Shown: positions 1-64,000 of the stretch, piece by piece
Layout of the letters: the number at the start of each line of letters is the position of its first letter
Numbering within the stretch: the first letter of the stretch is position 1
NCBI RefSeq assembly: GCF_900129905.1
Contig: NZ_FQXG01000003.1
Location: forward strand, 1 to 64,000
Source of the DNA: Ferrimonas marina
Lineage (GTDB): Bacteria; Pseudomonadota; Gammaproteobacteria; Enterobacterales; Shewanellaceae
Direction: 5' to 3'
DNA length: 64,000 nucleotides
Position numbers and translations under genes: made by a program
The notes under the pieces: model-generated
Databases searched by the model: none
Told to the model about the DNA's origin: nothing
What the model saw: the letters and a program-made list of their open reading frames with translations, nothing else

Positions 1-53
1 CCATGAACCTACATGGACGGAGCTTAACAATGTTTTTCACACTTTTAAATACG

Positions 54-1004
54 TTACGGTTTGTACTCTACTTGAACATCGTAGGAGTCCAGTCTAAAGT
101 CAACGTGAGGTGACGAACGGTGAGCGTTGCCCCTATAGACTGTCGAACAGGTATAGTCACTGCGAGGGCCTCCGAAGTGCTTATCTACCTTCGTTTTTTT
201 TGTAAAGTCGCTAGTGGCCAAATGAAGGCATGCTAGCGCGCACTCTGTGCTATAGGTGTGTTTGCCGGTGATGCCATTTCGGTGTTTCGGAATGCTGGCC
301 AACTGCCCAAGGAAGCCCAATTCTTCTTCTTTGTAGCCACGCCCTTTCCGGTTCATTTCCGCAACACATTGCTCTGCCATTGAGCTCATTTTGTTGGTGT
401 CCGCGCCATGGTAGAGTTCTCGCTGGTCTACATAGCGGGTGAAGGCCCAGGGTAGCGGGATTGCCGGATGCTCTGCGATGACCTTTTCAATGCTCTTAAG
501 CCCAGTTTGGTCAGTAAGGACAAGCTTAAAATCGCTATATCCTGCCATGGGTACAACAGCGGTTGCTTGGTCGAAGATGACCTTGGTGGAGGGGTTGGAG
601 ATCGACAACCTGTCCAATAGGAATTGATTGTCCCTTTCGTGTTGGAGGGCGTTATTCCCATAACCAACAAGCAGAACCACTACATCGTAGAATCCCTTAC
701 CGCCTGCTTTGACGTAGTCGGTGACCTCTTGAACATACTTTCTAACGGCGAATTCGATCTTCTTTTCCAGCTCTTTGCCTATAGCCTGGCGGCGCTCGAT
801 GTCTTGGGCAAGTCCGCCAATCGTGCTATTCAAATTGGTGATCGCATCTTTGGTGTGGGCCGACCGGTGTTCTGAGAGATGATCGCCGAGTGAGAACATA
901 CACTCTTTAGCGGCTTCTAGGGCCTGGTCATTCTTTGAGATAGATTTCGAGAGCTTGGCTAGAGACTCGGACGACTCGAGGATGCCGTGGGTATGTGGTT
1001 TCAT
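54..1004 (-). CDS. Unrecognised 316-aa protein, helical N-terminus
   Basis: I do not recognise a family. Residues about 10-110 are charged and helix-rich, consistent with a coiled coil; a hydrophobic strand (YDVVVLLVGYG) follows near residue 110, and the C-terminal third is mixed and polar with no signal peptide or membrane span. The ATG has GGGA seven bases upstream. It lies 15 bp downstream of an 87-aa gene on the same strand, so the two are probably co-transcribed, although an A+T promoter-like box (1013-1023) fills the gap. The overall plan (helical first half, then a short hydrophobic strand) resembles the product of 3971-4873, but I see no convincing shared motif. It lies in a stretch more A+T-rich than the rest of the window, suggesting cargo. 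Confidence 0.75.
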   Translation of the reverse strand: MKPHTHGILESSESLAKLSKSISKNDQALEAAKECMFSLGDHLSEHRSAHTKDAITNLNSTIGGLAQDIERRQAIGKELEKKIEFAVRKYVQEVTDYVKAGGKGFYDVVVLLVGYGNNALQHERDNQFLLDRLSISNPSTKVIFDQATAVVPMAGYSDFKLVLTDQTGLKSIEKVIAEHPAIPLPWAFTRYVDQRELYHGADTNKMSSMAEQCVAEMNRKGRGYKEEELGFLGQLASIPKHRNGITGKHTYSTECALACLHLATSDFTKKTKVDKHFGGPRSDYTCSTVYRGNAHRSSPHVDFRLDSYDVQVEYKP

Positions 1005-1018
1005 GATTGTCCCATTAA

Positions 1019-1282
1019 TTATGCAACATGGCTCAATGCCGGAATGGTGAGGATGAGTTCGTAGGACGGTTGCATCGCTACCTCGCAGTCCAGGTACAGG
1101 TTGTTACCCAGCTGGACTACGACCCCTCCGCAGTAAAGCGTGTCGATGAAGTGCTTCACCGACAGCCCCTCATAGCCCATGCGTTCAAAGGGAGCCTTTG
1201 CCTCGGCTAGAAGAATCACATTGCTCTTCGGGTGGCGAAAGGGGAACAGCGTGATCTTGCTGCCGTCGAGTAAGAGTTCCAT
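1019..1282 (-). CDS. Small unrecognised 87-aa protein
   Basis: A short soluble protein without recognised domain, signal peptide or membrane span. It contains alternating hydrophobic strands (ITLFPF, NVILLAEA, GGVVVQL, YELILTIPAL) and is probably a small beta-rich fold. It is first in a two-gene unit with the 316-aa protein just downstream. The start codon is an ATG about 220 bp from the divergent hydrolase gene, and the gap between them must hold both promoters. The gene is supported by its length, position and spacing only. Confidence 0.6.
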   Translation of the reverse strand: MELLLDGSKITLFPFRHPKSNVILLAEAKAPFERMGYEGLSVKHFIDTLYCGGVVVQLGNNLYLDCEVAMQPSYELILTIPALSHVA

Positions 1283-1502
1283 AGGTTGATCATTGCCTCA
1301 CCTGGTAGTAGCTGATGATTCAATTTTACCAAGGAGCAGGGTGTGACATGGTAACTCAGGGTAGTGATTCGTAGCCTTGCGGACGTATACAGTAACTTAT
1401 AAGTAGAATTCACTGAATGTCCACCGATTCACACCAAATTCAGTGCCTTACGTATTCGGGTGCAAAGCTAGTAACAGCTAAATTCGAATAGGGGGTAAAG
1501 AA

Positions 1503-2618
1503 ATGCCGAGCACTATCACGAAGCATATCGTAATAATCCATGGGATGGGTGAGCCCAACACCTCAGAGTTGGAAAAGACCGCCAAGTTGGCGTTGGAGCG
1601 TATTGCAAAACACTTTGGGCCCATGCGGGACATTACACTCAAATTCCACTCTGTTAACTACAACGTCCATTTCGAGCAAATTAGAGACATGTGGAAAAAG
1701 TCGGCAAGTGATTTCTCTAACAAGTTGAGCAAAGGTGGGGTAACAGGAATTAAAACGAATCGTATCGGAGACCTCGTCAATACATTGACTAATGTCACGA
1801 ACAATGCAGCAAACAACGACGGCTTTCTGTACACGCATATGTTAGACACCCTGCTCTATAAAACACACTTCCGTGGCTTGATTAACGAAAGCGTTCTTGA
1901 GCAATTAGCAAGGATTTTGAGAACCCAGCAAACCAGCAGATCTAACATGCACCTTGTGGCGTTTTCTCTGGGGACTGCAGTTATTAGGGATGCGTTTGAA
2001 TTGATGTCTAGTGATGAATACCGGCAATTCCAGACTGAAGGTGCCTATGGTTCAATCACATTATTATCAGACGTGGGTGGTTTCGTGAGCGAGCATAGCG
2101 GGGAGTTAGATCGGCTTAAACCGCTATCATTTTTTGATGCTGATGGTGTCACAAAAGCTCTGATCACCGTAAAGCACAAGTTCGACCCTATCTCAATGAT
2201 AAGACCATTTGTTGCACCGCAGGGATGGCGTGGCCTAATCAGCACACAGGGGCATTTAGATATTACGCTTGAAAGCCTCGAGGGGTTTGAGGATGGGAAG
2301 TTTGTTATAACGCATGATATCGGACATTACTTAAGAAACCCGAGATGTACGATCCCACTACTAAGATGCATATTCGACGGCCGACTTTCATTAGATGAGG
2401 CCAAAACAACGGCTGCATTTAATGAATACTACAATTCGACTTTTAATGTAAATAACATTGAACTGACCGACCTGGTGTCTGAACTGCAAGACTCACTGGG
2501 ACAAAGTGACGATAATTGGCCAATTCAGTTCAGTGGGGTGACTAACCCAAAAGAGGCCATTGTGGAGTTGGCAAAGCTTCTGAGTTCTGCGCCTACCGTA
2601 GAAAAGTTAATGAAATAA
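1503..2618 (+). CDS. Alpha/beta-hydrolase fold protein (lipase/esterase-like)
   Basis: A 371-aa protein with the layout of a serine hydrolase. The first strand runs into an oxyanion-type HGMG (residues 13-16), the nucleophile elbow reads VAFSLGTA with Ser155, an acid follows at Asp228 (KHKFDP), and a late His is available at 275 (DIGHYL). Together they could form a Ser-Asp-His triad. There is no signal peptide, so it should act in the cytoplasm unless exported by a secretion system. A strong ribosome site (GGGGG) precedes the ATG. The next gene starts 26 bp downstream on the same strand and encodes a secreted protein, so the two are likely one operon. Substrate cannot be read from the sequence; a lipase-type effector or cargo esterase are both possible. 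Confidence 0.8.
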   Translation: MPSTITKHIVIIHGMGEPNTSELEKTAKLALERIAKHFGPMRDITLKFHSVNYNVHFEQIRDMWKKSASDFSNKLSKGGVTGIKTNRIGDLVNTLTNVTNNAANNDGFLYTHMLDTLLYKTHFRGLINESVLEQLARILRTQQTSRSNMHLVAFSLGTAVIRDAFELMSSDEYRQFQTEGAYGSITLLSDVGGFVSEHSGELDRLKPLSFFDADGVTKALITVKHKFDPISMIRPFVAPQGWRGLISTQGHLDITLESLEGFEDGKFVITHDIGHYLRNPRCTIPLLRCIFDGRLSLDEAKTTAAFNEYYNSTFNVNNIELTDLVSELQDSLGQSDDNWPIQFSGVTNPKEAIVELAKLLSSAPTVEKLMK

Positions 2619-2644
2619 AATCAACACAGATATCTGGAGCAAAC

Positions 2645-3739
2645 ATGAAACTGGTCTATTTTATAGCTTTGGTTGTTGTGTTGGTCCCCCTCAGGGTTGA
2701 CGCGAACCAAGACAAGTTGATTAATGCAGGATTTTGTGAATCGACATTCATGAAAAATGAGCCACAAGTACCCCTTAACTTTCAGATCCGGCGGGATTCG
2801 TTCAATCTGTGTTCAGATCTTGAGTCTATGATCGTCAACGGCGATTCTATCGATGTCAGCCAATTGGTGGTGGAGTTGAACTCAATAGCAGTATACTCTG
2901 CTAATTGGGTTAAAGATAGTTTCACTGTAGATTTGATTATGGGGAATGATTTGCAGCAGGCCATTTTGCCGTCTATTTTGGTGGACGGTGAGGCTTTAAG
3001 GGTTGGAGACCGTGGTGAATTTAAGCTCCAGGATAGTGAAGTCGAAGTTCAAATAACAGACGTAACGTCAGATGTATCAGGTGATGGAGATGATGCTAAC
3101 CTCGGTCCCGGTACGACGTTAACGGTCGTGTATAGGGCAGGAGAGGGCACAGGCATGTATGCGTGCCAGGTGGACTGTTATGCGTTTGTGCGTTATTCAT
3201 CAGACATGCTAAATCTTGCTTTATCCCCCCTTAGGGAAAAGCAGAAATTACTACAAGAGCAACATCATGCTCAGAAAAGAAAAGAGTGGGAGAGGTACAT
3301 CGAGCATTCGCGTGGCGAGTGGCCTTGGGAGACGTTAGCCAATTATCACTGGATATACAAAGGGTCCGAAAGAGACAAAGAGAATAGGGCCCCGAGGACA
3401 CAACTGATACTGATGCGCCCGAGTGTATGGATAGAGAATCTCGGTAGTGCGGAAGACGGAGAGCAGCTGGGGGCTTCCGTGGGGTTCGAGGTCTTGGGTG
3501 TTAATTACTGGGAGGGAACTAAATGGTGCATGGGAAAGCCATGCGGCGCATCTTTAGTAGCAAGCTATAACGATAGGGCTAGCGCGGATGATTTTGGCTT
3601 CGGTGTAGTCTTCTCTATCGACAACAAGTACCAAGTAGGGACTATTAATTACGGCGGTGATTGGAGCATTGTTTTCTCAGTTGACTTGCTAAACCTCAAA
3701 AAATCTGTGGAAGAAACTAAAGCGCGCTACGGTTTGTAA
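2645..3739 (+). CDS. Secreted protein of unknown function
   Basis: The first 20 residues are a clear signal peptide (MKLVYFIALVVVLVPLRVDA, cleavage expected after VDA), so the mature protein of about 344 aa should reach the periplasm or beyond. Cysteines at several places (a CQVDC pair near residue 176 and a CMGKPC pair near 297) could form disulfides. No known domain is recognised. The ATG follows a GGAG site. It is 26 bp downstream of the hydrolase gene, suggesting joint expression; whether it is a partner or an immunity protein is not shown by the sequence. Confidence 0.75.
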   Translation: MKLVYFIALVVVLVPLRVDANQDKLINAGFCESTFMKNEPQVPLNFQIRRDSFNLCSDLESMIVNGDSIDVSQLVVELNSIAVYSANWVKDSFTVDLIMGNDLQQAILPSILVDGEALRVGDRGEFKLQDSEVEVQITDVTSDVSGDGDDANLGPGTTLTVVYRAGEGTGMYACQVDCYAFVRYSSDMLNLALSPLREKQKLLQEQHHAQKRKEWERYIEHSRGEWPWETLANYHWIYKGSERDKENRAPRTQLILMRPSVWIENLGSAEDGEQLGASVGFEVLGVNYWEGTKWCMGKPCGASLVASYNDRASADDFGFGVVFSIDNKYQVGTINYGGDWSIVFSVDLLNLKKSVEETKARYGL

Positions 3740-3890
3740 GCCGGATCATGTTGCTCAACAGGAAGAGCAATAGACATTCATCTAGTGCTATCTGGGGTGT
3801 TATATGTTCTAGCGTGCCACTGCAAAGGAGTACGGCATCGACCTTGAAAAGTTTTAAAGGAGGTCGGTTACTTCCAAATCTCTACTTTAC

Positions 3891-3924
3891 AAACCACAAA
3901 GGACGCGGATGTCTTTTGTGGTTT
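3891..3924. terminator. Strong hairpin between convergent genes
   Basis: Fourteen-base-pair stem (one G-T wobble) around a GCGGAT loop, with A-rich and T-rich flanks AAACCACAAA and TTTGTGGTTT. It lies between the 3' ends of two convergent genes and probably terminates both transcripts. The 230-bp gap otherwise shows nothing convincing. Confidence 0.6.
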
Positions 3925-3970
3925 GTTAGCGATAGATTAAGGCCATTGCTCGCTAGCATATCCCACATAG

Positions 3971-4873
3971 CTATTGCGACGGGGTTAGACCAGGTTCCTT
4001 AGTAAAAAATGACTTTGCATTTTCAACGATACTTTTATCGCGTAACTTTACCCCGTTAATGCCAATCTCGCTACCAGTAGTAAGGCGAGGCGAAAAGCGA
4101 ATTATCTCCCGGATCTCTTGCTTGCCCATCGCGGGGCTGCAGAAATTAATGGAGCCCAAGGTATCCATGCTGACATTGACAGCCTGGGCAAATTCCGCTT
4201 TGCTAATATCCACACGATTCAGCGAGTAAGGAAGATTGTCCGGTGACAGAGTGGCAGGGTCCAAATCCTTTTCGGCTTTAGTGAATTTAGGAAGCCAATG
4301 CGTGAATATGGTGCTGGGACGCTGCTTTATCTCGCCGTTCTCAACGGATGATTGAATGGCACCGCTAACGGCCTGCATACCTTTTACGCAACCTAACACT
4401 ACAATTTCTGACGCTGAATTGTTGGTTTCAACAACATGAATTTGGAAGTTTGTTGATTCTTTAATTTCCGAGACGATTTCCTTAACTTTATTGATGTCAG
4501 CAGAAAAAAGATTGGGAATTGACATAGAGGTATCAATTAAACCTACCCCTTTTTCAGAAAGGGCAGTTCGATTGTCGATGTACCTATTCACCTTTTTATC
4601 AAAATTCAGTTCTATTTTGTCACTGGCCTTTCTTAAAGCCTCTACCAGAATATCTGTTTTGCGAAGGGATAATTTCAGTTTCCGTTCTGCATCTTTTATG
4701 TCTGCATCATCATGCCAAGAAGCGACAGCGATTTTCGGAATTAAATGTTGTAAATCTTGCCTTTTGCTCTCAGCCTTCTTGATTTCATTTTGATGTTCTT
4801 GAAGTTCAGCGCTAGCTGTAATTGCCTCGGCTAAGGTCTTTATCAGAGAGTCGTGAGCTTTTTTGAAATCCAT
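3971..4873 (-). CDS. Unrecognised 300-aa protein with coiled-coil N-terminus
   Basis: Residues about 1-110 are lysine/glutamate-rich and strongly helical (a probable coiled coil), followed by a region with a hydrophobic strand (ASEIVVLGCVKG near residue 155) and a polar C-terminus. No signal peptide and no membrane span. The ATG follows a good AAGGA ribosome site. It lies 11 bp downstream of the 204-aa gene, so both are one transcription unit. Function unknown. The architecture recalls the 316-aa protein at the left end of the window, which also follows a smaller partner gene. Confidence 0.75.
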   Translation of the reverse strand: MDFKKAHDSLIKTLAEAITASAELQEHQNEIKKAESKRQDLQHLIPKIAVASWHDDADIKDAERKLKLSLRKTDILVEALRKASDKIELNFDKKVNRYIDNRTALSEKGVGLIDTSMSIPNLFSADINKVKEIVSEIKESTNFQIHVVETNNSASEIVVLGCVKGMQAVSGAIQSSVENGEIKQRPSTIFTHWLPKFTKAEKDLDPATLSPDNLPYSLNRVDISKAEFAQAVNVSMDTLGSINFCSPAMGKQEIREIIRFSPRLTTGSEIGINGVKLRDKSIVENAKSFFTKEPGLTPSQ

Positions 4874-4884
4874 TGTGTAATTCC

Positions 4885-5499
4885 TTAGTTGAGAAGATAT
4901 TCGTTAGCGATAGCCTTCCCTTCGTCCCACTCGTTGGCGTTGATGGGGTCCCGGTGACGGTAGGGGTTAGATGCCTTATCGGCCATGGGCATGGCCACGC
5001 CATGCAAGAACGCGGAGCTTTTGTCGATCAAGTGGAATTTGGGGAGGTGGCCGAAGTTGTTGAAGAAGTGGCCCAGGGCTATCTGGGTATAGAGATCGCT
5101 GATCCGGCCTGAGTTGAGCGCAGTGAATACATCATAGAACGGGACCGAGCTGCGCTTATCGCTTTGCCTGATCTGGTGTGTTGTGTTCCATCCCACGAAG
5201 ATCTTGAGGGACTTGGGTGTCCTGCCGGATGCCACTTCAATGTTGGTATACAGTTCGGCGTCGGCCTTGTGTAGATCTTTTAAGTGCTTCTCCAGGGTGG
5301 CCAGCACAGGGACACCTTGGCAGATGCTGAAGATGGGCAGAGACCTGGCTTTACCACCTGGGCCTTCTACGCCGTTGCGGAACAGGATGTTGCCGTTTCC
5401 CTGGAGCGGGATCAGGATGCCAATTTCCCCACTGTTGGCTGGGCAGTTGTCGCGGTTCACCGCGGCTAACCGCAAAGAGCGTTCATTATTAATGGGCAT
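4885..5499 (-). CDS. Unrecognised 204-aa protein
   Basis: A soluble protein with no recognised domain. The start is uncertain: the first ATG abuts the T-run of a terminator hairpin that ends the upstream gene, leaving no room for a ribosome site. Either the message is leaderless, or translation starts at a later non-ATG codon, or some read-through carries the ribosome site. Residues from about 50 on (ARSLPIFSICQGVPVLATLE) look well folded. It is followed by the 300-aa coiled-coil protein in the same unit. Confidence 0.65.
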   Translation of the reverse strand: MPINNERSLRLAAVNRDNCPANSGEIGILIPLQGNGNILFRNGVEGPGGKARSLPIFSICQGVPVLATLEKHLKDLHKADAELYTNIEVASGRTPKSLKIFVGWNTTHQIRQSDKRSSVPFYDVFTALNSGRISDLYTQIALGHFFNNFGHLPKFHLIDKSSAFLHGVAMPMADKASNPYRHRDPINANEWDEGKAIANEYLLN

Positions 5500-5563
5500 A
5501 AAAAAGTCCGAACGGGCTTGTGGAGATCCATAAGTAGATCATACCAGCCTGGCCCGTTCGGAC
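5500..5563 (-). terminator. Rho-independent terminator with large loop
   Basis: A perfect 12-bp inverted repeat (GTCCGAACGGGC at 5506-5517 and its complement at 5552-5563) with a 34-nt loop, followed on the minus strand by six T. It ends the transcript of the barrel-protein gene and directly touches the first ATG of the next gene. Confidence 0.7.
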
Positions 5564-5607
5564 GGCAAACTGCCTGTGATACCGCCCCGGGTCCCGGGGC
5601 AGGATCA

Positions 5608-6306
5608 TCAGAAGTTGTAGCGTGCTTTGATCACGAACTCGCTGTCGCTGTCGTCGGCGTCACCAGCCAGCTTCACCCAGGTCAGGCCGGCGGAGAAATC
5701 GAAGTCGCCGTATACCTTGCCAACCGTGGGGGTCAGGATGATGAAGTCAACGTAGTCACCGATGGCGTAATCGAAGGTCAGATCCGCGTAGAAGCCTTCC
5801 AGCTGGAAGTGGCCGCCGATACCGAACGCAAAGCGGTCGTCAGAGATAGACATGCCGTGGCCTGACACTTCATTGGTTTCCCAACCAATCTTGGTGGAGT
5901 AGCTGAAGCTATCATTGACGAAAGACGTGGACAGCAAAGCAATACCCATTGCCTCTTCATCGATATCAAAGCCCAGATCGCCGGTCACGTAGTCAAACGC
6001 AATAGCGAAGGCGCCTGGCTTACCGCTGAACAGGCCAGAGCTTTGGGTCTCGTGGAAGCGCCACTTGGCACCGATGCCGATGTAGCCTTCTGCTATGTCC
6101 ATGTAGCTGGCACCGATGGACACGCCATCAACGATCTCGTAGGCACCAGAGATGGCCGCATCGCCGGCGTAAACCACGGACACGTTGGAGTCGGTGTTTA
6201 CGAACTGCTGGTTCGTGAAGCTCATCGCCTGCTCAGCTTGGGCAGGGTTGGCTACAGCGGCGCCGGCGATCAAGCTCAGGCTCATCAGGAACATCTTTTT
6301 GGACAT
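5608..6306 (-). CDS. Outer-membrane beta-barrel protein
   Basis: 232-aa protein with a signal peptide (MSKKMFLMSLSLIAGAAVA..., cleavage likely after AQA). The mature part is made of alternating amphipathic strands rich in aromatic and glycine residues (for example SIGASYMDI, GYIGIGAKWRF, KIGWETNEV, FAFGIGGHF) and ends in ...RYNF, the C-terminal aromatic signature recognised by the BAM machinery. I chose the ATG at 6306 because of its AAGGAG site; the frame is open further upstream but that part reads as non-coding and overlaps the zinc-ribbon gene. Likely a small porin-like or structural barrel; substrate unknown. Confidence 0.8.
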   Translation of the reverse strand: MSKKMFLMSLSLIAGAAVANPAQAEQAMSFTNQQFVNTDSNVSVVYAGDAAISGAYEIVDGVSIGASYMDIAEGYIGIGAKWRFHETQSSGLFSGKPGAFAIAFDYVTGDLGFDIDEEAMGIALLSTSFVNDSFSYSTKIGWETNEVSGHGMSISDDRFAFGIGGHFQLEGFYADLTFDYAIGDYVDFIILTPTVGKVYGDFDFSAGLTWVKLAGDADDSDSEFVIKARYNF

Positions 6307-6310
6307 TACG

Positions 6311-6784
6311 TCACTCCTTGATTTGGTCTTTAGACCTTGATGGTGAGGGCTCCATTCCGATGCCCTCAAATTCTCGTTTTCGTACTGACGCCATGGCCCC
6401 CGCATTGCCGAGTCGCTGGACCCGACGGTGACTGAGGTAGCCACGGCGCGTCATATTCGGTTTCAGTGCCAGCCTGCGTACATCCGTGCAGTCGAAATGG
6501 CCGTAGCCAACATGGCTTCCACACCTGGGACAGAACAGCGGTACCCGCTGGTAGCCACAACATCCGTCGACCTTGGGCCGGAAGCCCTCAGCGGGGTCGA
6601 AGTCCACCACATAGTCCACGGGGTGGATGGCGTACTCTGCCGGCTTGCCACGCAGGGTGATCCGGTTTCTCGGCAGTTCGATCCGCGCATCGTAGCTAAA
6701 CGCTTGGTCATCTGCCGGCCACTGCAAGGCGGGGCCCTGCAGGTCGACCGACAGCGGCTGCCCGCAACGGCACAAAAGGCGCAT
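6311..6784 (-). CDS. Zinc-ribbon-like 157-aa protein
   Basis: Carries several cysteine pairs: CRC near residue 5, GCCG near 74, and CPRCG near 85 followed by C98. This is a pattern typical of a structural zinc site. The C-terminal 50 residues are basic. No known enzyme signature. The stop lies in the spacer before the barrel gene and the start is 15 bp after the 68-aa gene, so it sits inside a minus-strand operon running from the 170-aa gene to the barrel gene. Confidence 0.6.
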   Translation of the reverse strand: MRLLCRCGQPLSVDLQGPALQWPADDQAFSYDARIELPRNRITLRGKPAEYAIHPVDYVVDFDPAEGFRPKVDGCCGYQRVPLFCPRCGSHVGYGHFDCTDVRRLALKPNMTRRGYLSHRRVQRLGNAGAMASVRKREFEGIGMEPSPSRSKDQIKE

Positions 6785-6799
6785 CCCTGGCCTTCGGGG

Positions 6800-7006
6800 T
6801 TAAGCCGCGTTACGGATGTCGACCAGGTCCAGGCGCAGGCGCTCTGGTACCACCAGAACGTAGCTCTGCCCTGCCCTGCTGTTGATGGCGTAGTTGGCAT
6901 CGGACAGGGTGTTGGCCACGACCTTTTCCTGCTGGCCGGCCATCTCGGCCTGGATCAGGGTGATGGTCTGATCGGCATCGACCTGCAGATGGGCAATATT
7001 ATTCAT
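6800..7006 (-). CDS. Small 68-aa soluble protein
   Basis: A short acidic protein with mixed helix and strand (ITLIQAEMAGQQEKVVANTL, SYVLVVPERLRLDLV). The ATG has AAGGATT at a proper distance. It sits in a minus-strand operon between the 170-aa protein and the zinc-ribbon protein. No family recognised. Confidence 0.65.
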   Translation of the reverse strand: MNNIAHLQVDADQTITLIQAEMAGQQEKVVANTLSDANYAINSRAGQSYVLVVPERLRLDLVDIRNAA

Positions 7007-7019
7007 TGTCTGAATCCTT

Positions 7020-7532
7020 TCAGTTTACGGTGGAGTTGTTCGTGTTATTGGGCCCGCGGACGGTGAGGATCGCGCGATTATCGCCATGGATTTGCAGGCG
7101 GGTGTTGATCAGTTGGGTCCACTTCTCGACCAGTTCGTCGTTAGGTGTGCCGAGTTTGAGATCGTTGTGGATGTCCTCAAGGAACTGATCAACTGCAGCC
7201 ATATCCTCCTGGCTGGGTTTGCTGGTGTATGAGACAGTTAGTCGACACGCGCCAAGGTGGTCGATATTGCTAAGGGCTACTGACAGCTCCTCAAGAGCCA
7301 ATCGCAGGTGCATCTCGTGCGCCTGAGAGATACCGGGTGGCAGAGTTTTCGAGGCAAGCTCTACGGTACTGCCGATCAGGACTCTGTAAAGCCGCATAAT
7401 GTCCTGGGTGAATGCCGGGGAATGGCTGGGGTCGGACATCGCGGCCAGGTGCGACTGCTCGCACTTCGCCAGCATCTCGCGCAACCACTCATCACTACTA
7501 CGGTAGAAATTCTTTACTGATTCGGGATCCAT
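7020..7532 (-). CDS. Unrecognised 170-aa protein
   Basis: A helical soluble protein. The frame is open for another 143 codons upstream, but that part overlaps the divergent methyltransferase and reads as its antisense. I chose the ATG at 7532 (MDPESVKNF) because GGAG stands five bases before it. The protein is rich in helices (REMLAKCEQSHLAAM, MHLRLALEELSVALSNI) and ends NNTNNSTVN. It is first in the operon with the 68-aa and zinc-ribbon genes. Function unknown. Confidence 0.65.
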   Translation of the reverse strand: MDPESVKNFYRSSDEWLREMLAKCEQSHLAAMSDPSHSPAFTQDIMRLYRVLIGSTVELASKTLPPGISQAHEMHLRLALEELSVALSNIDHLGACRLTVSYTSKPSQEDMAAVDQFLEDIHNDLKLGTPNDELVEKWTQLINTRLQIHGDNRAILTVRGPNNTNNSTVN

Positions 7533-7682
7533 CATCACTCCATGGCTCAGGGCCTCAACGCCTTGCATCCTAACGAATTGTTGCGAGGTGTCAATGAGAT
7601 GTGAGTGAAAAAAGGTTGTATTGCGAACTGGCTCGAAGGTTGTTATTAATGCGTGGTTGAACGCCAAAATTAGGTACGTGAT

Positions 7683-8270
7683 GTGTCGACGGTTAACTAC
7701 TATGAATCCTGCGCCCGGGAGTACGCTGATGCGTCGATGGGGGCCAACCTGGACCACGTCTATCAGAGGTTCTTGCCCGCGCTGAAGCCCGAGGCCACCA
7801 TCCTGGATGCCGGCTGCGGTGCCGGTCGTGACATGAAGTTGTTCACCCAACTCGGCTTCAAGGTGATGGGATTTGATAAGTCGGTTGAGCTGGCCAAGAT
7901 CGCCTGTCACCACAGTGGCCAGACGGTGCATGTTTGCAGCTTCATGGAGTTCCCGGCGCAACAGAAGCGTTACGACGCAGTGTGGGCCATGGCTTCACTA
8001 CTTCACGTGCCCAGGGCAGAGCTCGTCGATACCATGAAGCACTTATCGACTGGCCTGGTGCCAGGAGGGCGATTCTACCTGTCGTTGAAGGTGGGTGAGG
8101 GTTGCCGGCCCACCCGCGGTACCATCGAGGAGCGCTACAGCCCTGAGGAAGCCAAGGAGGCCATCGCCTCTGCGGGCTTAGGGTTGTCGGAGTTTTGGTA
8201 TACCGGCGCTCGGCAGGACAACCTGGAGCCCGTAACCTGGATGAACTTCATCGCCATCAAACCGGCCTAG
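7683..8270 (+). CDS. Class I SAM-dependent methyltransferase
   Basis: 195 aa. Motif I for S-adenosylmethionine reads ILDAGCGAGRD (about residues 40-50), followed by FDKS (acid binding the ribose, motif II) and a post-motif with YDAVWAMASLLHVP typical of motif IV of small-molecule methyltransferases. The C-terminus reads LVPGGRFYLSLKVGEG, the usual methyltransferase strand pair. It starts with GTG; AGG stands nearby. It resembles TehB/Methyltransf_11-like proteins found on phages and plasmids, and the substrate is unknown. It overlaps the 3' end of the convergent 8257-8664 gene by 14 bp. Confidence 0.85.
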   Translation: MSTVNYYESCAREYADASMGANLDHVYQRFLPALKPEATILDAGCGAGRDMKLFTQLGFKVMGFDKSVELAKIACHHSGQTVHVCSFMEFPAQQKRYDAVWAMASLLHVPRAELVDTMKHLSTGLVPGGRFYLSLKVGEGCRPTRGTIEERYSPEEAKEAIASAGLGLSEFWYTGARQDNLEPVTWMNFIAIKPA

Positions 8271-8664
8271 TTAGCCACACCGACTTTCCGGCCACATAGC
8301 CGGGCCCGTTGCTTTGGGGCTCATTCTGGGTGCCGCGGATCACGAAGTGCTGGTTGCTGTAGGGGCAATAGGTGGCCTCGGTGAAGGGTTCGGCGGGCAG
8401 AGAATCTAGGCTGCCCTGGTAGGTGCCTTTGGCAAAGGCGTGAACTGCCTTGCGCCGTTGCCGTCGTACCCGCTCCTGTCCCTTGGCACTCACCTGGAAG
8501 GTGATGTCATCGAGTTTTACGCAGCGTGCATAGCCGGCAATTTTCCCTTTGTCCGGCCCTTCGTCCAGCATGATCGAGATGTATCCTGGCCGGTTGAGGT
8601 TCACGTAGGTGCGGACCCGCATACCTGACTCTAGTTGACGGCCTTCCTTTGGCTCAAATGACAT
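8257..8664 (-). CDS. Unrecognised basic 135-aa protein
   Basis: Soluble, basic in the middle (RVRRQRRKAVHAFAKG near residue 75), with strand-rich flanks. The central arginine-rich part could bind nucleic acid. The start at 8664 is preceded by GGGAGG four bases away; an in-frame GTG four codons earlier lies inside that ribosome site and is unlikely. The promoter region holds a perfect AATATAC/GTATATT palindrome. Function unknown. Confidence 0.65.
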   Translation of the reverse strand: MSFEPKEGRQLESGMRVRTYVNLNRPGYISIMLDEGPDKGKIAGYARCVKLDDITFQVSAKGQERVRRQRRKAVHAFAKGTYQGSLDSLPAEPFTEATYCPYSNQHFVIRGTQNEPQSNGPGYVAGKSVWLTRPV

Positions 8665-8678
8665 ACGCCCTCCCACTT

Positions 8679-8696
8679 AATATACATTAGTATATT
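8679..8696. promoter_or_regulatory. Palindrome in promoter region
   Basis: Perfect 7-bp inverted repeat AATATAC-ATTA-GTATATT, 15 bp upstream of the 135-aa gene. By position it could be an operator or simply an A+T promoter element. Confidence 0.4.
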
Positions 8697-8752
8697 TAAA
8701 GGGCGACTTGAAGTAAAGACCCCTGCATTAAGCAGGGGTTGAAGGGGGGGAG

Positions 8753-10549
8753 TTAGCTACAGGTCCGGGCTGGGGGGAGTGGGACAGGTTGGTTTTCGCC
8801 GCATTCTGTGCCATTGCAGACTGAGACCTCCATGGAGGCCACCAGGCTACGGTTGACCCCGATGTCAGGGTTGGAGGTACTGAAATTGGACTGGGAGCCG
8901 TCGGCATGGTGGGTCACGCCCTGGTAACGAACGGACGGCACCGCCTGATCCAGGTGCCCTGCCCTGACGCTCACCATATTGCAGGGATCGGCAACGTACT
9001 GGCCGACCACCTCGAGCGCCAGCAGATCCACTGGAGATGACACGCTCGGGTACCGGTACTCTGCGGTGACAGGTGGGAGGGTTCCCTCATCCAGATACGC
9101 CATGGTGGCCTGGGCGTCGATGATGCCGTGGCCGATCCCCATCTTGGCCGCCGTCGTGAGTTCGCCATCTTCCTGGCCCGTGGTGCCCTTGGCGGTAGCG
9201 ATAGCGGCGCCCACCAGGCTATAGGGGTTCTCGTCCGGGTGATTGAGCATCAACAGCGCAAGGATCCCTGCAGTCACAGGTGACGCCATGCTGGTCCCGG
9301 AGAAGTTGGCATAGCAGTCCGCCCCGTCGTCAGGGCAGTAGGAGCGGAATTCAGAGGTGCCATCGTAGATCCCGGTGTTGAGGTACGCCCCAGCGATGTT
9401 CTCCCCGGTCACGCCAAACTCAATCGCTTCCCCATAGTTACTGAACCAAGAGAGCATGCCTGTTTCGGTCACGCTGGCAACGTTAATCACGTCGGGGCAG
9501 TGCCCGGGGGAGTAGAGAGCGGCGTCGTTGGAGTCATTACCCGCAGCGGCGACCAACAGAACGCCCTTCTCACGGGCTTTCTCCATGGCCGCATAAAGGT
9601 AGCTGTCTTCGGCGCAACTGAAGCCCACATTGCCCGCCAGGCTCATGTTGATGATGTCGACAGGCTCGCTGATTGGTGAGATGTCACTGTGAGGGTATTC
9701 ACCGATCGCCCACAGGATCCCGTCAGCCAGATCAGACGACAGACCGCCGTGGTAGCTCAGTACCCTTACTGGGACAAGCTCCACCTGGTTATGGGGCACG
9801 ATCCCCACCAGGCCCCGGCCGTTGTTGGTGGTGGCGCCAATATGAGACGCCACTGCCAGGCCGTGCCCATCGATGGCGATGGCGTAGTTGCCGTTTCGGT
9901 CCGGCCCAAGCCATTGCTTGTCTGTGGCGTCATTACTGCGCTGACGCGTGCTGATGTAGTTGCTGGCACAGGTCTCGTCACCGCCGTTGGGGCTCATCAA
10001 GCTGCAGTAGCTGCCAAAAGCCACCATGTTGGCCGCATCGTTGGACCACTGCACGTCCTTATGCGGCAGCGACCCTGAGTCAAGAACCGCAATTCGAACT
10101 TTGCCCTCGGACCCGGTTAGGGAACTGCGCAGTGCCATGATCCCGGAAGCGCCACGATTGCTGCGGCCGGAGTCATCGAGAAAGGTCTGGCTGACAAACA
10201 GGGGGTCATTGAACTGGTTCAGATCCAGGGCGCGCGATTGCAGTTGCCCTGCCCTGGCCTCTACCGGGACCGCACGACGTTCGGGTGTGGGCAGAAACTG
10301 ATCCGTCTCGACGTGAGAAAAACCTTGTTGCTCCAGGGCGGCCGACGCGGAAGCCCGGTCCCCTTGCACAACCGTGATCCGGATCCGGTCCAATCCCAGG
10401 TCACGGTCGTACTCCAACGTGATCTGTTCGTTTTGGTTGATCTGTTCCAGCTTGCTGGCCATATCCGCTTCGGGAGCCATGACAATCAGGCTGTCGGCGC
10501 TGACCTGAAAGGTCATTGCCAGGGTGAGAATCGTGAGCATTGCCTTCAT
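8753..10549 (-). CDS. Secreted subtilisin-family serine protease (S8)
   Basis: 598 aa. A signal peptide (MKAMLTILTLAMTFQVSADS) is followed by a propeptide-like region to about residue 140. The peptidase S8 catalytic triad is complete: Asp157 (AVLDSGS), His229 (DGHGLAVASH) and Ser420 (FSGTSMASPVTAG), with the oxyanion Asn338 (AAAGNDS). The C-terminal 130 residues after the helix GIIDAQATMAYL form an extra beta-rich tail with cysteine pairs. It should be exported and degrade protein outside the cell or in the periplasm. The start lies 15 bp after the stop of the lipoprotein gene on the same strand, so the two are likely co-expressed. A secreted protease is unusual on a conjugative backbone and may be cargo. 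Confidence 0.92.
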   Translation of the reverse strand: MKAMLTILTLAMTFQVSADSLIVMAPEADMASKLEQINQNEQITLEYDRDLGLDRIRITVVQGDRASASAALEQQGFSHVETDQFLPTPERRAVPVEARAGQLQSRALDLNQFNDPLFVSQTFLDDSGRSNRGASGIMALRSSLTGSEGKVRIAVLDSGSLPHKDVQWSNDAANMVAFGSYCSLMSPNGGDETCASNYISTRQRSNDATDKQWLGPDRNGNYAIAIDGHGLAVASHIGATTNNGRGLVGIVPHNQVELVPVRVLSYHGGLSSDLADGILWAIGEYPHSDISPISEPVDIINMSLAGNVGFSCAEDSYLYAAMEKAREKGVLLVAAAGNDSNDAALYSPGHCPDVINVASVTETGMLSWFSNYGEAIEFGVTGENIAGAYLNTGIYDGTSEFRSYCPDDGADCYANFSGTSMASPVTAGILALLMLNHPDENPYSLVGAAIATAKGTTGQEDGELTTAAKMGIGHGIIDAQATMAYLDEGTLPPVTAEYRYPSVSSPVDLLALEVVGQYVADPCNMVSVRAGHLDQAVPSVRYQGVTHHADGSQSNFSTSNPDIGVNRSLVASMEVSVCNGTECGENQPVPLPPARTCS

Positions 10550-10564
10550 CGTGAAAAAGTCCCT

Positions 10565-12226
10565 TTAGTAGTGAATGGAGCCATTGGCCTTGGCCGTGGC
10601 AATGCGAAGGTCGCGATAGCCGGGGTCGAATACCCAGCTGCCATCGATGTAGGTGCCGTAGTCGTTGTTCCCGACCAGGCGGCTATAGCGACCAGGACTG
10701 TACTCCTGCAGCGGGACCCAGCTGACGTGGCCAACCTGAAGTGCTGGGTACAGCGTCTTGGTTTGGTCGACCAGGGCATTAACGTGCTCTTCCAGGGTGT
10801 AGCCACTGTCGAGCACCATGATTTCGGACGCTAGGTAGCGGATGGTCTCGAGGCGCTCGAGGGCGGCTGCCTGGTTCTGGGGATCGGCATAGTGGTTGCC
10901 GGAGGTGTCGCCGGTGCCGGCATCCTCCAGGTTGCGTTCACCGAAGCTACAGATCGCCGTAGACCCGCTGTGCTGTCGCACCAAGCCGTAGACTGCTGCA
11001 TCTTCCATGCAGTTAATCTCCGCCATCAGGCTGCGATGCAGGCTGTGCCTGCGGTCATAGATCCGATCTCGCTCCAGTTGGTGCTGTCCCGGGGTCAGGT
11101 GGCCGGCTACGGACTGCAGGTCCAGTAAGAACAGGCCGAGGTATTCCAGCTCACTCGAGGCCTGGATGTAAGCCCGGGTGTCGTTGATGTCCTGGATCAG
11201 TGCCTGTTCCAGTGGCCCGGTCTCCGCGGTCACATAGAAGTAGTATTCGGCTGAGGCCTCCACACCGGAGGCGTCGGTGGTAACCGGCCAGTAAGTGAAA
11301 TGCTTGTTCTCGGCCCCGGGGAGTGCCGTTACGGTGAAGCTCTTGCCGTCCGCGCTGATGCTGATGTCCAGAAGGTTGGGATCACCTGAGGTGATGGAGA
11401 TGCTGCTCTGGCTCTGCAGGCGGAAGGTTTCGGGGTACGCCGAGTTGTCACTGGTGATGGCCAGGGTTCGGCTACCGTTGGCGGGGATGTACTCAATGCG
11501 CGCCAGGTCGGGGATCGGCAGCAGGCTGTTATTGGCTAGTTGGAACGACCAGTGCAGAACACGCTCGGTGACGCCATCGTCTGCGGTCAGGGTGACCAGA
11601 TAACTATCCGGTTCGCCAAATGGGGCCTGCACTTCCATCGTGCCCTTGGTTAGGTCAACGCCGATGCTGCTCTGGACCGGGGTCTCGGTATCGACTGAGC
11701 GGGCCATGATTACGCTTAAGGAGAGATCCGCTGGGTCGACTGTACCGGGTTGGAAAGCCAGGGGGACGCTGATCGAGGCACCAGGTTGGATTAGCCAGTT
11801 CTGATCTTGGGCTTCTTCGGTCAACTCCAGGCTGAACGCCAGGTAATCCCACAGCGTGTACTGAGCCTCTGCAGATGTCGACAGGTCGCCGTCCGAGACC
11901 GTTACTGTGATGGTGCCGCTGTGCTGTTCTGCACCTTTTTCACTCTGCAAGGTGATCACCCCTTCAGCGGCACTGGCCTGCACCCGGGGGTCTGAGCTCT
12001 TGAGGGTGACAGTGATGGGATCACCGTCGGGATCGCTGGCCTCGTAGGAGAATGAGGCCTCGCCACCGGTGGGTAGGTCAATCTCTGTAGTGGATAGGGT
12101 CAGGGTTGGGGCTCGGTTGTTGTCGCCGGTGGTTGGCTTGGGATCGTCACTTCCTGAAGAGCCACCACACGCGGTCAGTGCCGTGATAAAGGCCAGTAGT
12201 AGAGCGGGTTTAGCCATGTCGATCAT
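10565..12226 (-). CDS. Lipoprotein with cadherin-like domain
   Basis: 553 aa from the ATG at 12226, which has CCGGAG seven bases upstream. Residues 1-20 form a lipoprotein signal ending in the lipobox LTAC, then a low-complexity GGSSGS linker. Next comes a cadherin/Ig-like beta domain (about 35-120) with the typical DPDGDPITVTL and GTITVTVSDGDL strings. Two further beta-rich regions follow, then a helical C-terminal part (about 320-553) I cannot assign. It should be anchored in the outer or inner membrane with its body in the periplasm or outside. It is upstream of the secreted protease in one unit, suggesting an anchor, inhibitor or adhesin partner. Confidence 0.8.
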   Translation of the reverse strand: MIDMAKPALLLAFITALTACGGSSGSDDPKPTTGDNNRAPTLTLSTTEIDLPTGGEASFSYEASDPDGDPITVTLKSSDPRVQASAAEGVITLQSEKGAEQHSGTITVTVSDGDLSTSAEAQYTLWDYLAFSLELTEEAQDQNWLIQPGASISVPLAFQPGTVDPADLSLSVIMARSVDTETPVQSSIGVDLTKGTMEVQAPFGEPDSYLVTLTADDGVTERVLHWSFQLANNSLLPIPDLARIEYIPANGSRTLAITSDNSAYPETFRLQSQSSISITSGDPNLLDISISADGKSFTVTALPGAENKHFTYWPVTTDASGVEASAEYYFYVTAETGPLEQALIQDINDTRAYIQASSELEYLGLFLLDLQSVAGHLTPGQHQLERDRIYDRRHSLHRSLMAEINCMEDAAVYGLVRQHSGSTAICSFGERNLEDAGTGDTSGNHYADPQNQAAALERLETIRYLASEIMVLDSGYTLEEHVNALVDQTKTLYPALQVGHVSWVPLQEYSPGRYSRLVGNNDYGTYIDGSWVFDPGYRDLRIATAKANGSIHY

Positions 12227-12369
12227 ACTTGTCTCCGGTATGCTGGCCTTTGGCAGCCGGTTTTCGCAAGATGGCCGCCATCGGCGGCCAATGTGCTTTA
12301 CTGATGTCGGTCCCATGCCCTATGATGAGGCTGAAAAGTGACCGTTTTTCTATTGCAGGAGCCAAAACC

Positions 12370-12453
12370 ATGGCCTTTTTTCGACAACATCCTGTGTTCC
12401 CGATCGCTGTATTAGCGATTACTGCCGGCGCTGTGATCGGCGGCCTGATCTGA
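12370..12453 (+). CDS. Possible 27-aa membrane peptide
   Basis: A short reading frame with a CAGGAG site eight bases before its ATG, encoding MAFFRQHPVFPIAVLAIT and then a glycine-rich hydrophobic end, i.e. a single membrane span. Its last 42 bases overlap the convergent thymidine kinase gene. Small size makes the call tentative. Confidence 0.35.
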   Translation: MAFFRQHPVFPIAVLAITAGAVIGGLI

Positions 12454-13041
12454 TTTAGTCTTGTTGATGAATTCGTGGTAGTGCTTTCGGCACACGGATT
12501 CATACTTGGTCGGCCCATCCACCAGAACGGCATCGTCACCCTGGGTGATCGGGTGGCTACCGTCTTCGTTGTAGCGGATCACCATGGTGGCTTTGCGTCC
12601 GCAAAAACACACCGTCTTCAGCTCCACCAGCTTGTCCGCCCAGGCCAGTAGGTATTTGGCCCCCTCGAACAGTTCACCCCGGTAGTCAGTCCTGAGCCCG
12701 AAACACATCACCGGGATCTCAATCTTGTCGACGATGTAGGTCAACTGCTCCACCTGGGTCTTGGTCAGGAACTGGGCTTCATCAATGAGAATGCAGTCGA
12801 CGCCGCCATCCGCCAGTTGGCTCTCCAGGGTGGCCCGAATGTCGGTGTCGGCGTTGAAGATCAGTGCTTCGCTGTCGATGCCGATCTTGGATTCGATGAC
12901 CCCCTCACTGCCGCGGCTGTGGAATTCTGCGGTCATCAGCATGGGGAACATGCCGCGTTCTTTGTAGTTGTGTGCCGACTGCAGTAGCGAGGTCGACTTA
13001 CCGGCATTCATTGCCGAATAATGGAAGTAGAGTTGGGCCAA
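12412..13041 (-). CDS. tdk: Thymidine kinase
   Basis: 209 aa. It phosphorylates thymidine to dTMP with ATP (pyrimidine salvage). The P-loop reads SAMNAGKSTSLL (about residues 8-19); the Walker B-like segment is ILIDEAQFL (about 88); the lasso and zinc region contains GLRTDYRGELFEGAKYLL, then VCFCG and, near the end, CRKHYHEF. This is the type II (bacterial) TK layout and length. It starts with TTG, eight bases after GGGGG. The C-terminal tail of about 15 residues is polar and longer than usual. An A+T promoter box lies 40 bp upstream. Confidence 0.93.
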   Translation of the reverse strand: MAQLYFHYSAMNAGKSTSLLQSAHNYKERGMFPMLMTAEFHSRGSEGVIESKIGIDSEALIFNADTDIRATLESQLADGGVDCILIDEAQFLTKTQVEQLTYIVDKIEIPVMCFGLRTDYRGELFEGAKYLLAWADKLVELKTVCFCGRKATMVIRYNEDGSHPITQGDDAVLVDGPTKYESVCRKHYHEFINKTKSDQAADHSAGSNR

Positions 13042-13080
13042 GGATTACCCCCTGAGTGTCCCGGTCAGAGTTTTGCTATC

Positions 13081-13093
13081 AATTAATTATACC
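13081..13093 (-). promoter_or_regulatory. A+T promoter box of tdk
   Basis: On the minus strand it reads GGTATAATTAATT, a consensus -10 (TATAAT) with an extra TAATT, and no recognisable -35 hexamer 16-18 bp upstream. The same 13 bases occur before the primase gene (17804-17816). Confidence 0.6.
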
Positions 13094-13127
13094 GCTTTGA
13101 CTGGTTCAGGGATGAAGTCGGGGGTAA

Positions 13128-14258
13128 TCAATGCAGGTCCAGGCGGACACCCTTGCTACGGGGTAATCCAGCGCTCAGCATCCGCGTCACCGTTGCTGGG
13201 CAGGCGTTGCCATCAGCACAGCCAGGAAGCGGCGCGATAAGTTGCCGGCCGACTGTTCGGTTGCGCAGAGTCTTCAGCCCGTCATACAGTCCCTGGTGTT
13301 GAAATCGCAAGGACTGGCCCGCCTTGGGTTTGTCGTTAAGGCAGCAGATTGCAGCCACATCAACTACGCGCCCATCCAGATGAAGATGCCCGGGCAGTAC
13401 ATCGCCCCGCTTGGATCTGGACACGGGTTCCAACACGACCTTGTTGGTAACACCCCCGGCTAGGACCCGTTCCATTACGCCCGACTCGATCGTGCCTTTG
13501 CGATCGGTGGCCAGCAGCAGCAAGGGGTTTTGCAGGCCATCAAGCAGGGCCATGGTCAATCCTTCCTGGTGTCGCCGCCAACCGCTGGGTACCAGTCGTT
13601 GCATGCCGTGCTCAATTTCGGCATTGAAGTCGATGCCCTGCCCTGCGCACCAGGATTGTACCTGTTCCAGGTAGGCATCCATCATGGCCAGGGTGTCGGG
13701 ATTGCCGGCATTAAAGATCGGCACGTGGTGGTGATCTGCCAGCCGCAGGGCCTGGCCGGTGCCACCGGTACGGGAGGTCGTGGCCGAGCCGTCCTGGCAG
13801 CCATCCGCTGTGTAGGCTAGTACCGCGGACACCGGGTGTTTCAAATCCGGTAAGATCTGGTGGCTATTGCGGGCCATCAAGTGTCGGGCACTGGCACTCA
13901 AGCCCGCCCAATTGGGGTGGAACTGCTCGGCAATGGCTGTGGCCGCGGGCTGGTATACCCGGCTGTTGGGGTTGCTGCCAGCCCCGTTAAAGTTGGCCCA
14001 GGGCAGGTGCGGTGTCATCTCCCCAACCTGCGTGGAGTCTAGGGCGGTGTGACGTCTGGCCAGCATGTGCCCCAGGATAAACCCGATCTCTGCTGACGTA
14101 TCAGTACCCGGCGCCGCACCGGAGTGTCCAGCCACACCCTGCAGTGCCAGGGCCGCAGTGAAGCGGATAAGGCACTGGCTGATCTCGGCATCGATGTCCC
14201 GCGAGCCAATGCCGGCAAAACTGGTCCAGGCCCCGAACGGGTTAGGCGGAAAGCTCAT
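13128..14258 (-). CDS. SLOG/DprA-like Rossmann protein
   Basis: 376 aa, starting at the ATG with GAGGG seven bases before it (an in-frame TTG two codons earlier is less likely). The N-terminal domain shows the SLOG-fold signature: FAGIGSRD (residues about 14-21), HSGAAPGTDTSAEIGF (about 46-61, nucleotide or nucleic-acid binding), then SRTGGTGQALRLADHHHVP (about 170-188). These are the motifs seen in DprA/Smf, YspA and related phage proteins that bind nucleotides or single-stranded DNA. The C-terminal half is unrecognised. It sits between thymidine kinase and tmRNA. Role could be DNA recombination mediation or nucleotide sensing. Confidence 0.7.
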   Translation of the reverse strand: MSFPPNPFGAWTSFAGIGSRDIDAEISQCLIRFTAALALQGVAGHSGAAPGTDTSAEIGFILGHMLARRHTALDSTQVGEMTPHLPWANFNGAGSNPNSRVYQPAATAIAEQFHPNWAGLSASARHLMARNSHQILPDLKHPVSAVLAYTADGCQDGSATTSRTGGTGQALRLADHHHVPIFNAGNPDTLAMMDAYLEQVQSWCAGQGIDFNAEIEHGMQRLVPSGWRRHQEGLTMALLDGLQNPLLLLATDRKGTIESGVMERVLAGGVTNKVVLEPVSRSKRGDVLPGHLHLDGRVVDVAAICCLNDKPKAGQSLRFQHQGLYDGLKTLRNRTVGRQLIAPLPGCADGNACPATVTRMLSAGLPRSKGVRLDLH

Positions 14259-14392
14259 CAACAAACCCTCACATGGATATACATAAATATATTACCGCAT
14301 TGCGCCAGGAAAGGCCAGAGTTACCATCCATAATCTTGGTACCGTTGTGCACACGGTGGAATGGGTGCATGTGGAAGTTTGCAGGAAAGTGA

Positions 14393-14420
14393 TTGACCAT
14401 GATCATCTGGCTGTTAATAT
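14393..14420 (+). promoter_or_regulatory. Promoter of the tmRNA gene
   Basis: TTGACC at 14393-14398, a 16-bp spacer, and TAATAT at 14415-14420, ten bases before the mature 5' end. This is the best sigma-70-like arrangement near the tmRNA, which therefore has its own promoter. Confidence 0.6.
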
Positions 14421-14429
14421 TAAAGGACC

Positions 14430-14791
14430 GGGGGTGATTTAGGATTCGACAGGATATACGAACCCTGAGGTGCATGCCGTGGTGCGGTAGGCCACGTAAA
14501 AAAACCGCAAACTTTACAGACGCCAACGACGATCTGTACGTAGCTGTCGCCTAAACAGCGATGAGCTACCTGCCTCCAAGGCCCCGCCTGCTGGCCAAGG
14601 ATCAAGGCAGTCAAACCCTGCAGGATCGCGTGGACCCTTCGTCCGTAGGGAAAGCGTTAAAACCAATCGGACTCGCCCTGACGAAGCCTGTTGCTCGGCG
14701 TCAGAATGGGTTAACTAAATGAGCGACTAAGCATGTAGTGCCGATGGCGTAGGTATTCTGGACCCGGGTTCAACTCCCGGCACCTCCACCA
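14430..14791 (+). ncRNA. ssrA: tmRNA (SsrA), complete one-piece gene
   Basis: 362 nt. The ends pair as a tRNA-Ala-like acceptor: 5' GGGGGTG with 3' CACCTCC followed by encoded ACCA, including the G3-U70 wobble that alanyl-tRNA synthetase reads. The 5' block GGATTCGACAGG and the T-arm CCGGG-TTCAACT-CCCGG match gammaproteobacterial tmRNA. Pseudoknot 1 is intact (CGTGG/CCACG and GCGGT/ACCGC, about 14478-14510). The 3' conserved block CTAAGCATGTAG is present near 14727. The resume codon is GCC at 14522, encoding the tag A-NDDLYVAVA before TAA. With SmpB, tmRNA rescues stalled ribosomes and tags the product for proteolysis. It lies between a SLOG protein and a primase, not next to an integrase. 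Confidence 0.95.
14522..14554 (+). other. tmRNA tag reading frame
   Basis: Ten sense codons and TAA encode ANDDLYVAVA; with the charged alanine the tag would be AANDDLYVAVA. Length equals the E. coli tag (AANDENYALAA). The AAND start and Tyr7 used by SspB are kept, while the C-terminal LAA read by ClpX is replaced by AVA. Confidence 0.85.
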
Positions 14792-14804
14792 ATTCGAATC
14801 GTCG

Positions 14805-14834
14805 GGCTCTTTGGGTTATCTTCCCAGAAGAGCC
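14805..14834 (+). terminator. Hairpin just after tmRNA
   Basis: Stem of about 11 bp (GGCTCTT with AAGAGCC, then TGGG with CCCA, one bulged G) around TTATCTT, 14 bases after the CCA end. No T-run follows, so it may be a weak terminator or a 3'-end processing stop. Confidence 0.5.
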
Positions 14835-14840
14835 GGACTC

Positions 14841-15248
14841 GTGCTGATCAATGTCAGTATCACCCAGAAGAAACCGCAAATATTGATGCCACCTCACCCG
14901 GTCGTTCCTGCAGAAACAGATCCTGTATTGGTTCCTCCTCTGATCATCCCCGTTAGTGGGCTGGGTACTGCCAGGGTGCAGGAGTTGGCCCAGCACCTGC
15001 ACATGAAGTTCAATGCAAGTTATGGGGACACTGGCCAGGGAGCGTTTTGGCAGTCGGTCCGCCAAGGTGTCTTGCCGCCCACAGAGAAGTGCACCGTCGG
15101 AAGGTTAATTCTCAGCCCGGCCGAGTCACCCTCCGAAGTACCCAGTATCACTTTTGACCCAGGTCCCGGAGATATCCCCCGGGGTGCACTGATTGTTAGC
15201 ACTGAGCAGATACTTGCGTACGATCCAGTTGGTAAAGCTAAGCCGTGA
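14841..15248 (+). CDS. Unrecognised 135-aa protein after tmRNA
   Basis: No recognised family; it is not SmpB. Beta-rich with prolines (VVPAETDPVLVPPLIIPV), then a helix (TARVQELAQHLHMKF) and a C-terminal region ending GKAKP. I prefer the GTG at 14841 because earlier codons lie in the post-tmRNA hairpin; an ATG at 14886 is also possible. It is closed by a good terminator. It could be co-transcribed with tmRNA by read-through. Confidence 0.5.
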   Translation: MLINVSITQKKPQILMPPHPVVPAETDPVLVPPLIIPVSGLGTARVQELAQHLHMKFNASYGDTGQGAFWQSVRQGVLPPTEKCTVGRLILSPAESPSEVPSITFDPGPGDIPRGALIVSTEQILAYDPVGKAKP

Positions 15249-15279
15249 CGTTTCGCTGAAACCATAGTTGTTGCACTAA

Positions 15280-15299
15280 AAACGCCCCGAGGGGCGTTT
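15280..15299. terminator. Bidirectional terminator
   Basis: AAACGCCCC-GA-GGGGCGTTT, a 9-bp perfect stem with A-rich and T-rich flanks, between convergent genes (135-aa protein and primase). Confidence 0.85.
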
Positions 15300-15314
15300 G
15301 GTGTTTATGAGCCT

Positions 15315-17780
15315 TTATGCAGACCTGTCCAGGGGTGGTGCCGGTTGCTCTAAGCGACGGATCTTAATGTCGGGTAATCCGGCGGGACCGCGTTCTTTAA
15401 CGGCGTCACAGAAGTCGTGACCCATATTAAATGGGTAGCCCTCGTCGTCCAACTCGCCGAAGCCAAGTCGGGGATCCGAATATGGGACCTGCTCTTTTGG
15501 CAGTTTGGGGTCACGCTTGGGCCGTAGGATTAGGTTATCCATCTGGTGCCACTCTTCGAGTAGCGGTCCCTCTGATGCCGGGCTACGAGGTCCCATGCTT
15601 TCCAGTTTGCTGAATGCATCTGACATGGCGACGACAAGGTCAACCCAACGTTCGTTCGCATCTCGTGCCTTCTTTAGCTCATGGATTTTCTTGGGGTCGG
15701 TCCACGGTGTATTGGTCTCAGGCAACTTAATGGCATCTAGGATTTCCTCAGAGAAGGCCTCTTTCATTCTTGCGTCGACCTCTTCAGACCATGCCAGGGT
15801 CAGGCGATCCTGCCCTACTTTGTCAGTGCCGAAGAGTAACCCTTCTTCGAGGCGGTGGATGTCGCCGGCAGGGATAAACTCACCGACCCTTTCCTCTGAC
15901 CCCTGCAGTGCAAACATGCCATCACAAATCACGCGCCAAAGTCGTTCACGCTCTGACTCCTGTGGCTTATGCCCCTGCGGGGGGATAAAGAAGCACTTCC
16001 AGCCCTGTTCTGCATACTTCTCGGCCACGCGGTGACAGTCATCAAAAGTGATGCCAGGCTTACTCTCATCTGGGAGAAAGATGAGGGGGAACTGCTTGTA
16101 TTGGGGGAGGTGGATGTCGCATTGGATCCCAGCATTCTGCATCCGGTGCTGCAAGGTCATGGCGGCACGAAGGCCTGTGCCAGAGGCATCCAGATCGGCG
16201 AACACATGGATGTGTTGAACCTCAGGCGGAAGGTGCCGGGGCTCAAGGTCTTGAAGTCTGCCCGCGTTAACCATGCTGATGGATGGGATTTTAAGCATGT
16301 ACAATGCGGGTCCTACCGACTCGATACCTTCAGCGACCGCTAAAACGCCGGCGGCTTTAATGGCGCCCAGGCTACTGAGGGGGGTAAAGGCACCATCCGA
16401 CTCCTCGAAACTCGTTATTTGTTTTTTCCCAACGGGCAGTTTGCGTTCAATACCCTGGAAGGTATATGTCGCTTTAGTGCCATTAGGGTTAAGGAAGGTT
16501 CGGTGGCCTCCAACTGGATAGAACTGATCTTTAGTGCTGTCATATCGTACCATCCAGGCCGACATTGCAGGGTAAGACCCTAGCACTTGGCCATCGTGGT
16601 AATACTCCTTCCCGGGATGCCACAGTAGCGTTGGGGGGAGTCGGCCGGGGTTGAATCCCCATCGCGAAGACAGGTAATTCAGGACCATCTGGTGATCACG
16701 CTCGCAAGGCTTGAAGTAATCCTCGGCCTCTTGCCGGGCTTTATTCCTCGCTTGCGCATGCTCTCTTGCCCGCTGTTGCTGAGCCTTGCGTTGTTCTTCC
16801 CGCTCTTTGTCGTGGCGAAAGTTTGACTGGTCAGTTGGCTGCTCCTCGATGCAAGCATCTTCACCTATCATCCTGATCAGTTTACTTTTAGGGTCGTCGC
16901 GGATCAGCTCAATGATTACCTGGGCTAGCCCCCACGACTTCTGGCCACCTTGGTTGCACATAAACATCGGGCTGTTGGACAGAAAGCCCTTGTCATCCCG
17001 GAGGGCGATTGCAACATCCAGAGGTGACGCCTTTTGCCGTGTGAAGAAGCGAAAACACTTCTTGGCTGCCAATTGGCCTCCAGGATTAAAATCGAGCTTA
17101 CCGTAGTTGTTGGGTGGCACTACGTGCTGATTTTCGTTCCTCATGCTCTCAATAAGCTGAGGATCGGCACCAAGATCGTCCATCACCTGTATAACGCCGC
17201 GTTCGACCATGAGTTTTAAGATCTCGGTCCTGGCCTGACCTTTTGATAGGTGTTTTGCGAGTTTTTTATACGACACGCGTGCGACGCCTGGCAGCACTTT
17301 GGTTGGATCCAGTGGGTTGCCGACGTGATGCTGAAAAGCTTCGTTCTCGGTAGCAAACGAAATGTCCCTGGAGAACTGCTTTACCCTTTTTTCGGTGAAC
17401 TGGTAATTCAGGGCACCGCAGAGGTTCTTCATAAACCCGTCTAGTGCCTCGCCTGGGACGTCACGGCTTAACGGCAAGAGAATTTGGGTAAGGCTGGTGT
17501 TGGGGATCTTCCAGAAAATGTAATCGGTGTTGGCCAGTTTGGCTGCAGCTCGGTCGTTGATCGATTTAACCACCAACGTAACCATGCCCACTGCATGGAT
17601 TTGCCCTTTGCCCCCCTTAGCGTACTGGCCGATTCTAAAGCCAGTGGCGTTTGCCAGTTTCTCACTAGGTTCCGCGCCGGTAAGGTGATTGCGTAAGATC
17701 TCCCAGCCATCTTGGTCGGGGGATTCTAGGCGGGCCATTTTGCCGCTGCTGTTCTCACGAAGAGTAAAACGTAGGGACAT
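15315..17780 (-). CDS. Toprim-domain primase (TraC/DnaG-like)
   Basis: 821 aa from the ATG at 17780 (MSLRFTLRE); the frame is open further upstream but that part overlaps the promoter box and the next gene. A Toprim catalytic domain lies at about residues 478-560: VAEGIESVGPALYM carries the conserved Glu and HVFADLDASGTG the DxD. It is preceded by a domain with a WHPGKEYYHDG segment as in plasmid and phage primases of this class, and by a charged coiled-coil of about 30 residues near 324-353. The N-terminal 300 residues are unassigned. It should make RNA primers for plasmid or transferred-strand replication. A consensus A+T promoter box lies directly upstream. Confidence 0.85.
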   Translation of the reverse strand: MSLRFTLRENSSGKMARLESPDQDGWEILRNHLTGAEPSEKLANATGFRIGQYAKGGKGQIHAVGMVTLVVKSINDRAAAKLANTDYIFWKIPNTSLTQILLPLSRDVPGEALDGFMKNLCGALNYQFTEKRVKQFSRDISFATENEAFQHHVGNPLDPTKVLPGVARVSYKKLAKHLSKGQARTEILKLMVERGVIQVMDDLGADPQLIESMRNENQHVVPPNNYGKLDFNPGGQLAAKKCFRFFTRQKASPLDVAIALRDDKGFLSNSPMFMCNQGGQKSWGLAQVIIELIRDDPKSKLIRMIGEDACIEEQPTDQSNFRHDKEREEQRKAQQQRAREHAQARNKARQEAEDYFKPCERDHQMVLNYLSSRWGFNPGRLPPTLLWHPGKEYYHDGQVLGSYPAMSAWMVRYDSTKDQFYPVGGHRTFLNPNGTKATYTFQGIERKLPVGKKQITSFEESDGAFTPLSSLGAIKAAGVLAVAEGIESVGPALYMLKIPSISMVNAGRLQDLEPRHLPPEVQHIHVFADLDASGTGLRAAMTLQHRMQNAGIQCDIHLPQYKQFPLIFLPDESKPGITFDDCHRVAEKYAEQGWKCFFIPPQGHKPQESERERLWRVICDGMFALQGSEERVGEFIPAGDIHRLEEGLLFGTDKVGQDRLTLAWSEEVDARMKEAFSEEILDAIKLPETNTPWTDPKKIHELKKARDANERWVDLVVAMSDAFSKLESMGPRSPASEGPLLEEWHQMDNLILRPKRDPKLPKEQVPYSDPRLGFGELDDEGYPFNMGHDFCDAVKERGPAGLPDIKIRRLEQPAPPLDRSA

Positions 17781-17803
17781 GGTACTGATTCTCTGGCTGC
17801 ATA

Positions 17804-17816
17804 AATTAATTATACC
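17804..17816 (-). promoter_or_regulatory. A+T promoter box of the primase gene
   Basis: Minus strand GGTATAATTAATT, identical to the box before thymidine kinase; the primase ATG is 23 bp downstream. Confidence 0.6.
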
Positions 17817-17848
17817 AGTTAGAAAATCAGCACCATTGAGACCGGGAC

Positions 17849-18214
17849 TCAGTAGTGCAGGAGGAAAAGGTTCACGGGTTCGCCGGCGGGCACATCGAGT
17901 TTCCACTCTGGGATCTTGCTGTCCTCTGGGTGGCTAAGCGCCACTGCGTGGCCAGGCACCACGATCTGCAGTCCGATGATCGCCTCCGATTCCGGGTTTC
18001 GGAACACCGAAGAGGAAACCGTTTCCAGCTTGGCCAACGGATGGGATGGCGGAGCTGGATAGCTTCTCAGGTGGTCCTGGTGGTGCTCTACCGTCGCCTG
18101 GATATCCGTCAGCACCTGCTCATTCTCACATGAGATAACCACGGATTTGGCCTCGCAATCTTCAGCGCCAACACGGACAAAACCTAGGTGGCTAAACGCT
18201 ATCTGTATGCTCAT
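17849..18214 (-). CDS. Unrecognised 121-aa protein
   Basis: Soluble, strand-rich protein (MSIQIAFSHLGFVRVGAED, IIGLQIVVPGHAVALSH, WKLDVPAGEPVNLFLL) with no known motif. It starts 10 bp after the dUTPase stop on the same strand, with AGG before the ATG, so it is co-transcribed with dUTPase. Confidence 0.6.
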   Translation of the reverse strand: MSIQIAFSHLGFVRVGAEDCEAKSVVISCENEQVLTDIQATVEHHQDHLRSYPAPPSHPLAKLETVSSSVFRNPESEAIIGLQIVVPGHAVALSHPEDSKIPEWKLDVPAGEPVNLFLLHY

Positions 18215-18223
18215 TCTGGTCGC

Positions 18224-18682
18224 CTACTGTGTGCCGGTATGGCCAAAGCCACCTTCGCCCCGCTCGGTTTCGTCACTGAACTCGGAAACCAGTTTGAAGT
18301 TGGGCTGCAGGATCGGCACGATGACCAGCTGAGCGATGCGCTCTTTGGGTTCAATGGTGACCGGCTTTTTGCTGTCGTTGTGCAGCACGGCGCCAATGTC
18401 GCCCTGGTAGTCCGAGTCGATGAGCCCGACGGAGTTGGCCAGGCGCAGTTGTTTTTTGCGGCCGTGGCCACTGCGCGACATCAACTCGCCGGCGACATCG
18501 TTGCGGCGAGGGTCAATGCGGACGCCGGTGGGGATCAGTCGGTTTTCGCCAGGGGGGATCACTACCGGCTCATCGATATTTGCACGAAGATCCAGGCCTG
18601 CAGAGCGAGGTGTGGCGTAGACCGGGCGCCCGCCTGTCTTGGCGTAAGTGTCCGGGTTTGAGACGATCATTTCCATAATCAT
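18224..18682 (-). CDS. dut: dUTP diphosphatase (dUTPase)
   Basis: 152 aa, the usual length of a trimeric dUTPase. Motif I is AGLDLRA (about 28-34), motif II SRSGHGRK (about 69-76), motif III LANSVGLIDSDYQGDIGA (about 81-98), motif IV ERIAQLVIVP (about 113-122), and motif V RGEGGFGHTG (about 141-150). It hydrolyses dUTP to dUMP, keeping uracil out of DNA and feeding dTMP synthesis. AAGGAG stands four bases before the first ATG. Together with thymidine kinase it suggests that the element manages thymidine nucleotides itself. Confidence 0.95.
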   Translation of the reverse strand: MIMEMIVSNPDTYAKTGGRPVYATPRSAGLDLRANIDEPVVIPPGENRLIPTGVRIDPRRNDVAGELMSRSGHGRKKQLRLANSVGLIDSDYQGDIGAVLHNDSKKPVTIEPKERIAQLVIVPILQPNFKLVSEFSDETERGEGGFGHTGTQ

Positions 18683-18773
18683 TGAACTCCTTGTTCAGGT
18701 AACCCATTGATAATAACTAGAGTTTGCCCTCGCGTCGAGGCATAGCGTAATTGGAGGCCTGTTTTGCATAGTG

Positions 18774-19259
18774 CTAAGGCCTGGCTCCAAGTCGTTTAAG
18801 TATCGGTCGAGTCGCGCGATGGAACACTATGTTGTCCGGGATGGGGCCGGCATCAGCGAACATCCGTAGGATCTCATCAAGGCTGTAGCCATTGAGGTTG
18901 CGCTGTTCGCGATAGGGCACAATAAAGTACAGCTCAGGGTGGGTCCGGGCGTAGTCATAAAACTCGACCAGTTGTTCGACAATCTCTTCCTTGCTCACGC
19001 TACGATAGCCGGCTTTGGGGTAGTGTCGGCCCTCCGCGTCAGTGAAGCCCGGGGTTAAATTTTTGCACATCACCAGGTAGCTTCGGCCACTCGGTCCCCT
19101 GCTCTGGCCGTAAACGGCACCCCAATGGTCCCGCGCGATTTTTGCCATGCCAAAACCGTGTCTGCCCTCCGCGTTACTACCGGCATAAATAATGCAGTTC
19201 TCGTGAAGGTTTGTCGGTCGGCCAATCTTGTCACCAGACCAATACCTGATCTTGCCCAT
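18774..19259 (-). CDS. Phage-type conserved protein (A1S_2505-like)
   Basis: 161 aa. The motif string IIYAGSNAEGRHGFGMAK, followed by ARDHWGAVYGQSRGPSG, then a helix FYDYARTHPELYFIVP and LNGYSLDEILRMF, recalls a family of phage and prophage proteins of unknown function that I know as A1S_2505-like; the name is from memory and tentative. An excellent AAGGAGG site precedes the ATG. It is an independent gene between dUTPase and the divergent 276-aa gene. Role unknown. Confidence 0.65.
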   Translation of the reverse strand: MGKIRYWSGDKIGRPTNLHENCIIYAGSNAEGRHGFGMAKIARDHWGAVYGQSRGPSGRSYLVMCKNLTPGFTDAEGRHYPKAGYRSVSKEEIVEQLVEFYDYARTHPELYFIVPYREQRNLNGYSLDEILRMFADAGPIPDNIVFHRATRPILKRLGARP

Positions 19260-19350
19260 CTACTGCCTCCTTCGGGCCGGTTTGACGGGGCCGCCAATTA
19301 GCCCGGATATACTGGAATAAACACCAGGCACAATTGCACTTGGGGACACC

Positions 19351-20181
19351 ATGCCTATTCAAGAATTGCTAAAACACTACCAGGGCGTCATCGAAAGGGC
19401 CACCGAGTGTATCGAGCAGTACGAAGCGATGATCAATTTCAGCGGTTCAAAGCATCATCTTACCAGTGAAGCCATTACTGGAGTGGCAGGCACCCGTCAA
19501 ACCATTCTGGACATTGACTATGACCCCAGTCGGGGTGATCAGGCCTACTTTGTGTTTGGAGATGACCGGCGCCTTGACGCTTTGGATGGCATGTGGCCGT
19601 TGAGGTGCGACAGCAAAGTGGTCGCAAAGCAGATCGGTACTGAACCCGGCCTCCCTGCTTTCAAAGGCAGTGCCACTCGAGCCTCCGCTTTGGGCTTAGC
19701 AAGGGAAGAGTTTGAGAGCCGTGATGATCAGGTGTTGTCAGAGGTTCAGGCGGTGGTCCTGGAGTGGGGTGAGGTCAACGAGGATCCGGTCACTCTGGTG
19801 GTGCACAACCATCTCAATGGGTTGGACTGCAATTACACACCAGCGATGGTTGATGAGTTGGAGCAGTGTCACCGTGCCGGTGAACTGAGGGGTATCTCAC
19901 CTGAGCTTCTTGCAGCGATTCACGGTTTGTATGAGCCCAAGCTGGACCACATTACGTTCCGCCTGGAGGGGCACAAACTCATGAGATCGATGGCCGAAGA
20001 AAAGCGCAACCTTCTTCAGGACCTGGTTGAGTACGCCGACAATAAACGCTTGTTGAGTGTCACGCTCAAACATGCCGAGGAAGAGGCAATATTTCCGCCT
20101 GATGAACTTGCCATGCTCAAGCAACAGTGTGCTGTGGGACTGAAGCAGGCCCGCCCTTCTTCAGGGTTGGGGCTCCAGTAA
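19351..20181 (+). CDS. Unrecognised 276-aa protein
   Basis: Soluble protein with a helical N-terminus (about 1-35), a central acidic mixed region, and a helical C-terminus (about 205-260). No signal peptide or span. GGGG lies five bases before the ATG. It is a single-gene unit closed by a hairpin, just upstream of dotA. Function unknown. Confidence 0.65.
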   Translation: MPIQELLKHYQGVIERATECIEQYEAMINFSGSKHHLTSEAITGVAGTRQTILDIDYDPSRGDQAYFVFGDDRRLDALDGMWPLRCDSKVVAKQIGTEPGLPAFKGSATRASALGLAREEFESRDDQVLSEVQAVVLEWGEVNEDPVTLVVHNHLNGLDCNYTPAMVDELEQCHRAGELRGISPELLAAIHGLYEPKLDHITFRLEGHKLMRSMAEEKRNLLQDLVEYADNKRLLSVTLKHAEEEAIFPPDELAMLKQQCAVGLKQARPSSGLGLQ

Positions 20182-20244
20182 AAGCAGCGTTCCAGCATGA
20201 TGGAATAACTTTTTGGGGCTCAGCACGACTGCCCAAAACCACTT

Positions 20245-20266
20245 AAGGCCGCCTCCGGGTGGCCTT
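20245..20266 (+). terminator. Hairpin after the 276-aa gene
   Basis: Nine-base-pair stem AAGGCCGCC/GGTGGCCTT (one G-T wobble) with a short loop and a weak T-rich tail (CTT). Confidence 0.55.
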
Positions 20267-20294
20267 CTTGCAACAGACACACCTAACAAGCACG

Positions 20295-20304
20295 TATAAT
20301 TAAT
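20295..20304 (+). promoter_or_regulatory. A+T promoter box of dotA
   Basis: TATAATTAAT, 30 bp before the dotA ATG; no -35 hexamer at 16-18 bp (nearest TTGCAA is 21 bp away). Confidence 0.55.
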
Positions 20305-20334
20305 AGAAAGCCATAGCCTGAGCTGACAATAATA

Positions 20335-22890
20335 ATGACAAAAGCGATTAAGTGGCTCGGGGCCATGTGCCTATCCGTGTTCACCGCCGCCGCCACTGCG
20401 GCCACTCCCACCACTGAGGCTGAACTCACTCAGTCCATCTCAGATGTGTTCGACATCTGCACGGGTGATATGACGCTGTTCCAAAAATGGCTGTATGACC
20501 TTTATGGCCAGGTCATCTGTGAGCCTGGAGGCAACGTCACGTTGATATCCGAGGTTGTCGGGTTCATGAACGTCATGGCAATGGCTTTGGCCATTGTGAT
20601 CTCACTTTATGTGGTGATCTCGGGGATCATGCGCACTGCTTCGGAAGGTGAGGTGCTGGGTAAAGCCTACTCAACGGTATGGCTCCCTCTTCGATACGGT
20701 GTCGGCGTATCCCTCCTGATACCGGCGCCAGGCATGGCTAACGTGTTCTCGGTCTGCCAAGCATTGATGATGGGGCTCATCTTGGCCGCGTCAAATGCGG
20801 CAGATATTCTCCACGTCAGGGTGATGGAGTCGATATTTAGGCCCTCTGAGGCGTCGATCGTTGTCAATCAATACAAATTGTCTCAGGAAGCGCAAACCAT
20901 GCTCGCCCAGTTGGGGTGCACAATCGCGTATCGGGATCAGCACGGCATCAGCAGCAGGCCTGACATGCTGTTCAAAATTCGGCGTAATGGTGTCTACGGT
21001 GAGTTGAAGCCTCAGCTTAGTGCTAATGGGTTTACATCAGCTGTTCAATCTTCAACTCCAGAGATTGAAAGCATTGAGTTTGTTGGTGGTAGTTGTGGCG
21101 AGATGGTTTTTCCTTCTCGCAAAGGCGATGAAGTTGATACCGAGGGCAGCTCGCCTTTATCCATTGCATTGAATAAAATGGATGCCCCGATCATTAATGC
21201 ATATCTAATGGCATATGCTGAGTTATTTCCTATTGCTCAAGCAATGGTGGCGCCAACATCACAAAGTCTGTCAGTCAATGGTCGCATGGTCAGGGGGCTT
21301 GGGGATATTGGCAACTACAGTAGAATTCAAGACCCGGACGTAGATGCCTCTTTGGTAAATGACAGCGCCTTAATTACGGCAGCGTACCTGACTGCGATAG
21401 ATAATTTTAGGGATAACTTGATTGCGAATGCTTCAAGGGAGTACCGCGACAATCTGGATGTAGATGACTGGATTGATCGCAATTCCAAAATGGGTTTTGC
21501 TAGCTTAGGTTTGATGTACTTCGAGATCCCGAAATTCCATGGCGCGCCTTCGGCGAAACTCAATGATGCTTTGGGTAATGGGGCTTCTCCAACATATGGG
21601 CAAAGCTGTGTCTCTGAGCCAGAGGGCTGGGATAGGTTGAAGTTTTGGACAAGGTCTAACTGTGATGAAAAGCTAAATGTGTTCCAGCGATATGCAACCG
21701 CTAAGGTGGTCCACCAGGAGGCGGGCAAATCTCAGAGCTCTAGTGGCACCGCTACTCCTAGCATTGTGTCTTTTGGTGACGGGGAAAGTGATCCCTCTGG
21801 GCCGTTGGCTCTCTACATCAATGCAACGTTGCTCGACGCGCTGGTGAACGGAGAGTATCTGCAGCTCGGCTTTAATCTAAATGACGGATACAATCCACCG
21901 GCATTAACTGATCCCTTTGTCACCGCTACCAGGATGGGTGATGCAGCTCTTTCTGTGTTGACGCTTATGCAAGGTGCAGTTATTTTTTCTGAAAGTTTTG
22001 TTACGGCAGGTGAGTCTACCGGAGCATCATCATTCCTTCTGTCTGCTATTATTGGATTTTTTAAATTCTTCAAAGCTAAAATGTTCGCACTGATGGTGCT
22101 CATGGCCATGAACGCATTCACTTTGGCCTTGCTTGTACCAATCATGCCAATTTTGGTATGGATATTCGCCTTAATTCGATACCTAATTGTAACCATCGAG
22201 GCAATGGCAGCTGTACCTCTTGCCGTTACTAAGATACTTACTCCTGAGGGTGAAGGTATTTTGGGCACAAGGATGGAGCAAGTTATTGCCCTAATTGCCG
22301 GTATATTCCTAAGGCCTACCTTGTTAGTTATTGGGCTAGTTGCTTCAATCTCGATTTCTTTCATAGCGCTCAGTGTAGTTAATACGATAATGGCGGAGTA
22401 CATGACGTCGGTTAAGCCTGGTGTCATCGGTGCAGTGTTTATCTGTTTGCTCTATGCACTGCTCGTAATTGCGGTGGTAAAGCGGAGCATTGCTGTTATA
22501 AGTGAGTTGGGTGATAACGTGCTCAATTGGATGTCTGCTGGTATCGGCTCATTCGGCGCTGAGGATAAGGGTATGGCCGAGTCTACTGCGGCTCAAGCGT
22601 CTGGTGGTACTCAGGCCGGTGCCAAGGCCGTAATGGAGAGGTCCGAGCGTCGCGCAGGTGGGGGTGACGGTAACGGTGGCGGCCCGAAGAACTCTCCAAC
22701 AGGCCCTCAGGGGGGTAAGGGCAAAGCAGGTGGCGGCGACCAAAAAGGTGCTCAGGAAAAGGACTCCGTTTCCAAAGGCGTCAAAGAGAACGGTGACACC
22801 TCCGTTGTATCTACCGAGGCACCGAATCAACAGGGGCAGAATTTAGGTGAAACCTCAGATGCTGGTAGTGGAGGCGACAGCAAGAAATAG
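20335..22890 (+). CDS. DotA/TraY-family conjugation membrane protein
   Basis: 851 aa, between R64 TraY and Legionella DotA in length. A signal-like hydrophobic start (to about residue 22) is followed by spans near 75-100 (MALAIVISLYVVISGIM) and 125-155, a large soluble region (about 170-545), and a cluster of spans at about 565-720 (for example FALMVLMAMNAFTLALLVPI). It ends in a hydrophilic Gly/Lys/Asp-rich tail from about 730. This is the polytopic layout of DotA/TraY, the inner-membrane protein of I-type (IVB) secretion and conjugation. The ribosome site is weak. The gene's central part is more A+T-rich than its neighbours. Confidence 0.85.
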   Translation: MTKAIKWLGAMCLSVFTAAATAATPTTEAELTQSISDVFDICTGDMTLFQKWLYDLYGQVICEPGGNVTLISEVVGFMNVMAMALAIVISLYVVISGIMRTASEGEVLGKAYSTVWLPLRYGVGVSLLIPAPGMANVFSVCQALMMGLILAASNAADILHVRVMESIFRPSEASIVVNQYKLSQEAQTMLAQLGCTIAYRDQHGISSRPDMLFKIRRNGVYGELKPQLSANGFTSAVQSSTPEIESIEFVGGSCGEMVFPSRKGDEVDTEGSSPLSIALNKMDAPIINAYLMAYAELFPIAQAMVAPTSQSLSVNGRMVRGLGDIGNYSRIQDPDVDASLVNDSALITAAYLTAIDNFRDNLIANASREYRDNLDVDDWIDRNSKMGFASLGLMYFEIPKFHGAPSAKLNDALGNGASPTYGQSCVSEPEGWDRLKFWTRSNCDEKLNVFQRYATAKVVHQEAGKSQSSSGTATPSIVSFGDGESDPSGPLALYINATLLDALVNGEYLQLGFNLNDGYNPPALTDPFVTATRMGDAALSVLTLMQGAVIFSESFVTAGESTGASSFLLSAIIGFFKFFKAKMFALMVLMAMNAFTLALLVPIMPILVWIFALIRYLIVTIEAMAAVPLAVTKILTPEGEGILGTRMEQVIALIAGIFLRPTLLVIGLVASISISFIALSVVNTIMAEYMTSVKPGVIGAVFICLLYALLVIAVVKRSIAVISELGDNVLNWMSAGIGSFGAEDKGMAESTAAQASGGTQAGAKAVMERSERRAGGGDGNGGGPKNSPTGPQGGKGKAGGGDQKGAQEKDSVSKGVKENGDTSVVSTEAPNQQGQNLGETSDAGSGGDSKK

Positions 22891-22980
22891 TTCTGCTTAG
22901 TGCGAGTAGCGGGATTGAATGGACTGTGAGCGCTTAGCTAGGTGACTATTCATCGCCATAGGCACTAGGCAACGTTAATT

Positions 22981-23012
22981 GGGTCGGAAGGGATGCTTCC
23001 GACCCTTTCTTA
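22981..23012 (+). terminator. Rho-independent terminator of dotA
   Basis: Perfect 10-bp stem GGGTCGGAAG/CTTCCGACCC with GGATG loop, then TTTCTT. Confidence 0.85.
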
Positions 23013-23465
23013 TGCAGCCTGCAGCGAGCTCAAGAACTTTAGAGCGTCCTGCTCAGAGAGGAGTCCTATCGCGTAGCTGTTGAGCATGTCCTCGGCCCAG
23101 GGGTTGTTAGCAATGCCTGGGGATTGCATGGCAGCGATCATCGCGTCCGTGGGCTTCCGGTTCAGGGGGGAGGTCAGTGAGCACTCCAGTTGCTCAACCA
23201 TAACCAGCTCATCAGCGAACCGGGCCAGATCAGTTCCGGTTTGGCTGCCGGTGAAATGATCTTGTGCCTGGTACACGATGGCTGAGGTGGCATGTAATTG
23301 CTTTAGAGCCGTGGTGTCGGGTTTGTCGCAGTCCAGTTGCTCTAATTGGGTCTTCGCGGCCTCTAACTGGCAACGGTGCCCGGGCTCTGAGATGACGGAA
23401 AGTGTTTCGTCGATCAAGTGCGACTGGGCCTTCAATCCGTGAAGTATGTTCGCAGTTAACATCAT
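23010..23465 (-). CDS. Unrecognised 151-aa helical protein
   Basis: Soluble and almost entirely helical (LEAAKTQLEQLD, LARFADELVMVEQLE, SEQDALKFLSSLQ). Start ATG has GAAGAAG upstream. It is an isolated gene convergent with dotA. No known family. Confidence 0.6.
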   Translation of the reverse strand: MMLTANILHGLKAQSHLIDETLSVISEPGHRCQLEAAKTQLEQLDCDKPDTTALKQLHATSAIVYQAQDHFTGSQTGTDLARFADELVMVEQLECSLTSPLNRKPTDAMIAAMQSPGIANNPWAEDMLNSYAIGLLSEQDALKFLSSLQAA

Positions 23466-23829
23466 GTCGTGTCTTCTTCTTCGTAGGGGACAACGCTAAC
23501 CAGCCGGAGAATCCGTCTCTCGAACTGATTTAACAGGGCCAATCATACACCGGCTTTAGAGATGGTCAATTCAAGACAGGTGGCAGAATCCACACAATCC
23601 ACGTGAGAGAAATGAGCCATTGGCTTGTAGGAGATCTCTTACAAGCAAGCGAACAGGATCGAGTCAACCAGGTGGGACAATGTGGAACTACTCTTTCCGT
23701 AATAGTTGCAACAGGATCTCACTGTGACGGCGGTCCTATCCAGTAGTGATTTCAGGAGGCGACACGAGGACGCAATCGGCCACGAACTCGGTTTTCTAGG
23801 CAAAATCAGCGCATTAACATGGCGCAGTA
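23466..23829. other. Gene-free stretch with near-perfect palindrome
   Basis: No convincing coding region on either strand. It contains a 24-bp near-perfect palindrome at 23633-23656 (GCTTGTAGGAGA and its complement with one wobble), which could be an operator or hairpin. Otherwise I see nothing. Confidence 0.45.
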
Positions 23830-24129
23830 TTAGAAATGCTTGTACCACTCAGTGGTTGGCCTGCGCGCCCGCGTTTGTGGATCTTCCCTTGGCGCTGCCG
23901 TCGAGTCGTTATGGTTGGGGATCAGATAGGCCAAGCAACTCCAGATCCAAAGGGCAATGCAAAGTAGGAGCACGTCGGTAAACCACCAAATTGGATTGCA
24001 AAAGACAGACCCTGTGATCACATCAATCAAGCTTCTTACGCAGCCATAGGCTAAGAACGCGAATAGTTGGACCACCTGCCAGGCTGTAAATAGCATCAAG
24101 CAAGCTAAGACTAATTTGCTGGCAAACAT
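23830..24129 (-). CDS. Small membrane protein, two spans
   Basis: 99 aa from the ATG preceded by GGGGAGG. Two hydrophobic segments (about 4-30, LVLACLMLFTAWQVVQLFAF; about 48-70, WFTDVLLLCIALWIWSCLAY) and a polar C-terminal tail of 30 residues. Its promoter region contains a CAATAATTATG box of the window-wide type. Function unknown; could be an accessory of the transfer apparatus. Confidence 0.6.
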   Translation of the reverse strand: MFASKLVLACLMLFTAWQVVQLFAFLAYGCVRSLIDVITGSVFCNPIWWFTDVLLLCIALWIWSCLAYLIPNHNDSTAAPREDPQTRARRPTTEWYKHF

Positions 24130-24194
24130 ATGCCCTCCCCTAATCAACATAATTATTGTAGGACTCGAAGGGCAAAACTTAGGTATCGGTTGGG

Positions 24195-25007
24195 CTACTT
24201 CGGCAAGTAAATGGCGAGTAACTCACGAACGGATTTCTCAGCGTGGTGTGAGCCGATGGCCCGGGCCACGTCGAATTGCTCAACGTGGTCTGCTGCCTGG
24301 TAAAGGGCACGGGTCGATTCGGTATCGTGGTTAGAGATCACCACCTTGATCCCTGTCTGAGATGCTTCAAGGGCCAGTCTGGCCAATTCCAGGTGGTCCG
24401 AATGTTGGAAACCGCCGGTACTATACTCCGTGAACGAGTTACGACCGGGTAAAGGCGAGTACGGAGGGTCGCAGTAAATCACATCCCCTGGCTTGGCCAG
24501 CCTCATCGTGTCCTGGTAGCTTTGGCAGAGGATGGCGCACTGCTCCAGCCTCTGGGCCGCTTTAAGCAGTCGTTCGGTTGGCAGCGCCGGCTTTCGATAG
24601 TGCCCGTATGGCACGTTGAAGCCGCCAGACTGGTTATATCGGATCAGCCCCCGGTAGCCATGCCGGTTCAGGTAGACAAACAGCAGGGCCCTCTTCCGGC
24701 TGTCTCGGCACCTATTAAACCGATCCCGCAATCCGTAATACGCAGACTCAGTGTTGTTCTTTGTGGTGAACAGGCGTTCGAGATCTGAGACAAAGGCCCC
24801 AGGGTCCGCCTTAAGATGACTGTAGACAGCGATCAGGTCCGGATTGGCGTCCGCCAGCAGGGCCTTATCGTACCCGGATGCGAGGTAGGCTGAAGCAGAC
24901 CCAACGAAGGGCTCTACCAGGCCTTGGCCAGAATCAATATGGGGTAAAAGGAAATGGCCCAGGCGGGACTTGCCACCGGGCCATTTTAGGAAAGGTCTGT
25001 CGCTCAT
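24195..25007 (-). CDS. dam: DNA adenine methyltransferase (Dam family)
   Basis: 270 aa, the usual Dam length. The N-terminal SAM motif is FLKWPGGKSRL (about 6-16), then LVEPFVGSASAYL (about 30-42, motif I), and the catalytic DPPY motif is VIYCDPPYSPL (about 174-184). The target-recognition part lies between, with the Dam-like YLNRHGYRGLIRYNQSGGFN. It transfers methyl to N6 of adenine, most likely in GATC. It begins directly after the stop of the TraF-like gene (TAAATG), so the two are translationally coupled. On a mobile element it may protect DNA from host restriction or time replication. Confidence 0.92.
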   Translation of the reverse strand: MSDRPFLKWPGGKSRLGHFLLPHIDSGQGLVEPFVGSASAYLASGYDKALLADANPDLIAVYSHLKADPGAFVSDLERLFTTKNNTESAYYGLRDRFNRCRDSRKRALLFVYLNRHGYRGLIRYNQSGGFNVPYGHYRKPALPTERLLKAAQRLEQCAILCQSYQDTMRLAKPGDVIYCDPPYSPLPGRNSFTEYSTGGFQHSDHLELARLALEASQTGIKVVISNHDTESTRALYQAADHVEQFDVARAIGSHHAEKSVRELLAIYLPK

Positions 25008-26156
25008 TTAGAACCAGGCGGACATGACGATTCCGGCGCCATAGCGTTCGTCCAGGTCGTAGGAGGTAACCAGATCGAGGTATGCAGGGCCGTGAATGTT
25101 GATTCCGAGGCCCAGGGTGAACCGGTCCTTATGTGTGTCTTTGAGGTCGTGCGCATAGCCGGCACGGATTGCGGCCTTGCGGAAGGCCTGCCACTCTACA
25201 CCGGTACGTAGGTATTTCTCCTCCTGACCGAAGATGTCCTTGCGTGATTCAAGGTCCAGATCTGCGGTAATTAGCACCCGACCATGGTCGTAGGCGGTAC
25301 CTAGGGTGGTCATACGCTCAACCTTGTATTCGAAGCCACCGAAGCCATGGTCTGCACTAATCACATTACGGCTGATCATGTCTTTGCCCGCAAGGGCGAC
25401 GCGCCAGTGCTCACCGTACTCGTAGATCATGCCGAGGTCATAGTTGAAGAACGAATCTTCCACCGAGTTCTCGTCGTTCTTGTAGTTGTTAGAGTCGAAG
25501 TTATCGATGGTTACCAGGTAGTTGTAGGCGTGCAGTTGCTGGAACTTGGGGCTGAAGCCGAACGCAATACGGTGATCCGCCAGCTGGATGCCCTTGGCAA
25601 AGGCAATGCCAATGTCGGTCTTGGCGGTGGCGAATACTTCACCGTAGGAGTTGACCACCGGGTTGGTAGGATCGAGTTGTGTGATGTCGTTTTCGTCGAC
25701 ACTGGCCCGGGTGTAGGCGTTCAGTTGGCCAGCCATAAAGAAGTTGGACGACAGGTATTTGTTCGGCAGGGCCACAAACAGGCCTACGGCACCTTTGAGG
25801 TTCGCTTTCTGCCCGTCCAGGGCAATCAGGCTGTCTGCCCAGTCCTGGGGAAGGTTGGGATCCGGATTGCCCGCTTTAAGTTGCTCATGAGCCTCCTGGA
25901 AGGTGTCGATACCATCCAATAGGTCCGCTTCATCCTGCAACGACAGGGCGAAAGCAGGAAAGGCAATTGCAAAGTCATCCTCTGCACCATAGGTCGCAAC
26001 AAGGGCTGGGTTGTGGATCGGGGCGCTGAGGTGGTTGCCCGCAGCGACCCCGGCCCCGCCAATGGCGGCGGTTCGGGCATCCAGCAAATCACTGGCACCG
26101 GCGTTGGCACTAAGGACTACGGCGGCAGCAAGGGCCACCCGGACTGTGTACTTCAT
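25008..26156 (-). CDS. traF: TraF-like conjugal outer-membrane protein
   Basis: 382 aa. A signal peptide (MKYTVRVALAAAVVLSANAGA) precedes the characteristic start of the plasmid TraF_2 family: DARTAAIGGAGVAAGNH and then NPALVA, as in FadL-type barrels. Repeated amphipathic strands follow, ending with an aromatic residue (MSAWF). It should sit in the outer membrane and is commonly found with conjugation genes in Shewanella/Vibrio-like elements; it is not the F-plasmid TraF thioredoxin-like protein. Dam is coupled immediately downstream. A GGTATTAATTA promoter box lies upstream (26182-26192). Confidence 0.8.
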   Translation of the reverse strand: MKYTVRVALAAAVVLSANAGASDLLDARTAAIGGAGVAAGNHLSAPIHNPALVATYGAEDDFAIAFPAFALSLQDEADLLDGIDTFQEAHEQLKAGNPDPNLPQDWADSLIALDGQKANLKGAVGLFVALPNKYLSSNFFMAGQLNAYTRASVDENDITQLDPTNPVVNSYGEVFATAKTDIGIAFAKGIQLADHRIAFGFSPKFQQLHAYNYLVTIDNFDSNNYKNDENSVEDSFFNYDLGMIYEYGEHWRVALAGKDMISRNVISADHGFGGFEYKVERMTTLGTAYDHGRVLITADLDLESRKDIFGQEEKYLRTGVEWQAFRKAAIRAGYAHDLKDTHKDRFTLGLGINIHGPAYLDLVTSYDLDERYGAGIVMSAWF

Positions 26157-26181
26157 AAATAACCACTCGGGATAACTTGAG

Positions 26182-26192
26182 TAATTAATACC
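26182..26192 (-). promoter_or_regulatory. A+T promoter box of traF-dam
   Basis: Minus strand GGTATTAATTA, 26 bp before the ATG, one of the recurring boxes. Confidence 0.45.
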
Positions 26193-26225
26193 TTAACACA
26201 GGCAGGGTGGAAACCTTGAGGATGG

Positions 26226-27125
26226 CTAGTTTCGGATGTAGAGATTCAGCTCAGGGATGAAGGGGGTCCGGTGAGTGACACCTGGCCGGGAGGCTGCTTG
26301 GTTGGCATCGGCAAAGTTGGCCAGCGGGCTGATCTTTGTCAGGGGTGAATCCTGGAACAGGAACAGTGGCAGCGAGGCTTTCTTCTGCAGCGACTTCGGT
26401 CCGTGCTCGTCGCTAGCACGGCGAAGGTTGCACACAGGGTGGACCTTGATGGATCGGCGCCACTGGTACTGTTGATGTGGTGGACGATGCTGCAGTTCGC
26501 TCAGGGCGTACTCACACGCAGAGCGGGACCAGCCGGTGTTGGCCGTATCTACGGCGTCCGATTCGGAAATATGCAGAAGCTTGGCAAAGAGTTCGTCACG
26601 GGTGAAGTTGACCAGGCTGAACTTACGCGCCCAGGACCAGCCAACACTGCGTAGAGGGTCTGTATGCAGTGGAACGGCTCTGATAAACTGCAGTGTGATT
26701 AGCCCCGGTGCCGCTTCGTGCACAGCTTCAAATCGTTCAGAGCGGGTCTTGAACCGTTCCAGCAGGTGCGCGTGGAAGGCGCGCTTAGTCTCGTTCAGTG
26801 CGGCAATCAGGGGTTCGGCGGTCTTGAGGTGCTCTGCTGGGTATTGCAGTAGGCCAGGGTAGCGGGCGACACACTTTGAGGACAGGTCATCTTCCTCGCT
26901 CCTGACCATCCAGAAGTCACGCATTCCGCTTTTTAAGTGAGCAACAGCCGTATCGCCGTGAAGTTCGGCGGTGTCGACGTGGGTGATCGGGGCGTGCTCA
27001 TCATCTGATGGCACCCGGGGGATCTCAAAGGCTAGGGCTCGGGTGGGCGTAACAGAACTCATCCACGCCTTAAGATCGTCCACGGCACGCAAGGCTTCAC
27101 TGTAATGGAGCTTCAGTAGATTCAA
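26226..27125 (-). CDS. tus: Tus-like replication terminus-binding protein
   Basis: 299 aa against 309 for E. coli Tus. Blocks that line up from memory of Tus: RALAFEIPRVPSDDEHAPI (about 29-47, Tus ..FSLPEV..EDEHNPL), CVARYPGLLQY (about 85-95), FEAVHEAAPGLITL (about 133-146; Tus FEWVHRHLPGLITL), GWSWARKF..NFTRDELFAKL (about 162-182; Tus GWANKH..HRDEVLAQL), SIKVHPV (about 229-235), and the C-terminal IPELNLYIRN. Tus binds Ter sites and blocks replication forks in one orientation. Start is TTG; the ribosome site is poor, but this start keeps the N-terminal helix seen in Tus. I found no E. coli-type Ter core in the window. Confidence 0.85.
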   Translation of the reverse strand: MNLLKLHYSEALRAVDDLKAWMSSVTPTRALAFEIPRVPSDDEHAPITHVDTAELHGDTAVAHLKSGMRDFWMVRSEEDDLSSKCVARYPGLLQYPAEHLKTAEPLIAALNETKRAFHAHLLERFKTRSERFEAVHEAAPGLITLQFIRAVPLHTDPLRSVGWSWARKFSLVNFTRDELFAKLLHISESDAVDTANTGWSRSACEYALSELQHRPPHQQYQWRRSIKVHPVCNLRRASDEHGPKSLQKKASLPLFLFQDSPLTKISPLANFADANQAASRPGVTHRTPFIPELNLYIRN

Positions 27126-27159
27126 TTGGAGGTTCGCTCAGGCTTAATGAACAGCCTTG

Positions 27160-27188
27160 AGTATAGGGAAAATACCCTGTCCGGACAA
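27160..27188 (-). promoter_or_regulatory. Promoter of the tus gene
   Basis: Minus strand TTGTCC, 17-bp spacer, TATACT. A perfect palindrome TGTCCGGACA (27178-27187) overlaps the -35, a plausible operator; E. coli tus is autoregulated by a Ter site in its promoter. Confidence 0.65.
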
Positions 27189-27192
27189 CTGG

Positions 27193-27588
27193 CTAGGAAG
27201 TGATGACCGGCGCTAGCGCTGAGCCCAGGGAGGTTTTGTTGAAAGGTTTGGTGATGTAGGCCTGCACCCCAGAATCCAGCGCACGGCTGATTAGTTCAGC
27301 TCTACTTTCTGAGGAAACCATCACCACGGGGATCCCGGCTTGGTCGCGGTCTTGCTGGATCCGCCGGGTGAGTTCCAAGCCATCCATCCCCGGCATGTAC
27401 CAGTCCGCCAGCACCAGGTCGAAGCGGCCTGTTGCGAGCATGCTTAGTGCCTGGCTGCCGCTATTGGCCAGTTCAATATCAGTCGCACCCAATTGTCGCA
27501 GCTGGCGAGCGATCTGCTTACAGACCGACTCCATGTCATCAACAACCAGGATCCGCTTACCGGTGAGCAATCTGTCGTGATTCATCAT
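27193..27588 (-). CDS. Single-domain response regulator (CheY-like)
   Basis: 131 aa, receiver domain only. The acidic pocket is VVDDM (about 15-19), the phosphoacceptor Asp is in LVLADWYMPGMDG (about 57-69), the switch Ser/Thr in VVMVSSESR (about 88-96), and the conserved Lys in AYITKPFN (about 109-116). No output domain, so it works by protein binding. It lies between tus and the IcmV-like gene on the same strand, with GGGGGAAG before the start. A sensor kinase is not present in the window. Confidence 0.9.
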   Translation of the reverse strand: MMNHDRLLTGKRILVVDDMESVCKQIARQLRQLGATDIELANSGSQALSMLATGRFDLVLADWYMPGMDGLELTRRIQQDRDQAGIPVVMVSSESRAELISRALDSGVQAYITKPFNKTSLGSALAPVITS

Positions 27589-27595
27589 CTTCCCC

Positions 27596-27988
27596 CTAGT
27601 AGGAAGCCACTGGAATGATGGCCCCCCCTTGGCTGGCTACTACATCGCGCCAGAAGTCTTGCTGGGTCAGTTTGGGCTTTTCCCTGTCTTGGCGCTGCGC
27701 CTCTACGTACTTGCGGGCCATCCAGTTGTGGAAAAGGGTTCGGTACAGGTTGATCCCGAACAGCAGCGACGCGAACACGCTGTACAGAGTGCCCAGCCAG
27801 CCGTCGTTAATAATGGCGGCCACCAAGCCGAAGAGCACTGCGACGAACAGGATGGCCGCGATAATAGTCGAGGACTTCAGAGCCTGCTGTAGTTCTTCGG
27901 AGGTAAAACTCTCTTCGACAGACTTGGAGCCCTCGAGCAGCTCTTTCGGGTTGATGCGGGCCTCATGGCCCCGGAACAGGCTTTTCAT
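27596..27988 (-). CDS. Possible IcmV/TraX-like membrane protein
   Basis: 130 aa with two adjacent spans (about 43-62, IIAAILFVAVLFGLVAAII; about 67-85). The N-terminal part carries ARINPKELL and a SVEESFTSEELQQAL segment ahead of the spans, and the exit from span two reads NLYRTLFHNWMARK. This order (INPK motif, short acidic helix, two spans, aromatic exit) matches what I remember of IcmV of the Dot/Icm system and TraX of R64. Identity is low and the call rests on layout. It is upstream of the response regulator by 7 bp. Confidence 0.5.
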   Translation of the reverse strand: MKSLFRGHEARINPKELLEGSKSVEESFTSEELQQALKSSTIIAAILFVAVLFGLVAAIINDGWLGTLYSVFASLLFGINLYRTLFHNWMARKYVEAQRQDREKPKLTQQDFWRDVVASQGGAIIPVASY

Positions 27989-28038
27989 CGCACAATTCTC
28001 TCGATAGTTAATACTGATATTATGTCAGATCCATCGGT

Positions 28039-28368
28039 CTAACTGGGCACCCTACCCGCCCCCGGGTTCAGTACGTACCGCAGGCGCTTTCGCCAGAACG
28101 CCCGCCCGGGGGGGGTTAAGATGGCAAGCCAGAATCCGGCTCCAAGGATTAGGGACAGTGCGGACATCACCTCAATTTGCGGGGTGTAAAGTGAGCCCAC
28201 GCCGCCAGCGCGGAACGGGTACACTATCCAAGTGCTGAGTTCGATAGCCCAGGGTGTTTGCAGTGCCAAAGTGTTTAGTTGCCCGCTGGCAGCCAGGCAC
28301 AGCAGGGTTATCACCGGCAGAGACATGACCGGGTTGAACAGGTATGGCAGGACCAGCAAGGCGATCAT
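28039..28368 (-). CDS. Small hydrophobic membrane protein
   Basis: 109 aa with two or three spans (about 1-30, MIALLVLPYLF...VITLLCLAA; about 68-88, SALSLILGAGFWLAIL) and a basic C-terminus. AGGAG is six bases before the ATG. It is next upstream of the IcmV-like gene on the same strand. No family recognised. Confidence 0.55.
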   Translation of the reverse strand: MIALLVLPYLFNPVMSLPVITLLCLAASGQLNTLALQTPWAIELSTWIVYPFRAGGVGSLYTPQIEVMSALSLILGAGFWLAILTPPGRAFWRKRLRYVLNPGAGRVPS

Positions 28369-28465
28369 CGTGGGCTCCTCGAGTGGGTCATCAGCACGAT
28401 TGTGTCAAAGGGTCTTAACCTGGGCAATCCGCAGAACAATAATAATAAGGTCTAGGAGCGAGAAC

Positions 28466-29035
28466 ATGGCGGCAGAAATCGATACCAAGGACTTCCATAA
28501 GCAGATCGTGTCGCTATGCAGCGCCCGTCTGCTGCGCGGCTTGCCGTTCGATGACCTTGGGCTGATGGCGATGGATCTCGGCTACTTTGAGGCCAGGTTC
28601 AGCCGGGGCGATGCAGAAGAGATTGCCTCTGAGCGGCAATTCTTTGGACTCCATGTGTTTGCCCTGTCTCCGCAAGCGGTGACCACAGCCATCGTTGGCG
28701 ATGTTGATCACCTTCGCAAGCATGGTCTTGTGTTGCGCCCGACTAAGGACGCCGACAAGAAGGATGAGTACCTTTATGTTCGGACCGACAACCAGCGTAC
28801 GGTTTGGTTCAGCATCCTGCGGTTAATAAGAGATGACAAAGGCGAAGCGTCCGAGTTCAAATCCCAGGCGGAAATTGAGCAGCCCAATATCGACCGAATG
28901 CGTGAATTGTCATTACTTATGACTGAACCTAATAACGAGTCAGAGATGCTGGCCAGCGAATTTGTTTCGCCGCCGATCCGTCCCTATTCCGACCTAAAAA
29001 CGATTTCCGGAATTGACGAAGTGGAATGCCATTAA
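28466..29035 (+). CDS. Unrecognised 189-aa protein
   Basis: Soluble mixed alpha/beta protein. The ATG at 28466 has AGGAG seven bases upstream; the frame extends further upstream but that region holds the promoter of the divergent gene and an AATAATAATAAGG box. Helical N-terminus (FHKQIVSLCSARLLRGLPFDD) and a strand pair (EYLYVRTDNQRTVWFSILRL). A hairpin ends the unit. Confidence 0.65.
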   Translation: MAAEIDTKDFHKQIVSLCSARLLRGLPFDDLGLMAMDLGYFEARFSRGDAEEIASERQFFGLHVFALSPQAVTTAIVGDVDHLRKHGLVLRPTKDADKKDEYLYVRTDNQRTVWFSILRLIRDDKGEASEFKSQAEIEQPNIDRMRELSLLMTEPNNESEMLASEFVSPPIRPYSDLKTISGIDEVECH

Positions 29036-29071
29036 TCTGTAACAGAAAATGAATATTTAGAGTATTCATAG

Positions 29072-29102
29072 TGCGCATCTATCTCCCTATAGATGATGCG
29101 CA
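29072..29102 (+). terminator. Bulged hairpin after the 189-aa gene
   Basis: TGCGCAT/ATGCGCA and inner CTAT/ATAG stems with a 3-nt bulge and CTCCCT loop, followed by TATTTAT. Confidence 0.5.
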
Positions 29103-29133
29103 TATTTATAGCCTCCTCAAAAGCATCAGGCAC

Positions 29134-29157
29134 AAAAAAAGCAGCCCACGGCCGCCT
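29134..29157 (-). terminator. Rho-independent terminator of the cold-shock gene
   Basis: Minus strand: 8-bp stem (AGGCGGCC/GGCTGCTT with two G-T wobbles) around GTG, followed by seven T. Confidence 0.8.
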
Positions 29158-29178
29158 CAGTGTCCAGTGTTTGGGGTG

Positions 29179-29505
29179 CTACGGTTCGGCAGTCTCGGCC
29201 TCTGGCTGGCCCTTGGCTTCACGCTTCATGGTTTCTGCGATGTAGTCGTAGGCTTCAACCGGATCCATCCACTCAGGATCCACGCGGGTCGCGCGATACG
29301 CGGGTTTGCCGTCAGTCTCGTGTACCACAAAATCCATGAAGATCTTCTGGCCTTGGCACAGCATGCGGTGTCCGAACATGTCGATTACCGTATGGTGAAT
29401 CATGACGTGAGAATCGGAGTGGTTTGTTCTGGCGAAACCAAACCCACGTACATCATCAAAGTAATAGACGGTCCCTGGGAACCTATACGTTTTCGGGGCT
29501 GACAT
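29179..29505 (-). CDS. Cold-shock-domain protein
   Basis: 108 aa. The cold-shock fold occupies about residues 10-75: GTVYYFDDVRGFGFAR holds RNP1 (RGFGFAR), HVMIHHTVI the RNP2 equivalent, then the loop to LCQGQKIFMDF. It should bind single-stranded nucleic acid. An acidic tail (about 80-108) follows the domain, unlike short CspA. GAGG lies seven bases before the ATG. A second, different member is encoded at 40073-40330. Confidence 0.8.
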   Translation of the reverse strand: MSAPKTYRFPGTVYYFDDVRGFGFARTNHSDSHVMIHHTVIDMFGHRMLCQGQKIFMDFVVHETDGKPAYRATRVDPEWMDPVEAYDYIAETMKREAKGQPEAETAEP

Positions 29506-30138
29506 CCTGCGGCCTCAAGAAGATTGACTATTGTGTATCTTACAGCAATTGAGCGATGAAACCAGAGTAAAAAAACACACAAAAACAACATCAAGGTACT
29601 AGGTTTTGTCTCCAGATGACCTAGTTTGTCTCTGTGGTTTGTGCTTCTGGTGTGTGGGCCGAATGATAGACAGGCGACCCGGCCTGAATCAAGCTCGCTG
29701 AACAGGTGTACATGTTGGTTCAGGAGATGTACAGGGGGCATTCTGGCTGGGGTATAGCTGAACATAGGTCAGACCACCTGAGCGCTAAGCCCAGTAAGTG
29801 AACCTGAGCTTAGCCTGTCTAATGAGGGAGGTGGTAGCCTGGCGTAGACCGGTAACTAGATTCACAGCCGTCCCGTTGCTCGAGGGCGGCGAGATATGAG
29901 TGGTACTAGGCACTGTTCGAATTAATTTGCCCTATTGCTGCCGGAACCCCTAATCGAAGTTCACCCCATATGAGTCGCCCTCAAGGAGTTTTACACCAGC
30001 AGTAGCCCCCGGGGTATGCATTTTATCCCCTTCCGCTCTCGCTAACGTATTAAGCGCGGGTGTGCATCCCTCTTTTAGTCCGTAAATATTGCGCCTGGAA
30101 CCTCATTCGTTAGTGCCATGAGTCAGATCGGCGTTTGA
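29506..30138. other. Non-coding stretch with nested inverted repeats
   Basis: About 630 bp without a convincing gene. Visible structure: ACTAGGT/ACCTAGT (29598-29625), with a partly repeated CTAG..TTTGTCTC; a nested set ACCACCT ... GCTAAGC (29784-29790) / GCTTAGC (29808-29814) ... AGGTGGT (about 29829-29836); a direct repeat ACCTGAGC (29776 and 29802); and GCCGTCC/GGGCGGC near 29865-29890. An A-rich run is at 29563-29590. It could be a structured RNA, an origin of replication or an oriT. No iterons of constant period are visible. Confidence 0.45.
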
Positions 30139-30144
30139 TATACT
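30139..30144 (+). promoter_or_regulatory. Possible -10 (TATACT)
   Basis: TATACT 13 bp before the AAGGAG-preceded ATG at 30157; no clear -35. Confidence 0.35.
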
Positions 30145-30156
30145 GAAGGAGTAGAT

Positions 30157-30225
30157 ATGAAGTTGGAGATGTGGAATGGCGATTTCAAAACGGGGATTGG
30201 GCCGTCCGGATATTGTTCAATTTAA
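30157..30225 (+). CDS. Possible 22-aa upstream overlapping frame
   Basis: An ATG with an excellent AAGGAG site starts MKLEMWNGDFKTGIGPSGYC..., stopping at 30225. It overlaps the first 50 bases of the 187-aa gene in another frame. It may be a leader peptide that controls the main gene, or the strong ribosome site may simply serve both starts. Confidence 0.3.
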   Translation: MKLEMWNGDFKTGIGPSGYCSI

Positions 30226-30739
30226 TGAGGATGACCTCATTGTGGTTTTCCGGGCTATTGATCGCGCTAACCCCATCACTGGAGCCGTTTTAGATCCTGA
30301 GGGGAGGTTGATCACCCGCTCGCTCTGTATTCCGGCCACTGAGCACAACCTAAAGGACGCTAAGCAGTTCCTGGACAGCCCTGTTCAGACATCGGCTCGT
30401 TCTGATTTCGGTAGCAATGTGGAGTTCGGAAGGTCTGTCGTGGGCGCGATCCACCCGTGGGTGGTGTCACAAGATGGCTACAGCGTTAGTGCGCCTCCGA
30501 TCTGCGCAGTCAAGGACCCAGAAACCGATCGTTATTACACTGTCGCTGTGTCCAGGGTCGGTGGTGGCACTGTTAAGGGAGTGATCACTGGCTCCTACAC
30601 TGAGGAAGAGTTTTACTCGCAGTTCAGTGATGGCCACCCCGATTTAGGAGATATTAGCGTCGGACACCACGTTAAGAAGCGTCTCGAGGGGCAACGGCAA
30701 CTAGCAACTCAGCTTGGCCGTGGTATGGACGGCCGTTGA
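30176..30739 (+). CDS. Unrecognised 187-aa protein upstream of cas genes
   Basis: Soluble, beta-rich N-terminal half (DDLIVVFRAIDRANPITG, EGRLITRSLCIPA), and an acidic stretch near residue 145 followed by a basic C-terminal helix. GGAG precedes the ATG but the better ribosome site belongs to the overlapping leader frame. It is the closest gene upstream of the cas operon on the same strand (244 bp), but a hairpin and the cas promoter lie between. No family recognised. Confidence 0.6.
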   Translation: MAISKRGLGRPDIVQFNEDDLIVVFRAIDRANPITGAVLDPEGRLITRSLCIPATEHNLKDAKQFLDSPVQTSARSDFGSNVEFGRSVVGAIHPWVVSQDGYSVSAPPICAVKDPETDRYYTVAVSRVGGGTVKGVITGSYTEEEFYSQFSDGHPDLGDISVGHHVKKRLEGQRQLATQLGRGMDGR

Positions 30740-30900
30740 GTTCTCGCTTGGCTAGTAATGTCCGATCCGGTGTAACTGTGAAAAAGCCTCGGCCCCACGT
30801 CCCGGCATTGAGTTGCAAGCGGATCCCGGGATTCACCACAGTAGGGGCAACCCTGCCCTGGCTGGCTTTGGCCGGGCTCATCGCGGCCTTTACCTTCCAC
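30709..30900 (-). CDS. Possible small zinc-knuckle protein
   Basis: A 63-aa frame starting with GTG and containing GCPYCGESRDP and a later Cys, a pattern found in small zinc proteins, but there is no ribosome site and it overlaps the 187-aa gene end by about 30 bp. Low confidence. Confidence 0.25.
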   Translation of the reverse strand: MEGKGRDEPGQSQPGQGCPYCGESRDPLATQCRDVGPRLFHSYTGSDITSQARTQRPSIPRPS

Positions 30901-30922
30901 TGAATGAGCGGCATTTGCAAAG

Positions 30923-30944
30923 GGGATTGGGGTTTTCCAATCCC
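30923..30944 (+). terminator. Hairpin ahead of the cas operon
   Basis: GGGATTGG/CCAATCCC, 8-bp perfect stem with GGTTTT loop, then TGTCTT. Confidence 0.5.
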
Positions 30945-30966
30945 TGTCTTAGTATGACCTAAACCC

Positions 30967-30979
30967 AATAATTAATTGG
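30967..30979 (+). promoter_or_regulatory. A+T promoter box of the cas operon
   Basis: AATAATTAATTGG ends only four bases before the Cas6f ATG, so a transcript starting at the usual distance would be leaderless or nearly so. Confidence 0.5.
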
Positions 30980-30983
30980 TTTT

Positions 30984-31538
30984 ATGGTTTACTGCATTGG
31001 ACTGCAGATTCTGGTCATGGGCCCTACCCGTCACGGGGAGGTCATGACCTTGCTGCATAAGGCGCTGGGCTCAGTTGATGCTCCCGGCGCCATAGGGATA
31101 GCCTTTCCTGATTATCGCCTCGCGCCTACGCGCAGTTTGGGCCGTGGCTTTGTGCTCTTTGCTGAGGACCCACACTCCCTGTCCAGCCTTTTGGTGTCCC
31201 CACCTTTTTGTGCCTTGTCTGGTCAAGAGGGGATCCTGACCTACCCCGTTCAAGCTATCCCTAAGCAGGCCAGTTGGGTCCGCTTTTCCCGCGAACGCCG
31301 CCGGCAGCGGCGGGCACTGAAAGCCACCGGGCGTTACAAAGACAACGCCTTACCCAGTTTCGACATCAACAGCACATCCAATGGCCATCGCTTTCAGATC
31401 GCTGTCAGGATGGCGCCCGTTGATTCCACCGAGGTTAGAAGTGGCCTTGGCCCGTACAGCAGTTACGGCCTCAGCGCCGGCCTAGGCGGCATCGCGCCGC
31501 TGTTCCCAGTTGAGATGCTGCAACATGATTGCCAATAA
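30984..31538 (+). CDS. cas6f: Cas6f (Csy4)-like CRISPR RNA endonuclease
   Basis: 184 aa, the size of Csy4 (187 aa). Shared features: MVYCIGLQIL ahead of LLHKAL with the catalytic His25 (Csy4 His29), IGIAFPDY (Csy4 IGVSFPDL), SLGRGFVLFAED, the arginine-rich helix RFSRERRRQRRALKATGR (100-117) that grips the repeat hairpin, TSNGHRFQIAV (131-141; Csy4 STGQHFRLFI) and YGLSAGLGGIAPLF (161-174; Csy4 YGLSKGGFVPWF). It should cut repeat RNA 3' of a stem and stay bound. First of five overlapping genes. No matching repeat array is visible in the window. Confidence 0.9.
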   Translation: MVYCIGLQILVMGPTRHGEVMTLLHKALGSVDAPGAIGIAFPDYRLAPTRSLGRGFVLFAEDPHSLSSLLVSPPFCALSGQEGILTYPVQAIPKQASWVRFSRERRRQRRALKATGRYKDNALPSFDINSTSNGHRFQIAVRMAPVDSTEVRSGLGPYSSYGLSAGLGGIAPLFPVEMLQHDCQ

Positions 31539-34422
31539 AGCGGGCCAGATCCTATGGCAGCACAACCAGGCGGTGGGTGAGTTGGCTGCGGCCCTGTTTG
31601 ATCAGGCTGCGTTTCATTTTGACTCTGCCTGTTTTGCGGGGATGCCCGAGGTGTCACTGGGCCGGTTGCGGGAGACGATCCGTGTCAGTGGTCGCTGCGG
31701 GGACCTGGGTAAGATGCTGCCGGCGTTTCAGGCCTACATTCAGCAGGTGGCAGAGTTCGATGAGCGGGAAGCTGAGTGCCCTGACTACGATCCCCTGGTA
31801 CAGCCTCTACATCATGAGTTCTCACTGCTGTTGGCGGCGGCCTTGGTAAGCGGCAATGCCCAGGTTTACCCCGACATCGTTCTCTATGGAGTCTATTGGC
31901 ACCATGCGCAGTTGGTTCGCACAGAAGCAGGCCGAATAGCCGACGACACCAGGGCCATGGTGATCCGTTCACTACAGTTGTCCCAGCAAGAAGAGTTCCG
32001 CGAAGCGTTCGAGGCCTACCGCACGGCGGCACCAGAGCATCTCCAGGGTGTCGAGTTACACCACCTTCCGGAAGCTTTGCCGGGCCTGCTGGATTCACCG
32101 TCTCTCAACTTCAAATCCGCGGCACCGTTTAAGCAGGTAGCTAACGGGATGTGTCTTAAAGCAACTGTACAGCGGCACTGTGCTGAGCATTCAGCACACT
32201 GGCATCACAACCTGCTGTGCTCGATCACCAGGGCGATGGTCGTGTGTGCCGACCGGGCGGTTTCTGCCTTGTCCCCGGCCGAACTCTCAGCCTTGGTAGA
32301 GCAGTCGGGTTATCCGCAAATGGCGCAGGCGATCTACGATGACGGCATGGGGAGCGGGGTATTGACCCCTTCTATTGCTCGCTACTTGGGCGGGTTCGAC
32401 CAGTCTCAGCCACGTGTGCAGCAGCAAAAGAAAGCGGCCATGGCCCTGGCCTATACCGACGCTCGGATCTGTTCCGCTGCACCCGGGGTGGGCAAGACCA
32501 AGATTGCCCTGGAGGCCGTGCGGTTGAGGCCGCGGGAAAGGGGTAAGGTCCCCCTGTATTGGATCTGTCCTCGTAAGGCAGTGTGTGAAGCGGTGCGGCA
32601 CGAATTGCTGCAGCAGTTGCCCGAAGCCCAGATAGCGTTGCTGACCGGTGATGAGCAAACCGTGACTGGTCCAGGCGGTACGGTCCCGCTGGAAGAGCAG
32701 GCCTTTGACATCCTGGTGACCACGGTAGACCAGATGATGGCTGATCTTCTTCAACATGTCAGGGCTGACCGGCTTATCAGCTTCCTTGCCGCCAGTGTCG
32801 TGTTTGATGAGTTCCACGAGGTGATCACCGATCCTGCCCTGCTCCCCTTCTTTTGGGAGCTAGTCTGGCTCAAGACCTACCAGTCCGATCGTGACATTAC
32901 TTTGCTGTCCGGTACCCCGGCACCGGTGCACCTTCAGTTTCTTGGGGCCTACTGGTCCAAGCCAGCACACAGCGTTCGCTGCCGCCGGCACAGCGCGACT
33001 AAATACCAGTTGGACTTCGCCAGGCTCAACGCCGCGGCAGTACAGGATCGGATCGTGCGCGAAGACTGCAAGGACACAGCGGTGTTCTTGAACCGGGCAG
33101 CGTCAGTACAAGCGGCTTACCTGGGCGCCATCGAGCGCGGTTGCCATAGTGCCCTCCCCTTTCATGCCAGTCTCAGCACATCTGACCGTCAGCGCCTACT
33201 CGCGCTGCTGCAGGCGAATTTTGGGCCCACCACATCTAACCAGCTCTTTGATCGCCTGATCAGTGGCCCTGCCGGGCGTGCTGCTTTGAATATCTCTAGG
33301 GCTAAGGGTCTGCTGGAGGTAGCGGCGCCGGAATCGACGCTGCAGCAGTTTGGTCGTATTGCCCGCTTCGGAGGCGCGGAATTTGCCCCGGTGACGCTGT
33401 TCAGCGATCCAGACCGTGCAGCCTTGCCACTGCCAGGCGAATCGGTGGAGCCTATTAAGGATTACTCGCTCTCGAAGCAGCACAGTGCCCATACGGCGTT
33501 GGCCTTTTTGATGTGGATGCAATTGCGGGCCGGATCGGCGCTCGATATGGATGAGCTGTCGGATCTCTACCTCGAATTCTATCGGGCCCTGCTCTGCTCT
33601 GAAACGTCCGACGTCTCCGCCGAACTTGCGCGGTCACAAGGATTGTGGATCACAGAGGGTGACGCGCTACTGTGGGGCGTGCTCAGTGAAAGCCTGTCGG
33701 GGGAACCGCTGACCTGGCCCAGGCAATTGAAAAAGCGTCTTGGGGAGTTGGCTGAATCCGATAAGCAAGCCGGTGGGGCGTTCATCGCCCGGGATGTGCT
33801 GGACAGGGTCAAGGCGTCGCTACCGGCATGGCATCAGAGGCTAAAGCAGGCGCTGGCCTGGCCCGCGCAAGCACAGGGTGCGGTCATGGCAGATTTTCTG
33901 GCTTTCTCTGCAGAGATTGAAGAGCGCGGCCTTAAGGCGTGCGCTTTGGCACCGCGGAAATACCTGGTGAGTAATGGCCAGCGTCAAGTCTCCAAGATCA
34001 ATCTGCGTGGGCGGTCGGTGTACTGCTCCGCCCCCCTTGAGCATTACAAAGAGGATCGCCTGCATCAACTGGGGTATCTGGGCCAGGGTACTGACTGCCC
34101 GGCAGAGCTGGTCAGCGTGGATGAGCAAAGGCTGGCGCGGGGCCGGGACTTTGATGAGGTCTGTGACCGTGCGAAGCGGCACATGGCCCATGTCACCCCC
34201 GCTCGCCTCAAGCGGATGCGCAACCGGCTGACCTTCGGGGCTGCCAAGATCCCGGTGCAGAAACAGATGCTGGTAGATGCGCGCCGGCCGGATGCCCCGC
34301 TGGTGTTGGGACTGACCGAGCAGCACATGGAAGAGTTAGGGATGGCGAAGCCGGTGGGCTTTCGCTACGTCATCGTGGAGTCGAATAAGGAGTCGGTGCC
34401 AGTGGGGTTAGTCGAAGTATGA
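31525..34422 (+). CDS. cas3: Cas3-like HD nuclease-helicase, no Cas2 fusion
   Basis: 965 aa. Residues 1-250 form a Cas3''-type HD domain: His13 (QHNQAVGELA), GDLGKMLPAFQ at 59-69 where Gly59 stands for the dyad His, HHE at 96-98, WHHA at 125-128, and Asp243 (CADRAVSAL). The SF2 helicase follows: APGVGKT (319-325), DEFHE (428-432), LLSGTP (460-465), and QFGRIARFG (608-616). The last 300 residues are unassigned. In type I systems Cas3 unwinds and shreds target DNA after Cascade recruitment. I-F Cas3 normally has Cas2 fused at its N-terminus; here it is absent. Overlaps cas6f by 14 bp. Confidence 0.82.
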   Translation: MIANKAGQILWQHNQAVGELAAALFDQAAFHFDSACFAGMPEVSLGRLRETIRVSGRCGDLGKMLPAFQAYIQQVAEFDEREAECPDYDPLVQPLHHEFSLLLAAALVSGNAQVYPDIVLYGVYWHHAQLVRTEAGRIADDTRAMVIRSLQLSQQEEFREAFEAYRTAAPEHLQGVELHHLPEALPGLLDSPSLNFKSAAPFKQVANGMCLKATVQRHCAEHSAHWHHNLLCSITRAMVVCADRAVSALSPAELSALVEQSGYPQMAQAIYDDGMGSGVLTPSIARYLGGFDQSQPRVQQQKKAAMALAYTDARICSAAPGVGKTKIALEAVRLRPRERGKVPLYWICPRKAVCEAVRHELLQQLPEAQIALLTGDEQTVTGPGGTVPLEEQAFDILVTTVDQMMADLLQHVRADRLISFLAASVVFDEFHEVITDPALLPFFWELVWLKTYQSDRDITLLSGTPAPVHLQFLGAYWSKPAHSVRCRRHSATKYQLDFARLNAAAVQDRIVREDCKDTAVFLNRAASVQAAYLGAIERGCHSALPFHASLSTSDRQRLLALLQANFGPTTSNQLFDRLISGPAGRAALNISRAKGLLEVAAPESTLQQFGRIARFGGAEFAPVTLFSDPDRAALPLPGESVEPIKDYSLSKQHSAHTALAFLMWMQLRAGSALDMDELSDLYLEFYRALLCSETSDVSAELARSQGLWITEGDALLWGVLSESLSGEPLTWPRQLKKRLGELAESDKQAGGAFIARDVLDRVKASLPAWHQRLKQALAWPAQAQGAVMADFLAFSAEIEERGLKACALAPRKYLVSNGQRQVSKINLRGRSVYCSAPLEHYKEDRLHQLGYLGQGTDCPAELVSVDEQRLARGRDFDEVCDRAKRHMAHVTPARLKRMRNRLTFGAAKIPVQKQMLVDARRPDAPLVLGLTEQHMEELGMAKPVGFRYVIVESNKESVPVGLVEV

Positions 34423-35414
34423 TCGACGGGATCAAGTATGTAGAGCTCGATATACGGGCCCACGGCTATGGCGTGGTGAACTGGAACGGAGTAGCAACCA
34501 AGGGGGAGCCGGTCAAGGTTGCCGGACAGACCTACGTTCCTGAGTATTCCAACCACACCATCCCTAAGCTGAGAAACGGCCAGATCTACGTCAGTTCCAA
34601 GTGCATTCGCCACTACCTGTTCCGGGAAGAGGCCTTTGGCCTGGCCATGTCCGGTGATGCCTGCTTCCACGCCAAGTCCGGCGAGGGGGTTGGCTTTCTC
34701 GAGCAGAAGCTACTGGCTATGCTCAGCTCATCAGTAGGGCTACTGCGCGGCTACCTCGAAACCGTCAAAGGCGCCGCATCCGGAGGCTACATGAAAGCCT
34801 CCCCGTTGACCGTCTCTGACTTCGAGGAGACCCTGGGTAACGTCACGCTGTACGAGCAGCACTGCCACGGTGCCGATCCCACCGCTGACGGCAAGGGGAA
34901 CACCTTCTTCAGTCGCACGACAGCCGGCGAAACCGCTTACCGCGGGCGATGCGTGATTGGGATAGAGGATCTGCAGTTCATCTCACTGTCCACGGTTGCC
35001 TGGCGCTGCGCTTACCCAATCCAGGGTGGGGCACTGGACGCTGGGGTCGTTGAGGCCACAGAGCGCCTTCGGGTAGGGATATTGGATTACCTGGAACGTG
35101 CCAAGTTGATGCTTGGGTTGGACCAGCTGAAGCCTGGGCTGCAGGTAGGCCTGTTCAGTCGCCGCAATGCGTTGGTGCCGCTTAATGAATATGGCTTATT
35201 GCTGGATCAGGACGCAATAGAGGTGCTGGTTCAGTTGGTGATCGCCCGGTTTAAAGCATTGGTGATCACCCAGGGTCAGGGCATGTTCGCCGTCGACGAT
35301 GTCAGGGTCTGTTTTAGTGACCGGCCGCAGCGATGGGATACCACTAAGTTCCAGGGCAACGAGCGAGGCGAGCCCTATGCCCAATACTACGAGGCTCAGT
35401 GGTGCTGGTTCTGA
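34419..35414 (+). CDS. cas7: Cas7-like crRNA backbone protein
   Basis: 331 aa. HTIPKLRNGQIYVSSKCIRH (about 46-65) continuing into YLF is typical of Cas7f/Csy3-type proteins and their I-F2 counterparts. The rest has the mixed RRM-like strands and long insertions expected of Cas7. In the complex several Cas7 copies coat the crRNA spacer. Coupled to cas3 by an ATGA overlap. Its short length fits I-F1 Csy3 or I-F2 Cas7fv equally well. Confidence 0.7.
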   Translation: MIDGIKYVELDIRAHGYGVVNWNGVATKGEPVKVAGQTYVPEYSNHTIPKLRNGQIYVSSKCIRHYLFREEAFGLAMSGDACFHAKSGEGVGFLEQKLLAMLSSSVGLLRGYLETVKGAASGGYMKASPLTVSDFEETLGNVTLYEQHCHGADPTADGKGNTFFSRTTAGETAYRGRCVIGIEDLQFISLSTVAWRCAYPIQGGALDAGVVEATERLRVGILDYLERAKLMLGLDQLKPGLQVGLFSRRNALVPLNEYGLLLDQDAIEVLVQLVIARFKALVITQGQGMFAVDDVRVCFSDRPQRWDTTKFQGNERGEPYAQYYEAQWCWF

Positions 35415-36418
35415 CCTTCAATGTCAGCGGCGCTGACTTGAGCCAGCATGACGCCCCCTCCAGCCCGGGAGCGGCCGAGTTTCGCCGTCATGGTGCCAAC
35501 CCCATCTACCACTCCACGGGTCGGTCTGATCTGGCACTGGGTTTGTTACATCGCTTTGCCGGCGACATTCGAAGAATGACGCTGATAGAGCAGGGGCCAA
35601 AAGGGTGCCTGGAGGGGGTCCGGGTGAGTCACATTGCTGATTGGCAGCAACACGAACAGGACTCCGCCCGGCTGGCCCGGGTTAAGACGGCAAGTTCAGC
35701 GGATGGGCATCTCTGTGTCCCGGGCCAATGGGCCGCTGCGAAGCCGGCTGTTGCGGTTCTTGAGCAAAGTTGCGCTCTGGCGGTGATCACTGCCTCGGCG
35801 GAGCAGGTGTTGTCGGTGTTCTCAGGTCTGGAGCCGGAGGAATTGGCTGTGATGGTGAGGGCGGCCCCTTTGTGGTGGGACGGTGAGATGAGTCCTGGGC
35901 AGGAGTGGCAGATTGATGCCCTTGAGGCGGTGGCACGGTGGTCCCGTCCACCGACCGAGGATTGGTTGAGTCTCAGCTATGCCGATGCCCGTAACGAAAA
36001 AGACCCGGCGCATGTGCGCCAGCTCAGGGCGGTGCTTATGGTGTTGTTGGTGTCGCATTGCCGGCAGCGGTGCGAGCGCGGTTTCGCCCATGGCTTTGTC
36101 AATCGGATGAGGTTGTTGAAGCAGGTGGCCGGCAAGCCTATTGCTGGTGGGTGGGTAAGCCCTGCCCGCCCCTACTTCGAAGCGCTTTACAGCGGTGCAG
36201 TAGCCAAGTCGGTGCACCAGTACAAGCGCGGCGGGCGGCGCGCAGATGGCCAGGTGACACTCACGGTGGCTTCGGTGAAGGACACGCTGGAAGAGCGCTG
36301 GACTCACCTGCGGCAAATACAGCGGGTAATAGAGCAATCGGGGGTTCTGCTGAGTCGCTATGGTCGCAGCGGTACCGCACAGTTGATGAGCGTAGTTTTA
36401 AGTCCGGAGGAGGACTGA
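35399..36418 (+). CDS. Cas5-position protein of the cas operon
   Basis: 339 aa. The first residues are a hydrophobic strand (MVLVLTFNVSGADL), as expected of an RRM fold. The sequence then shows a long helical region (about 110-220) and a basic C-terminal part (SVHQYKRGGRRADG near 270). I cannot confirm Cas5 motifs. Position and size match Cas5fv, which follows Cas7fv in I-F2 and also performs part of the Cas8 role. A GTG start overlaps cas7 by 16 bp with GAGG at proper distance. Confidence 0.5.
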   Translation: MVLVLTFNVSGADLSQHDAPSSPGAAEFRRHGANPIYHSTGRSDLALGLLHRFAGDIRRMTLIEQGPKGCLEGVRVSHIADWQQHEQDSARLARVKTASSADGHLCVPGQWAAAKPAVAVLEQSCALAVITASAEQVLSVFSGLEPEELAVMVRAAPLWWDGEMSPGQEWQIDALEAVARWSRPPTEDWLSLSYADARNEKDPAHVRQLRAVLMVLLVSHCRQRCERGFAHGFVNRMRLLKQVAGKPIAGGWVSPARPYFEALYSGAVAKSVHQYKRGGRRADGQVTLTVASVKDTLEERWTHLRQIQRVIEQSGVLLSRYGRSGTAQLMSVVLSPEED

Positions 36419-37095
36419 TGAAGGGTTTGGCCCTTGAGTTTGGCGTGGAGCAGTGCAGTATTGGTACCGGCACGCCCGTGGTGGTGGTGGTGAGCAAAGC
36501 CTTATGCCCTAAAGCCTTCCAGGTGTTATCCGACCGGGAGATGGCAAAGTACGACAATGCACTGGCTTATGCACAGCAGGCACGTGATGAACAGTCTGAG
36601 GGCATGCAGGAGCTGTGGCGGTTTCTGGCCCAGGTGCAACGCCGGTGGAAGGCCTCATTTACCATTGCCTGTACGTCGCAGTTGGGGCTGCACCAGGGGA
36701 GCGGCGCTAATGTAATGTCCCTGTTCGGCACCTGGGGGGACCGCAGCTGTTTCAATTGCGGCTGGTCAGGCCCAGTTAGTGGTGAAGGGGTGGTTCAGTG
36801 CCCGGCATGCGACAGCGAAACCGAGTTGAGTGACTTGAGTCGTGTGATGTTTGATCCGCATCCTGATACGTTGATGCCGTTCTACCACAGGTTGGAGCAA
36901 GCCGGTGCCCTACTCTTGCTGGGCCCGATGGACAGCTCAGATGCACCGCTACACTTCTCGCCCTTGGTACGCCGATCAAAACTGATCGACTGCTATCTGG
37001 TGTCCGACCAGAACCCCCACTCCGAGTTGACCTCGGTGCAGATGCCACTCAAGCCTACCGAGGCGATAAGGCTGAACAAGTTAGCGCTGTGCTAG
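36418..37095 (+). CDS. Degenerate sirtuin-like zinc protein of the cas operon
   Basis: 225 aa. The segment SQLGLHQGSGANVMSLFG (87-104) followed by CFNCG (111-115) and CPAC (128-131) lines up with the sirtuin core (GLHQ..AG..NV..LHG, C..C, C..C). Phe103 replaces the catalytic His, and the N-terminal GAG-type NAD loop is missing: residues 21-25 are VVVVV followed by SKALCPK. LLLLGPMDSSD (165-175) resembles the late sirtuin strand. It is therefore unlikely to be an active deacylase or NADase. The ATG overlaps the stop of the previous gene (TGATG) with GGAGGAGG upstream. Another reading is a Csf1-like zinc-finger subunit of type IV systems. Confidence 0.72.
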   Translation: MKGLALEFGVEQCSIGTGTPVVVVVSKALCPKAFQVLSDREMAKYDNALAYAQQARDEQSEGMQELWRFLAQVQRRWKASFTIACTSQLGLHQGSGANVMSLFGTWGDRSCFNCGWSGPVSGEGVVQCPACDSETELSDLSRVMFDPHPDTLMPFYHRLEQAGALLLLGPMDSSDAPLHFSPLVRRSKLIDCYLVSDQNPHSELTSVQMPLKPTEAIRLNKLALC

Positions 37096-37106
37096 TGAGT
37101 TAGCGG

Positions 37107-37670
37107 CTAGCTGGCCAGGCCTTGCTTGGCATAGCTTTGCCAGGCTGCACGGTCTTGTCGCTTCACTGCGACGTGGTAAGGGTTGGTGGAGCGGATCTCA
37201 GCCGGGGCGGTGCCGCCGGGGAATTCGAAGATCAGTCTGCTGATCCCGGAGGCCTGGCAATCGGTGAGCTCAAGGATGGTAATATCGGGGAATCGTTCGA
37301 GGGCGGATCGGCGTAGATTGCGTCGCATCGCGCGGTACTTTTCGCGGTCATGATGGGCCTGATCGGCACACTGCTGGCTGCAGTAAAAGCGGTAGGTGTC
37401 GCTGAGAACCGGCTCAACCTCTCCCTGGTCGATGCAATGGTTGTCGGTGATCCGGCCGCAATGCTCGCACTCGTGGGGCACGTCGTGGTTAAGGACCAAC
37501 TCCAGCTTGGATGCTGCCGGATCCTCCGCATAGCAGTCCAGTTCCGGCACCCGCTCGTAGGTCATCTCCGAGGTGGGATCCTCCGATGGGCACTGCCCTT
37601 GAAACACCAGTTGTATTGTCCCTTCCGTGGTGTTGCGAAGGAGGTACGCTAAAGCCAATCCGTTATGCAT
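37107..37670 (-). CDS. Zinc-finger protein, unrecognised
   Basis: 187 aa. A cysteine/histidine cluster CEHCGRITDNHC and then RFYCSQQCADQAHHDREKYR (about 84-128) is a probable zinc finger of the treble-clef or MYM kind, followed by an arginine-rich helix (MRRNLRRSALERF). It could bind nucleic acid. It converges on the cas operon (11 bp between stops) and precedes the coupling-type ATPase gene on the same strand in gene order. Start uncertain between an ATG at 37670 and a TTG four codons upstream. Confidence 0.6.
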   Translation of the reverse strand: MHNGLALAYLLRNTTEGTIQLVFQGQCPSEDPTSEMTYERVPELDCYAEDPAASKLELVLNHDVPHECEHCGRITDNHCIDQGEVEPVLSDTYRFYCSQQCADQAHHDREKYRAMRRNLRRSALERFPDITILELTDCQASGISRLIFEFPGGTAPAEIRSTNPYHVAVKRQDRAAWQSYAKQGLAS

Positions 37671-37776
37671 AAGACCACTCAATCCAAAACTTCACACAAC
37701 GCCAATCCTTTGGCGCCGACAACTCAACGTCAGGAATACTAACAACGCCAACAGCTTATTCACAATGGCCGATCTC

Positions 37777-39996
37777 TTACACGGCCGGTGACTTTTCTCT
37801 CGAAAAAGCAGAACCTTCTGACTGCACAGCGTTCGCAACCAGATGGGCTAGCTTGAGTTCCACCTGCAGCTGATCGTTTTCTCGGTTGGCACGATTTAAT
37901 GCGCGAATGCAGGTTAAATGGTTGTGACGTTCCACCAGGTACTGACGATTGATCCGCTCCTGCAGCGTCGCCCTTTCTGATTCGGCAAAGTCCGCACTGG
38001 CGTAGCTTGTGGTGGGGTCCTGATGCAGTGCCGCCACGGTGAGCACCAGATCGGTCAAATCGGTTCGAAACCAGCCGCGGGCCCGTTCAGGGACGTCTTC
38101 CGCCGTAATATCCTGGCCGAGCAGGTGCACATGGACAGTGTCTTCGTTGATATCCTCGATCAGCTCCAGCATGGCCAGTGAGCGCGGATCGGAGTTGAGC
38201 GATTTGGCGACTGGAGCCGGTAACATCAGCACAACGTGAGCGGCCTCCTCAAGCACCAGCTCTTCCTCGTTGCCGAACCGCCCTTCCAGCTCCTCTTTCA
38301 AGCACTCTAGGGAGTCAACCAGTGTCGGTGCGCTCTTACTGCCGTAATCGCTGAACCAGTCCAGGTGGTTTTCTATCGAGTATCGGGCCTCGCTGAGCAG
38401 GTTGCGCAAACCCGGCGCCAGCATCGATGCGTTGTGATCGAAGTCCTCGACGTTGCTCAGCACATGAACAGTCAGGGCCTCTGTGATCAGCACGGGGCCA
38501 GCGGGGGCGTCGGAGACGGCCTCACTCTGCGGCGCTTCTAGCAACGGGTTTTGAGCCAGTTGCCGGTTGGCCCAGTGGTAGTTCTTGGCAGCCGGTGCGA
38601 ATGGGTGCTCAACAAAGTGGGCCATGTGGGGCAGCGCTTCGCTTTGGCCCAACAAAATGTCTGCTTGGATGGACGCGCCCTTACTGGCCTCATTGATGTC
38701 TGAGATGAGGTATGCCCAGTTGCGGCCCTTGGGGCGTGACAGGTCCTCTGCTTGTGCATCAGAGATGGTCGGCTGGCAGAAGTGATGTACCGTCGCCTCG
38801 TCGCTGGTAGACAGCAGCACCTTGTTCCGGCAGTTCTGCAAGATTGCATAGACCGCCTCGCGTGGAGCCTGGGCAAACAGGCTCGATAACCCCTGGGTAC
38901 CCAGTAGGTTTACGTGCCCGTACTCACGGGACTTATCAAGAAACAGGTTGTCGTCGATCGCACCGGTCGCCGCCGCTCCGGCGGTGGCGCTGAGAAAGTG
39001 CTGATATTCATCAATCAGCAGGAAGGTGCATGGGGCAATGGTGTCCTGGTAGGCCTTGCGTACCTCGGTCGGAACGCTGAACACCGCCTCAGCAAAACGC
39101 TGGCGAAGAATCCGGGCGCAGGTGTAGGCCGATTGGGCGAACACCGAGTAAGGCAGATCCAGCACGATGATCTTGCCCTGGCGGTACACCAGATCGGCAA
39201 TGTCTGGTGCCTGGGTGTTTTCGGCGCTGAGCTTTGCCCTTAGTTCCAGGTTGGTGGCAAAGGGCCGCAGCACCCCGATCAGCACTGAGGTCTGCCAGGT
39301 GTACTGGGCTTGTGTCTGCTGGAAGTCCGCCTTAATCAGATCCGTGGGGCCCAGGCCTCGATAGCCACCCATCCACAGGATGCTGAACCGATCAGCAATG
39401 GCCTGTCTGAGGTAGTGCGCCAGCGTTTCGGGCAGCTGGCTGCGGCGGTGGATGGCTGCCCACAGCTCTTCACAGAAGCGATTCGGTTGCACCAGGTGGT
39501 CGTAGATCAGCGCCAACGAGGGCTCGGTGTTCAAGCAGTCTTTCAGTGCGTGCGCCACCAGCAGGGCATCCCGGATCCCACCCAGGCCCCATTGCCTATC
39601 GGTAGAGCGGTAGGCATTGACCTCTGCCTCAAGCAGTTGCCGTAGGCCCTCATCACTCATGCCCTGGATCAGGTTGATGGGGTCGCAGTGCTCAGAGGCG
39701 CCAATCACGGTCAGCTTGCTCTTTGCTGTGGCGCTGGAAAGGTAGCTTAAGTAGTCCCCTTTGATGTCCAGTACCAGACCCGCGCAATCCTGTTCGAGTA
39801 GGGAGCGGGTGGCGGGGAGGAACACACTGCGGGTCTTGCCGGAGCCGGTTCCACCAAGCACCAGCAGATTGCGGGTCAGGTCATTGAGGCTCAGGCCGGC
39901 TTCGTTGTTGCCGTCGGCTTGGGTGTCTTCGTGATAGCCAATGCTACGTCCACCGCGTTGGCGCAGTGGGAACGAGAGGATAGGTTTTGCAGTCAT
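37777..39996 (-). CDS. TraD/DotL-class ATPase without membrane anchor
   Basis: 739 aa. Walker A GGTGSGKT at 48-55, LVLDIKGDYLSYL at 74-86 (second conserved segment of coupling proteins), Walker B TFLLIDEYQHF at 324-334, and KSREYGHVNLLGTQG typical of the TraG/TraD C-terminal region. These mark a type IV coupling-protein ATPase. DotL and TrbC have N-terminal spans; here the P-loop begins at residue 48 and I see no span. The C-terminal 250 residues are acidic and unassigned. It may work with a separate anchor or be a soluble DNA pump. ATG at 39996 with AGG nearby. Confidence 0.78.
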   Translation of the reverse strand: MTAKPILSFPLRQRGGRSIGYHEDTQADGNNEAGLSLNDLTRNLLVLGGTGSGKTRSVFLPATRSLLEQDCAGLVLDIKGDYLSYLSSATAKSKLTVIGASEHCDPINLIQGMSDEGLRQLLEAEVNAYRSTDRQWGLGGIRDALLVAHALKDCLNTEPSLALIYDHLVQPNRFCEELWAAIHRRSQLPETLAHYLRQAIADRFSILWMGGYRGLGPTDLIKADFQQTQAQYTWQTSVLIGVLRPFATNLELRAKLSAENTQAPDIADLVYRQGKIIVLDLPYSVFAQSAYTCARILRQRFAEAVFSVPTEVRKAYQDTIAPCTFLLIDEYQHFLSATAGAAATGAIDDNLFLDKSREYGHVNLLGTQGLSSLFAQAPREAVYAILQNCRNKVLLSTSDEATVHHFCQPTISDAQAEDLSRPKGRNWAYLISDINEASKGASIQADILLGQSEALPHMAHFVEHPFAPAAKNYHWANRQLAQNPLLEAPQSEAVSDAPAGPVLITEALTVHVLSNVEDFDHNASMLAPGLRNLLSEARYSIENHLDWFSDYGSKSAPTLVDSLECLKEELEGRFGNEEELVLEEAAHVVLMLPAPVAKSLNSDPRSLAMLELIEDINEDTVHVHLLGQDITAEDVPERARGWFRTDLTDLVLTVAALHQDPTTSYASADFAESERATLQERINRQYLVERHNHLTCIRALNRANRENDQLQVELKLAHLVANAVQSEGSAFSREKSPAV

Positions 39997-40072
39997 GAAA
40001 GCCTGGTTCAATCGTTATGTAGAACCAAGCTAGCACGGGGGGATCCGATCCCCAATAAGGGGGAGGGTTGAG

Positions 40073-40330
40073 TTAACGGTGCAGGGGGTTGGGGCCGCGA
40101 CGGTGCACTAGCACTACGTCTCTGGCGCGTAGGCCTTTTTCCGTCAGCTCCATGGTGAAGTCGACTTTGTCGCCCGGTTTGAGATTAGTGTGACCGGTGA
40201 TATCGTCGCTGGTGACGTAGGTTTCAACCGCGGCGATATCGGGAATGATGAAACCGCCCCCTTTCTCGGCGACGTATTGACGCACGGTCCCTTTGACATG
40301 CTTAACTGGCGGGCGCTCTACCTGTGACAT
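40073..40330 (-). CDS. Cold-shock-like nucleic-acid-binding protein
   Basis: 85 aa. HVKGTVRQYVAEKGGGFIIP (about 10-29) has the layout of the first strands of a cold-shock domain (GTV..F...KGFGFI), followed by ETYVTSDDI, LKPGDKVDFTM and KGLRARDVVLV. RNP1 aromatic residues are replaced by GGGF. The ATG at 40330 has AGGA about 11 bases upstream; the frame reads further upstream but overlaps the divergent promoter. Likely binds single-stranded RNA or DNA. Confidence 0.7.
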   Translation of the reverse strand: MSQVERPPVKHVKGTVRQYVAEKGGGFIIPDIAAVETYVTSDDITGHTNLKPGDKVDFTMELTEKGLRARDVVLVHRRGPNPLHR

Positions 40331-40387
40331 CGGCTCTGTTCCTACGGCATCTATTCTACGGAAAGGCGTATAAGACGAAAAACATAC

Positions 40388-40984
40388 ATGAAGCATATAG
40401 CCAAAGCAACTGAAGTGCCTGGGGCGAGCCAGTTCGTCAGTAAAGCGGTGCTCGAAGATTTCTGCGTTTTAATGATCCGGGGCCCCATGTTGGTCCGCGG
40501 GGTGTGGCTGGGTGAGGACGTCGACCTGTTCGATGCCTTGATGACTGCCATGGTGGATTACTGTGGCAGTGGTGGCCGAGTCCAAGGATCATCAATACGC
40601 GCCCTGGTGGTCACCGATACGCCCATTGCTCTGTCAAAACTCCAAACTCAGATTGTTGTTGATGAGTCCCTGTCATCGGTCGGGTTAGGGATGACGATCG
40701 GGCGGTCTGACGCGGATCTGTACGTGTTCGCAACCACCCGTCCGCTGACCGAGATGACGCCTGCTATGAAGCACGCCTATAAGAGCGTGCTCACCATGGG
40801 CCGACGGGTACTGTTGTGCCAGCGCTGTTACGATGCGGATTACTGCATGGAGGTCGACTATCGTGACTTCGCCAGGCACGAGGGTGGCGGCGCCCTCTTC
40901 AAGCCTATATCGCGTATTTATCATGCCTCACCAGTCCCAGTTTCCAAGGGCGGTCAAAAAAAATACTGGTTAAGTGTACATTAG
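40388..40984 (+). CDS. Unrecognised 198-aa protein
   Basis: Soluble alpha/beta protein with strands such as CVLMIRGPMLVRGVWL and IRALVVTDTPIAL, and a cysteine cluster LCQRCYDADYC near residue 140 that could bind zinc. A GCGTATAAGACG -10-like element lies 20 bp upstream. Function unknown. Confidence 0.6.
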   Translation: MKHIAKATEVPGASQFVSKAVLEDFCVLMIRGPMLVRGVWLGEDVDLFDALMTAMVDYCGSGGRVQGSSIRALVVTDTPIALSKLQTQIVVDESLSSVGLGMTIGRSDADLYVFATTRPLTEMTPAMKHAYKSVLTMGRRVLLCQRCYDADYCMEVDYRDFARHEGGGALFKPISRIYHASPVPVSKGGQKKYWLSVH

Positions 40985-40986
40985 TG

Positions 40987-41014
40987 TTGCTCGGAAAATA
41001 TACTTGTGTATAAT
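40987..41014 (+). promoter_or_regulatory. Sigma-70-like promoter
   Basis: TTGCTC, 16-bp spacer, TATAAT with TGTG just before the -10; 46 bp upstream of the next gene's ATG. Confidence 0.65.
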
Positions 41015-41059
41015 TGTTCTTGCTCAACTAAGGTTCACTTGGACACAAGGACTGTTTCT

Positions 41060-41356
41060 ATGAAGCTGCAACAACGCTCGGACGGAGTTGACGGACTCCA
41101 GTCTCTGCAAGTGTCACACATCGTCATGTTAGTGGTGGCGGTGGCGGGTGTAGCGGTACTGGCGGTGTTTAAGCCAGCGACGGCCGCACTTCTTACCTTC
41201 TTTGGTGGTTTGGCATGGTACAGTAAGTCGAAAGTGCCTGCCTTCACTCCGAACGCCCCCAAGGGCGAGCGGGAAGAGGAGGATATGGACCCCATCAAGC
41301 CTGAGATGTATCAGGCACGACGGCGTCCCAACCGAGGCCCTGCGGAGTCTCGATGA
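41060..41356 (+). CDS. Small membrane protein with cytoplasmic tail
   Basis: 98 aa from the ATG preceded by AAGGA. A polar N-terminus is followed by one or two close spans (about 20-55, VSHIVMLVVAVAGVAVLAVF and LLTFFGGLAWY) and a charged tail (KGEREEEDMDP...). It has its own promoter and terminator, so it is monocistronic. No family recognised. Confidence 0.65.
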   Translation: MKLQQRSDGVDGLQSLQVSHIVMLVVAVAGVAVLAVFKPATAALLTFFGGLAWYSKSKVPAFTPNAPKGEREEEDMDPIKPEMYQARRRPNRGPAESR

Positions 41357-41357
41357 G

Positions 41358-41383
41358 AAAAAGGGCCTTCGAGGCCCTTTTTT
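41358..41383 (+). terminator. Rho-independent terminator
   Basis: GGGCCT-TCG-AGGCCC with five A before and six T after. Confidence 0.9.
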
Positions 41384-41394
41384 GTGAGTTAAAC

Positions 41395-41856
41395 ATGGCG
41401 TTGAGAAGCATGAAGTACATATTTATTGCAGTTTCTGCTCTACTCCTGGCGGCATGCTCCGTTAGTAGTAAGGATCCCCTGGATAGGCTTTCGTATAGCT
41501 ACGTCAAAATTTGCACCGACGAAACCGAGTCCTGCCTTACCCACATGAACCTGGTGGTAACCCAGTTTGCCGGCAAGCCCATCGTCGCAACGGTACGTTA
41601 CCGCGGTAAGTACTACGAAAGTGAGAATCGGGTTGTGGCTTTGCGCGACGGTGAGGGCACCGTGACTCGGCAAGCAGAGTTGGGGAAGTTCTGTGATCCC
41701 AAGGGTTGCGGGCGCTACTTCATGCTGGAGTTCGAGTTGCCGCAGCGTGACTTTGAGGTATACAAAACCGTGGGGCACGTCGCGTTGCTGGACATCGGTG
41801 ATCGGGTAGAGAGCCTTTACATCCCGCATACTGCGTTTCAGGCTGCCGGACACTAG
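41395..41856 (+). CDS. Lipoprotein of unknown function
   Basis: 153 aa. A signal with lipobox LLAAC gives a lipid-anchored mature protein. Its body is strand-rich (NLVVTQFAGKPIVATVRYRG) with a cysteine pair FCDPKGCGRY near residue 115 that could form a disulfide. The ATG at 41395 has TGAG upstream; another ATG five codons later is also possible. A hairpin follows the stop. Confidence 0.65.
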   Translation: MALRSMKYIFIAVSALLLAACSVSSKDPLDRLSYSYVKICTDETESCLTHMNLVVTQFAGKPIVATVRYRGKYYESENRVVALRDGEGTVTRQAELGKFCDPKGCGRYFMLEFELPQRDFEVYKTVGHVALLDIGDRVESLYIPHTAFQAAGH

Positions 41857-41880
41857 CCCGCAAACAGCGATAGCATGATG

Positions 41881-41899
41881 ACCCGCCTACTTGGCGGGT
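41881..41899. terminator. Hairpin between convergent genes
   Basis: ACCCGCC-TACTT-GGCGGGT; serves the lipoprotein gene and overlaps the stop of the opposite gene. Confidence 0.55.
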
Positions 41900-42714
41900 T
41901 TCACGTTCTTGGGGATGGTGTCGGTGACCAGTTTCCTGATCAGCAGTTCCAGCAGCATCTTGCTGCCTTCGGTCGGTGCGTTGCCTTTGAACGATGCCGG
42001 GGTCCCGGTCACCCGCTTGAGATACCCTTCCGCACACAGGGCCAGCATTTCGCACAGCCTTACCGCGGCATGATACTGCCAGTTATTGCTCTTACCCAGC
42101 GGGGTGCCAAAGGCGGTCACGACTTCTCGCATAGGCTGGCCCTGGTTATCCACCACTGCCCGTAAGGCAAAGCTGATCGCGCCATTGCGGCTGGCTTTAG
42201 GCAACAGTTCTGTCGGGCTGAAGTCGATCCGGTGTTGGGTGTGCTTAGCGGAAAGGTAGGGGATCACGTCTGGCCGCCAGTTGGAGGGCATCGCCTGTAC
42301 CCGGCTACGGATCAGGCCAGCGCCTTGCAGGGAGAGTCGCCGAACCAGCGCTTTTGCTTGGTCATTGAGGTTGGCGGCACGGTCGAACTCATCACTGGTG
42401 CCGTCCTGACTTTGCTGGGCAATGACAATCTGCCTGCGCAGTGATGGGGTGTAGTGGCGCAGCACGTAAAGCTTGTGCTCGTTGGTGGCGGTAACCAGTA
42501 CCTTGACCAGGTGCCTTGCTTCACCAATGGTCATGGCCAGTTTCACCGAGTTGCGTTCCGGCGGCATGGTGTCGAACTCGTGATTCAGTTTGTCACGGAG
42601 TTCCTGGCAGTGCTTTGCTTCCTGGGAATCCCAAACGGCCGGGTTCCTGTTCAGGCAGAACAAGACCGGGCGGCTGATCAGGAAGTCGTGTTTGCTGTCG
42701 TCGGTAACGTGCAT
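41887..42714 (-). CDS. Unrecognised 275-aa protein
   Basis: Soluble, helical, moderately basic protein (LRRQIVIAQQSQDG, LVRRLSLQGAGLIRSRVQAM) with no known signature. The ATG at 42714 lies about eight bases after a TTATACT -10-like element and has no ribosome site, so it may be leaderless; an upstream in-frame ATG at 42753 also lacks a good site. Divergent from the HU gene. Confidence 0.6.
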   Translation of the reverse strand: MHVTDDSKHDFLISRPVLFCLNRNPAVWDSQEAKHCQELRDKLNHEFDTMPPERNSVKLAMTIGEARHLVKVLVTATNEHKLYVLRHYTPSLRRQIVIAQQSQDGTSDEFDRAANLNDQAKALVRRLSLQGAGLIRSRVQAMPSNWRPDVIPYLSAKHTQHRIDFSPTELLPKASRNGAISFALRAVVDNQGQPMREVVTAFGTPLGKSNNWQYHAAVRLCEMLALCAEGYLKRVTGTPASFKGNAPTEGSKMLLELLIRKLVTDTIPKNVKPAK

Positions 42715-42821
42715 ATTTAAAGTATAACGAATCCTTTCACAATATTGCTCCATCGGCGTATTGGGAGTTCCGGGGACCGCTGTTAATCTGTGAACGTTGG
42801 TATTGCCTTGTGAGGTTGAGT

Positions 42822-43109
42822 ATGACGGTAACCAAAGAGATGATGGCGGAGCACTTGATCAAAGCGAATCCGCAACTGAAGCTAACCAAGACTCGGGCGA
42901 AGATGATCGTCCAGACTATCTTGGAACGCATGCACAGCAACCTAGCGTCGGGTAAGGAAGTGCGCCTGTCGGGCTTTGGCAATTTCAAGCTGACCGATAA
43001 AAACCCCCGTCCTGGCCGCAACCCGAAAACCAAGGAGCCGGCCATGATCTCAGCGCGCCGTGTAGTTTCCTTCGTTCCGGGCTCCAAGCTCAAAGACCAG
43101 GTGGCCTAA
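42822..43109 (+). CDS. HU/IHF-family DNA-bending protein
   Basis: 95 aa. The family's arm signature is VRLSGFGNFKLTDKNPRPGR (about 49-68) running into NPKTKEP, with helices before it. It bends DNA in replication, recombination or transfer complexes. GAGG is six bases before the ATG. First in an overlapping operon with Nudix, barrel and L,D-transpeptidase genes. Confidence 0.92.
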   Translation: MTVTKEMMAEHLIKANPQLKLTKTRAKMIVQTILERMHSNLASGKEVRLSGFGNFKLTDKNPRPGRNPKTKEPAMISARRVVSFVPGSKLKDQVA

Positions 43110-43111
43110 CA

Positions 43112-43570
43112 GTGGGTGCTGAGGCGGAGAAGCAGCTGTCGTGTGGCGTGCTGGTGATCAACGACTCAAACCGCTTGTTGTTGATGCACGCCAAGATCAA
43201 TTCTCATTGGGACATCCCCAAAGGGGTAAAGCGCCCGGATGAGACCCCACTGCAGGCGGCGATCCGGGAAACCAAGGAAGAGACTGGCATGGTGTTAACG
43301 CCGAGTCAGCTGATCGACCTTGGCCAGTTCGAGTACAACTTCAAAAAGGATCTGCACCTGTACCTGCACTTCAGCAGTGGGGTGGAAATAGGCGATCTGT
43401 TCTGCAACAGCTACTTCGAGCATGAGGGTGAGTTGCACTCCGAGGCCAGCGAGTATGAATTTGTGCCGCTGGGCCGGGCTGAGCTGTTGATGTGTGGCAG
43501 CCTTCGTCGCCTGTATGAGCGGACATTGCTGGCCATCATCGAAGATAAGATTGAGGAAACTGGATGGTAG
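43112..43570 (+). CDS. Nudix hydrolase
   Basis: 152 aa. Complete Nudix box GVKRPDETPLQAAIRETKEE followed by TGM (about 38-60), pattern G-x5-E-x7-REx2EE-x-G with metal-binding glutamates. Neighbouring strands CGVLVINDSNRLLLMHA and WDIPKG are typical. It hydrolyses a nucleoside diphosphate linked to another moiety; substrate unknown. GTG start three bases after the HU stop. Confidence 0.92.
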   Translation: MGAEAEKQLSCGVLVINDSNRLLLMHAKINSHWDIPKGVKRPDETPLQAAIRETKEETGMVLTPSQLIDLGQFEYNFKKDLHLYLHFSSGVEIGDLFCNSYFEHEGELHSEASEYEFVPLGRAELLMCGSLRRLYERTLLAIIEDKIEETGW

Positions 43571-44154
43571 TTCCGCTGCGGACGTTGAAGCGGACCCATG
43601 GCGGGTTCAAGGCTTTGCTGGCCTGTGTGTTGTGTACAATAGGCTTTGGGGCGCTGGCTAGCGAGCGTCATGCTACGCTGGGCTATGTCTACTCCCACCC
43701 GGCTGACCAGGCCCTGTCCGGGGCCAGTTTCCGGGCTGTGAATCAGTTCCACCGTAACTTCGCCGTCGAGACCACCGGTACCTACGCCGATGGTTCGGGA
43801 CGTGCTCCCTGGGGCGAAGTGGGCCTGGGCGCTACACTCCGGTTGGATCTGGCCCGGGAATTGGCCGTCATCAACACCGAGGGGGTGTATGGCTACCTGC
43901 GGGCCTATGGGCTCTATCATGAGCGGGATGAGGCGGGGTACGGTTACCGTCTGAACGCTGGGATGGACGCTGAGATCTTCATCCCGGGGCTGTTCTTCGA
44001 GGGGGGGATCCAGTACACCAACCTCGACGGCTACCACCGAACTGGGCTTTACAGTCAGTTCATGGTCGACATTAACCGCACCTGGGGTGTGGGTGCCCGG
44101 TTTGACGTACAAAAGACCGCCGGTTGGCAGTTCCAGGTCAGGCGGCGTTTCTGA
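43564..44154 (+). CDS. Outer-membrane barrel protein
   Basis: 196 aa. A signal peptide of about 32 residues (...LLACVLCTIGFGALA) and a small eight-strand-type barrel with alternating strands (ATLGYVYSH, EVGLGATLRLDL, FFEGGIQYTNL), ending in RRRF with terminal Phe. Its ATG overlaps the Nudix stop, and the L,D-transpeptidase ATG overlaps its own stop. The linkage with a cell-wall enzyme suggests an envelope role. Confidence 0.7.
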   Translation: MVVPLRTLKRTHGGFKALLACVLCTIGFGALASERHATLGYVYSHPADQALSGASFRAVNQFHRNFAVETTGTYADGSGRAPWGEVGLGATLRLDLARELAVINTEGVYGYLRAYGLYHERDEAGYGYRLNAGMDAEIFIPGLFFEGGIQYTNLDGYHRTGLYSQFMVDINRTWGVGARFDVQKTAGWQFQVRRRF

Positions 44155-44963
44155 TGATCTTCAATGACCTCGCCATTGCGCTGGAGGAGTACCCCTCTAT
44201 GGCGGAGTTCGTAGCTAAGAGCCAGGAGCAGTGGCAGGCGGTGGCGGGTGTCGGCCAGGAGGTGGTGGTTAATGTGGCTGCTGCCGAAGTCTGGCTGCTG
44301 CAGGACGGGGAACTGGTTCGGCGCATGAAAGCCGGGGTGGGCCGGTTGAATCGTCCCACCCCGCTGTTTACCGATGCGATCGAGTACCTTGAGGTGAACC
44401 CCCGCTGGTACGTACCGGCTGGAATGGCCCAGCGAGATCTGATCCCCAAGTTCATTGCCGATCCCGATAAATTCTCAGGCCTGGGGTATCGCCTGTACGA
44501 TGACCAGTGGCAAAGGATCCCGGACAGCGCCATCGACTGGCTCCAGCTGCAGGCCGAGTACGAAGGGGTATACCTGGTGCAGCAGCCGGGCTGGGCCAAT
44601 GCCATGGGCACGGTGAAGTTCAAAGCACCGAACCCCATGAATGTCTTCCTTCATGACACCCCGGACAGATCCATCTTTGGCCGCAGCCCTGAGAGCAGAA
44701 CGGTCAGTGCTGGCTGCGTCCGGGTAGAAGATCCGCAGGCGCTGGTCGACTTTCTGCTTGGCGGTGACCAGATCTCACTGCTAGAGCAAAGGGCAGTCCC
44801 GGAGATAGTGGAGCTGGGTACACCGGTACCGTTGCACCTGCTCTACATGCCGGTGTGGGTAGATGAGGAAGGGGATCCGCGGTTTAGCCCAGATCTCTAC
44901 GGCCTGTGGCCGGGCTATCAGGCGCCGGCTGAGAGTGCGATGATGGAGCAGCTATTCTGGTAA
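44154..44963 (+). CDS. L,D-transpeptidase (YkuD-type)
   Basis: 269 aa. The catalytic region has HDTPDRSIFGR followed by SAGCVRVEDP (about 170-195), the H-x...-S-x-G-C-x-R signature with catalytic Cys. It forms 3-3 cross-links or anchors proteins in peptidoglycan. No clear N-terminal signal peptide is seen from this start, which is fixed by the ATGA overlap with the barrel gene, so export may need another route. May help open or strengthen the wall around a transfer channel. Confidence 0.85.
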   Translation: MIFNDLAIALEEYPSMAEFVAKSQEQWQAVAGVGQEVVVNVAAAEVWLLQDGELVRRMKAGVGRLNRPTPLFTDAIEYLEVNPRWYVPAGMAQRDLIPKFIADPDKFSGLGYRLYDDQWQRIPDSAIDWLQLQAEYEGVYLVQQPGWANAMGTVKFKAPNPMNVFLHDTPDRSIFGRSPESRTVSAGCVRVEDPQALVDFLLGGDQISLLEQRAVPEIVELGTPVPLHLLYMPVWVDEEGDPRFSPDLYGLWPGYQAPAESAMMEQLFW

Positions 44964-44966
44964 GCC

Positions 44967-45518
44967 CTACGGGGTCAGCAGTCTGTTCAGGTGGTCCTCG
45001 TCTGGGATCGGGCCATGGCTGAGCATCACCCCCTTGGGATGTTCATAGGTTTGCCCGGTAAGCCGGTCCAGTGCAGGGCCGGTCTCATCCGCTGATTCAG
45101 CCTCGAGTTGCAGGCAGAATCCGGTTTTTTCCCACTCCTTCGATACCAAGTCCAGTAGCCCCCCTACCCCATCGCGCATCTGCTCCAGCGACGCTTCGCT
45201 GTTGAGCATCTTGAGCAACCCAGCCAGTTCCTGGTCATCCAGATAGGCCAGCAATGACTCACCTTCTTCAATCAGATCGAGCAGTGAATCCCTCGACGCT
45301 CTCGGGGATGCGAGGCGCCGGTTTAGTTTTAGCAGCAGGTTGCGGATGATATCCAGCTGCAAAGATGCAATCTGCCACCCTGGCCCAACCCGGGTGATCG
45401 AGCGTCCCTCGAGCAAGGAGGGATCCGCAGCCGTGCGCTGAGCAGCGTAGCCGGTGTACAGCCCCTTTTGCTGGTTAGCATAGGTCAGAGAAACGATATC
45501 AGGCACACGCACTTGCAT
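44967..45518 (-). CDS. Unrecognised 183-aa helical protein
   Basis: Soluble; central helices (LQLDIIRNLLLKLNRRLASP, RDSLLDLIEEGESLLAYLDD) and an acidic C-terminal part. Start at 45518 with AAGGA nine bases upstream. It converges on the L,D-transpeptidase gene (3 bp apart) and is divergent from the YdjM-like gene. No family recognised. Confidence 0.6.
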   Translation of the reverse strand: MQVRVPDIVSLTYANQQKGLYTGYAAQRTAADPSLLEGRSITRVGPGWQIASLQLDIIRNLLLKLNRRLASPRASRDSLLDLIEEGESLLAYLDDQELAGLLKMLNSEASLEQMRDGVGGLLDLVSKEWEKTGFCLQLEAESADETGPALDRLTGQTYEHPKGVMLSHGPIPDEDHLNRLLTP

Positions 45519-45567
45519 GAAAACGGGTCCTTGTGGCGCCAGGGCCGGGGTCACTACTTCATTTCGA

Positions 45568-45579
45568 TATAATAATAAG
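45568..45579 (+). promoter_or_regulatory. Promoter box of the YdjM-like gene
   Basis: GATATAATAATA, 20 bp before the chosen GTG start; no clear -35. Confidence 0.4.
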
Positions 45580-45597
45580 AAACAGGCGAAACCAGAA

Positions 45598-46209
45598 GTG
45601 AACTACAAGTCCCACATCTATGGTGGTGTGGCCGTATGGTTGCATGCCGGTGCTGCGCTAAGCATTGGGGTTAACGATATGCTGGTTACAGCTCCAGTGG
45701 CCATCGTTGGGGCGCTTACCCCGGATCTCGACCACCCAAAATCCCGCATTGGCAGCCTGGTGCCCTTCTTGTCCCGCCCGATTAGCGCGCTGATTGGTCA
45801 CCGCGGGTTTTCGCATTCCGGCTTATGTGTGTTGGCCATGGCCTTGGCCTTCAGTCATCTGGTGTTGATGGATTACCCCGACTGGACCCTCTTTGTGCAG
45901 GCGTGGCTTATTGGCTACCTCAGTCACATGCTGTGTGATGCATTCACGGCCCGGGGGGTGCCGTTGTTGTGGCCCAACAGAGCCCGCTGGCGCGTACCCT
46001 TAATATGGATCCGGACCGGTAGGGAACCCGAGATGTGGTATGTATTGATCATGTTGATGTTGGGTCTGCAGGCGTTCGTCGCCACGGTAGGTGGTGCGCA
46101 ACCCTACTATGTTCTCCTCTGGCAAATGGCTCAGGATTCCCCTGGTTGGCCATGGGTTGAGAGCTACCTACTAAACCCGCTGCGCGCTCTTACCGTGATC
46201 GGGGGTTAA
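45598..46209 (+). CDS. YdjM-like membrane-bound metal-dependent hydrolase
   Basis: 203 aa from the GTG after the promoter box. Conserved metal ligands: ALTPDLDHPKSRIGS (about 38-52), LIGHRGFSHSG (about 65-75) and LSHMLCDAFTARGVPLLWP (about 116-134). Four or so membrane spans lie between. This is the DUF457/YdjM family of inner-membrane hydrolases; the substrate is not known. Confidence 0.88.
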   Translation: MNYKSHIYGGVAVWLHAGAALSIGVNDMLVTAPVAIVGALTPDLDHPKSRIGSLVPFLSRPISALIGHRGFSHSGLCVLAMALAFSHLVLMDYPDWTLFVQAWLIGYLSHMLCDAFTARGVPLLWPNRARWRVPLIWIRTGREPEMWYVLIMLMLGLQAFVATVGGAQPYYVLLWQMAQDSPGWPWVESYLLNPLRALTVIGG

Positions 46210-46224
46210 GGTTTGTCTGATGTG

Positions 46225-46237
46225 TATTAATAATTAG
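46225..46237 (+). promoter_or_regulatory. A+T promoter box
   Basis: TATTAATAATTAG, 27 bp before the DsbA-like gene's ATG. Confidence 0.45.
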
Positions 46238-46263
46238 AGTTACTGTTTCTAGGAGTACGGTTC

Positions 46264-46962
46264 ATGTTTAAGCGTTTGGTAATGCCGGCCATCCTGTTGG
46301 TGGTTGCGTTTTTTGGTTATAGCTATTGGAAGCATGGCTCTATCGATTTCAGGGTTAACATCGGTGCCAAACAGGTAACGTCCGACATCGCCGATCAGGC
46401 AAAGCGGGGCATTCCGGCAGCCGAGTTCATCGAGGGTCAGCACTGGGAGCGTTTGGAGGAGCCGCTGTTTGTGACTAAAGAGAACGTCACCATGCTGTTC
46501 TCTTATGCCTGCGTGCACTGCGCCAGGCTCGAGGAGGCCTATGAGGATTTCGCCTATATCGGCAGTAAGCCGGAGATGGCCTATGTCCCTGCTCCTTGGG
46601 GTCGAAATCGGGTAGAGGCGATGCGCTACTACGCGCTGGAACATCTCGGCCATGAGGCGCTTCACCCGGAGTACCTAAAGGCCCGCCACGCCGGGTTCCG
46701 CAAGTTCCCTGGGGATGAGATGTTTTTTGTCCGGATGGGCTTCCCGCAGCTAGCGGAGGTATTCAATAAGACCTACCAGCGCCAGTCGTTTGCTGAGAAG
46801 TTTCATCGTGACCGCCAGGTGGTACAAGCGCTGACCCCGCACATGAATGCCACACCGGCCATAGCCGTTTCCGGCAAGTACCGGGTAATGATCGAAAACA
46901 TCACCTCCGGCTACGACGAAATCGTGGCGGTGTCGGATTGGCTGATGGCCACACAGCCGTAA
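46264..46962 (+). CDS. DsbA-like thiol-disulfide protein, membrane-anchored
   Basis: 232 aa. N-terminal anchor (RLVMPAILLVVAFFGYSYW), then a thioredoxin fold with the redox pair SYACVHCARLE (CVHC, about 81-84) and the cis-Pro loop ATPAIAVSGKY (about 198-208). The helical insertion between them fits DsbA. It should introduce or shuffle disulfides in the periplasm, e.g. in secreted or transfer proteins of the element. AGGAG precedes the ATG. Confidence 0.88.
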   Translation: MFKRLVMPAILLVVAFFGYSYWKHGSIDFRVNIGAKQVTSDIADQAKRGIPAAEFIEGQHWERLEEPLFVTKENVTMLFSYACVHCARLEEAYEDFAYIGSKPEMAYVPAPWGRNRVEAMRYYALEHLGHEALHPEYLKARHAGFRKFPGDEMFFVRMGFPQLAEVFNKTYQRQSFAEKFHRDRQVVQALTPHMNATPAIAVSGKYRVMIENITSGYDEIVAVSDWLMATQP

Positions 46963-47113
46963 TTCAATCAGGCCTGGGTACTCACCTAGACTCAGCTAGT
47001 TGGTGGATTGCGGTTCAAGTACCGTGGACAGTGTGCATCCCGTGCGCTCTGAGCCAGGTCATGATCTGGGCCATGACGGCTCGAGCACTTGTTTTGCTTA
47101 AGTGGGGTGTGGA

Positions 47114-47653
47114 ATGAACTCTATCAAGGCGCTAGTCGGTAACACCTATGCCACGAAAAAGAATGGCGAGATTTATAAACTGAGTTTTCGTAAGCACGAA
47201 ACCATCATCGATGTTGAGTATGACGATGGCAGTAGTGGCACGGAGCCTGGGCTGGTCTGGCGCTTGTACTCCCCGGCAGGGGACATCGTTGGTTCCGGCT
47301 ACTTTGCGTACTGCGAAACCAGTGGTTACATTCGGGCTGAAGACGCGAACATCGAACCCGCGCATCGGGGAAAGGGCTTGTATGGTGATGTCTTGGCCCT
47401 GGTGAATCAGCATGTCGGCCTTGTGTCGGGCCAGGAGTACCACAGCCGACTCAGTGATGAAGCGAAGCGTATCTATGAACGCTTCGAAGAGGCTGGGTTA
47501 GCACGCCATATGTGGAAGCATGGTGGTGAGTACATAGTTGAGCCTAAAGCGTTGCATGCTCGGTTTGCCGAGATTGTCCCTTTGGGCCCTACTGAGACTG
47601 TAAGGTTTGCGCCGGTGAAGGAAGTGGATTTGGCTTCACCGGAAATAGGGTGA
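47114..47653 (+). CDS. GNAT-like acetyltransferase candidate
   Basis: 179 aa. IEPAHRGKGLYGDVLALVN (about 77-95) resembles the acetyl-CoA-binding R-G-x-G segment of GNAT enzymes, followed by a helix-strand pair (DEAKRIYERFEEAGLARH) as in that fold. Other motifs are not clear. Start chosen at the ATG after GGGG; an in-frame GTG four codons earlier overlaps the ribosome site. Monocistronic, ended by a strong hairpin. Confidence 0.5.
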   Translation: MNSIKALVGNTYATKKNGEIYKLSFRKHETIIDVEYDDGSSGTEPGLVWRLYSPAGDIVGSGYFAYCETSGYIRAEDANIEPAHRGKGLYGDVLALVNQHVGLVSGQEYHSRLSDEAKRIYERFEEAGLARHMWKHGGEYIVEPKALHARFAEIVPLGPTETVRFAPVKEVDLASPEIG

Positions 47654-47677
47654 CTGACAAGCGCTACGGGATATCTA

Positions 47678-47709
47678 AAATGGCCACCAGCTTAATCTGG
47701 TGGCCATTT
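47678..47709 (+). terminator. Strong terminator hairpin
   Basis: Perfect 13-bp stem AAATGGCCACCAG/CTGGTGGCCATTT with CTTAAT loop, between convergent genes. Confidence 0.85.
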
Positions 47710-47761
47710 ATATTGAGTGTCTAGCAGCACTGCGGGAGTGGCTTGGCGAGTCAGTCCGTAG

Positions 47762-48910
47762 TTAAAGGTTATTCTCCACGGCAAGTTCCGGCTGGAACAA
47801 TACGGCTCGTTGCGGCGTAATCAGCTTAGAGCCATGCTCCTGGACGATTTGGTTGATGTTCAGCAGCAGTTCTTGCTTGATCTGGTGATATAGGGCCCAC
47901 TTCGTAGTGCGGCAATAACACAAGACAAAGAACCGCAGCCTGCCATCCTCAATGCTGTCAACCTTCACTAGCACCGTCTGGCTGTCGTCGACCTCTGAGT
48001 GGCTCTCCAGCATGCCAGCAACGCTCCGCATGATGGCCGGCGCCAGGGCCGCGTCAGCCGTGTCTATGTACAGTCGTTCGTAGAGTCGGTAGTGCGTGAG
48101 GCGGCTGATGTTCTCGACGTTGATCTTAGCGAATTGCGCATTCATCACGTACAGGGGGACCTTGTTGAATTTCCTGATGGTGGTGATCCGCCAGCCGACA
48201 TCCTCGACAATGCCCTCAATGCCATCCGCCTCAGCCTTGATCCAGTCACCGGCAGTGAACGGTTTATCCAGGTAGATCATCAGGCCGCCGAAGATGTTAC
48301 TCAGGAAGTCCTTGGCGGCGAAGGTGACCGCCAGGCCGCCAAAGCCACCAAAGGCCGCCAGTGCAGACATGGAGACGCCCGCCTCCTGCAGCCCGGTCAA
48401 GCCAAAGGCCACCACCATGAAAATGCTCAGCACCCGGGCGCCGGTCTCGATGTGGGTGGTATCGCGGTAGAGCGAGCGCGAATTAGGGTCGTCGGAATCA
48501 ATGAGCTTGTTGTGCGCCAGGGCATCCTGCGCAATGGACTCGCGGAACTTGCCAATCAGGGAGAGTGTGAACCACAGGGCCAGGCCCCAGGACAGGTACC
48601 AATTGAGTGGCCCAAGTCTGGACTGTACGGCTACGGCGAAGTAGTCGCCTAGGCCTGATGCAACCAGGTTGAGGAATGCTAGCACAATACCGACACGGGC
48701 AGGCCAGTAGACCGCTCTGATAGCGCTTTGAATTGCTCGGGTCTTGGTGCCGGGCTCTTCGCGATCGGCGGCAAGCATACCTTGGTGAATAAGGCGTTTG
48801 AGCAGGAAGTGACTCAGCCATGCCCCTACGAATGACAGCAGAAGTTTCAACACCAAAACTTGGCCAGGAGAGAGGGGGATTTCTTGTGCCGCTTCCACAG
48901 GGGGTACCAA
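47762..48910 (-). CDS. MscS-family mechanosensitive channel
   Basis: 382 aa. Four or five spans; the pore-lining helix and following beta domain read SALAAFGGFGGLAVTFAAKD and NIFGGLMIYLDKPFTAGDWI (about 180-220), the MscS hallmark. The C-terminal alpha/beta vestibule follows. It would open under membrane tension and release solutes. Start is TTG at 48910 or GTG at 48898; neither has a good ribosome site. Confidence 0.9.
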   Translation of the reverse strand: MVPPVEAAQEIPLSPGQVLVLKLLLSFVGAWLSHFLLKRLIHQGMLAADREEPGTKTRAIQSAIRAVYWPARVGIVLAFLNLVASGLGDYFAVAVQSRLGPLNWYLSWGLALWFTLSLIGKFRESIAQDALAHNKLIDSDDPNSRSLYRDTTHIETGARVLSIFMVVAFGLTGLQEAGVSMSALAAFGGFGGLAVTFAAKDFLSNIFGGLMIYLDKPFTAGDWIKAEADGIEGIVEDVGWRITTIRKFNKVPLYVMNAQFAKINVENISRLTHYRLYERLYIDTADAALAPAIMRSVAGMLESHSEVDDSQTVLVKVDSIEDGRLRFFVLCYCRTTKWALYHQIKQELLLNINQIVQEHGSKLITPQRAVLFQPELAVENNL

Positions 48911-48972
48911 TAATAATGCGTGTGTATAAATCTTAACGCATCGTCAAAGGGGAGATGGTTGCTAGGTGGAAA

Positions 48973-49404
48973 TTACTTCAGCCAGGGGTGGTCGTGAGTG
49001 CGCCTGGTTGGCTTTACGACATTTTCGCTGTAACTCATGCGCATTAATTCATGCATCCTGGCATGATCTGCTTTGCGCACGCTGGGGCCGACTTCTTTGA
49101 GTTGTTGTTTCAACTTGGCGTGGCCGCTAGGCTGCGCGATAGAGGGCGATTCCCGATTTTCCAACTTCTCAGCCAGACGCTGTTGATAGGGGCGCTGATC
49201 AATGCTCGGGCCTGTGCGGGGGTTGTCCTGTTTCGCGGCCTGATAGAAGTGGCGCTTTAGTGTTCCGACACGGTGGGCTTGCTCGGCTGTCTCTGCTTTG
49301 GGTGCGGGGGGCTTTAGGCTCACCTCATGCTCGCCGGCATGTGCCGGTAAGGACATCATGGCAAGTGCGATCACTGAGAGTAAGACGTTAGTGTAACGGC
49401 TCAC
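48973..49404 (-). CDS. Periplasmic helical protein
   Basis: 143 aa. A signal peptide (MSRYTNVLLSVIALAMMSLPAHA) precedes a charged, helical mature part (RPYQQRLAEKLENRE, KLKQQLKEVGPSVRKADHAR). GTG start with AGG upstream, overlapping the end of the 70-aa gene by 17 bp. No family recognised. Confidence 0.65.
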   Translation of the reverse strand: MSRYTNVLLSVIALAMMSLPAHAGEHEVSLKPPAPKAETAEQAHRVGTLKRHFYQAAKQDNPRTGPSIDQRPYQQRLAEKLENRESPSIAQPSGHAKLKQQLKEVGPSVRKADHARMHELMRMSYSENVVKPTRRTHDHPWLK

Positions 49405-49600
49405 AGTCCTGGTTCCTCTGGAGCTCGGCTACCTTACTGAGGTTACTTTTCGCCCGGCTAAACATTTGCGCGACAGCCTGCTCTTTAGGAATTTCACCCG
49501 CGGCTATTTTGGCCATTAGGTCGGCGATAAAGCCCTGCATGTCCCAGGTCTCCGGGCATTGCCTTTTGTGCTTATCCTCGATGAGTTCAAATCTATCCAT
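49388..49600 (-). CDS. Small 70-aa helical protein
   Basis: Soluble helical protein (MQGFIADLMAKIAAGEIPKE) with GGAG before the ATG. Middle gene of a minus-strand operon (96-aa, 70-aa, 143-aa). Function unknown. Confidence 0.6.
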   Translation of the reverse strand: MDRFELIEDKHKRQCPETWDMQGFIADLMAKIAAGEIPKEQAVAQMFSRAKSNLSKVAELQRNQDCEPLH

Positions 49601-49611
49601 TGGCTGCTCCG

Positions 49612-49902
49612 TTAAGCAGCTTGCGTCTCACAAAACTTCCGGACGTGGCGGAACTGCGAAAGTACAAACTGAGTTCTCCTAGGGTTTTGGTGAAACTCGT
49701 GGTTGGCCAGACTGGTCTGCACATCGAGTAGGAAGGCAGAGTACTTGGCCAGGTCCTCGATAATGGAGTCAATGTCTCCGCTCAGGGAGTCACGAACCTC
49801 CGTGTTGATGCAAGCACGATCGACCTTCATCCCGATCTTGACCAGGCTCTTGTGGAGCATGTGGATCTGTCGCTCAATATTGAGAAGGTCGGTTTCTAGC
49901 AT
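49612..49902 (-). CDS. Small 96-aa coiled-coil protein
   Basis: Fully helical (DLLNIERQIHMLHKSLVKIG, DIDSIIEDLAKYSAFLLDVQ), a likely coiled coil, with GAGG seven bases before the ATG. First gene of the three-gene unit, divergent from the promoter at 49969. Function unknown. Confidence 0.6.
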   Translation of the reverse strand: MLETDLLNIERQIHMLHKSLVKIGMKVDRACINTEVRDSLSGDIDSIIEDLAKYSAFLLDVQTSLANHEFHQNPRRTQFVLSQFRHVRKFCETQAA

Positions 49903-49968
49903 CGTTTCACCTCACTTAAAGAATACCACCCGGGATCATCCCATTCGTTATATTGCCTAAATAAATGG

Positions 49969-49996
49969 TTGACCTGGGGTGGTTATTTTGTATACT
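49969..49996 (+). promoter_or_regulatory. Sigma-70 promoter
   Basis: TTGACC, 16-bp spacer, TATACT, 31 bp before the ATG of the 115-aa gene. Confidence 0.8.
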
Positions 49997-50027
49997 CGGA
50001 GATAATTATGGAAATTATAGAGGCGAC

Positions 50028-50375
50028 ATGATGGAACAAGTCAGCCACTCCCGGACCAAATCCCATTACCATTATCACGGCTACCGCATGGTGGGTCGCA
50101 TGGTGTTTTGGTATGTCATGCTGGTGTTCATGGCGACTAAGACCAACTTGCTGCCTCTGCTGGCCAAGAATGCGGAAGCATCGCCGTACCTGGTGGTCGC
50201 GTATTGCTCCGAGATTTTGCATGGGGTTGTGAGCAAGATTGCTCACTCTGACACCTGGATGATAGGCATGGGCCTGGCTTTGATAGCCGCGACCTACGTT
50301 CTCACTCGCGTGTGTGCCCATGAGTACCCAGGTACGGTTAAAGCCTACCTGCCCTACGAGCGGTTCAAGCAATAA
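50028..50375 (+). CDS. Small membrane protein, two spans
   Basis: 115 aa. His/Tyr-rich N-terminus (SHYHYHGYR), spans about 23-42 (MVFWYVMLVFMATKTNLLPL) and about 77-96 (WMIGMGLALIAATYVLTRV). GAGG is four bases before the ATG; the next codon is also ATG. No family recognised; could be an accessory of the transfer machinery. Confidence 0.65.
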   Translation: MMEQVSHSRTKSHYHYHGYRMVGRMVFWYVMLVFMATKTNLLPLLAKNAEASPYLVVAYCSEILHGVVSKIAHSDTWMIGMGLALIAATYVLTRVCAHEYPGTVKAYLPYERFKQ

Positions 50376-50550
50376 GCTTTCGCACTAGCCGTACCGCCAG
50401 GGCGGAAGACAATACTGCCAGGAATACCCAGCCCCCGCTAAGCTGTGCTTGCGGGGGCTCTGTTGTTGCAAAATAGCCCGCCATCCCCAGTGAGCACAGC
50501 GCCACCACGATAAACAGCGCCGCGGTAACCCCTTGAATTGAGAACCTCAT
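50365..50550 (-). CDS. Small 61-aa membrane protein
   Basis: Two spans (about 7-27, VTAALFIVVALCSLGMAGYF; about 38-57, GGWVFLAVLSSALAVRLV) and a basic end. Overlaps the 3' end of the convergent 115-aa gene by 11 bp. Ribosome site distant. Confidence 0.5.
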   Translation of the reverse strand: MRFSIQGVTAALFIVVALCSLGMAGYFATTEPPQAQLSGGWVFLAVLSSALAVRLVRKLIA

Positions 50551-50630
50551 ATCGTCGTTTCATCCTATTGTGGTTATTGGCAACCTCGGTTATACCTATC
50601 CGTAAGAAAGCCAGTGATTGATATGCAGTT

Positions 50631-51011
50631 TTGACAGATTACATTCTTCGTAGTGAGCTTTGCAGGGAAATCCACAACGACCTGGAACTCGAGGAGCTTG
50701 GCTTCTCGCAGGCCGAGGTCGCGACCCTGGTCGACAGTTTCCTGGGCTGTATCCAGCAAACCGTGTCGGACGGTGGCCGGGTGGAGCTGCGTGGGTTCGG
50801 CTGTTTCGAGGGCAAGATGTCTCGTCCTAAGATGGGCCGCAACCCTAAAACCGGTGATCCGGTCGCAGTCGATGCCAAGATCCGCATCCGTTTTAAGGCC
50901 GCCAAGGGTCTGGCCGAGGCCGTTAACAAGTCAGCACCCGTTCGGGACCGGCCGGGATTAGCACAAGCCCAGGCTCGGCATATGAACCGTTCCGCTGCTA
51001 CTGCGGCCTGA
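50631..51011 (+). CDS. HU/IHF-family protein with long tail
   Basis: 126 aa. Standard dimer helices, then the arm VELRGFGCFEGKMSRPKMGR (about 51-70) running into NPKTGDP, and a C-terminal extension of about 30 residues beyond normal HU length (SAPVRDRPGLAQAQARHMNR). Differs from the copy at 42822-43109. Start is TTG with no clear ribosome site. DNA-bending role expected. Confidence 0.85.
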   Translation: MTDYILRSELCREIHNDLELEELGFSQAEVATLVDSFLGCIQQTVSDGGRVELRGFGCFEGKMSRPKMGRNPKTGDPVAVDAKIRIRFKAAKGLAEAVNKSAPVRDRPGLAQAQARHMNRSAATAA

Positions 51012-51024
51012 CCAAGCATTAATT

Positions 51025-52653
51025 ATGCACCCTAGAAACTTCAAGCTCCCGGCGCTGTCGCGCCGGGGGCTGCCTCTGTACTTCTGTGTCTTCGTCCTGG
51101 CATTTTTGCTTGGCCGATTTACCACGCCTACTCCCGACCCCGCTGTTGTTGGCTTCGATCTTGGCTCTGATCCTATTGATGACGCTCCCCTGCTTGCTGG
51201 CGATTTCGTTGGTGATGCCTGGGTGGCGCCACCGGGTGGTGACCCAAGCGATCATTACACTGCCGAGCAAATGGATCAGCTGATCGATAACCTAGCTGCC
51301 ATGCTGAACCAACCTGCCGACACTGGCCTTGATCGGTCGGAGACTGCAGATCCGGCTTCAGTATCAGAGAACTCGACAGCGTCAGCCAACCAAGTTCTGG
51401 TGCAGGCTGAAGCGGGGGCGGAGTTACCCGAGAGGCCACCTGCGGGCCACGGGGCTGAGGATCCCACCGCCAGCAAGGCAGGGGGGAGCACTGGTGACCA
51501 TGAGGTGGCTGAGGCCGTTACTCCTGCTGTTGAAGCTGTCGTTGCCCCAGTGGCAAGTGCCGCCCGTGACAGTCAGGCACAGCCGGCACCGGCGGGGAGC
51601 GTGGTGGCCCATCGGGTGGCCAGTGGCGATAACCTAACCAAGATCCTCAGGCAGCATGGGGTACGGGATCTGGCTGTTACGGTGGTGGAGTTGCTGCGGG
51701 ATAAGCGGTCGAGATCTCGGCTATCCACCCTGCGCAGCGGGGAAGAGCTGTTCATCCGCCAGCACGAGGGGGCTCTGGTGGAGTTATCCATGGACAGCTC
51801 AGCTGGTGAGGCCATGGTGATGAAGCGCAACTCGAAAGGTCGCTTCTACCCTGTCTTCGAGGCCAAAGAGACTGAGACGGTGATCCGCGTTGTCGCTGGC
51901 CAGGTCCAGCGCGGTGTCTTCTTTGACAGTGCGGTTCAGGCCGGTCTATCGGCGTCGATGGTCCAGGGCTTGGTGCGTCACCTTGAGTGGCGGGTCGATT
52001 TCGGTAAGGACATCCGTAACGGCGACCGATTCAGGGTGCTGTTGAAAGAGGTCGTTGCTGGCGGTCAGGCTGTTTCTCCGGCACAAGCGGTAGCGGTGCA
52101 ATACCAGGGAGCCAGGGTGTCCGTTACGCTTTATCGCCATATGGATGGGCAGTTCTACACCGAGGATGGGGAGACAGGCGCCCTGGCTTTCCTGCGTAAG
52201 CCGGTGCTGGAGTACCGTCGGATCAGCAGCGGCTTCTCGCCAAATCGCAAGCACCCCATTACCGGTAGGACCGCCCCGCACAACGGCGTGGATTTTTCTG
52301 GTCCGGTCGGCACCCCGGTGCTGGCGGCCGCTGACGGTGAGGTTGTTGAGGCCCGGTATAAGCGACTCAATGGCAACTTCATCCGGATTAAGCACGGTAA
52401 GTACCAGACCTATTATCTGCACCTGTCAGACATGGCAGTGACCAAGGGGCAGAGGGTTCGGCGCGGTCAGGTGATCGGCTCCCTGGGTAATACTGGCCGT
52501 TCCACTGGGCCCCACCTGCATTTTGAGATCCACGAAAACGGGGTACCTAAGAACCCGCTCACTATGCCGCTGCCAGCATCGAAGGATCTGGAGCAGCTGA
52601 TGGCGGAGGGCTTTATTGAGCGCCTGGCTCGTTACCAAAGCCACCTTGGGTGA
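51025..52653 (+). CDS. M23-family peptidoglycan endopeptidase
   Basis: 542 aa. Membrane anchor (about 16-31, LPLYFCVFVLAFLLGRF), a long Ala/Pro/Glu-rich linker, a LysM-like/OapA region (VAHRVASGDNLTKILRQHG, about 193-211), and a LytM catalytic domain with zinc ligands in TAPHNGVDFSG (about 413-423) and GPHLHFEIHE (about 493-502). Resembles MepM (YebA). It cuts peptide cross-links, perhaps to fit a secretion channel through the wall. No ribosome site: the ATG lies inside a GCATTAATTATGC box. Confidence 0.9.
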   Translation: MHPRNFKLPALSRRGLPLYFCVFVLAFLLGRFTTPTPDPAVVGFDLGSDPIDDAPLLAGDFVGDAWVAPPGGDPSDHYTAEQMDQLIDNLAAMLNQPADTGLDRSETADPASVSENSTASANQVLVQAEAGAELPERPPAGHGAEDPTASKAGGSTGDHEVAEAVTPAVEAVVAPVASAARDSQAQPAPAGSVVAHRVASGDNLTKILRQHGVRDLAVTVVELLRDKRSRSRLSTLRSGEELFIRQHEGALVELSMDSSAGEAMVMKRNSKGRFYPVFEAKETETVIRVVAGQVQRGVFFDSAVQAGLSASMVQGLVRHLEWRVDFGKDIRNGDRFRVLLKEVVAGGQAVSPAQAVAVQYQGARVSVTLYRHMDGQFYTEDGETGALAFLRKPVLEYRRISSGFSPNRKHPITGRTAPHNGVDFSGPVGTPVLAAADGEVVEARYKRLNGNFIRIKHGKYQTYYLHLSDMAVTKGQRVRRGQVIGSLGNTGRSTGPHLHFEIHENGVPKNPLTMPLPASKDLEQLMAEGFIERLARYQSHLG

Positions 52654-52722
52654 TCAGAAAAGCATTGAAGTGACTTACCAAATGCCCATATTCTGCCGAT
52701 TAGTAACGTATCAGGGGTAATT

Positions 52723-53031
52723 TTGGCTACCATCACCATGTTCAACTCAGTGCAGCGAACTACACCCGCACCGGCCGCGCCGGGCGAGGTACGACAGGCG
52801 TCCCAGGCGGCGCCGTCTGCGCCTGCGCGGGGTCAGGAGCCTGGTGTTAAGGTGTCACGCTCCAACGAAGAGGGTTGGCTGGAATCCCGCCTGCTCGAGT
52901 ACCAGCCGCCCAAGTACAAGTCCCTAGAAGACATCGCCCGGGCCATCGAGTCCGGCAATTACCAGATCGACACCCGGGCGCTGGCCGAGCATGTCGCTCA
53001 TGACGTTGCTCAGGGTTCCGCCAGCAAATAA
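52723..53031 (+). CDS. FlgM-like protein (anti-sigma type C-terminus)
   Basis: 102 aa. Disordered Pro/Ala-rich first half, then KYKSLEDIARAIESGNYQID (about 64-83) continuing TRALAEHVAHDV, closely resembling the C-terminal sigma-28-binding part of FlgM (..I..AI..G.Y.ID...IA..). TTG start with AGGGG five bases upstream. No flagellar gene is nearby, so it may control a sigma factor for the element's own benefit. Confidence 0.55.
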   Translation: MATITMFNSVQRTTPAPAAPGEVRQASQAAPSAPARGQEPGVKVSRSNEEGWLESRLLEYQPPKYKSLEDIARAIESGNYQIDTRALAEHVAHDVAQGSASK

Positions 53032-53288
53032 CTGCAGATCGCCAATACCAGGCACATGATGCTGATCCCTGTAGAGGGAATGCTGGTGCTCAGTATCATG
53101 TCCACCACCTCAATCGCGTCCCCGTAGCTTCCGCCCTGTGCGATATGGTAGTAGAGCATGTTTACCGCTGTGCTCTGCAGACTGGCGACGGCACTGGGGT
53201 AATACAGCAGCACCAGGCCGATAATGACCAGTACCACTGAAAGTGTTCGGCATGCCCACCACCTGGCCGGCTTGTTCCAATTCTGCAT
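53010..53288 (-). CDS. Small membrane protein, two spans
   Basis: 92 aa, spans about 14-32 (TLSVVLVIIGLVLLYYPSAV) and about 72-90 (GISIMCLVLAICSYLLA). GGAG is five bases before the ATG. Overlaps the FlgM-like gene's 3' end by 22 bp (convergent). Function unknown. Confidence 0.6.
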   Translation of the reverse strand: MQNWNKPARWWACRTLSVVLVIIGLVLLYYPSAVASLQSTAVNMLYYHIAQGGSYGDAIEVVDMILSTSIPSTGISIMCLVLAICSYLLAEP

Positions 53289-53365
53289 GACTGCTCCGCA
53301 TTATTTATTGAAGTTATCCTAAGCCAAAAATATCATGGCTTAAAACGCTTCAGAGTTTCGTGTTG

Positions 53366-53875
53366 ATGATTATCCCTGCTGTCCCTCGTACCATCAAGGT
53401 TCGCCAACCTGACTTTTGCCTGTCCTCCCAGGGCCTTGTCGAGCAAGAGGCCATGAGCAATGGGCTTCAAGAGTTCTGTGACAACGGAGGCTACCGGGTG
53501 GTTCTGGTGCCTGAGATCGCGGATCTCGGCGAGGTTCCTGTCGAGGCGCTCGAGCAGTGCCTGCGAGAAACAACCCATCTGCAAGGTAGTGACCGGGTCC
53601 TGTTGGTATTTGACGGTGAAGACCCGGAGTTGCCCAGGCTGATCAGTGCTGAAGGCTTTGAGCGGTTGGTGTTCCTGGGGGCTGACACTGCAGTCCGCCG
53701 GTGGGGCACTGGAGCTGTCGCGGATGAGTGGTTGGTGAAGATGCAGCCTGTGGCCATCGGATTGCACCCCGAGTTTTACCCCTTGTGCAGTAGCAAGTTG
53801 CCTGGCGCCATCCGGCAAAAGGTCGAAGACCTGCGCCATCTACTCGGGGCCTCTTGGCTGGTGGGCCTACACTAG
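53366..53875 (+). CDS. Unrecognised 169-aa protein
   Basis: Soluble alpha/beta protein with Rossmann-like alternation (YRVVLVPEIADLGEVPVEAL, SDRVLLVFDGEDPELPRL, FERLVFLGADTAV). Start uncertain: ATG 53366 has no ribosome site; ATG 53453 has GAGG two bases away. Overlaps the topoisomerase stop by 4 bp (convergent). Confidence 0.55.
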   Translation: MIIPAVPRTIKVRQPDFCLSSQGLVEQEAMSNGLQEFCDNGGYRVVLVPEIADLGEVPVEALEQCLRETTHLQGSDRVLLVFDGEDPELPRLISAEGFERLVFLGADTAVRRWGTGAVADEWLVKMQPVAIGLHPEFYPLCSSKLPGAIRQKVEDLRHLLGASWLVGLH

Positions 53876-56424
53876 CTCGCCTTCCGCTTCTTCCTGGCCT
53901 GCCGTTTCTTCGCTTTATCGATGAACTGGCGGCAGGCATCCTCGGTAGCAAACACATCCTCGCCCGGCCGGATCTTTTCTGGCATCCCCTCCGCCAGCTT
54001 TCGTGCGTAGGTTTCCATTTTTTCTGTCGGCGGTACTACGGGCTTAGCTTTCTCAATCAGGGCCGAGCAGGCCTTACTGTCCTTGAGCGCGTTAGCCAGC
54101 GCCTGTTCGCCGCCTAGGGATGTCTGTCCCTCCGGGGTCAGTCTACCCCACAACCCCTCGAGGAAGGCTTTCTGCTTATCCGACGGGGCACCATCCTTGC
54201 TCCCTTCACGTTTGGGGAGTACGTGGATGTTGGCTTCGATGTACTCTACGGCTTTGGCCGGCCGGTTGAGCACAGACCGTGGCACCTCTTCGCCCTTTTG
54301 CTTGGCAATGGCCTCGATGAGGTACTTCATCTTGGGGGTCACCTTGGACGGAGGGCGCCGGGGCTTCTCACCGAGATCCTCCAGGTACTGCTCGTTGAGC
54401 CCGCGGATCACTCCCTCGATAAGCGTGACCTGTTTCTCTACGAAGGAGTCCCGCATGGTGCAGTTTTTCTCGTCGTCTTGGCCCTCAGCAATCTGACGCA
54501 GGTATTCTTCCCATACCGCGGTAGTTTCAGGGACGCGCATCCAGTTTTCGGCTACCGAGTTGATCAGTTCTATCCCTTTTGAGGTGGGTTTGAAGGCACC
54601 GTTATCGACTACTACGTACTTTCGGGCCTTAAGCACCTGAATGACGTTGGTCCGGGTCGCGGGGGTACCGATCCCTTCGGACTTCTCCAAGATCTTGCGG
54701 TATTTGGGGTCCTTTACGTTCTTGCCCACCTTCTCCATTTCGATGGCGATGTTGGTTTCGGTGTAGCGCTGGGGTGGCTTGGTCTTCTTTGAGTCCAGCG
54801 AAAGGGACTGTACCGTGCCCATGTCCCCTTGTTGGAGCTTTTGGAATGACGTGTCCTTGTCCTTAGTGCTGGATTCGCTATAGCTGAGGAAGCCGGGATC
54901 AATGACCCGCTCACCAGTCCCGGTAAACACGCTGTCAGGGTGTCCCAACAGATCCGGCACTGGCAGTGTGAACGTCACCTGCTGGCGGGCCATCTGTGCC
55001 GGTGGCAGCATTGCCAGGACATAGCGTTTTGCGATGGCCTGGTAGGCCTGCTTCATCTGGCCAGAGTTGTACCCCTTCCCTTTCTGCGGCTTGAGGCCTT
55101 CGTCGGGGTAGGTCTTGTGTGTTGGAACCAGCCCGTAGTGAGGGAGATCGGTCTTGACGAAAACTGCCGGGGTAAAGGGTCGGTAAGCATCGTTCTGGCC
55201 GTTATGGATCGCCTGGGCCAACAGTGCCGGCTCTGCCAGCTCTGGTATTGCCGCGGCCGCCGCCAGCATGCCATTGCGTTCATCTGCCTGGGTGTAGAGG
55301 TTCATCGGCAGTTCGGACTTGGTGGTACGTGGGTAACTGACAAAGCCCTGGCCATACAGGTCTTCGATGATGGTTTGGACGACCTCCACCCCGATCTTTA
55401 GCAACTTACCGATATCGGCCTGGGCCTCAGTCAGGGAGTAGGTCTTGGGTGGCGCCTTCTGGGTGTCCTTTTCCTTGTAACTGGTGATCTTGGCCTGATC
55501 TGCGACCATCATGACGCTGTCGTTGAAGCGGTCAACCACCACCTTGTCCGTATAGAGAGGATCGAAGCCCACTTTGGATTCAGACTCAGGGCCGCTGCTC
55601 TCCACCCAGGTGACGCCCTCAGGTTCGCTTGCGTAGATCTCCTGGGTTATCCGGCTCTTGAGCTTGGCGGTGATGATCCCGCCGGCATCAATACTGGCGG
55701 TGATGGAGTAGTGATCCACTGAGACAAAACGTCGGATCTCGCTTTCTCTGCGGACGATCATGGCCAGGGTCGGGGTCTGTACCCTGCCTACCGAGACTAC
55801 GCGTTCCCGCCCGGTATCACCGGTGCCAAGGTGCTTGCCGAACTTCCCGTACTGCCCGTAGAAGGTGTAGGCGCGTACCAGGTAGACAAATGCGCGGTCG
55901 GCCCGCGCCCTGCCCTCTGCAGCGCGCAGGCCGCCCTTGTGCTTGAGAGGATCGAGCAGGTTGCTCATAGCTGTGCGCATGGACTTGGGATCCATGCCCG
56001 CGGCAAACCATGCCCTGCGTATCGGGCCGCGGTAACCGAGGTAGTCGAGGATGTGCCAGCCGATGGCCTCCCCCTCCCTGTCGGAGTCGGTGCCGATGAT
56101 GAACTCATCACATTGGCTGATCAGCTTCTTGATGCGACTAAGGTACGCTTCGGTCCTGGCCGGCGCCGGGATTCCCGGGGGGTCCTCTACCGGGGTTAGT
56201 TCGTAGTTCCGGGGGATCTGCTCGAGGGCTTTGGGGTCATCCCAGCCCAGAGAAGGGTTGATGTCCTGTGGTGATTTGAGTGTAAGCAGGTGGCCTTTGG
56301 CCCAGGTGACGGCAATGGGCTCGCCCTCGAAGGTACCCCGGTGCTGGCCGCTGCCTTTCTCCCAGTCCATCGCTTCAGCAAGGGCGTCAGCAACGCTCTT
56401 TTTTTCGGTCAGCAGCAGTTTCAT
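53872..56424 (-). CDS. topB: Type IA DNA topoisomerase (TopB/TraE-like)
   Basis: 850 aa. N-terminal Toprim with LLLTEKKSVADALAEAM and FIIGTDSDREGEAIGWHIL (DxDxxE at 112-118); gate domain with VGRVQTPTLAMIVRRE (about 213-228); the catalytic Tyr364 in GFVSYPRTTKSELP; and EGIGTPATR later (about 615). The C-terminal 200 residues are basic but lack the zinc fingers of TopA, as in topoisomerase III and plasmid TraE. It decatenates single-strand-linked DNA during replication or transfer. Divergent from the UvrD-like helicase gene, both with A+T boxes. Confidence 0.93.
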   Translation of the reverse strand: MKLLLTEKKSVADALAEAMDWEKGSGQHRGTFEGEPIAVTWAKGHLLTLKSPQDINPSLGWDDPKALEQIPRNYELTPVEDPPGIPAPARTEAYLSRIKKLISQCDEFIIGTDSDREGEAIGWHILDYLGYRGPIRRAWFAAGMDPKSMRTAMSNLLDPLKHKGGLRAAEGRARADRAFVYLVRAYTFYGQYGKFGKHLGTGDTGRERVVSVGRVQTPTLAMIVRRESEIRRFVSVDHYSITASIDAGGIITAKLKSRITQEIYASEPEGVTWVESSGPESESKVGFDPLYTDKVVVDRFNDSVMMVADQAKITSYKEKDTQKAPPKTYSLTEAQADIGKLLKIGVEVVQTIIEDLYGQGFVSYPRTTKSELPMNLYTQADERNGMLAAAAAIPELAEPALLAQAIHNGQNDAYRPFTPAVFVKTDLPHYGLVPTHKTYPDEGLKPQKGKGYNSGQMKQAYQAIAKRYVLAMLPPAQMARQQVTFTLPVPDLLGHPDSVFTGTGERVIDPGFLSYSESSTKDKDTSFQKLQQGDMGTVQSLSLDSKKTKPPQRYTETNIAIEMEKVGKNVKDPKYRKILEKSEGIGTPATRTNVIQVLKARKYVVVDNGAFKPTSKGIELINSVAENWMRVPETTAVWEEYLRQIAEGQDDEKNCTMRDSFVEKQVTLIEGVIRGLNEQYLEDLGEKPRRPPSKVTPKMKYLIEAIAKQKGEEVPRSVLNRPAKAVEYIEANIHVLPKREGSKDGAPSDKQKAFLEGLWGRLTPEGQTSLGGEQALANALKDSKACSALIEKAKPVVPPTEKMETYARKLAEGMPEKIRPGEDVFATEDACRQFIDKAKKRQARKKRKAS

Positions 56425-56490
56425 CTCAATCCAAACAACAGGGGCCTCTCACCATATTACCGATCTCCAGCGGGTCCCCCTGGAACCGAC

Positions 56491-56500
56491 TATTAATTAG
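56491..56500 (-). promoter_or_regulatory. A+T promoter box of topB
   Basis: Minus strand CTAATTAATA, 67 bp before the topB ATG. Confidence 0.45.
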
Positions 56501-56534
56501 CCGGTCTGGTTTGTAGCGACGATGGCCGCTGAGG

Positions 56535-56544
56535 CATAATTAAT
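56535..56544 (+). promoter_or_regulatory. A+T promoter box of the helicase gene
   Basis: CATAATTAAT, 28 bp before the TTG start; pairs divergently with the topB box. Confidence 0.5.
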
Positions 56545-56571
56545 GGATTAACCGACTTCGGATGGTGCAAT

Positions 56572-58632
56572 TTGAACGCTGACAACCTTGCTGGGGACAT
56601 CAATGCCTCTCTGAACCCAGAACAGAGGACGGCAGCTGAGTGCATCGAGGGTCCAGTGATGCTGGTGGCCGGCGCCGGTACCGGTAAGACCAAAACCCTG
56701 ATCCATCGCTGCGCCACCATGATTAAGTCCGGGATCTCCCCCATAAACATCCTGATGGTTACCTTCACCAATAAGGCCGCGACGGAGATGCGAGAGCGGT
56801 TGCGCGAGATGGTAGGTGACAGCGCCAGCCATATCACCGCCGGGACCTTCCACTCGGTGGTCTACCGGGAAATGCTCTCGCGGTACCCGGATTCCTCCTA
56901 CCTGGCCGAACAAGGCATCGACATGGCCAATGTCGGGATCATGAGCGACGCTGACTCCCGGAAGTTGCTCAAGGAGTCCTTTGAGGAGCTGGGATTGCCG
57001 GCAAAGGCCTATTGCGATGAACACAGCATTGGCCTGTCCGATCTGGACAGTCAGATGGGTTGGGCCCGGTCCCGCGGCTACAGCCTGGCGGAATACCGTT
57101 ATCAGCGCGTCAGTGGTAACGAAGAGGTCAATCCAGACTTCGCTCTGGTGGTGGAGGAGTTGTGGGAGCTTTACTCGCAGAAGTGCCGGGCGGCTGGCGG
57201 GATCGATTTCGATGACGTTCTAGTGGTTTGCGCCCACATGCTAGAGCGTGAGCCGACCATCGCAGACTCACTCGGGCAGCGGTTCCGTTACCTGATGTTG
57301 GACGAATACCAGGACACCAACCCCGTCCAGATGCGGATCATGGACGCCATTGCCCGCCAGCACCGTAACCTCTTCGTTGTAGGCGATGAGAAGCAGTCCA
57401 TCTACGCCTTCCGTGGGTCTGACATCCAGGTGATCATCGGCTTCCTCGGCCGGTATCAGGATGCCCAGATCATCAACATGATCCGGAACTACCGGTCGGC
57501 ACCGCCGGTGATTGAGTGTGCCAATGCCATCGCGGCGGCAATGAACCAGAGGGTCCCGAACTCTGATGGCCAGCTGTTGGCGGAGGCCAAGATAGAACCG
57601 ACACCGGTGTCGTATTACGAGTTCGGCAATGACCTGCGCGAGGCAAGCTTCATTGCAGGGGGTATCGCTAAACGCCTCAAAGCGGGGGTCACGGGCAAAA
57701 ACATCGCCGTGCTGTACCGGTCTAGGCCAATCAAGCAGGAGCTGGAGCGGCAACTGATCGCCCAAGGGATCCCCTACCTGCTTGAGGGAGACACGGCATT
57801 TTTCCAGCGCGCCGAGGTCCGGGACACCGTGGCCCTGCTCCGCTTCGTTTTTCAGCCGTGGGACAACATGGCAGCCTTACGGGTGCTGGGATCAGTATCG
57901 CTCGGTGTCAGTGTCAACAAGGTCAATGCCGGCCTGGGGCAGGACTCGACCGTCTATGAGTTCCTCCAGGCAGAGAGTGACAAGCGGCTGAAGACAACCA
58001 AAGCCGGCATTGCCCCTAGGACAGCTGCGGCTAAGAAGGTCAGGGCCTTCCTGGATGTGGTTGACCGTACCCGGGAGTGCTACGAGCACTTTGATGACGC
58101 GGAAGTGCTCGTTAAATTTGTCGCTGAAATCTGGCGGATCTTCTTCCTGCCCCGTGTGGAGTCAGCAGCCAAGCGTGCCACCGCCAGCCAAGCGCAAGAG
58201 TCAGTTGACCTGCGTAAGCAGAACGTCGGCTTTGTGCTGGAGCAATTTCAGGAAGCCTTGGGCCGCGGTTTGACTGCAGAGCAGGCCATTGAGGATCTGG
58301 TCTTGATGGCGCAGGCCAGCCCGGACATGGACGAAGAGCAGGACGGCAAGGTGCGCCTGATGACCATGCACGCCTCAAAAGGGTTGGAGTACGACTACCT
58401 CTACGTCATGGGTGCCGACAGCGAGTCACTGAGCGCTAAGGAGGCCGAGCACTTCAATGACATCGAGGAAAATCGGCGGTTGTTCTATGTGGCGGTAACC
58501 CGGGCCAAACGCGAGCTCTGCGTTACCTGGAGTTGTCAGCGCCTGCAGCATGGCCAGACGTTATCTACGGAGCAGTCCCCTTTCGTGGCTGAGGTGCTGC
58601 AGCACACCGGTGCCGGAGTGGTTAGGGGGTAG
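56572..58632 (+). CDS. UvrD/Rep-family SF1 DNA helicase
   Basis: 686 aa, close to Rep (673). Walker A AGAGTGKTKTL (33-43), motif Ia TFTNKAATEMRERL (about 63-76), GTFHS (about 88), motif II LDEYQDTNPVQ (about 243-253), VGDEKQSIYAFRGSD (motif III, about 267-281), motif V MTMHASKGLEYDY (about 600-612) and VAVTRAKREL (motif VI, about 642-651). It unwinds DNA 3'-5' in replication restart or repair. TTG start with GGATGG upstream; terminator follows. Confidence 0.95.
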   Translation: MNADNLAGDINASLNPEQRTAAECIEGPVMLVAGAGTGKTKTLIHRCATMIKSGISPINILMVTFTNKAATEMRERLREMVGDSASHITAGTFHSVVYREMLSRYPDSSYLAEQGIDMANVGIMSDADSRKLLKESFEELGLPAKAYCDEHSIGLSDLDSQMGWARSRGYSLAEYRYQRVSGNEEVNPDFALVVEELWELYSQKCRAAGGIDFDDVLVVCAHMLEREPTIADSLGQRFRYLMLDEYQDTNPVQMRIMDAIARQHRNLFVVGDEKQSIYAFRGSDIQVIIGFLGRYQDAQIINMIRNYRSAPPVIECANAIAAAMNQRVPNSDGQLLAEAKIEPTPVSYYEFGNDLREASFIAGGIAKRLKAGVTGKNIAVLYRSRPIKQELERQLIAQGIPYLLEGDTAFFQRAEVRDTVALLRFVFQPWDNMAALRVLGSVSLGVSVNKVNAGLGQDSTVYEFLQAESDKRLKTTKAGIAPRTAAAKKVRAFLDVVDRTRECYEHFDDAEVLVKFVAEIWRIFFLPRVESAAKRATASQAQESVDLRKQNVGFVLEQFQEALGRGLTAEQAIEDLVLMAQASPDMDEEQDGKVRLMTMHASKGLEYDYLYVMGADSESLSAKEAEHFNDIEENRRLFYVAVTRAKRELCVTWSCQRLQHGQTLSTEQSPFVAEVLQHTGAGVVRG

Positions 58633-58638
58633 CTAAAA

Positions 58639-58656
58639 GCCACCCCTCGGGGTGGC
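58639..58656. terminator. Terminator between convergent genes
   Basis: GCCACCCC-TC-GGGGTGGC, 8-bp perfect stem, with AAAA before and ATTCT after. Confidence 0.8.
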
Positions 58657-58674
58657 ATTCTGTGTTGGGCCTCG

Positions 58675-60183
58675 TTACTTGCGCCCAGTTAGACTAGATA
58701 TAGCCGCATTGATGGCATTTACGATCGCAGCAATGCTCTCCTTCAGCTTTTCTAGTTTCCCTTTGTCGTCGGCGCCAAGTTCAGAGCCTTTCTTCGAGGA
58801 CAGTTCCGTTGCACCTTTGCTCAATACTTCGCGCTTGGAGTCCAATCCGGGGACCGGGGATCCGTGGTCTGCTGAGGTAAGAACCTCCATGCCATTGATT
58901 ACGTCAGAAACCCCCTTCATATCTGGCTCAGCACTTTGCGCTTGCTCGCTGAGATACTTGCCCGATTGCTCATACAAGTCGCTCATGATCTTCCGTGCTT
59001 CTTTGGCATCTAGGTTATCGAATCCTGCTTCACGTAACCCCTCTGACATGCTCTTGCCGGCAGTTTCGTTATCATGGGCCAGGTCAACAAAGAGTTTAGC
59101 GAGATCTGGGTTATTCCGGAGCAGTGCCATGGTCTCGGCAATGTTGCCACTGTTGAGAAGGTCCCTGACCTGGGTAGCTTTTCCACCGAGAAGGGCAAAG
59201 TGCTTGATCTGCTTTGCCGCAACTTCTTGGGCTTTCTTCGCTTTGTCTGCTGCCTGCTTGTCGCGATGTGCTTTGAACTTATTGCCTACGCCCTTTGCAC
59301 CAGAAAGAATGGCGGCCGATAAGGGGTCTAATGCGACGCCTCTTTGTTGTTTCTTTTTCTTCTCTTCTTCGGTCTCACGCTTGCCGCGGCCGTGTTCATC
59401 GGCTTCATTAGCCTGCTTAACTTCGTCTCGGGTGAGTTTCCCGGGCTTAATGCCTGCCTTCTCAAGAGCGGACTTGAGGCCATCCGAGAGATCCGGGATG
59501 TTGCCATCATTATCGCGACTATCGACTGCGTAGATCAGGGGGGAAATGGTGGGCGTGTTGTCGTGAAGACCATCATATAGGCTATCGATGGCCTCGTTCA
59601 TCAGGTTTGATGGGTCTGACTTGAGCTCCGGAAGGGCCTTAACTTGCTCCTCTGATAGTGCCTTATCAAGACCAAAGACTTCTTTGAATACTTGCTCAAT
59701 GGCCCCGCGCTTTAGAGAGCCGTTAGAGCCGTTGATCTCATCCAGCTTGTTTAAGACCGTCGCCAATGGCTGGTCAGCTTCGATTTTGAGCAGACCCATA
59801 AGTCCATTAACACTGTACTCAGTGTCGGGCTTTCCTCGAAGGCAAGCCATAAGATCGCTTGCCTTCAGGTACATGGAATGCGTGGGATTACTGCCTTCGC
59901 GGGTTTCTTCGCCGTTTGCGAATTTGCCCGATTTAGCCTGATCCTGTGCTGAAGGCGTTGCCGGGGTCTCAGGTGACCGCTGGGTTTCAGTTTGAGGGAT
60001 GGATTCGGGGTCAGGAGCATGGACTGAGCTTTCTGCTTGAACAGCCTGCTCGGTCTGAATGTTGGACTCAGGATCAACTGCAGATGCTTCTGTGTCCATA
60101 GCCTGGAGGGCTTCTAGCGGAATGGATTCCAATGCCCGCTCGGGAACCTGCTCGTTATTGCCATTAAATTCAGTATCTGACAT
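58675..60183 (-). CDS. Large hydrophilic protein of unknown function
   Basis: 502 aa. Residues 1-100 are low-complexity acidic/Gln/Pro-rich (disordered), the middle is globular, a highly charged KRETEEEKKKKQQRG run lies near 270, and the C-terminus is helical (LEKLKESIAAIVNAINAAIS). No signal peptide or span. AGGA is eight bases before the ATG. Last in a four-gene minus-strand unit next to dotM. Could be a transfer accessory or a secreted substrate; nothing in the sequence decides. Confidence 0.65.
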   Translation of the reverse strand: MSDTEFNGNNEQVPERALESIPLEALQAMDTEASAVDPESNIQTEQAVQAESSVHAPDPESIPQTETQRSPETPATPSAQDQAKSGKFANGEETREGSNPTHSMYLKASDLMACLRGKPDTEYSVNGLMGLLKIEADQPLATVLNKLDEINGSNGSLKRGAIEQVFKEVFGLDKALSEEQVKALPELKSDPSNLMNEAIDSLYDGLHDNTPTISPLIYAVDSRDNDGNIPDLSDGLKSALEKAGIKPGKLTRDEVKQANEADEHGRGKRETEEEKKKKQQRGVALDPLSAAILSGAKGVGNKFKAHRDKQAADKAKKAQEVAAKQIKHFALLGGKATQVRDLLNSGNIAETMALLRNNPDLAKLFVDLAHDNETAGKSMSEGLREAGFDNLDAKEARKIMSDLYEQSGKYLSEQAQSAEPDMKGVSDVINGMEVLTSADHGSPVPGLDSKREVLSKGATELSSKKGSELGADDKGKLEKLKESIAAIVNAINAAISSLTGRK

Positions 60184-60197
60184 TTACTAGTTCCTAC

Positions 60198-61220
60198 TTA
60201 GTCAGTAAGCAACAGGATTTGCTGGGCCAACAGAAACTCCAAGCTTGCCAGAGTCTCAACCCTCTTAAGATTATTATACGCCGCCACTCCTACCTGCTGG
60301 ACTCTTTGCCGTTCCACCGCGTGGATAGACGGGTTTGTGCCGACCATCTCTCGCTTCTCTGCGTTCCACATGTAGTCGGACATCAGATTGCGCTGATCTA
60401 GGGCAGAGGGCAAACCGCCGAACATGGTCCGGTCATTGACCTTGCCGACCAGGGATTGTCGTAAGCTGGCGGCCCGGAGTTCACCACGCAGTGCCATTGC
60501 CCGTTGTTCCGGGGTCATGGTGGGAGAACTGTTCACCGGGCTCTCGCCGACGATGGCCAGTGCTACGTCCATGCCGAACACAGCCTCGTCTTCGCTATAG
60601 CCTTCATGGCTGACCAGGTGAGTGGCAAGTCCAGTTAACTGTGTCATAGGGACAGCCGGGCCTGAATCGGACACTTCAGGGCCATTGATTGTGTGGTTGC
60701 GGTCGATGCGCTCTACCACCGCTGCAATCCGCTCCTGCTGGTTGGCAGTGGCTTGCTGGTGCGAGAAGTTGTCGGGATCGCGCAACTGCTCCATCCGGTC
60801 CTTCAAGCTCTCTTCGGGTCGCTGCTGCTGCTCCTTTGACTGATCGCTCATGGTGTCGCAGGGGTCCTGGGATCCAACGGAGGCTACGGCCAGTGCGTCA
60901 CAGGTTGAAGGATCTGGCTGGCTCATGCTGAGCTGATCCAAGTTTTGGAGTTCCTGTTCGCGTTGGCCCTCACGGGCGATTAAGTTTGCAGCAGCAGCGT
61001 AGTTCGCATCGACTTCGGTCTGAAGGTTGGCGGTGAACTGGGCAACCTGCTTGCGGATCTGCTCCTCAAGCTTTTTGTGGATCTGCTCAGCCAGCTTGTT
61101 CTCCTCCTTCTTGACGATCGTATCTTCCGGCTTGATGGTGGGAAGCCCCGTCGCGAAGGCACTGGAACAGAGGGCTAAAGCCACCGCCGTTGTCAGGGTG
61201 GTAATCAGGCTCTTTTTCAT
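60198..61220 (-). CDS. Periplasmic helical protein next to dotM
   Basis: 340 aa. A clear signal peptide (MKKSLITTLTTAVALALCSS..., cleavage near AFA) and a long helical first part (about 35-95, KLAEQIHKKLEEQIRKQVAQ), then a polar middle with two cysteines (CDALAV and DPCDTM) and a helical C-terminus. The layout recalls periplasmic assembly proteins of conjugation systems but no family is recognised. Its ATG overlaps the previous gene's stop by 4 bp. Confidence 0.65.
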   Translation of the reverse strand: MKKSLITTLTTAVALALCSSAFATGLPTIKPEDTIVKKEENKLAEQIHKKLEEQIRKQVAQFTANLQTEVDANYAAAANLIAREGQREQELQNLDQLSMSQPDPSTCDALAVASVGSQDPCDTMSDQSKEQQQRPEESLKDRMEQLRDPDNFSHQQATANQQERIAAVVERIDRNHTINGPEVSDSGPAVPMTQLTGLATHLVSHEGYSEDEAVFGMDVALAIVGESPVNSSPTMTPEQRAMALRGELRAASLRQSLVGKVNDRTMFGGLPSALDQRNLMSDYMWNAEKREMVGTNPSIHAVERQRVQQVGVAAYNNLKRVETLASLEFLLAQQILLLTD

Positions 61221-61999
61221 AGTCGGTCCGTGTTGTATCGGCGTTCCAGGTCGACCACCATGGTGGCGAGTTGAACGCAGTAATCCAGGCGCATCTCCAT
61301 CTCGTCGATGAGGTCCGCTTCATGGCTGGCGCCGTCGTCGTTTTGTTTAATCAGGGTCAGCGCCAAGGCGCCGACCGCAGGGATAAGTTGTGGGATCACT
61401 TCCTTATGGCCATGGCTATTGGCGAAGTGGCCACGGATCAGCAGTTGAAGGCCACGCACAATAAGATCGGTGAACAGGCTTAAGGTCCGTACGTCCTGCT
61501 TCAGGCCGGCGTTGGCAAGGATTGGTAGCAAGGATGCAGTTACGCTCAACTCGTTAAACGGGCCTGAATCAGTGATGTGCTGGAGTTCCCGAAATGGCCC
61601 GGCATCGCCTTGCTCGTAATAGTCCTTGATTTGCTGGCAGGCAACCATCAGCGCGCGTTCGAACATTGGTAAATCGTCAGTGATGCCGGCGGTGTGAAGC
61701 GATGCAACCGTTGAGGCCAGGGCGTGACTGAGGCCGGGCGTAGAGCTTGGGGCCCTATCCAACGTCAGGCAGTGGGCCACCACCTGGCAGCCATCGGCGT
61801 AATGCTGGAAGATGCGACCAATGCCCTGATCATTAATTTCAGCTGGTCTAAGGGCGCTGATCAGGGGGTAGACTTCACGCAGAGCAAACAGGCACTGTTG
61901 CTCGTTGGTAGTCTGGATCCCCCGCTCTTCGACCTCAGGGTCGAGTTCTTCTTCCGGCAGATCCATATCGTCATCAAAGATGAGCTCAATCTCACTCAT
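61217..61999 (-). CDS. Unrecognised 260-aa helical protein
   Basis: Soluble. Strongly acidic N-terminus (ELIFDDDMDLPEEELDPEVEE) and a helical body (LFALREVYPLISAL, RTLSLFTDLIVRGLQLLI). Overlaps both neighbours by 4 bp, so translation of the block is coupled. Function unknown. Confidence 0.65.
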   Translation of the reverse strand: MSEIELIFDDDMDLPEEELDPEVEERGIQTTNEQQCLFALREVYPLISALRPAEINDQGIGRIFQHYADGCQVVAHCLTLDRAPSSTPGLSHALASTVASLHTAGITDDLPMFERALMVACQQIKDYYEQGDAGPFRELQHITDSGPFNELSVTASLLPILANAGLKQDVRTLSLFTDLIVRGLQLLIRGHFANSHGHKEVIPQLIPAVGALALTLIKQNDDGASHEADLIDEMEMRLDYCVQLATMVVDLERRYNTDRL

Positions 62000-62550
62000 T
62001 GTGCGGCTCCGGCGTTTTCTGTCATAGGCTGGGGCTCCTGAAGCTGGGCTTCTGGCCCCGTAACCTGCCTAGTCCAGGTATCGAAGAAGTGGGTCAGCAG
62101 GGTTGCCTGTTCAAGCAGATCAATATCTGTGTGGTGCTGGCTGGGATACTCCAGGTATTCCATCTCAGGTTCGCGCTTTAGGTAGGCCTTACCGTCCAGA
62201 ATCATCACCGACTCAAGCAGTGCGCTTTCGCAGATCAGGGCTACCAGCGTGTTGTTGCAATCTACGGTTTCCCGTTCGTGATCCCTAGCAGCGAGGTGTT
62301 CTACTGCAGTAGGGTCGCATTCGTACCGCGCTTCCCAGACGGGTTTGCCAAAGAGCCCAATAGCAATCTTGTCTGCTGCGAACATCAAATGGGGCAGCCA
62401 GCCCTGGTCATAATTGAGGGCGCTGACGGTCGTCGGGGACTTCCAACCACCCACCAGTAGTTGCGAATAGGGTTGGCTGTCGTGGGTGTGGCGCAATAGG
62501 GATTGGCCAAACACAGCGACCGCATCGCTGATTGTTCTGCGTTCTGTCAC
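61996..62550 (-). CDS. Unrecognised 184-aa protein
   Basis: Soluble mixed protein (LMFAADKIAIGLFGKPVWEA, NNTLVALICESALLESVMIL). The GTG at 62550 has AAGG eight bases upstream and directly follows a CATAATTATAAGG box; longer versions would run through that box. First gene of the four-gene block. Function unknown. Confidence 0.6.
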   Translation of the reverse strand: MTERRTISDAVAVFGQSLLRHTHDSQPYSQLLVGGWKSPTTVSALNYDQGWLPHLMFAADKIAIGLFGKPVWEARYECDPTAVEHLAARDHERETVDCNNTLVALICESALLESVMILDGKAYLKREPEMEYLEYPSQHHTDIDLLEQATLLTHFFDTWTRQVTGPEAQLQEPQPMTENAGAAQ

Positions 62551-62561
62551 TTCAAAAACCT

Positions 62562-62571
62562 TATAATTATG
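62562..62571. promoter_or_regulatory. A+T box between divergent genes
   Basis: TATAATTATG on the plus strand and CATAATTATA on the minus strand; can serve the minus-strand block and the plus-strand gene before dotM. Confidence 0.5.
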
Positions 62572-62640
62572 CGAGGTACCGGCTGCCCTTCTAATCAGTA
62601 TAAGGGGCCAAACTGCCAAAGTGCGGGAGTTGAGACTGTT

Positions 62641-63129
62641 TTGAATGGCACAGAGTTAGACGAACCGCTTGGGTTCGCCAAAAGAAACCCAGATCTGTTC
62701 GATAACCGGCCCAGTCATGGGCTAAAGGCGACCTTGCTGGCAAGCCAGGCCCTGTCTGAATCACTGGGTCAATACAGTCATTACAAGGATGGGTCGGGTG
62801 AGCCCGTGTCCTTTGTTCTGGCGTTCCCGGTGCATCTGGAGTCGCTGTTGCAGTACCCAAGGTGGGTGGCCGCTCAAGTGGATAGTGCCAGGAACATGCT
62901 GTACCTGATCGCAGAGGTAACGATGGACGGTGAGACTGTGCGCTGCGCCATTCAGTTCCGTCTGCGGCCCAAGCGTATCGCATTGATCAAGCGCTTTGGC
63001 GCCATTGAGTTAGCGCAGCTTGATGCCTTTCTTGAGGGTGGCAAGACGGTTCTGACAATCGAAGTGAGCGAATTCTCAACAATGGATTGGGAGAAGCGGG
63101 CCGAAAAGAGGGAGACCGTGAGATGGTAG
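62641..63129 (+). CDS. Unrecognised 162-aa protein upstream of dotM
   Basis: Soluble alpha/beta protein (LTIEVSEFSTMDWEKRAEKR at the C-terminus, AVTMDGETVRCAIQFRLRPK-like strand pairs in the middle). I choose the TTG with GGGAG 11 bases upstream, because the frame before it passes through two -10-like boxes (62562 and 62599). Short gap to dotM suggests one operon. Confidence 0.55.
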   Translation: MNGTELDEPLGFAKRNPDLFDNRPSHGLKATLLASQALSESLGQYSHYKDGSGEPVSFVLAFPVHLESLLQYPRWVAAQVDSARNMLYLIAEVTMDGETVRCAIQFRLRPKRIALIKRFGAIELAQLDAFLEGGKTVLTIEVSEFSTMDWEKRAEKRETVRW

Positions 63130-63206
63130 TCAGCAAGGTATTAATTTATTCGCCGTTAGGTGGCGACGTTCTAACGAGTATAAATATGAAGGCTAGCCAA
63201 GCATGA
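63123..63206 (+). CDS. Possible 27-aa linking frame before dotM
   Basis: ATG overlapping the previous stop and TGA overlapping the dotM ATG would encode MVVSKVLIYSPLGGDVLTSI and seven more residues. It may only couple translation. Its sequence also contains a GGTATTAATTTA promoter box. Weak call. Confidence 0.25.
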   Translation: MVVSKVLIYSPLGGDVLTSINMKASQA

Positions 63207-64000
63207 GTGAGCAGAAATCAGACAGCGGGTACATCATCATCGCCGTCGCAGTGATCGCGGCCGTGCATGTGTTGGTTAGCTACACCGATGTTTTAGCGTT
63301 CGTGTGGCGATGGGTGCGTATTGCTGAGTTGGCACCATTCCAGGTGCTGCCAATGCTGCACACCGGTGATGACTGGTTTGGGAGGGAATTCCAGACCTTG
63401 AAGACAGCATTCGAGTTCCTACTCGAAGCTACTCCCGATCAGTTAGACGCCAAAACCCGGGAAATCATCGACCGCCATGTCGCTAAGTACCTCTACTTGA
63501 CCTTCGGACTGCTGTTTCTCGGCATCGGGGTGCGCAGATTCCAGCGCGAGAAGCGCAACGTCAAAATTCACAACATGAGTTCCCTGCTTGCCCAGAACGC
63601 CGCAATCTATCCTTCCCTGCAGCCCTATCTCGATACAGATCCGGCCAAGGTAGATATTCAGTTTATGCGAGGTGATAAGTCTTCCGAGGCGTCGGCAGCC
63701 AGTCTGGACCCTGGAGAGTTGGCTCTAATGGCTCCTCCATTGGGGCTTGAGGAGCGTGCCAAGAGGGACACGAGCTTGAACCGGGCAATATGGGACGGTG
63801 CAGATGGCTTTGATGAGGATCTGGCCAGGGAATGCTTGATTGAACAGCTAGGCCGCCGCTTCACTGGGATACAGCATCTTGAAGAGCATGAGGCGGAGTT
63901 GTACAAGAACTTGGTCTCGAATATAAATCCCACGTCAGAGGCGATAAGGTCAACCGTTGTCGAGTTTTCCCAGCACATCATGGGTGAAGCCAAGCGGCGT
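63203..64000 (+). CDS. DotM/TrbA-family conjugation protein, 5' part
   Basis: Open to the end of the window (266 aa seen of roughly 380-400 expected). Two spans as in DotM/IcmP and R64 TrbA: about 10-30 (IIIAVAVIAAVHVLVSYTDV) and about 93-108 (YLYLTFGLLFLGIGVRRF). After the second span comes the soluble domain with IHNMSSLLAQNAAIYPSLQP (about 120-139), a hallmark of the family. DotM works with DotL in the coupling complex that selects substrates. AAGG is 10 bases before the ATG. Confidence 0.85.
   Translation, partial: MSEQKSDSGYIIIAVAVIAAVHVLVSYTDVLAFVWRWVRIAELAPFQVLPMLHTGDDWFGREFQTLKTAFEFLLEATPDQLDAKTREIIDRHVAKYLYLTFGLLFLGIGVRRFQREKRNVKIHNMSSLLAQNAAIYPSLQPYLDTDPAKVDIQFMRGDKSSEASAASLDPGELALMAPPLGLEERAKRDTSLNRAIWDGADGFDEDLARECLIEQLGRRFTGIQHLEEHEAELYKNLVSNINPTSEAIRSTVVEFSQHIMGEAKRR

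Follow-up and report, generated by a model that had tools for sequence, protein, structure and literature searches.

Five consecutive, intact genes on the + strand of the Ferrimonas marina DNA analysed here (positions 30984-37095, about 6.1 kb) may encode a CRISPR effector of I-F2 descent that is confined to interference. The analysed stretch, hereafter the window, covers 64,000 nucleotides at the beginning of a contig of 576,248 bp (C10). According to the explanation that we favour, which taken as one joint statement falls a little short of an even chance, the operon specifies a plasmid-borne, I-F2-derived interference complex that uses guides supplied in trans and a Cas3 whose main activity is that of a helicase, like DinG in type IV-A. 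Since this Cas3 has lost a histidine of its nuclease site, the operon may silence target DNA and not shred it.

Given the chosen starts, the successive genes overlap by 14, 4, 16 and 1 bp, an alternative TTG start making the second one five codons longer. The first gene, cas6f (csy4-like; 30984..31538, +; 184 aa), matches PF09618 (E 1.1e-14), the Cas6f/Csy4 model TIGR02563 of NCBIfam (38.9 bits, cut-off 36.25) and the PADLOC Cas6f models (2.8e-16), the PADLOC type IV-A Cas6 model giving a weaker match (E 4.3e-9). The second gene, cas3 (31525..34422, +; 965 aa), encodes an HD domain and an SF2 helicase without a Cas2 domain (PADLOC Cas3fv, 9.9e-78); its closest solved chain is 9g44_A (E 1.2e-49), and its score with Pfam Cas3_HD (23.0 bits) is just short of the cut-off of 23.1. 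The third is a cas7fv-like backbone gene (34419..35414, +; 331 aa; NF040577, 348 bits against a cut-off of 200). Judged by these similarities, the three products are homologues of the I-F2 proteins Cas6f, Cas3 and Cas7fv. The fourth, a very divergent cas5fv-like gene with a GTG start (35399..36418, +; 339 aa), was placed by an in-place motif pair, and the fifth (36418..37095, +; 225 aa), for a sirtuin-like zinc protein with its catalytic residues lost, by hhalign comparison with 17 sirtuins; neither has an accepted family match in Pfam, PADLOC or NCBIfam profile searches, and the folds proposed for them rest on sequence profiles. No Pfam match to CARF or HNH was found in any of the five proteins, and none at E up to 1 in the last two to TniQ, which together with Tn7 transposition genes marks I-F3 CAST. 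The first-pass annotation had recognised the five overlapping genes and had called Cas6f, an HD-helicase Cas3 unfused to Cas2, a Cas7-like protein and a sirtuin-like zinc protein, and all of these calls hold.

Relatives for comparison were sought in 84,980 species genomes, using an alignment headed by the operon Cas7; 199 pattern matches yielded 163 relatives, and the best 80 of these and one jumbo-phage locus make up the 81 I-F2 loci referred to below. To be picked up, a relative must contain at least one of two conserved peptides, so those with both changed would be missed. ORF and length filters were passed by 76 Cas5fv, 72 Cas6f, 78 Cas3 and 80 Cas7 proteins of the 81 loci, as well as by 17 of 30 sirtuin loci and 8 of 22 Csy2 loci. 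The operon Cas7 is 28-32% identical to the Cas7 of the 81 loci (best 80 of 163 plus phage) in tblastn and 37-39% identical to seven I-F2 Cas7 in global alignment, whereas the Cas7 of the same 81 loci show 54-89% identity to an Acinetobacter reference Cas7. In a tree of 40 I-F2 Cas7fv (taken from the best 80 of 163), eight I-F1 Csy3 and the operon Cas7, the latter branched on the side of I-F2, external to all 40 of its sequences, with a long branch of 3.59; the I-F2 group without it was supported at 91/93, and the program warned of long-branch effects.

The operon Cas6f keeps His25, which we take to be the catalytic histidine of Csy4, together with Ser130 and Gly162, each present in 72 of 72 I-F2 Cas6f (best 80 of 163 plus phage), and the GLS at 162-164 is also retained. 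Of the 30 columns in which at least 85% of these 72 proteins (best 80 of 163 loci plus phage) agree, 20 are kept and 10 are changed, including two arginines (R57V and R115T), so that RNA recognition may be shifted or weakened, a point against the favoured explanation. Cas6f may still be able to cleave a precursor, though its RNA preference could have changed.

The HD dyad of Cas3 reads Gly59-Asp60 (codons GGG GAC, 31699..31704, +), and the column of Gly59 holds histidine in 77 of 78 I-F2 Cas3 and a gap in the remaining one (best 80 of 163 plus phage). Because GGG is three base changes away from either histidine codon, a single base-call error is no explanation for Gly59. This residue aligns to His74 of E. 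coli Cas3, whose replacement (H74A) gives a dead nuclease that cuts neither target strand, as stated in the available portions of PMC9427990 and PMC6897959. From this correspondence we infer that the Cas3 nuclease is lost or much reduced, and that unwinding may remain. All 12 helicase residues checked are kept, in what we take to be the Walker A, DExH, motif III and motif VI sequences, and so are 92 of the 164 columns conserved at 95% or more among the 78 I-F2 Cas3 (best 80 of 163 plus phage). The lack of a Cas2 domain is evident from the match to I-F2 Cas2-3, which begins at residue 1-3 in most loci, and the DNA ahead of cas3 is taken up by cas6f. As a side observation, the Rfam family IRES_Bip gave a match inside cas3 (E 1.2e-4, 26.3 bits, gathering threshold 40), which is taken as chance.

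One missing metal ligand, it must be said, need not end nuclease activity in a distant homologue, and this counts against a helicase-only Cas3. In the alignment to the 78 I-F2 Cas3, the protein retains H13, D60, K63, H96, H126, H127 and D243, and six of the seven positions that we presume, from solved Cas3 structures, to be the HD metal ligands are in place. The conservation of H13, D60, H96, H126, H127 and D243 is what would be expected from an ordinary, divergent I-F2 module, whose Cas3 cuts despite Gly59, whose array lies in the half of the genome outside our scan or on other replicons, and whose fifth gene is an accessory. The organization of some I-F2 loci also favours this alternative, for cas1 has no match in 7 of the 71 loci whose cas3 match is preceded by 1.5 kb or more of sequence (best 80 of 163 plus phage). 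In these seven (L022, on the jumbo-phage contig, L028, L039, L040, L051, L059 and L062) the free-standing Cas3 ORF has 852-896 aa, compared with about 980, indicating that loss of adaptation and of Cas2 also occurs within I-F2, in some cases with an array, as repeat pairs were found near L022 (7), L028 (8), L059 (21) and L062 (two); L051 offers only 1.6 kb of upstream DNA and ends before cas6. The operon shares with the seven loci the missing cas1 and the shorter, free-standing Cas3, but differs in that they keep the order cas3-cas7-cas5-cas6, have the HD histidine in 7 of 7 cases and contain no match to gene 4 or gene 5. Moreover, the residue lost here is the very one mutated to kill the E. 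coli nuclease, and an I-F-type repeat pattern has a single, isolated 2-mismatch match in the whole genome. An ordinary I-F2 module is regarded as rather unlikely.

With its 339 residues, gene 4 occupies the cas5fv place of I-F2, the solved Cas5fv having 336. HMMs built from 76 Cas5fv (best 80 of 163 plus phage) detected two weak motifs at nearly the Cas5fv positions. In the first, HMM positions 51-68 fall on residues 43-60 of gene 4 (conserved GVLNRLIGDQRKL versus GLLHRFAGDIRRM), a match equalled anywhere in 53 of 20000 shuffles and in place in 7; in the second, the C-terminal IENAGV...GKKGLA of Cas5fv falls on residues 304-327, equalled anywhere in 226 of 20000 and in place in 14. Both motifs in place together occurred in 0 of 20000 shuffles. 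The same C-terminal match was returned by hhalign (score 22.1, with 60 shuffles reaching at most 21.4). The full-length Cas5fv HMM did not separate gene 4 from shuffles (21 as good among the 561 scored of 2000), an HMM of the middle part had no match in gene 4, and global hhalign gave no sensible full alignment with Cas5fv. Csy1, Csy2 and Cas7 were tried as alternative identities and rejected, hhalign scoring them no better than shuffles. Gene 4 is likely a very divergent Cas5fv subunit.

The similarity of gene 5 to sirtuins appears in HMMER only as a sub-threshold match (NCBIfam deacylase, E 0.045). Profile-profile comparison with 17 bacterial sirtuins aligned 103 columns, covering the zinc module and its flanks, with a probability of 84 and E 7.6e-6, and 0 of 60 shuffles did as well; a forced whole-length alignment was weaker (E 6.5e-4, probability 11), for a fold that comprises a Rossmann core besides the zinc module. 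Both CxxC pairs of the sirtuin zinc module are present (36748..36810, +). The zinc-containing, CobB-like sirtuins (PF02146) that share this module carry a Gly-rich NAD loop (GAGxS), a Gln-Asn-Ile-Asp motif and a catalytic histidine, whereas in gene 5 all three are replaced, the HG of the last having become FG (phenylalanine codon at 36724..36726, +); the roles of these motifs and the identity of the catalytic histidine are as we assume them to be. The protein is best called a sirtuin-derived pseudoenzyme. Comparisons with Cas5fv, Csy1, Csy2 and Cas7fv gave hhalign scores like those of shuffles, and these identities were rejected, as was Csf1, since there is no similarity to the Csf1 encoded by the same plasmid. 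The latter result counts against the favoured explanation.

SIR2 domains have been tied to CRISPR through CARF/SAVED proteins, according to the accessible part of Altae-Tran 2023 (PMC10910872), and the review passages available describe defence sirtuins as NAD-depleting effectors. Those SIR2 proteins and gene 5 have in common a sirtuin-like domain near CRISPR genes; here, in contrast, a dead, zinc-bearing sirtuin lies inside a type I operon. No sirtuin in such a position was found in the accessible portions of the open-licence literature, where the CARF/SAVED connection was the sole link between SIR2 and CRISPR. Type IV-A, in which Cas5 and the zinc-finger domain of Cas8 read the PAM together (PMC11519345, in the part available), offers a precedent for such a neighbour of Cas5. 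Its position and its zinc site, and these only, make gene 5 a candidate for a zinc-containing part at the PAM end.

The contig carrying the operon reads as a conjugative-type megaplasmid, based on Pfam matches over cut-off to TrwB-like and TraG/TraD-like conjugation proteins (with a TrbI-like match under cut-off and no relaxase identified), and the mobile setting proposed in the first-pass annotation is in agreement with this. Its G+C content is 56.5%; for 15 other contigs, measured over their first 20 kb, the values are 58-64%, and the two shortest contigs have 57%. The contig also encodes a type IA topoisomerase, a UvrD helicase, a DNA polymerase III alpha subunit and a ribonucleotide reductase, and it bears one of the only two tmRNA genes over cut-off in the genome, the other being on contig C12.

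No direct-repeat array was found in the 64-kb window, where no pair reached 20/26 identity at a spacing of 54-69. Outside it, none that could be assigned to the operon was recognised in the 2.39 Mb scanned (48% of the 4.98-Mb genome), consisting of 0.51 Mb of C10 and of 1.48 Mb and 0.40 Mb of other contigs, a result that counts against the favoured explanation and its guides in trans. On those contigs, 8 of 17 flagged stretches were simple or coding repeats and nine weak pairs (21-22/26) were left out; the first flagged place in each of six flagged stretches among 20 was likewise of simple or coding repeats. On C10, six other places and irregular AACTCTGTTTATCGATCC repeats were rejected as arrays, pairs below 22/26 being left out. 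The only array recognised in this 48% lies at 298,638-299,514 of C10, 262 kb from the operon. An array elsewhere on the element, a possibility raised in the first-pass annotation, does exist, but it stands behind a type IV-A operon, with csf1, cas6, dinG, csf3 and csf2 directly upstream of it and about 256 kb from the genes studied here. This second system was recognised by PADLOC matches to DinG (E 6.2e-120) and typeIV_Cas6 (6.4e-13), and its csf1 and cas6 match the IV-A3 models best, csf1 only at 1.1e-6. The array comprises 15 repeat-spacer units, 14 spacers having 33 nt and one 28 nt; 14 repeats at no more than 3 mismatches are all on C10, with 0 elsewhere in the genome. The first-pass annotation suggested rival plasmids as possible targets of the operon; two of the 15 spacers of this array, searched singly against plasmids, had no credible match, and neither did the spacers against stretches of the own genome (best 17 nt, E 0.002). 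With a DinG-containing module on C10, this replicon probably makes use of helicase-type interference already, type IV-A being evidence that plasmids are able to silence targets by a crRNA-guided helicase. The combination of type I and type IV on a single plasmid is already described in the accessible part of PMC9071438, so that their co-residence is not new.

One possible reason for the missing array is guide sharing, the operon relying on transcripts from the type IV-A array of C10. This idea draws on the array being the only one recognised in the 48% of the genome scanned and on its 28-nt repeat, which has a 5-bp stem, a 4-nt loop and an 8-nt 3' tail, with the stem at positions 7-11/16-20, nearly in the I-F place (6-10/16-20), and the same length of tail; the match of the operon Cas6f to the PADLOC type IV-A Cas6 model, less good than to the Cas6f models, points the same way. 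Yet hairpin repeats with 5-bp stems are common to several CRISPR subtypes, the fold of the IV-A repeat is no better than that of shuffles (z -0.68, compared with -2.58 for the I-F repeat), and at E up to 1 the repeat finds no match in Rfam, where that of the jumbo-phage I-F2 locus matches CRISPR-DR4. In addition, the type IV-A operon possesses a Cas6 of its own, with no similarity to the operon Cas6f. Guide sharing between the two systems is considered quite improbable.

Slightly less improbable, though still unlikely, is that the operon is a relic that arrived on the plasmid, lost its array and adaptation genes and is now decaying, Gly59 being an early lesion. The strong divergence, the degenerate Cas3 site and the two changed arginines of Cas6f are in line with decay, and so are the absence of an array from the 48% scanned and of a Cas1 match from the entire genome. 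The five ORFs are nevertheless intact and tightly overlapping across 6.1 kb, the histidine and serine of Cas6f, the helicase motifs and the zinc cysteines are all kept, and the change from histidine to glycine needs three base substitutions, all of which speaks against a relic.

A plasmid protein search returned the same four I-F2-type records for genes 2 and 3, but none for gene 5 and, for gene 4, one chance-level piece (E 0.8). The plasmid search by DNA, the phage search with gene 3 and the search of viral contigs with either gene 2 or gene 3 as the query found no relatives, and viral contigs searched with the Cas7 alignment gave the one jumbo-phage I-F2 locus. Among sampled genomes, Cas7 was matched in 1/152 at family level (the own genome only), 7/394 at order level and 8/398 at phylum level, the own genome counted. 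Five of the six non-own matches in the order are I-F2, the sixth genome (G250) matching none of the five operon proteins, and five further Cas7 matches in the phylum are 33-35% identical where shown in full. Genes 4 and 5 each had matches in 2/369 genomes of the class sample, the non-own match (E 5e-4 or 8e-4) containing internal stops, and neither was matched in any of the 81 I-F2 loci at E 1e-3 (best 80 of 163 plus phage).

The favoured explanation, namely a plasmid-borne complex with guides in trans and a mainly helicase Cas3, would operate as follows. Cas6f would cut a precursor supplied in trans and, with copies of Cas7 and the Cas5-like subunit, assemble into Cascade, the sirtuin-like zinc protein sitting beside Cas5 at the PAM end or perhaps serving as a Cas3 adaptor. 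Once an R-loop had formed, Cas3 would be recruited and would unwind the target, cutting it scarcely or not at all. Target DNA would in this way be silenced or displaced, an effect comparable in function to that of type IV-A with DinG, and one that would serve a conjugative-type megaplasmid. If true, a type I system would here have given up, in nature, the shredding of DNA in favour of silencing by a helicase, a change apparently independent of type IV-A, which the plasmid carries too; it would make the origin of type IV-like interference from type I testable, and would show that a sirtuin fold has been taken up as a structural part of a CRISPR complex. A more far-reaching version, in which a naturally nuclease-free, I-F2-derived Cascade has a helicase-only Cas3 and a dead sirtuin as large-subunit stand-in, with the type IV-A array feeding two silencing machines, is the least probable of all the readings given here.

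Among known systems, the operon is distinguished from I-F1, as the Cas8f (Csy1) and Cas5f (Csy2) of that subtype have no counterpart in it: hhalign of genes 4 and 5 against eight Csy1 and eight Csy2 was no better than shuffles, and PF09614 (Csy2) has no match in the own genome. It is not I-F4 either, a subtype in which, in the available text of PMC12669027, an HNH domain is fused to Cas8f and Cas3 is usually absent, the five proteins here being free of HNH matches. Type IV-A is defined by DinG (Csf4), whereas gene 2 encodes a Cas3 and gene 5 is not Csf1-like. With IV-A3 the operon shares a plasmid location, the absence of adaptation genes, a helicase as probable effector and a zinc protein beside Cas5, but IV-A3 has DinG and Csf2 where the operon has Cas3 and Cas7fv.

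The closest system is I-F2 (I-Fv), represented by structures 5o6u, 5o7h and 9g44, which we take to be from Shewanella putrefaciens; the possibility that 9g44 is a new, Cas2-less system was rejected, its Cas5fv chain being shared with 5o6u and 5o7h. Cas7fv, Cas6f and an HD-helicase Cas3 of the Cas3fv family are common to both, with a probable Cas5fv and no Cas8f found. The I-F2 order is cas1-cas2-3-cas7-cas5-cas6f, occurring with all five genes in 65 of the 81 loci and in part in the other 16, with 0 exceptions (best 80 of 163 plus phage), whereas here it is cas6f-cas3-cas7-cas5-gene 5. The operon also departs from I-F2 in lacking cas1, Cas2, a complete HD site and an adjacent I-F-type array, and in having the additional sirtuin-like protein; its gene order, gene 5 and Gly59 are shared by no compared locus (81, the best 80 of 163 plus phage). 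The earlier placement nearest to I-F2 with adaptation missing, the order changed and a new last gene stands, and the broader assertion that the operon fits no standard subtype is justified in so far as it is a divergent I-F2 relative, and overstated in so far as a free-standing Cas3 without cas1 also occurs within I-F2 (the 7 of 71 loci above, best 80 of 163 plus phage). These results lead us to file it not as I-F2 but as a distant variant related to it, apparently a new one; it may be distinct from or identical to an I-F variant, placed between I-F1 and I-F2, that PMC12669027 mentions and, in the accessible text, leaves to a drawing. As such, the operon represents a deep I-F2 relative for tracing how Cas5fv replaced Cas8.

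An interference-only I-F2 module is found on a 363-kb viral contig from IMG/VR (L022, from a jumbo phage), where the module and its array occupy positions 7402-13150. This locus encodes a Cas3 without Cas2, along with cas7fv, cas5fv and cas6f, its array comprising nine CRISPR-DR4 repeats (eight above the gathering score), and no cas1 match was detected in the 20.8 kb of this contig that were analysed. The same gene was without a match in six further I-F2 loci (L028, L039, L040, L051, L059 and L062), all presenting a short Cas3, which brings the cas1-less loci to seven of the 71 checked. These six are possibly mobile or orphan I-F2 modules.

The contig carrying the operon under study (C10) harbours in addition a type IV-A (IV-A3-like) operon and array at 293230-299514 (positions 9230-15514 of stretch L114), with the gene order csf1-cas6-dinG-csf3-csf2 followed by 15 array units, whose repeats vary chiefly in the hairpin loop and degenerate toward the 3' end. 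At C10:201700-203100 the sequence GTTTATCGATC occurs twelve times at irregular spacing, in most cases as part of AACTCTGTTTATCGATCC. Several other contigs of the genome (C5, C12, C14, C15 and C17) contain extended tracts built of short repeating units, among them CTAGCAC, CTAGCCC and CTAGGAG. The megaplasmid contig C10 also bears a second tmRNA gene (window 14430-14791, tag ANDDLYVAVA), in addition to the one located on C12.

Within cas3, an Rfam match to IRES_Bip (window 32444-32529; E 1.2e-4, below gathering) was regarded as fortuitous. Immediately 5' of the cas6f start codon, inspection by eye revealed an inverted repeat, CCAAT-AATTA-ATTGG (window 30960-30984), corresponding to a hairpin with a 5-bp stem and a 5-nt loop, which may represent an operator or a site of autoregulation, or may have arisen by chance. 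It matches a Cas6f substrate hairpin in size, but is A+T-rich.
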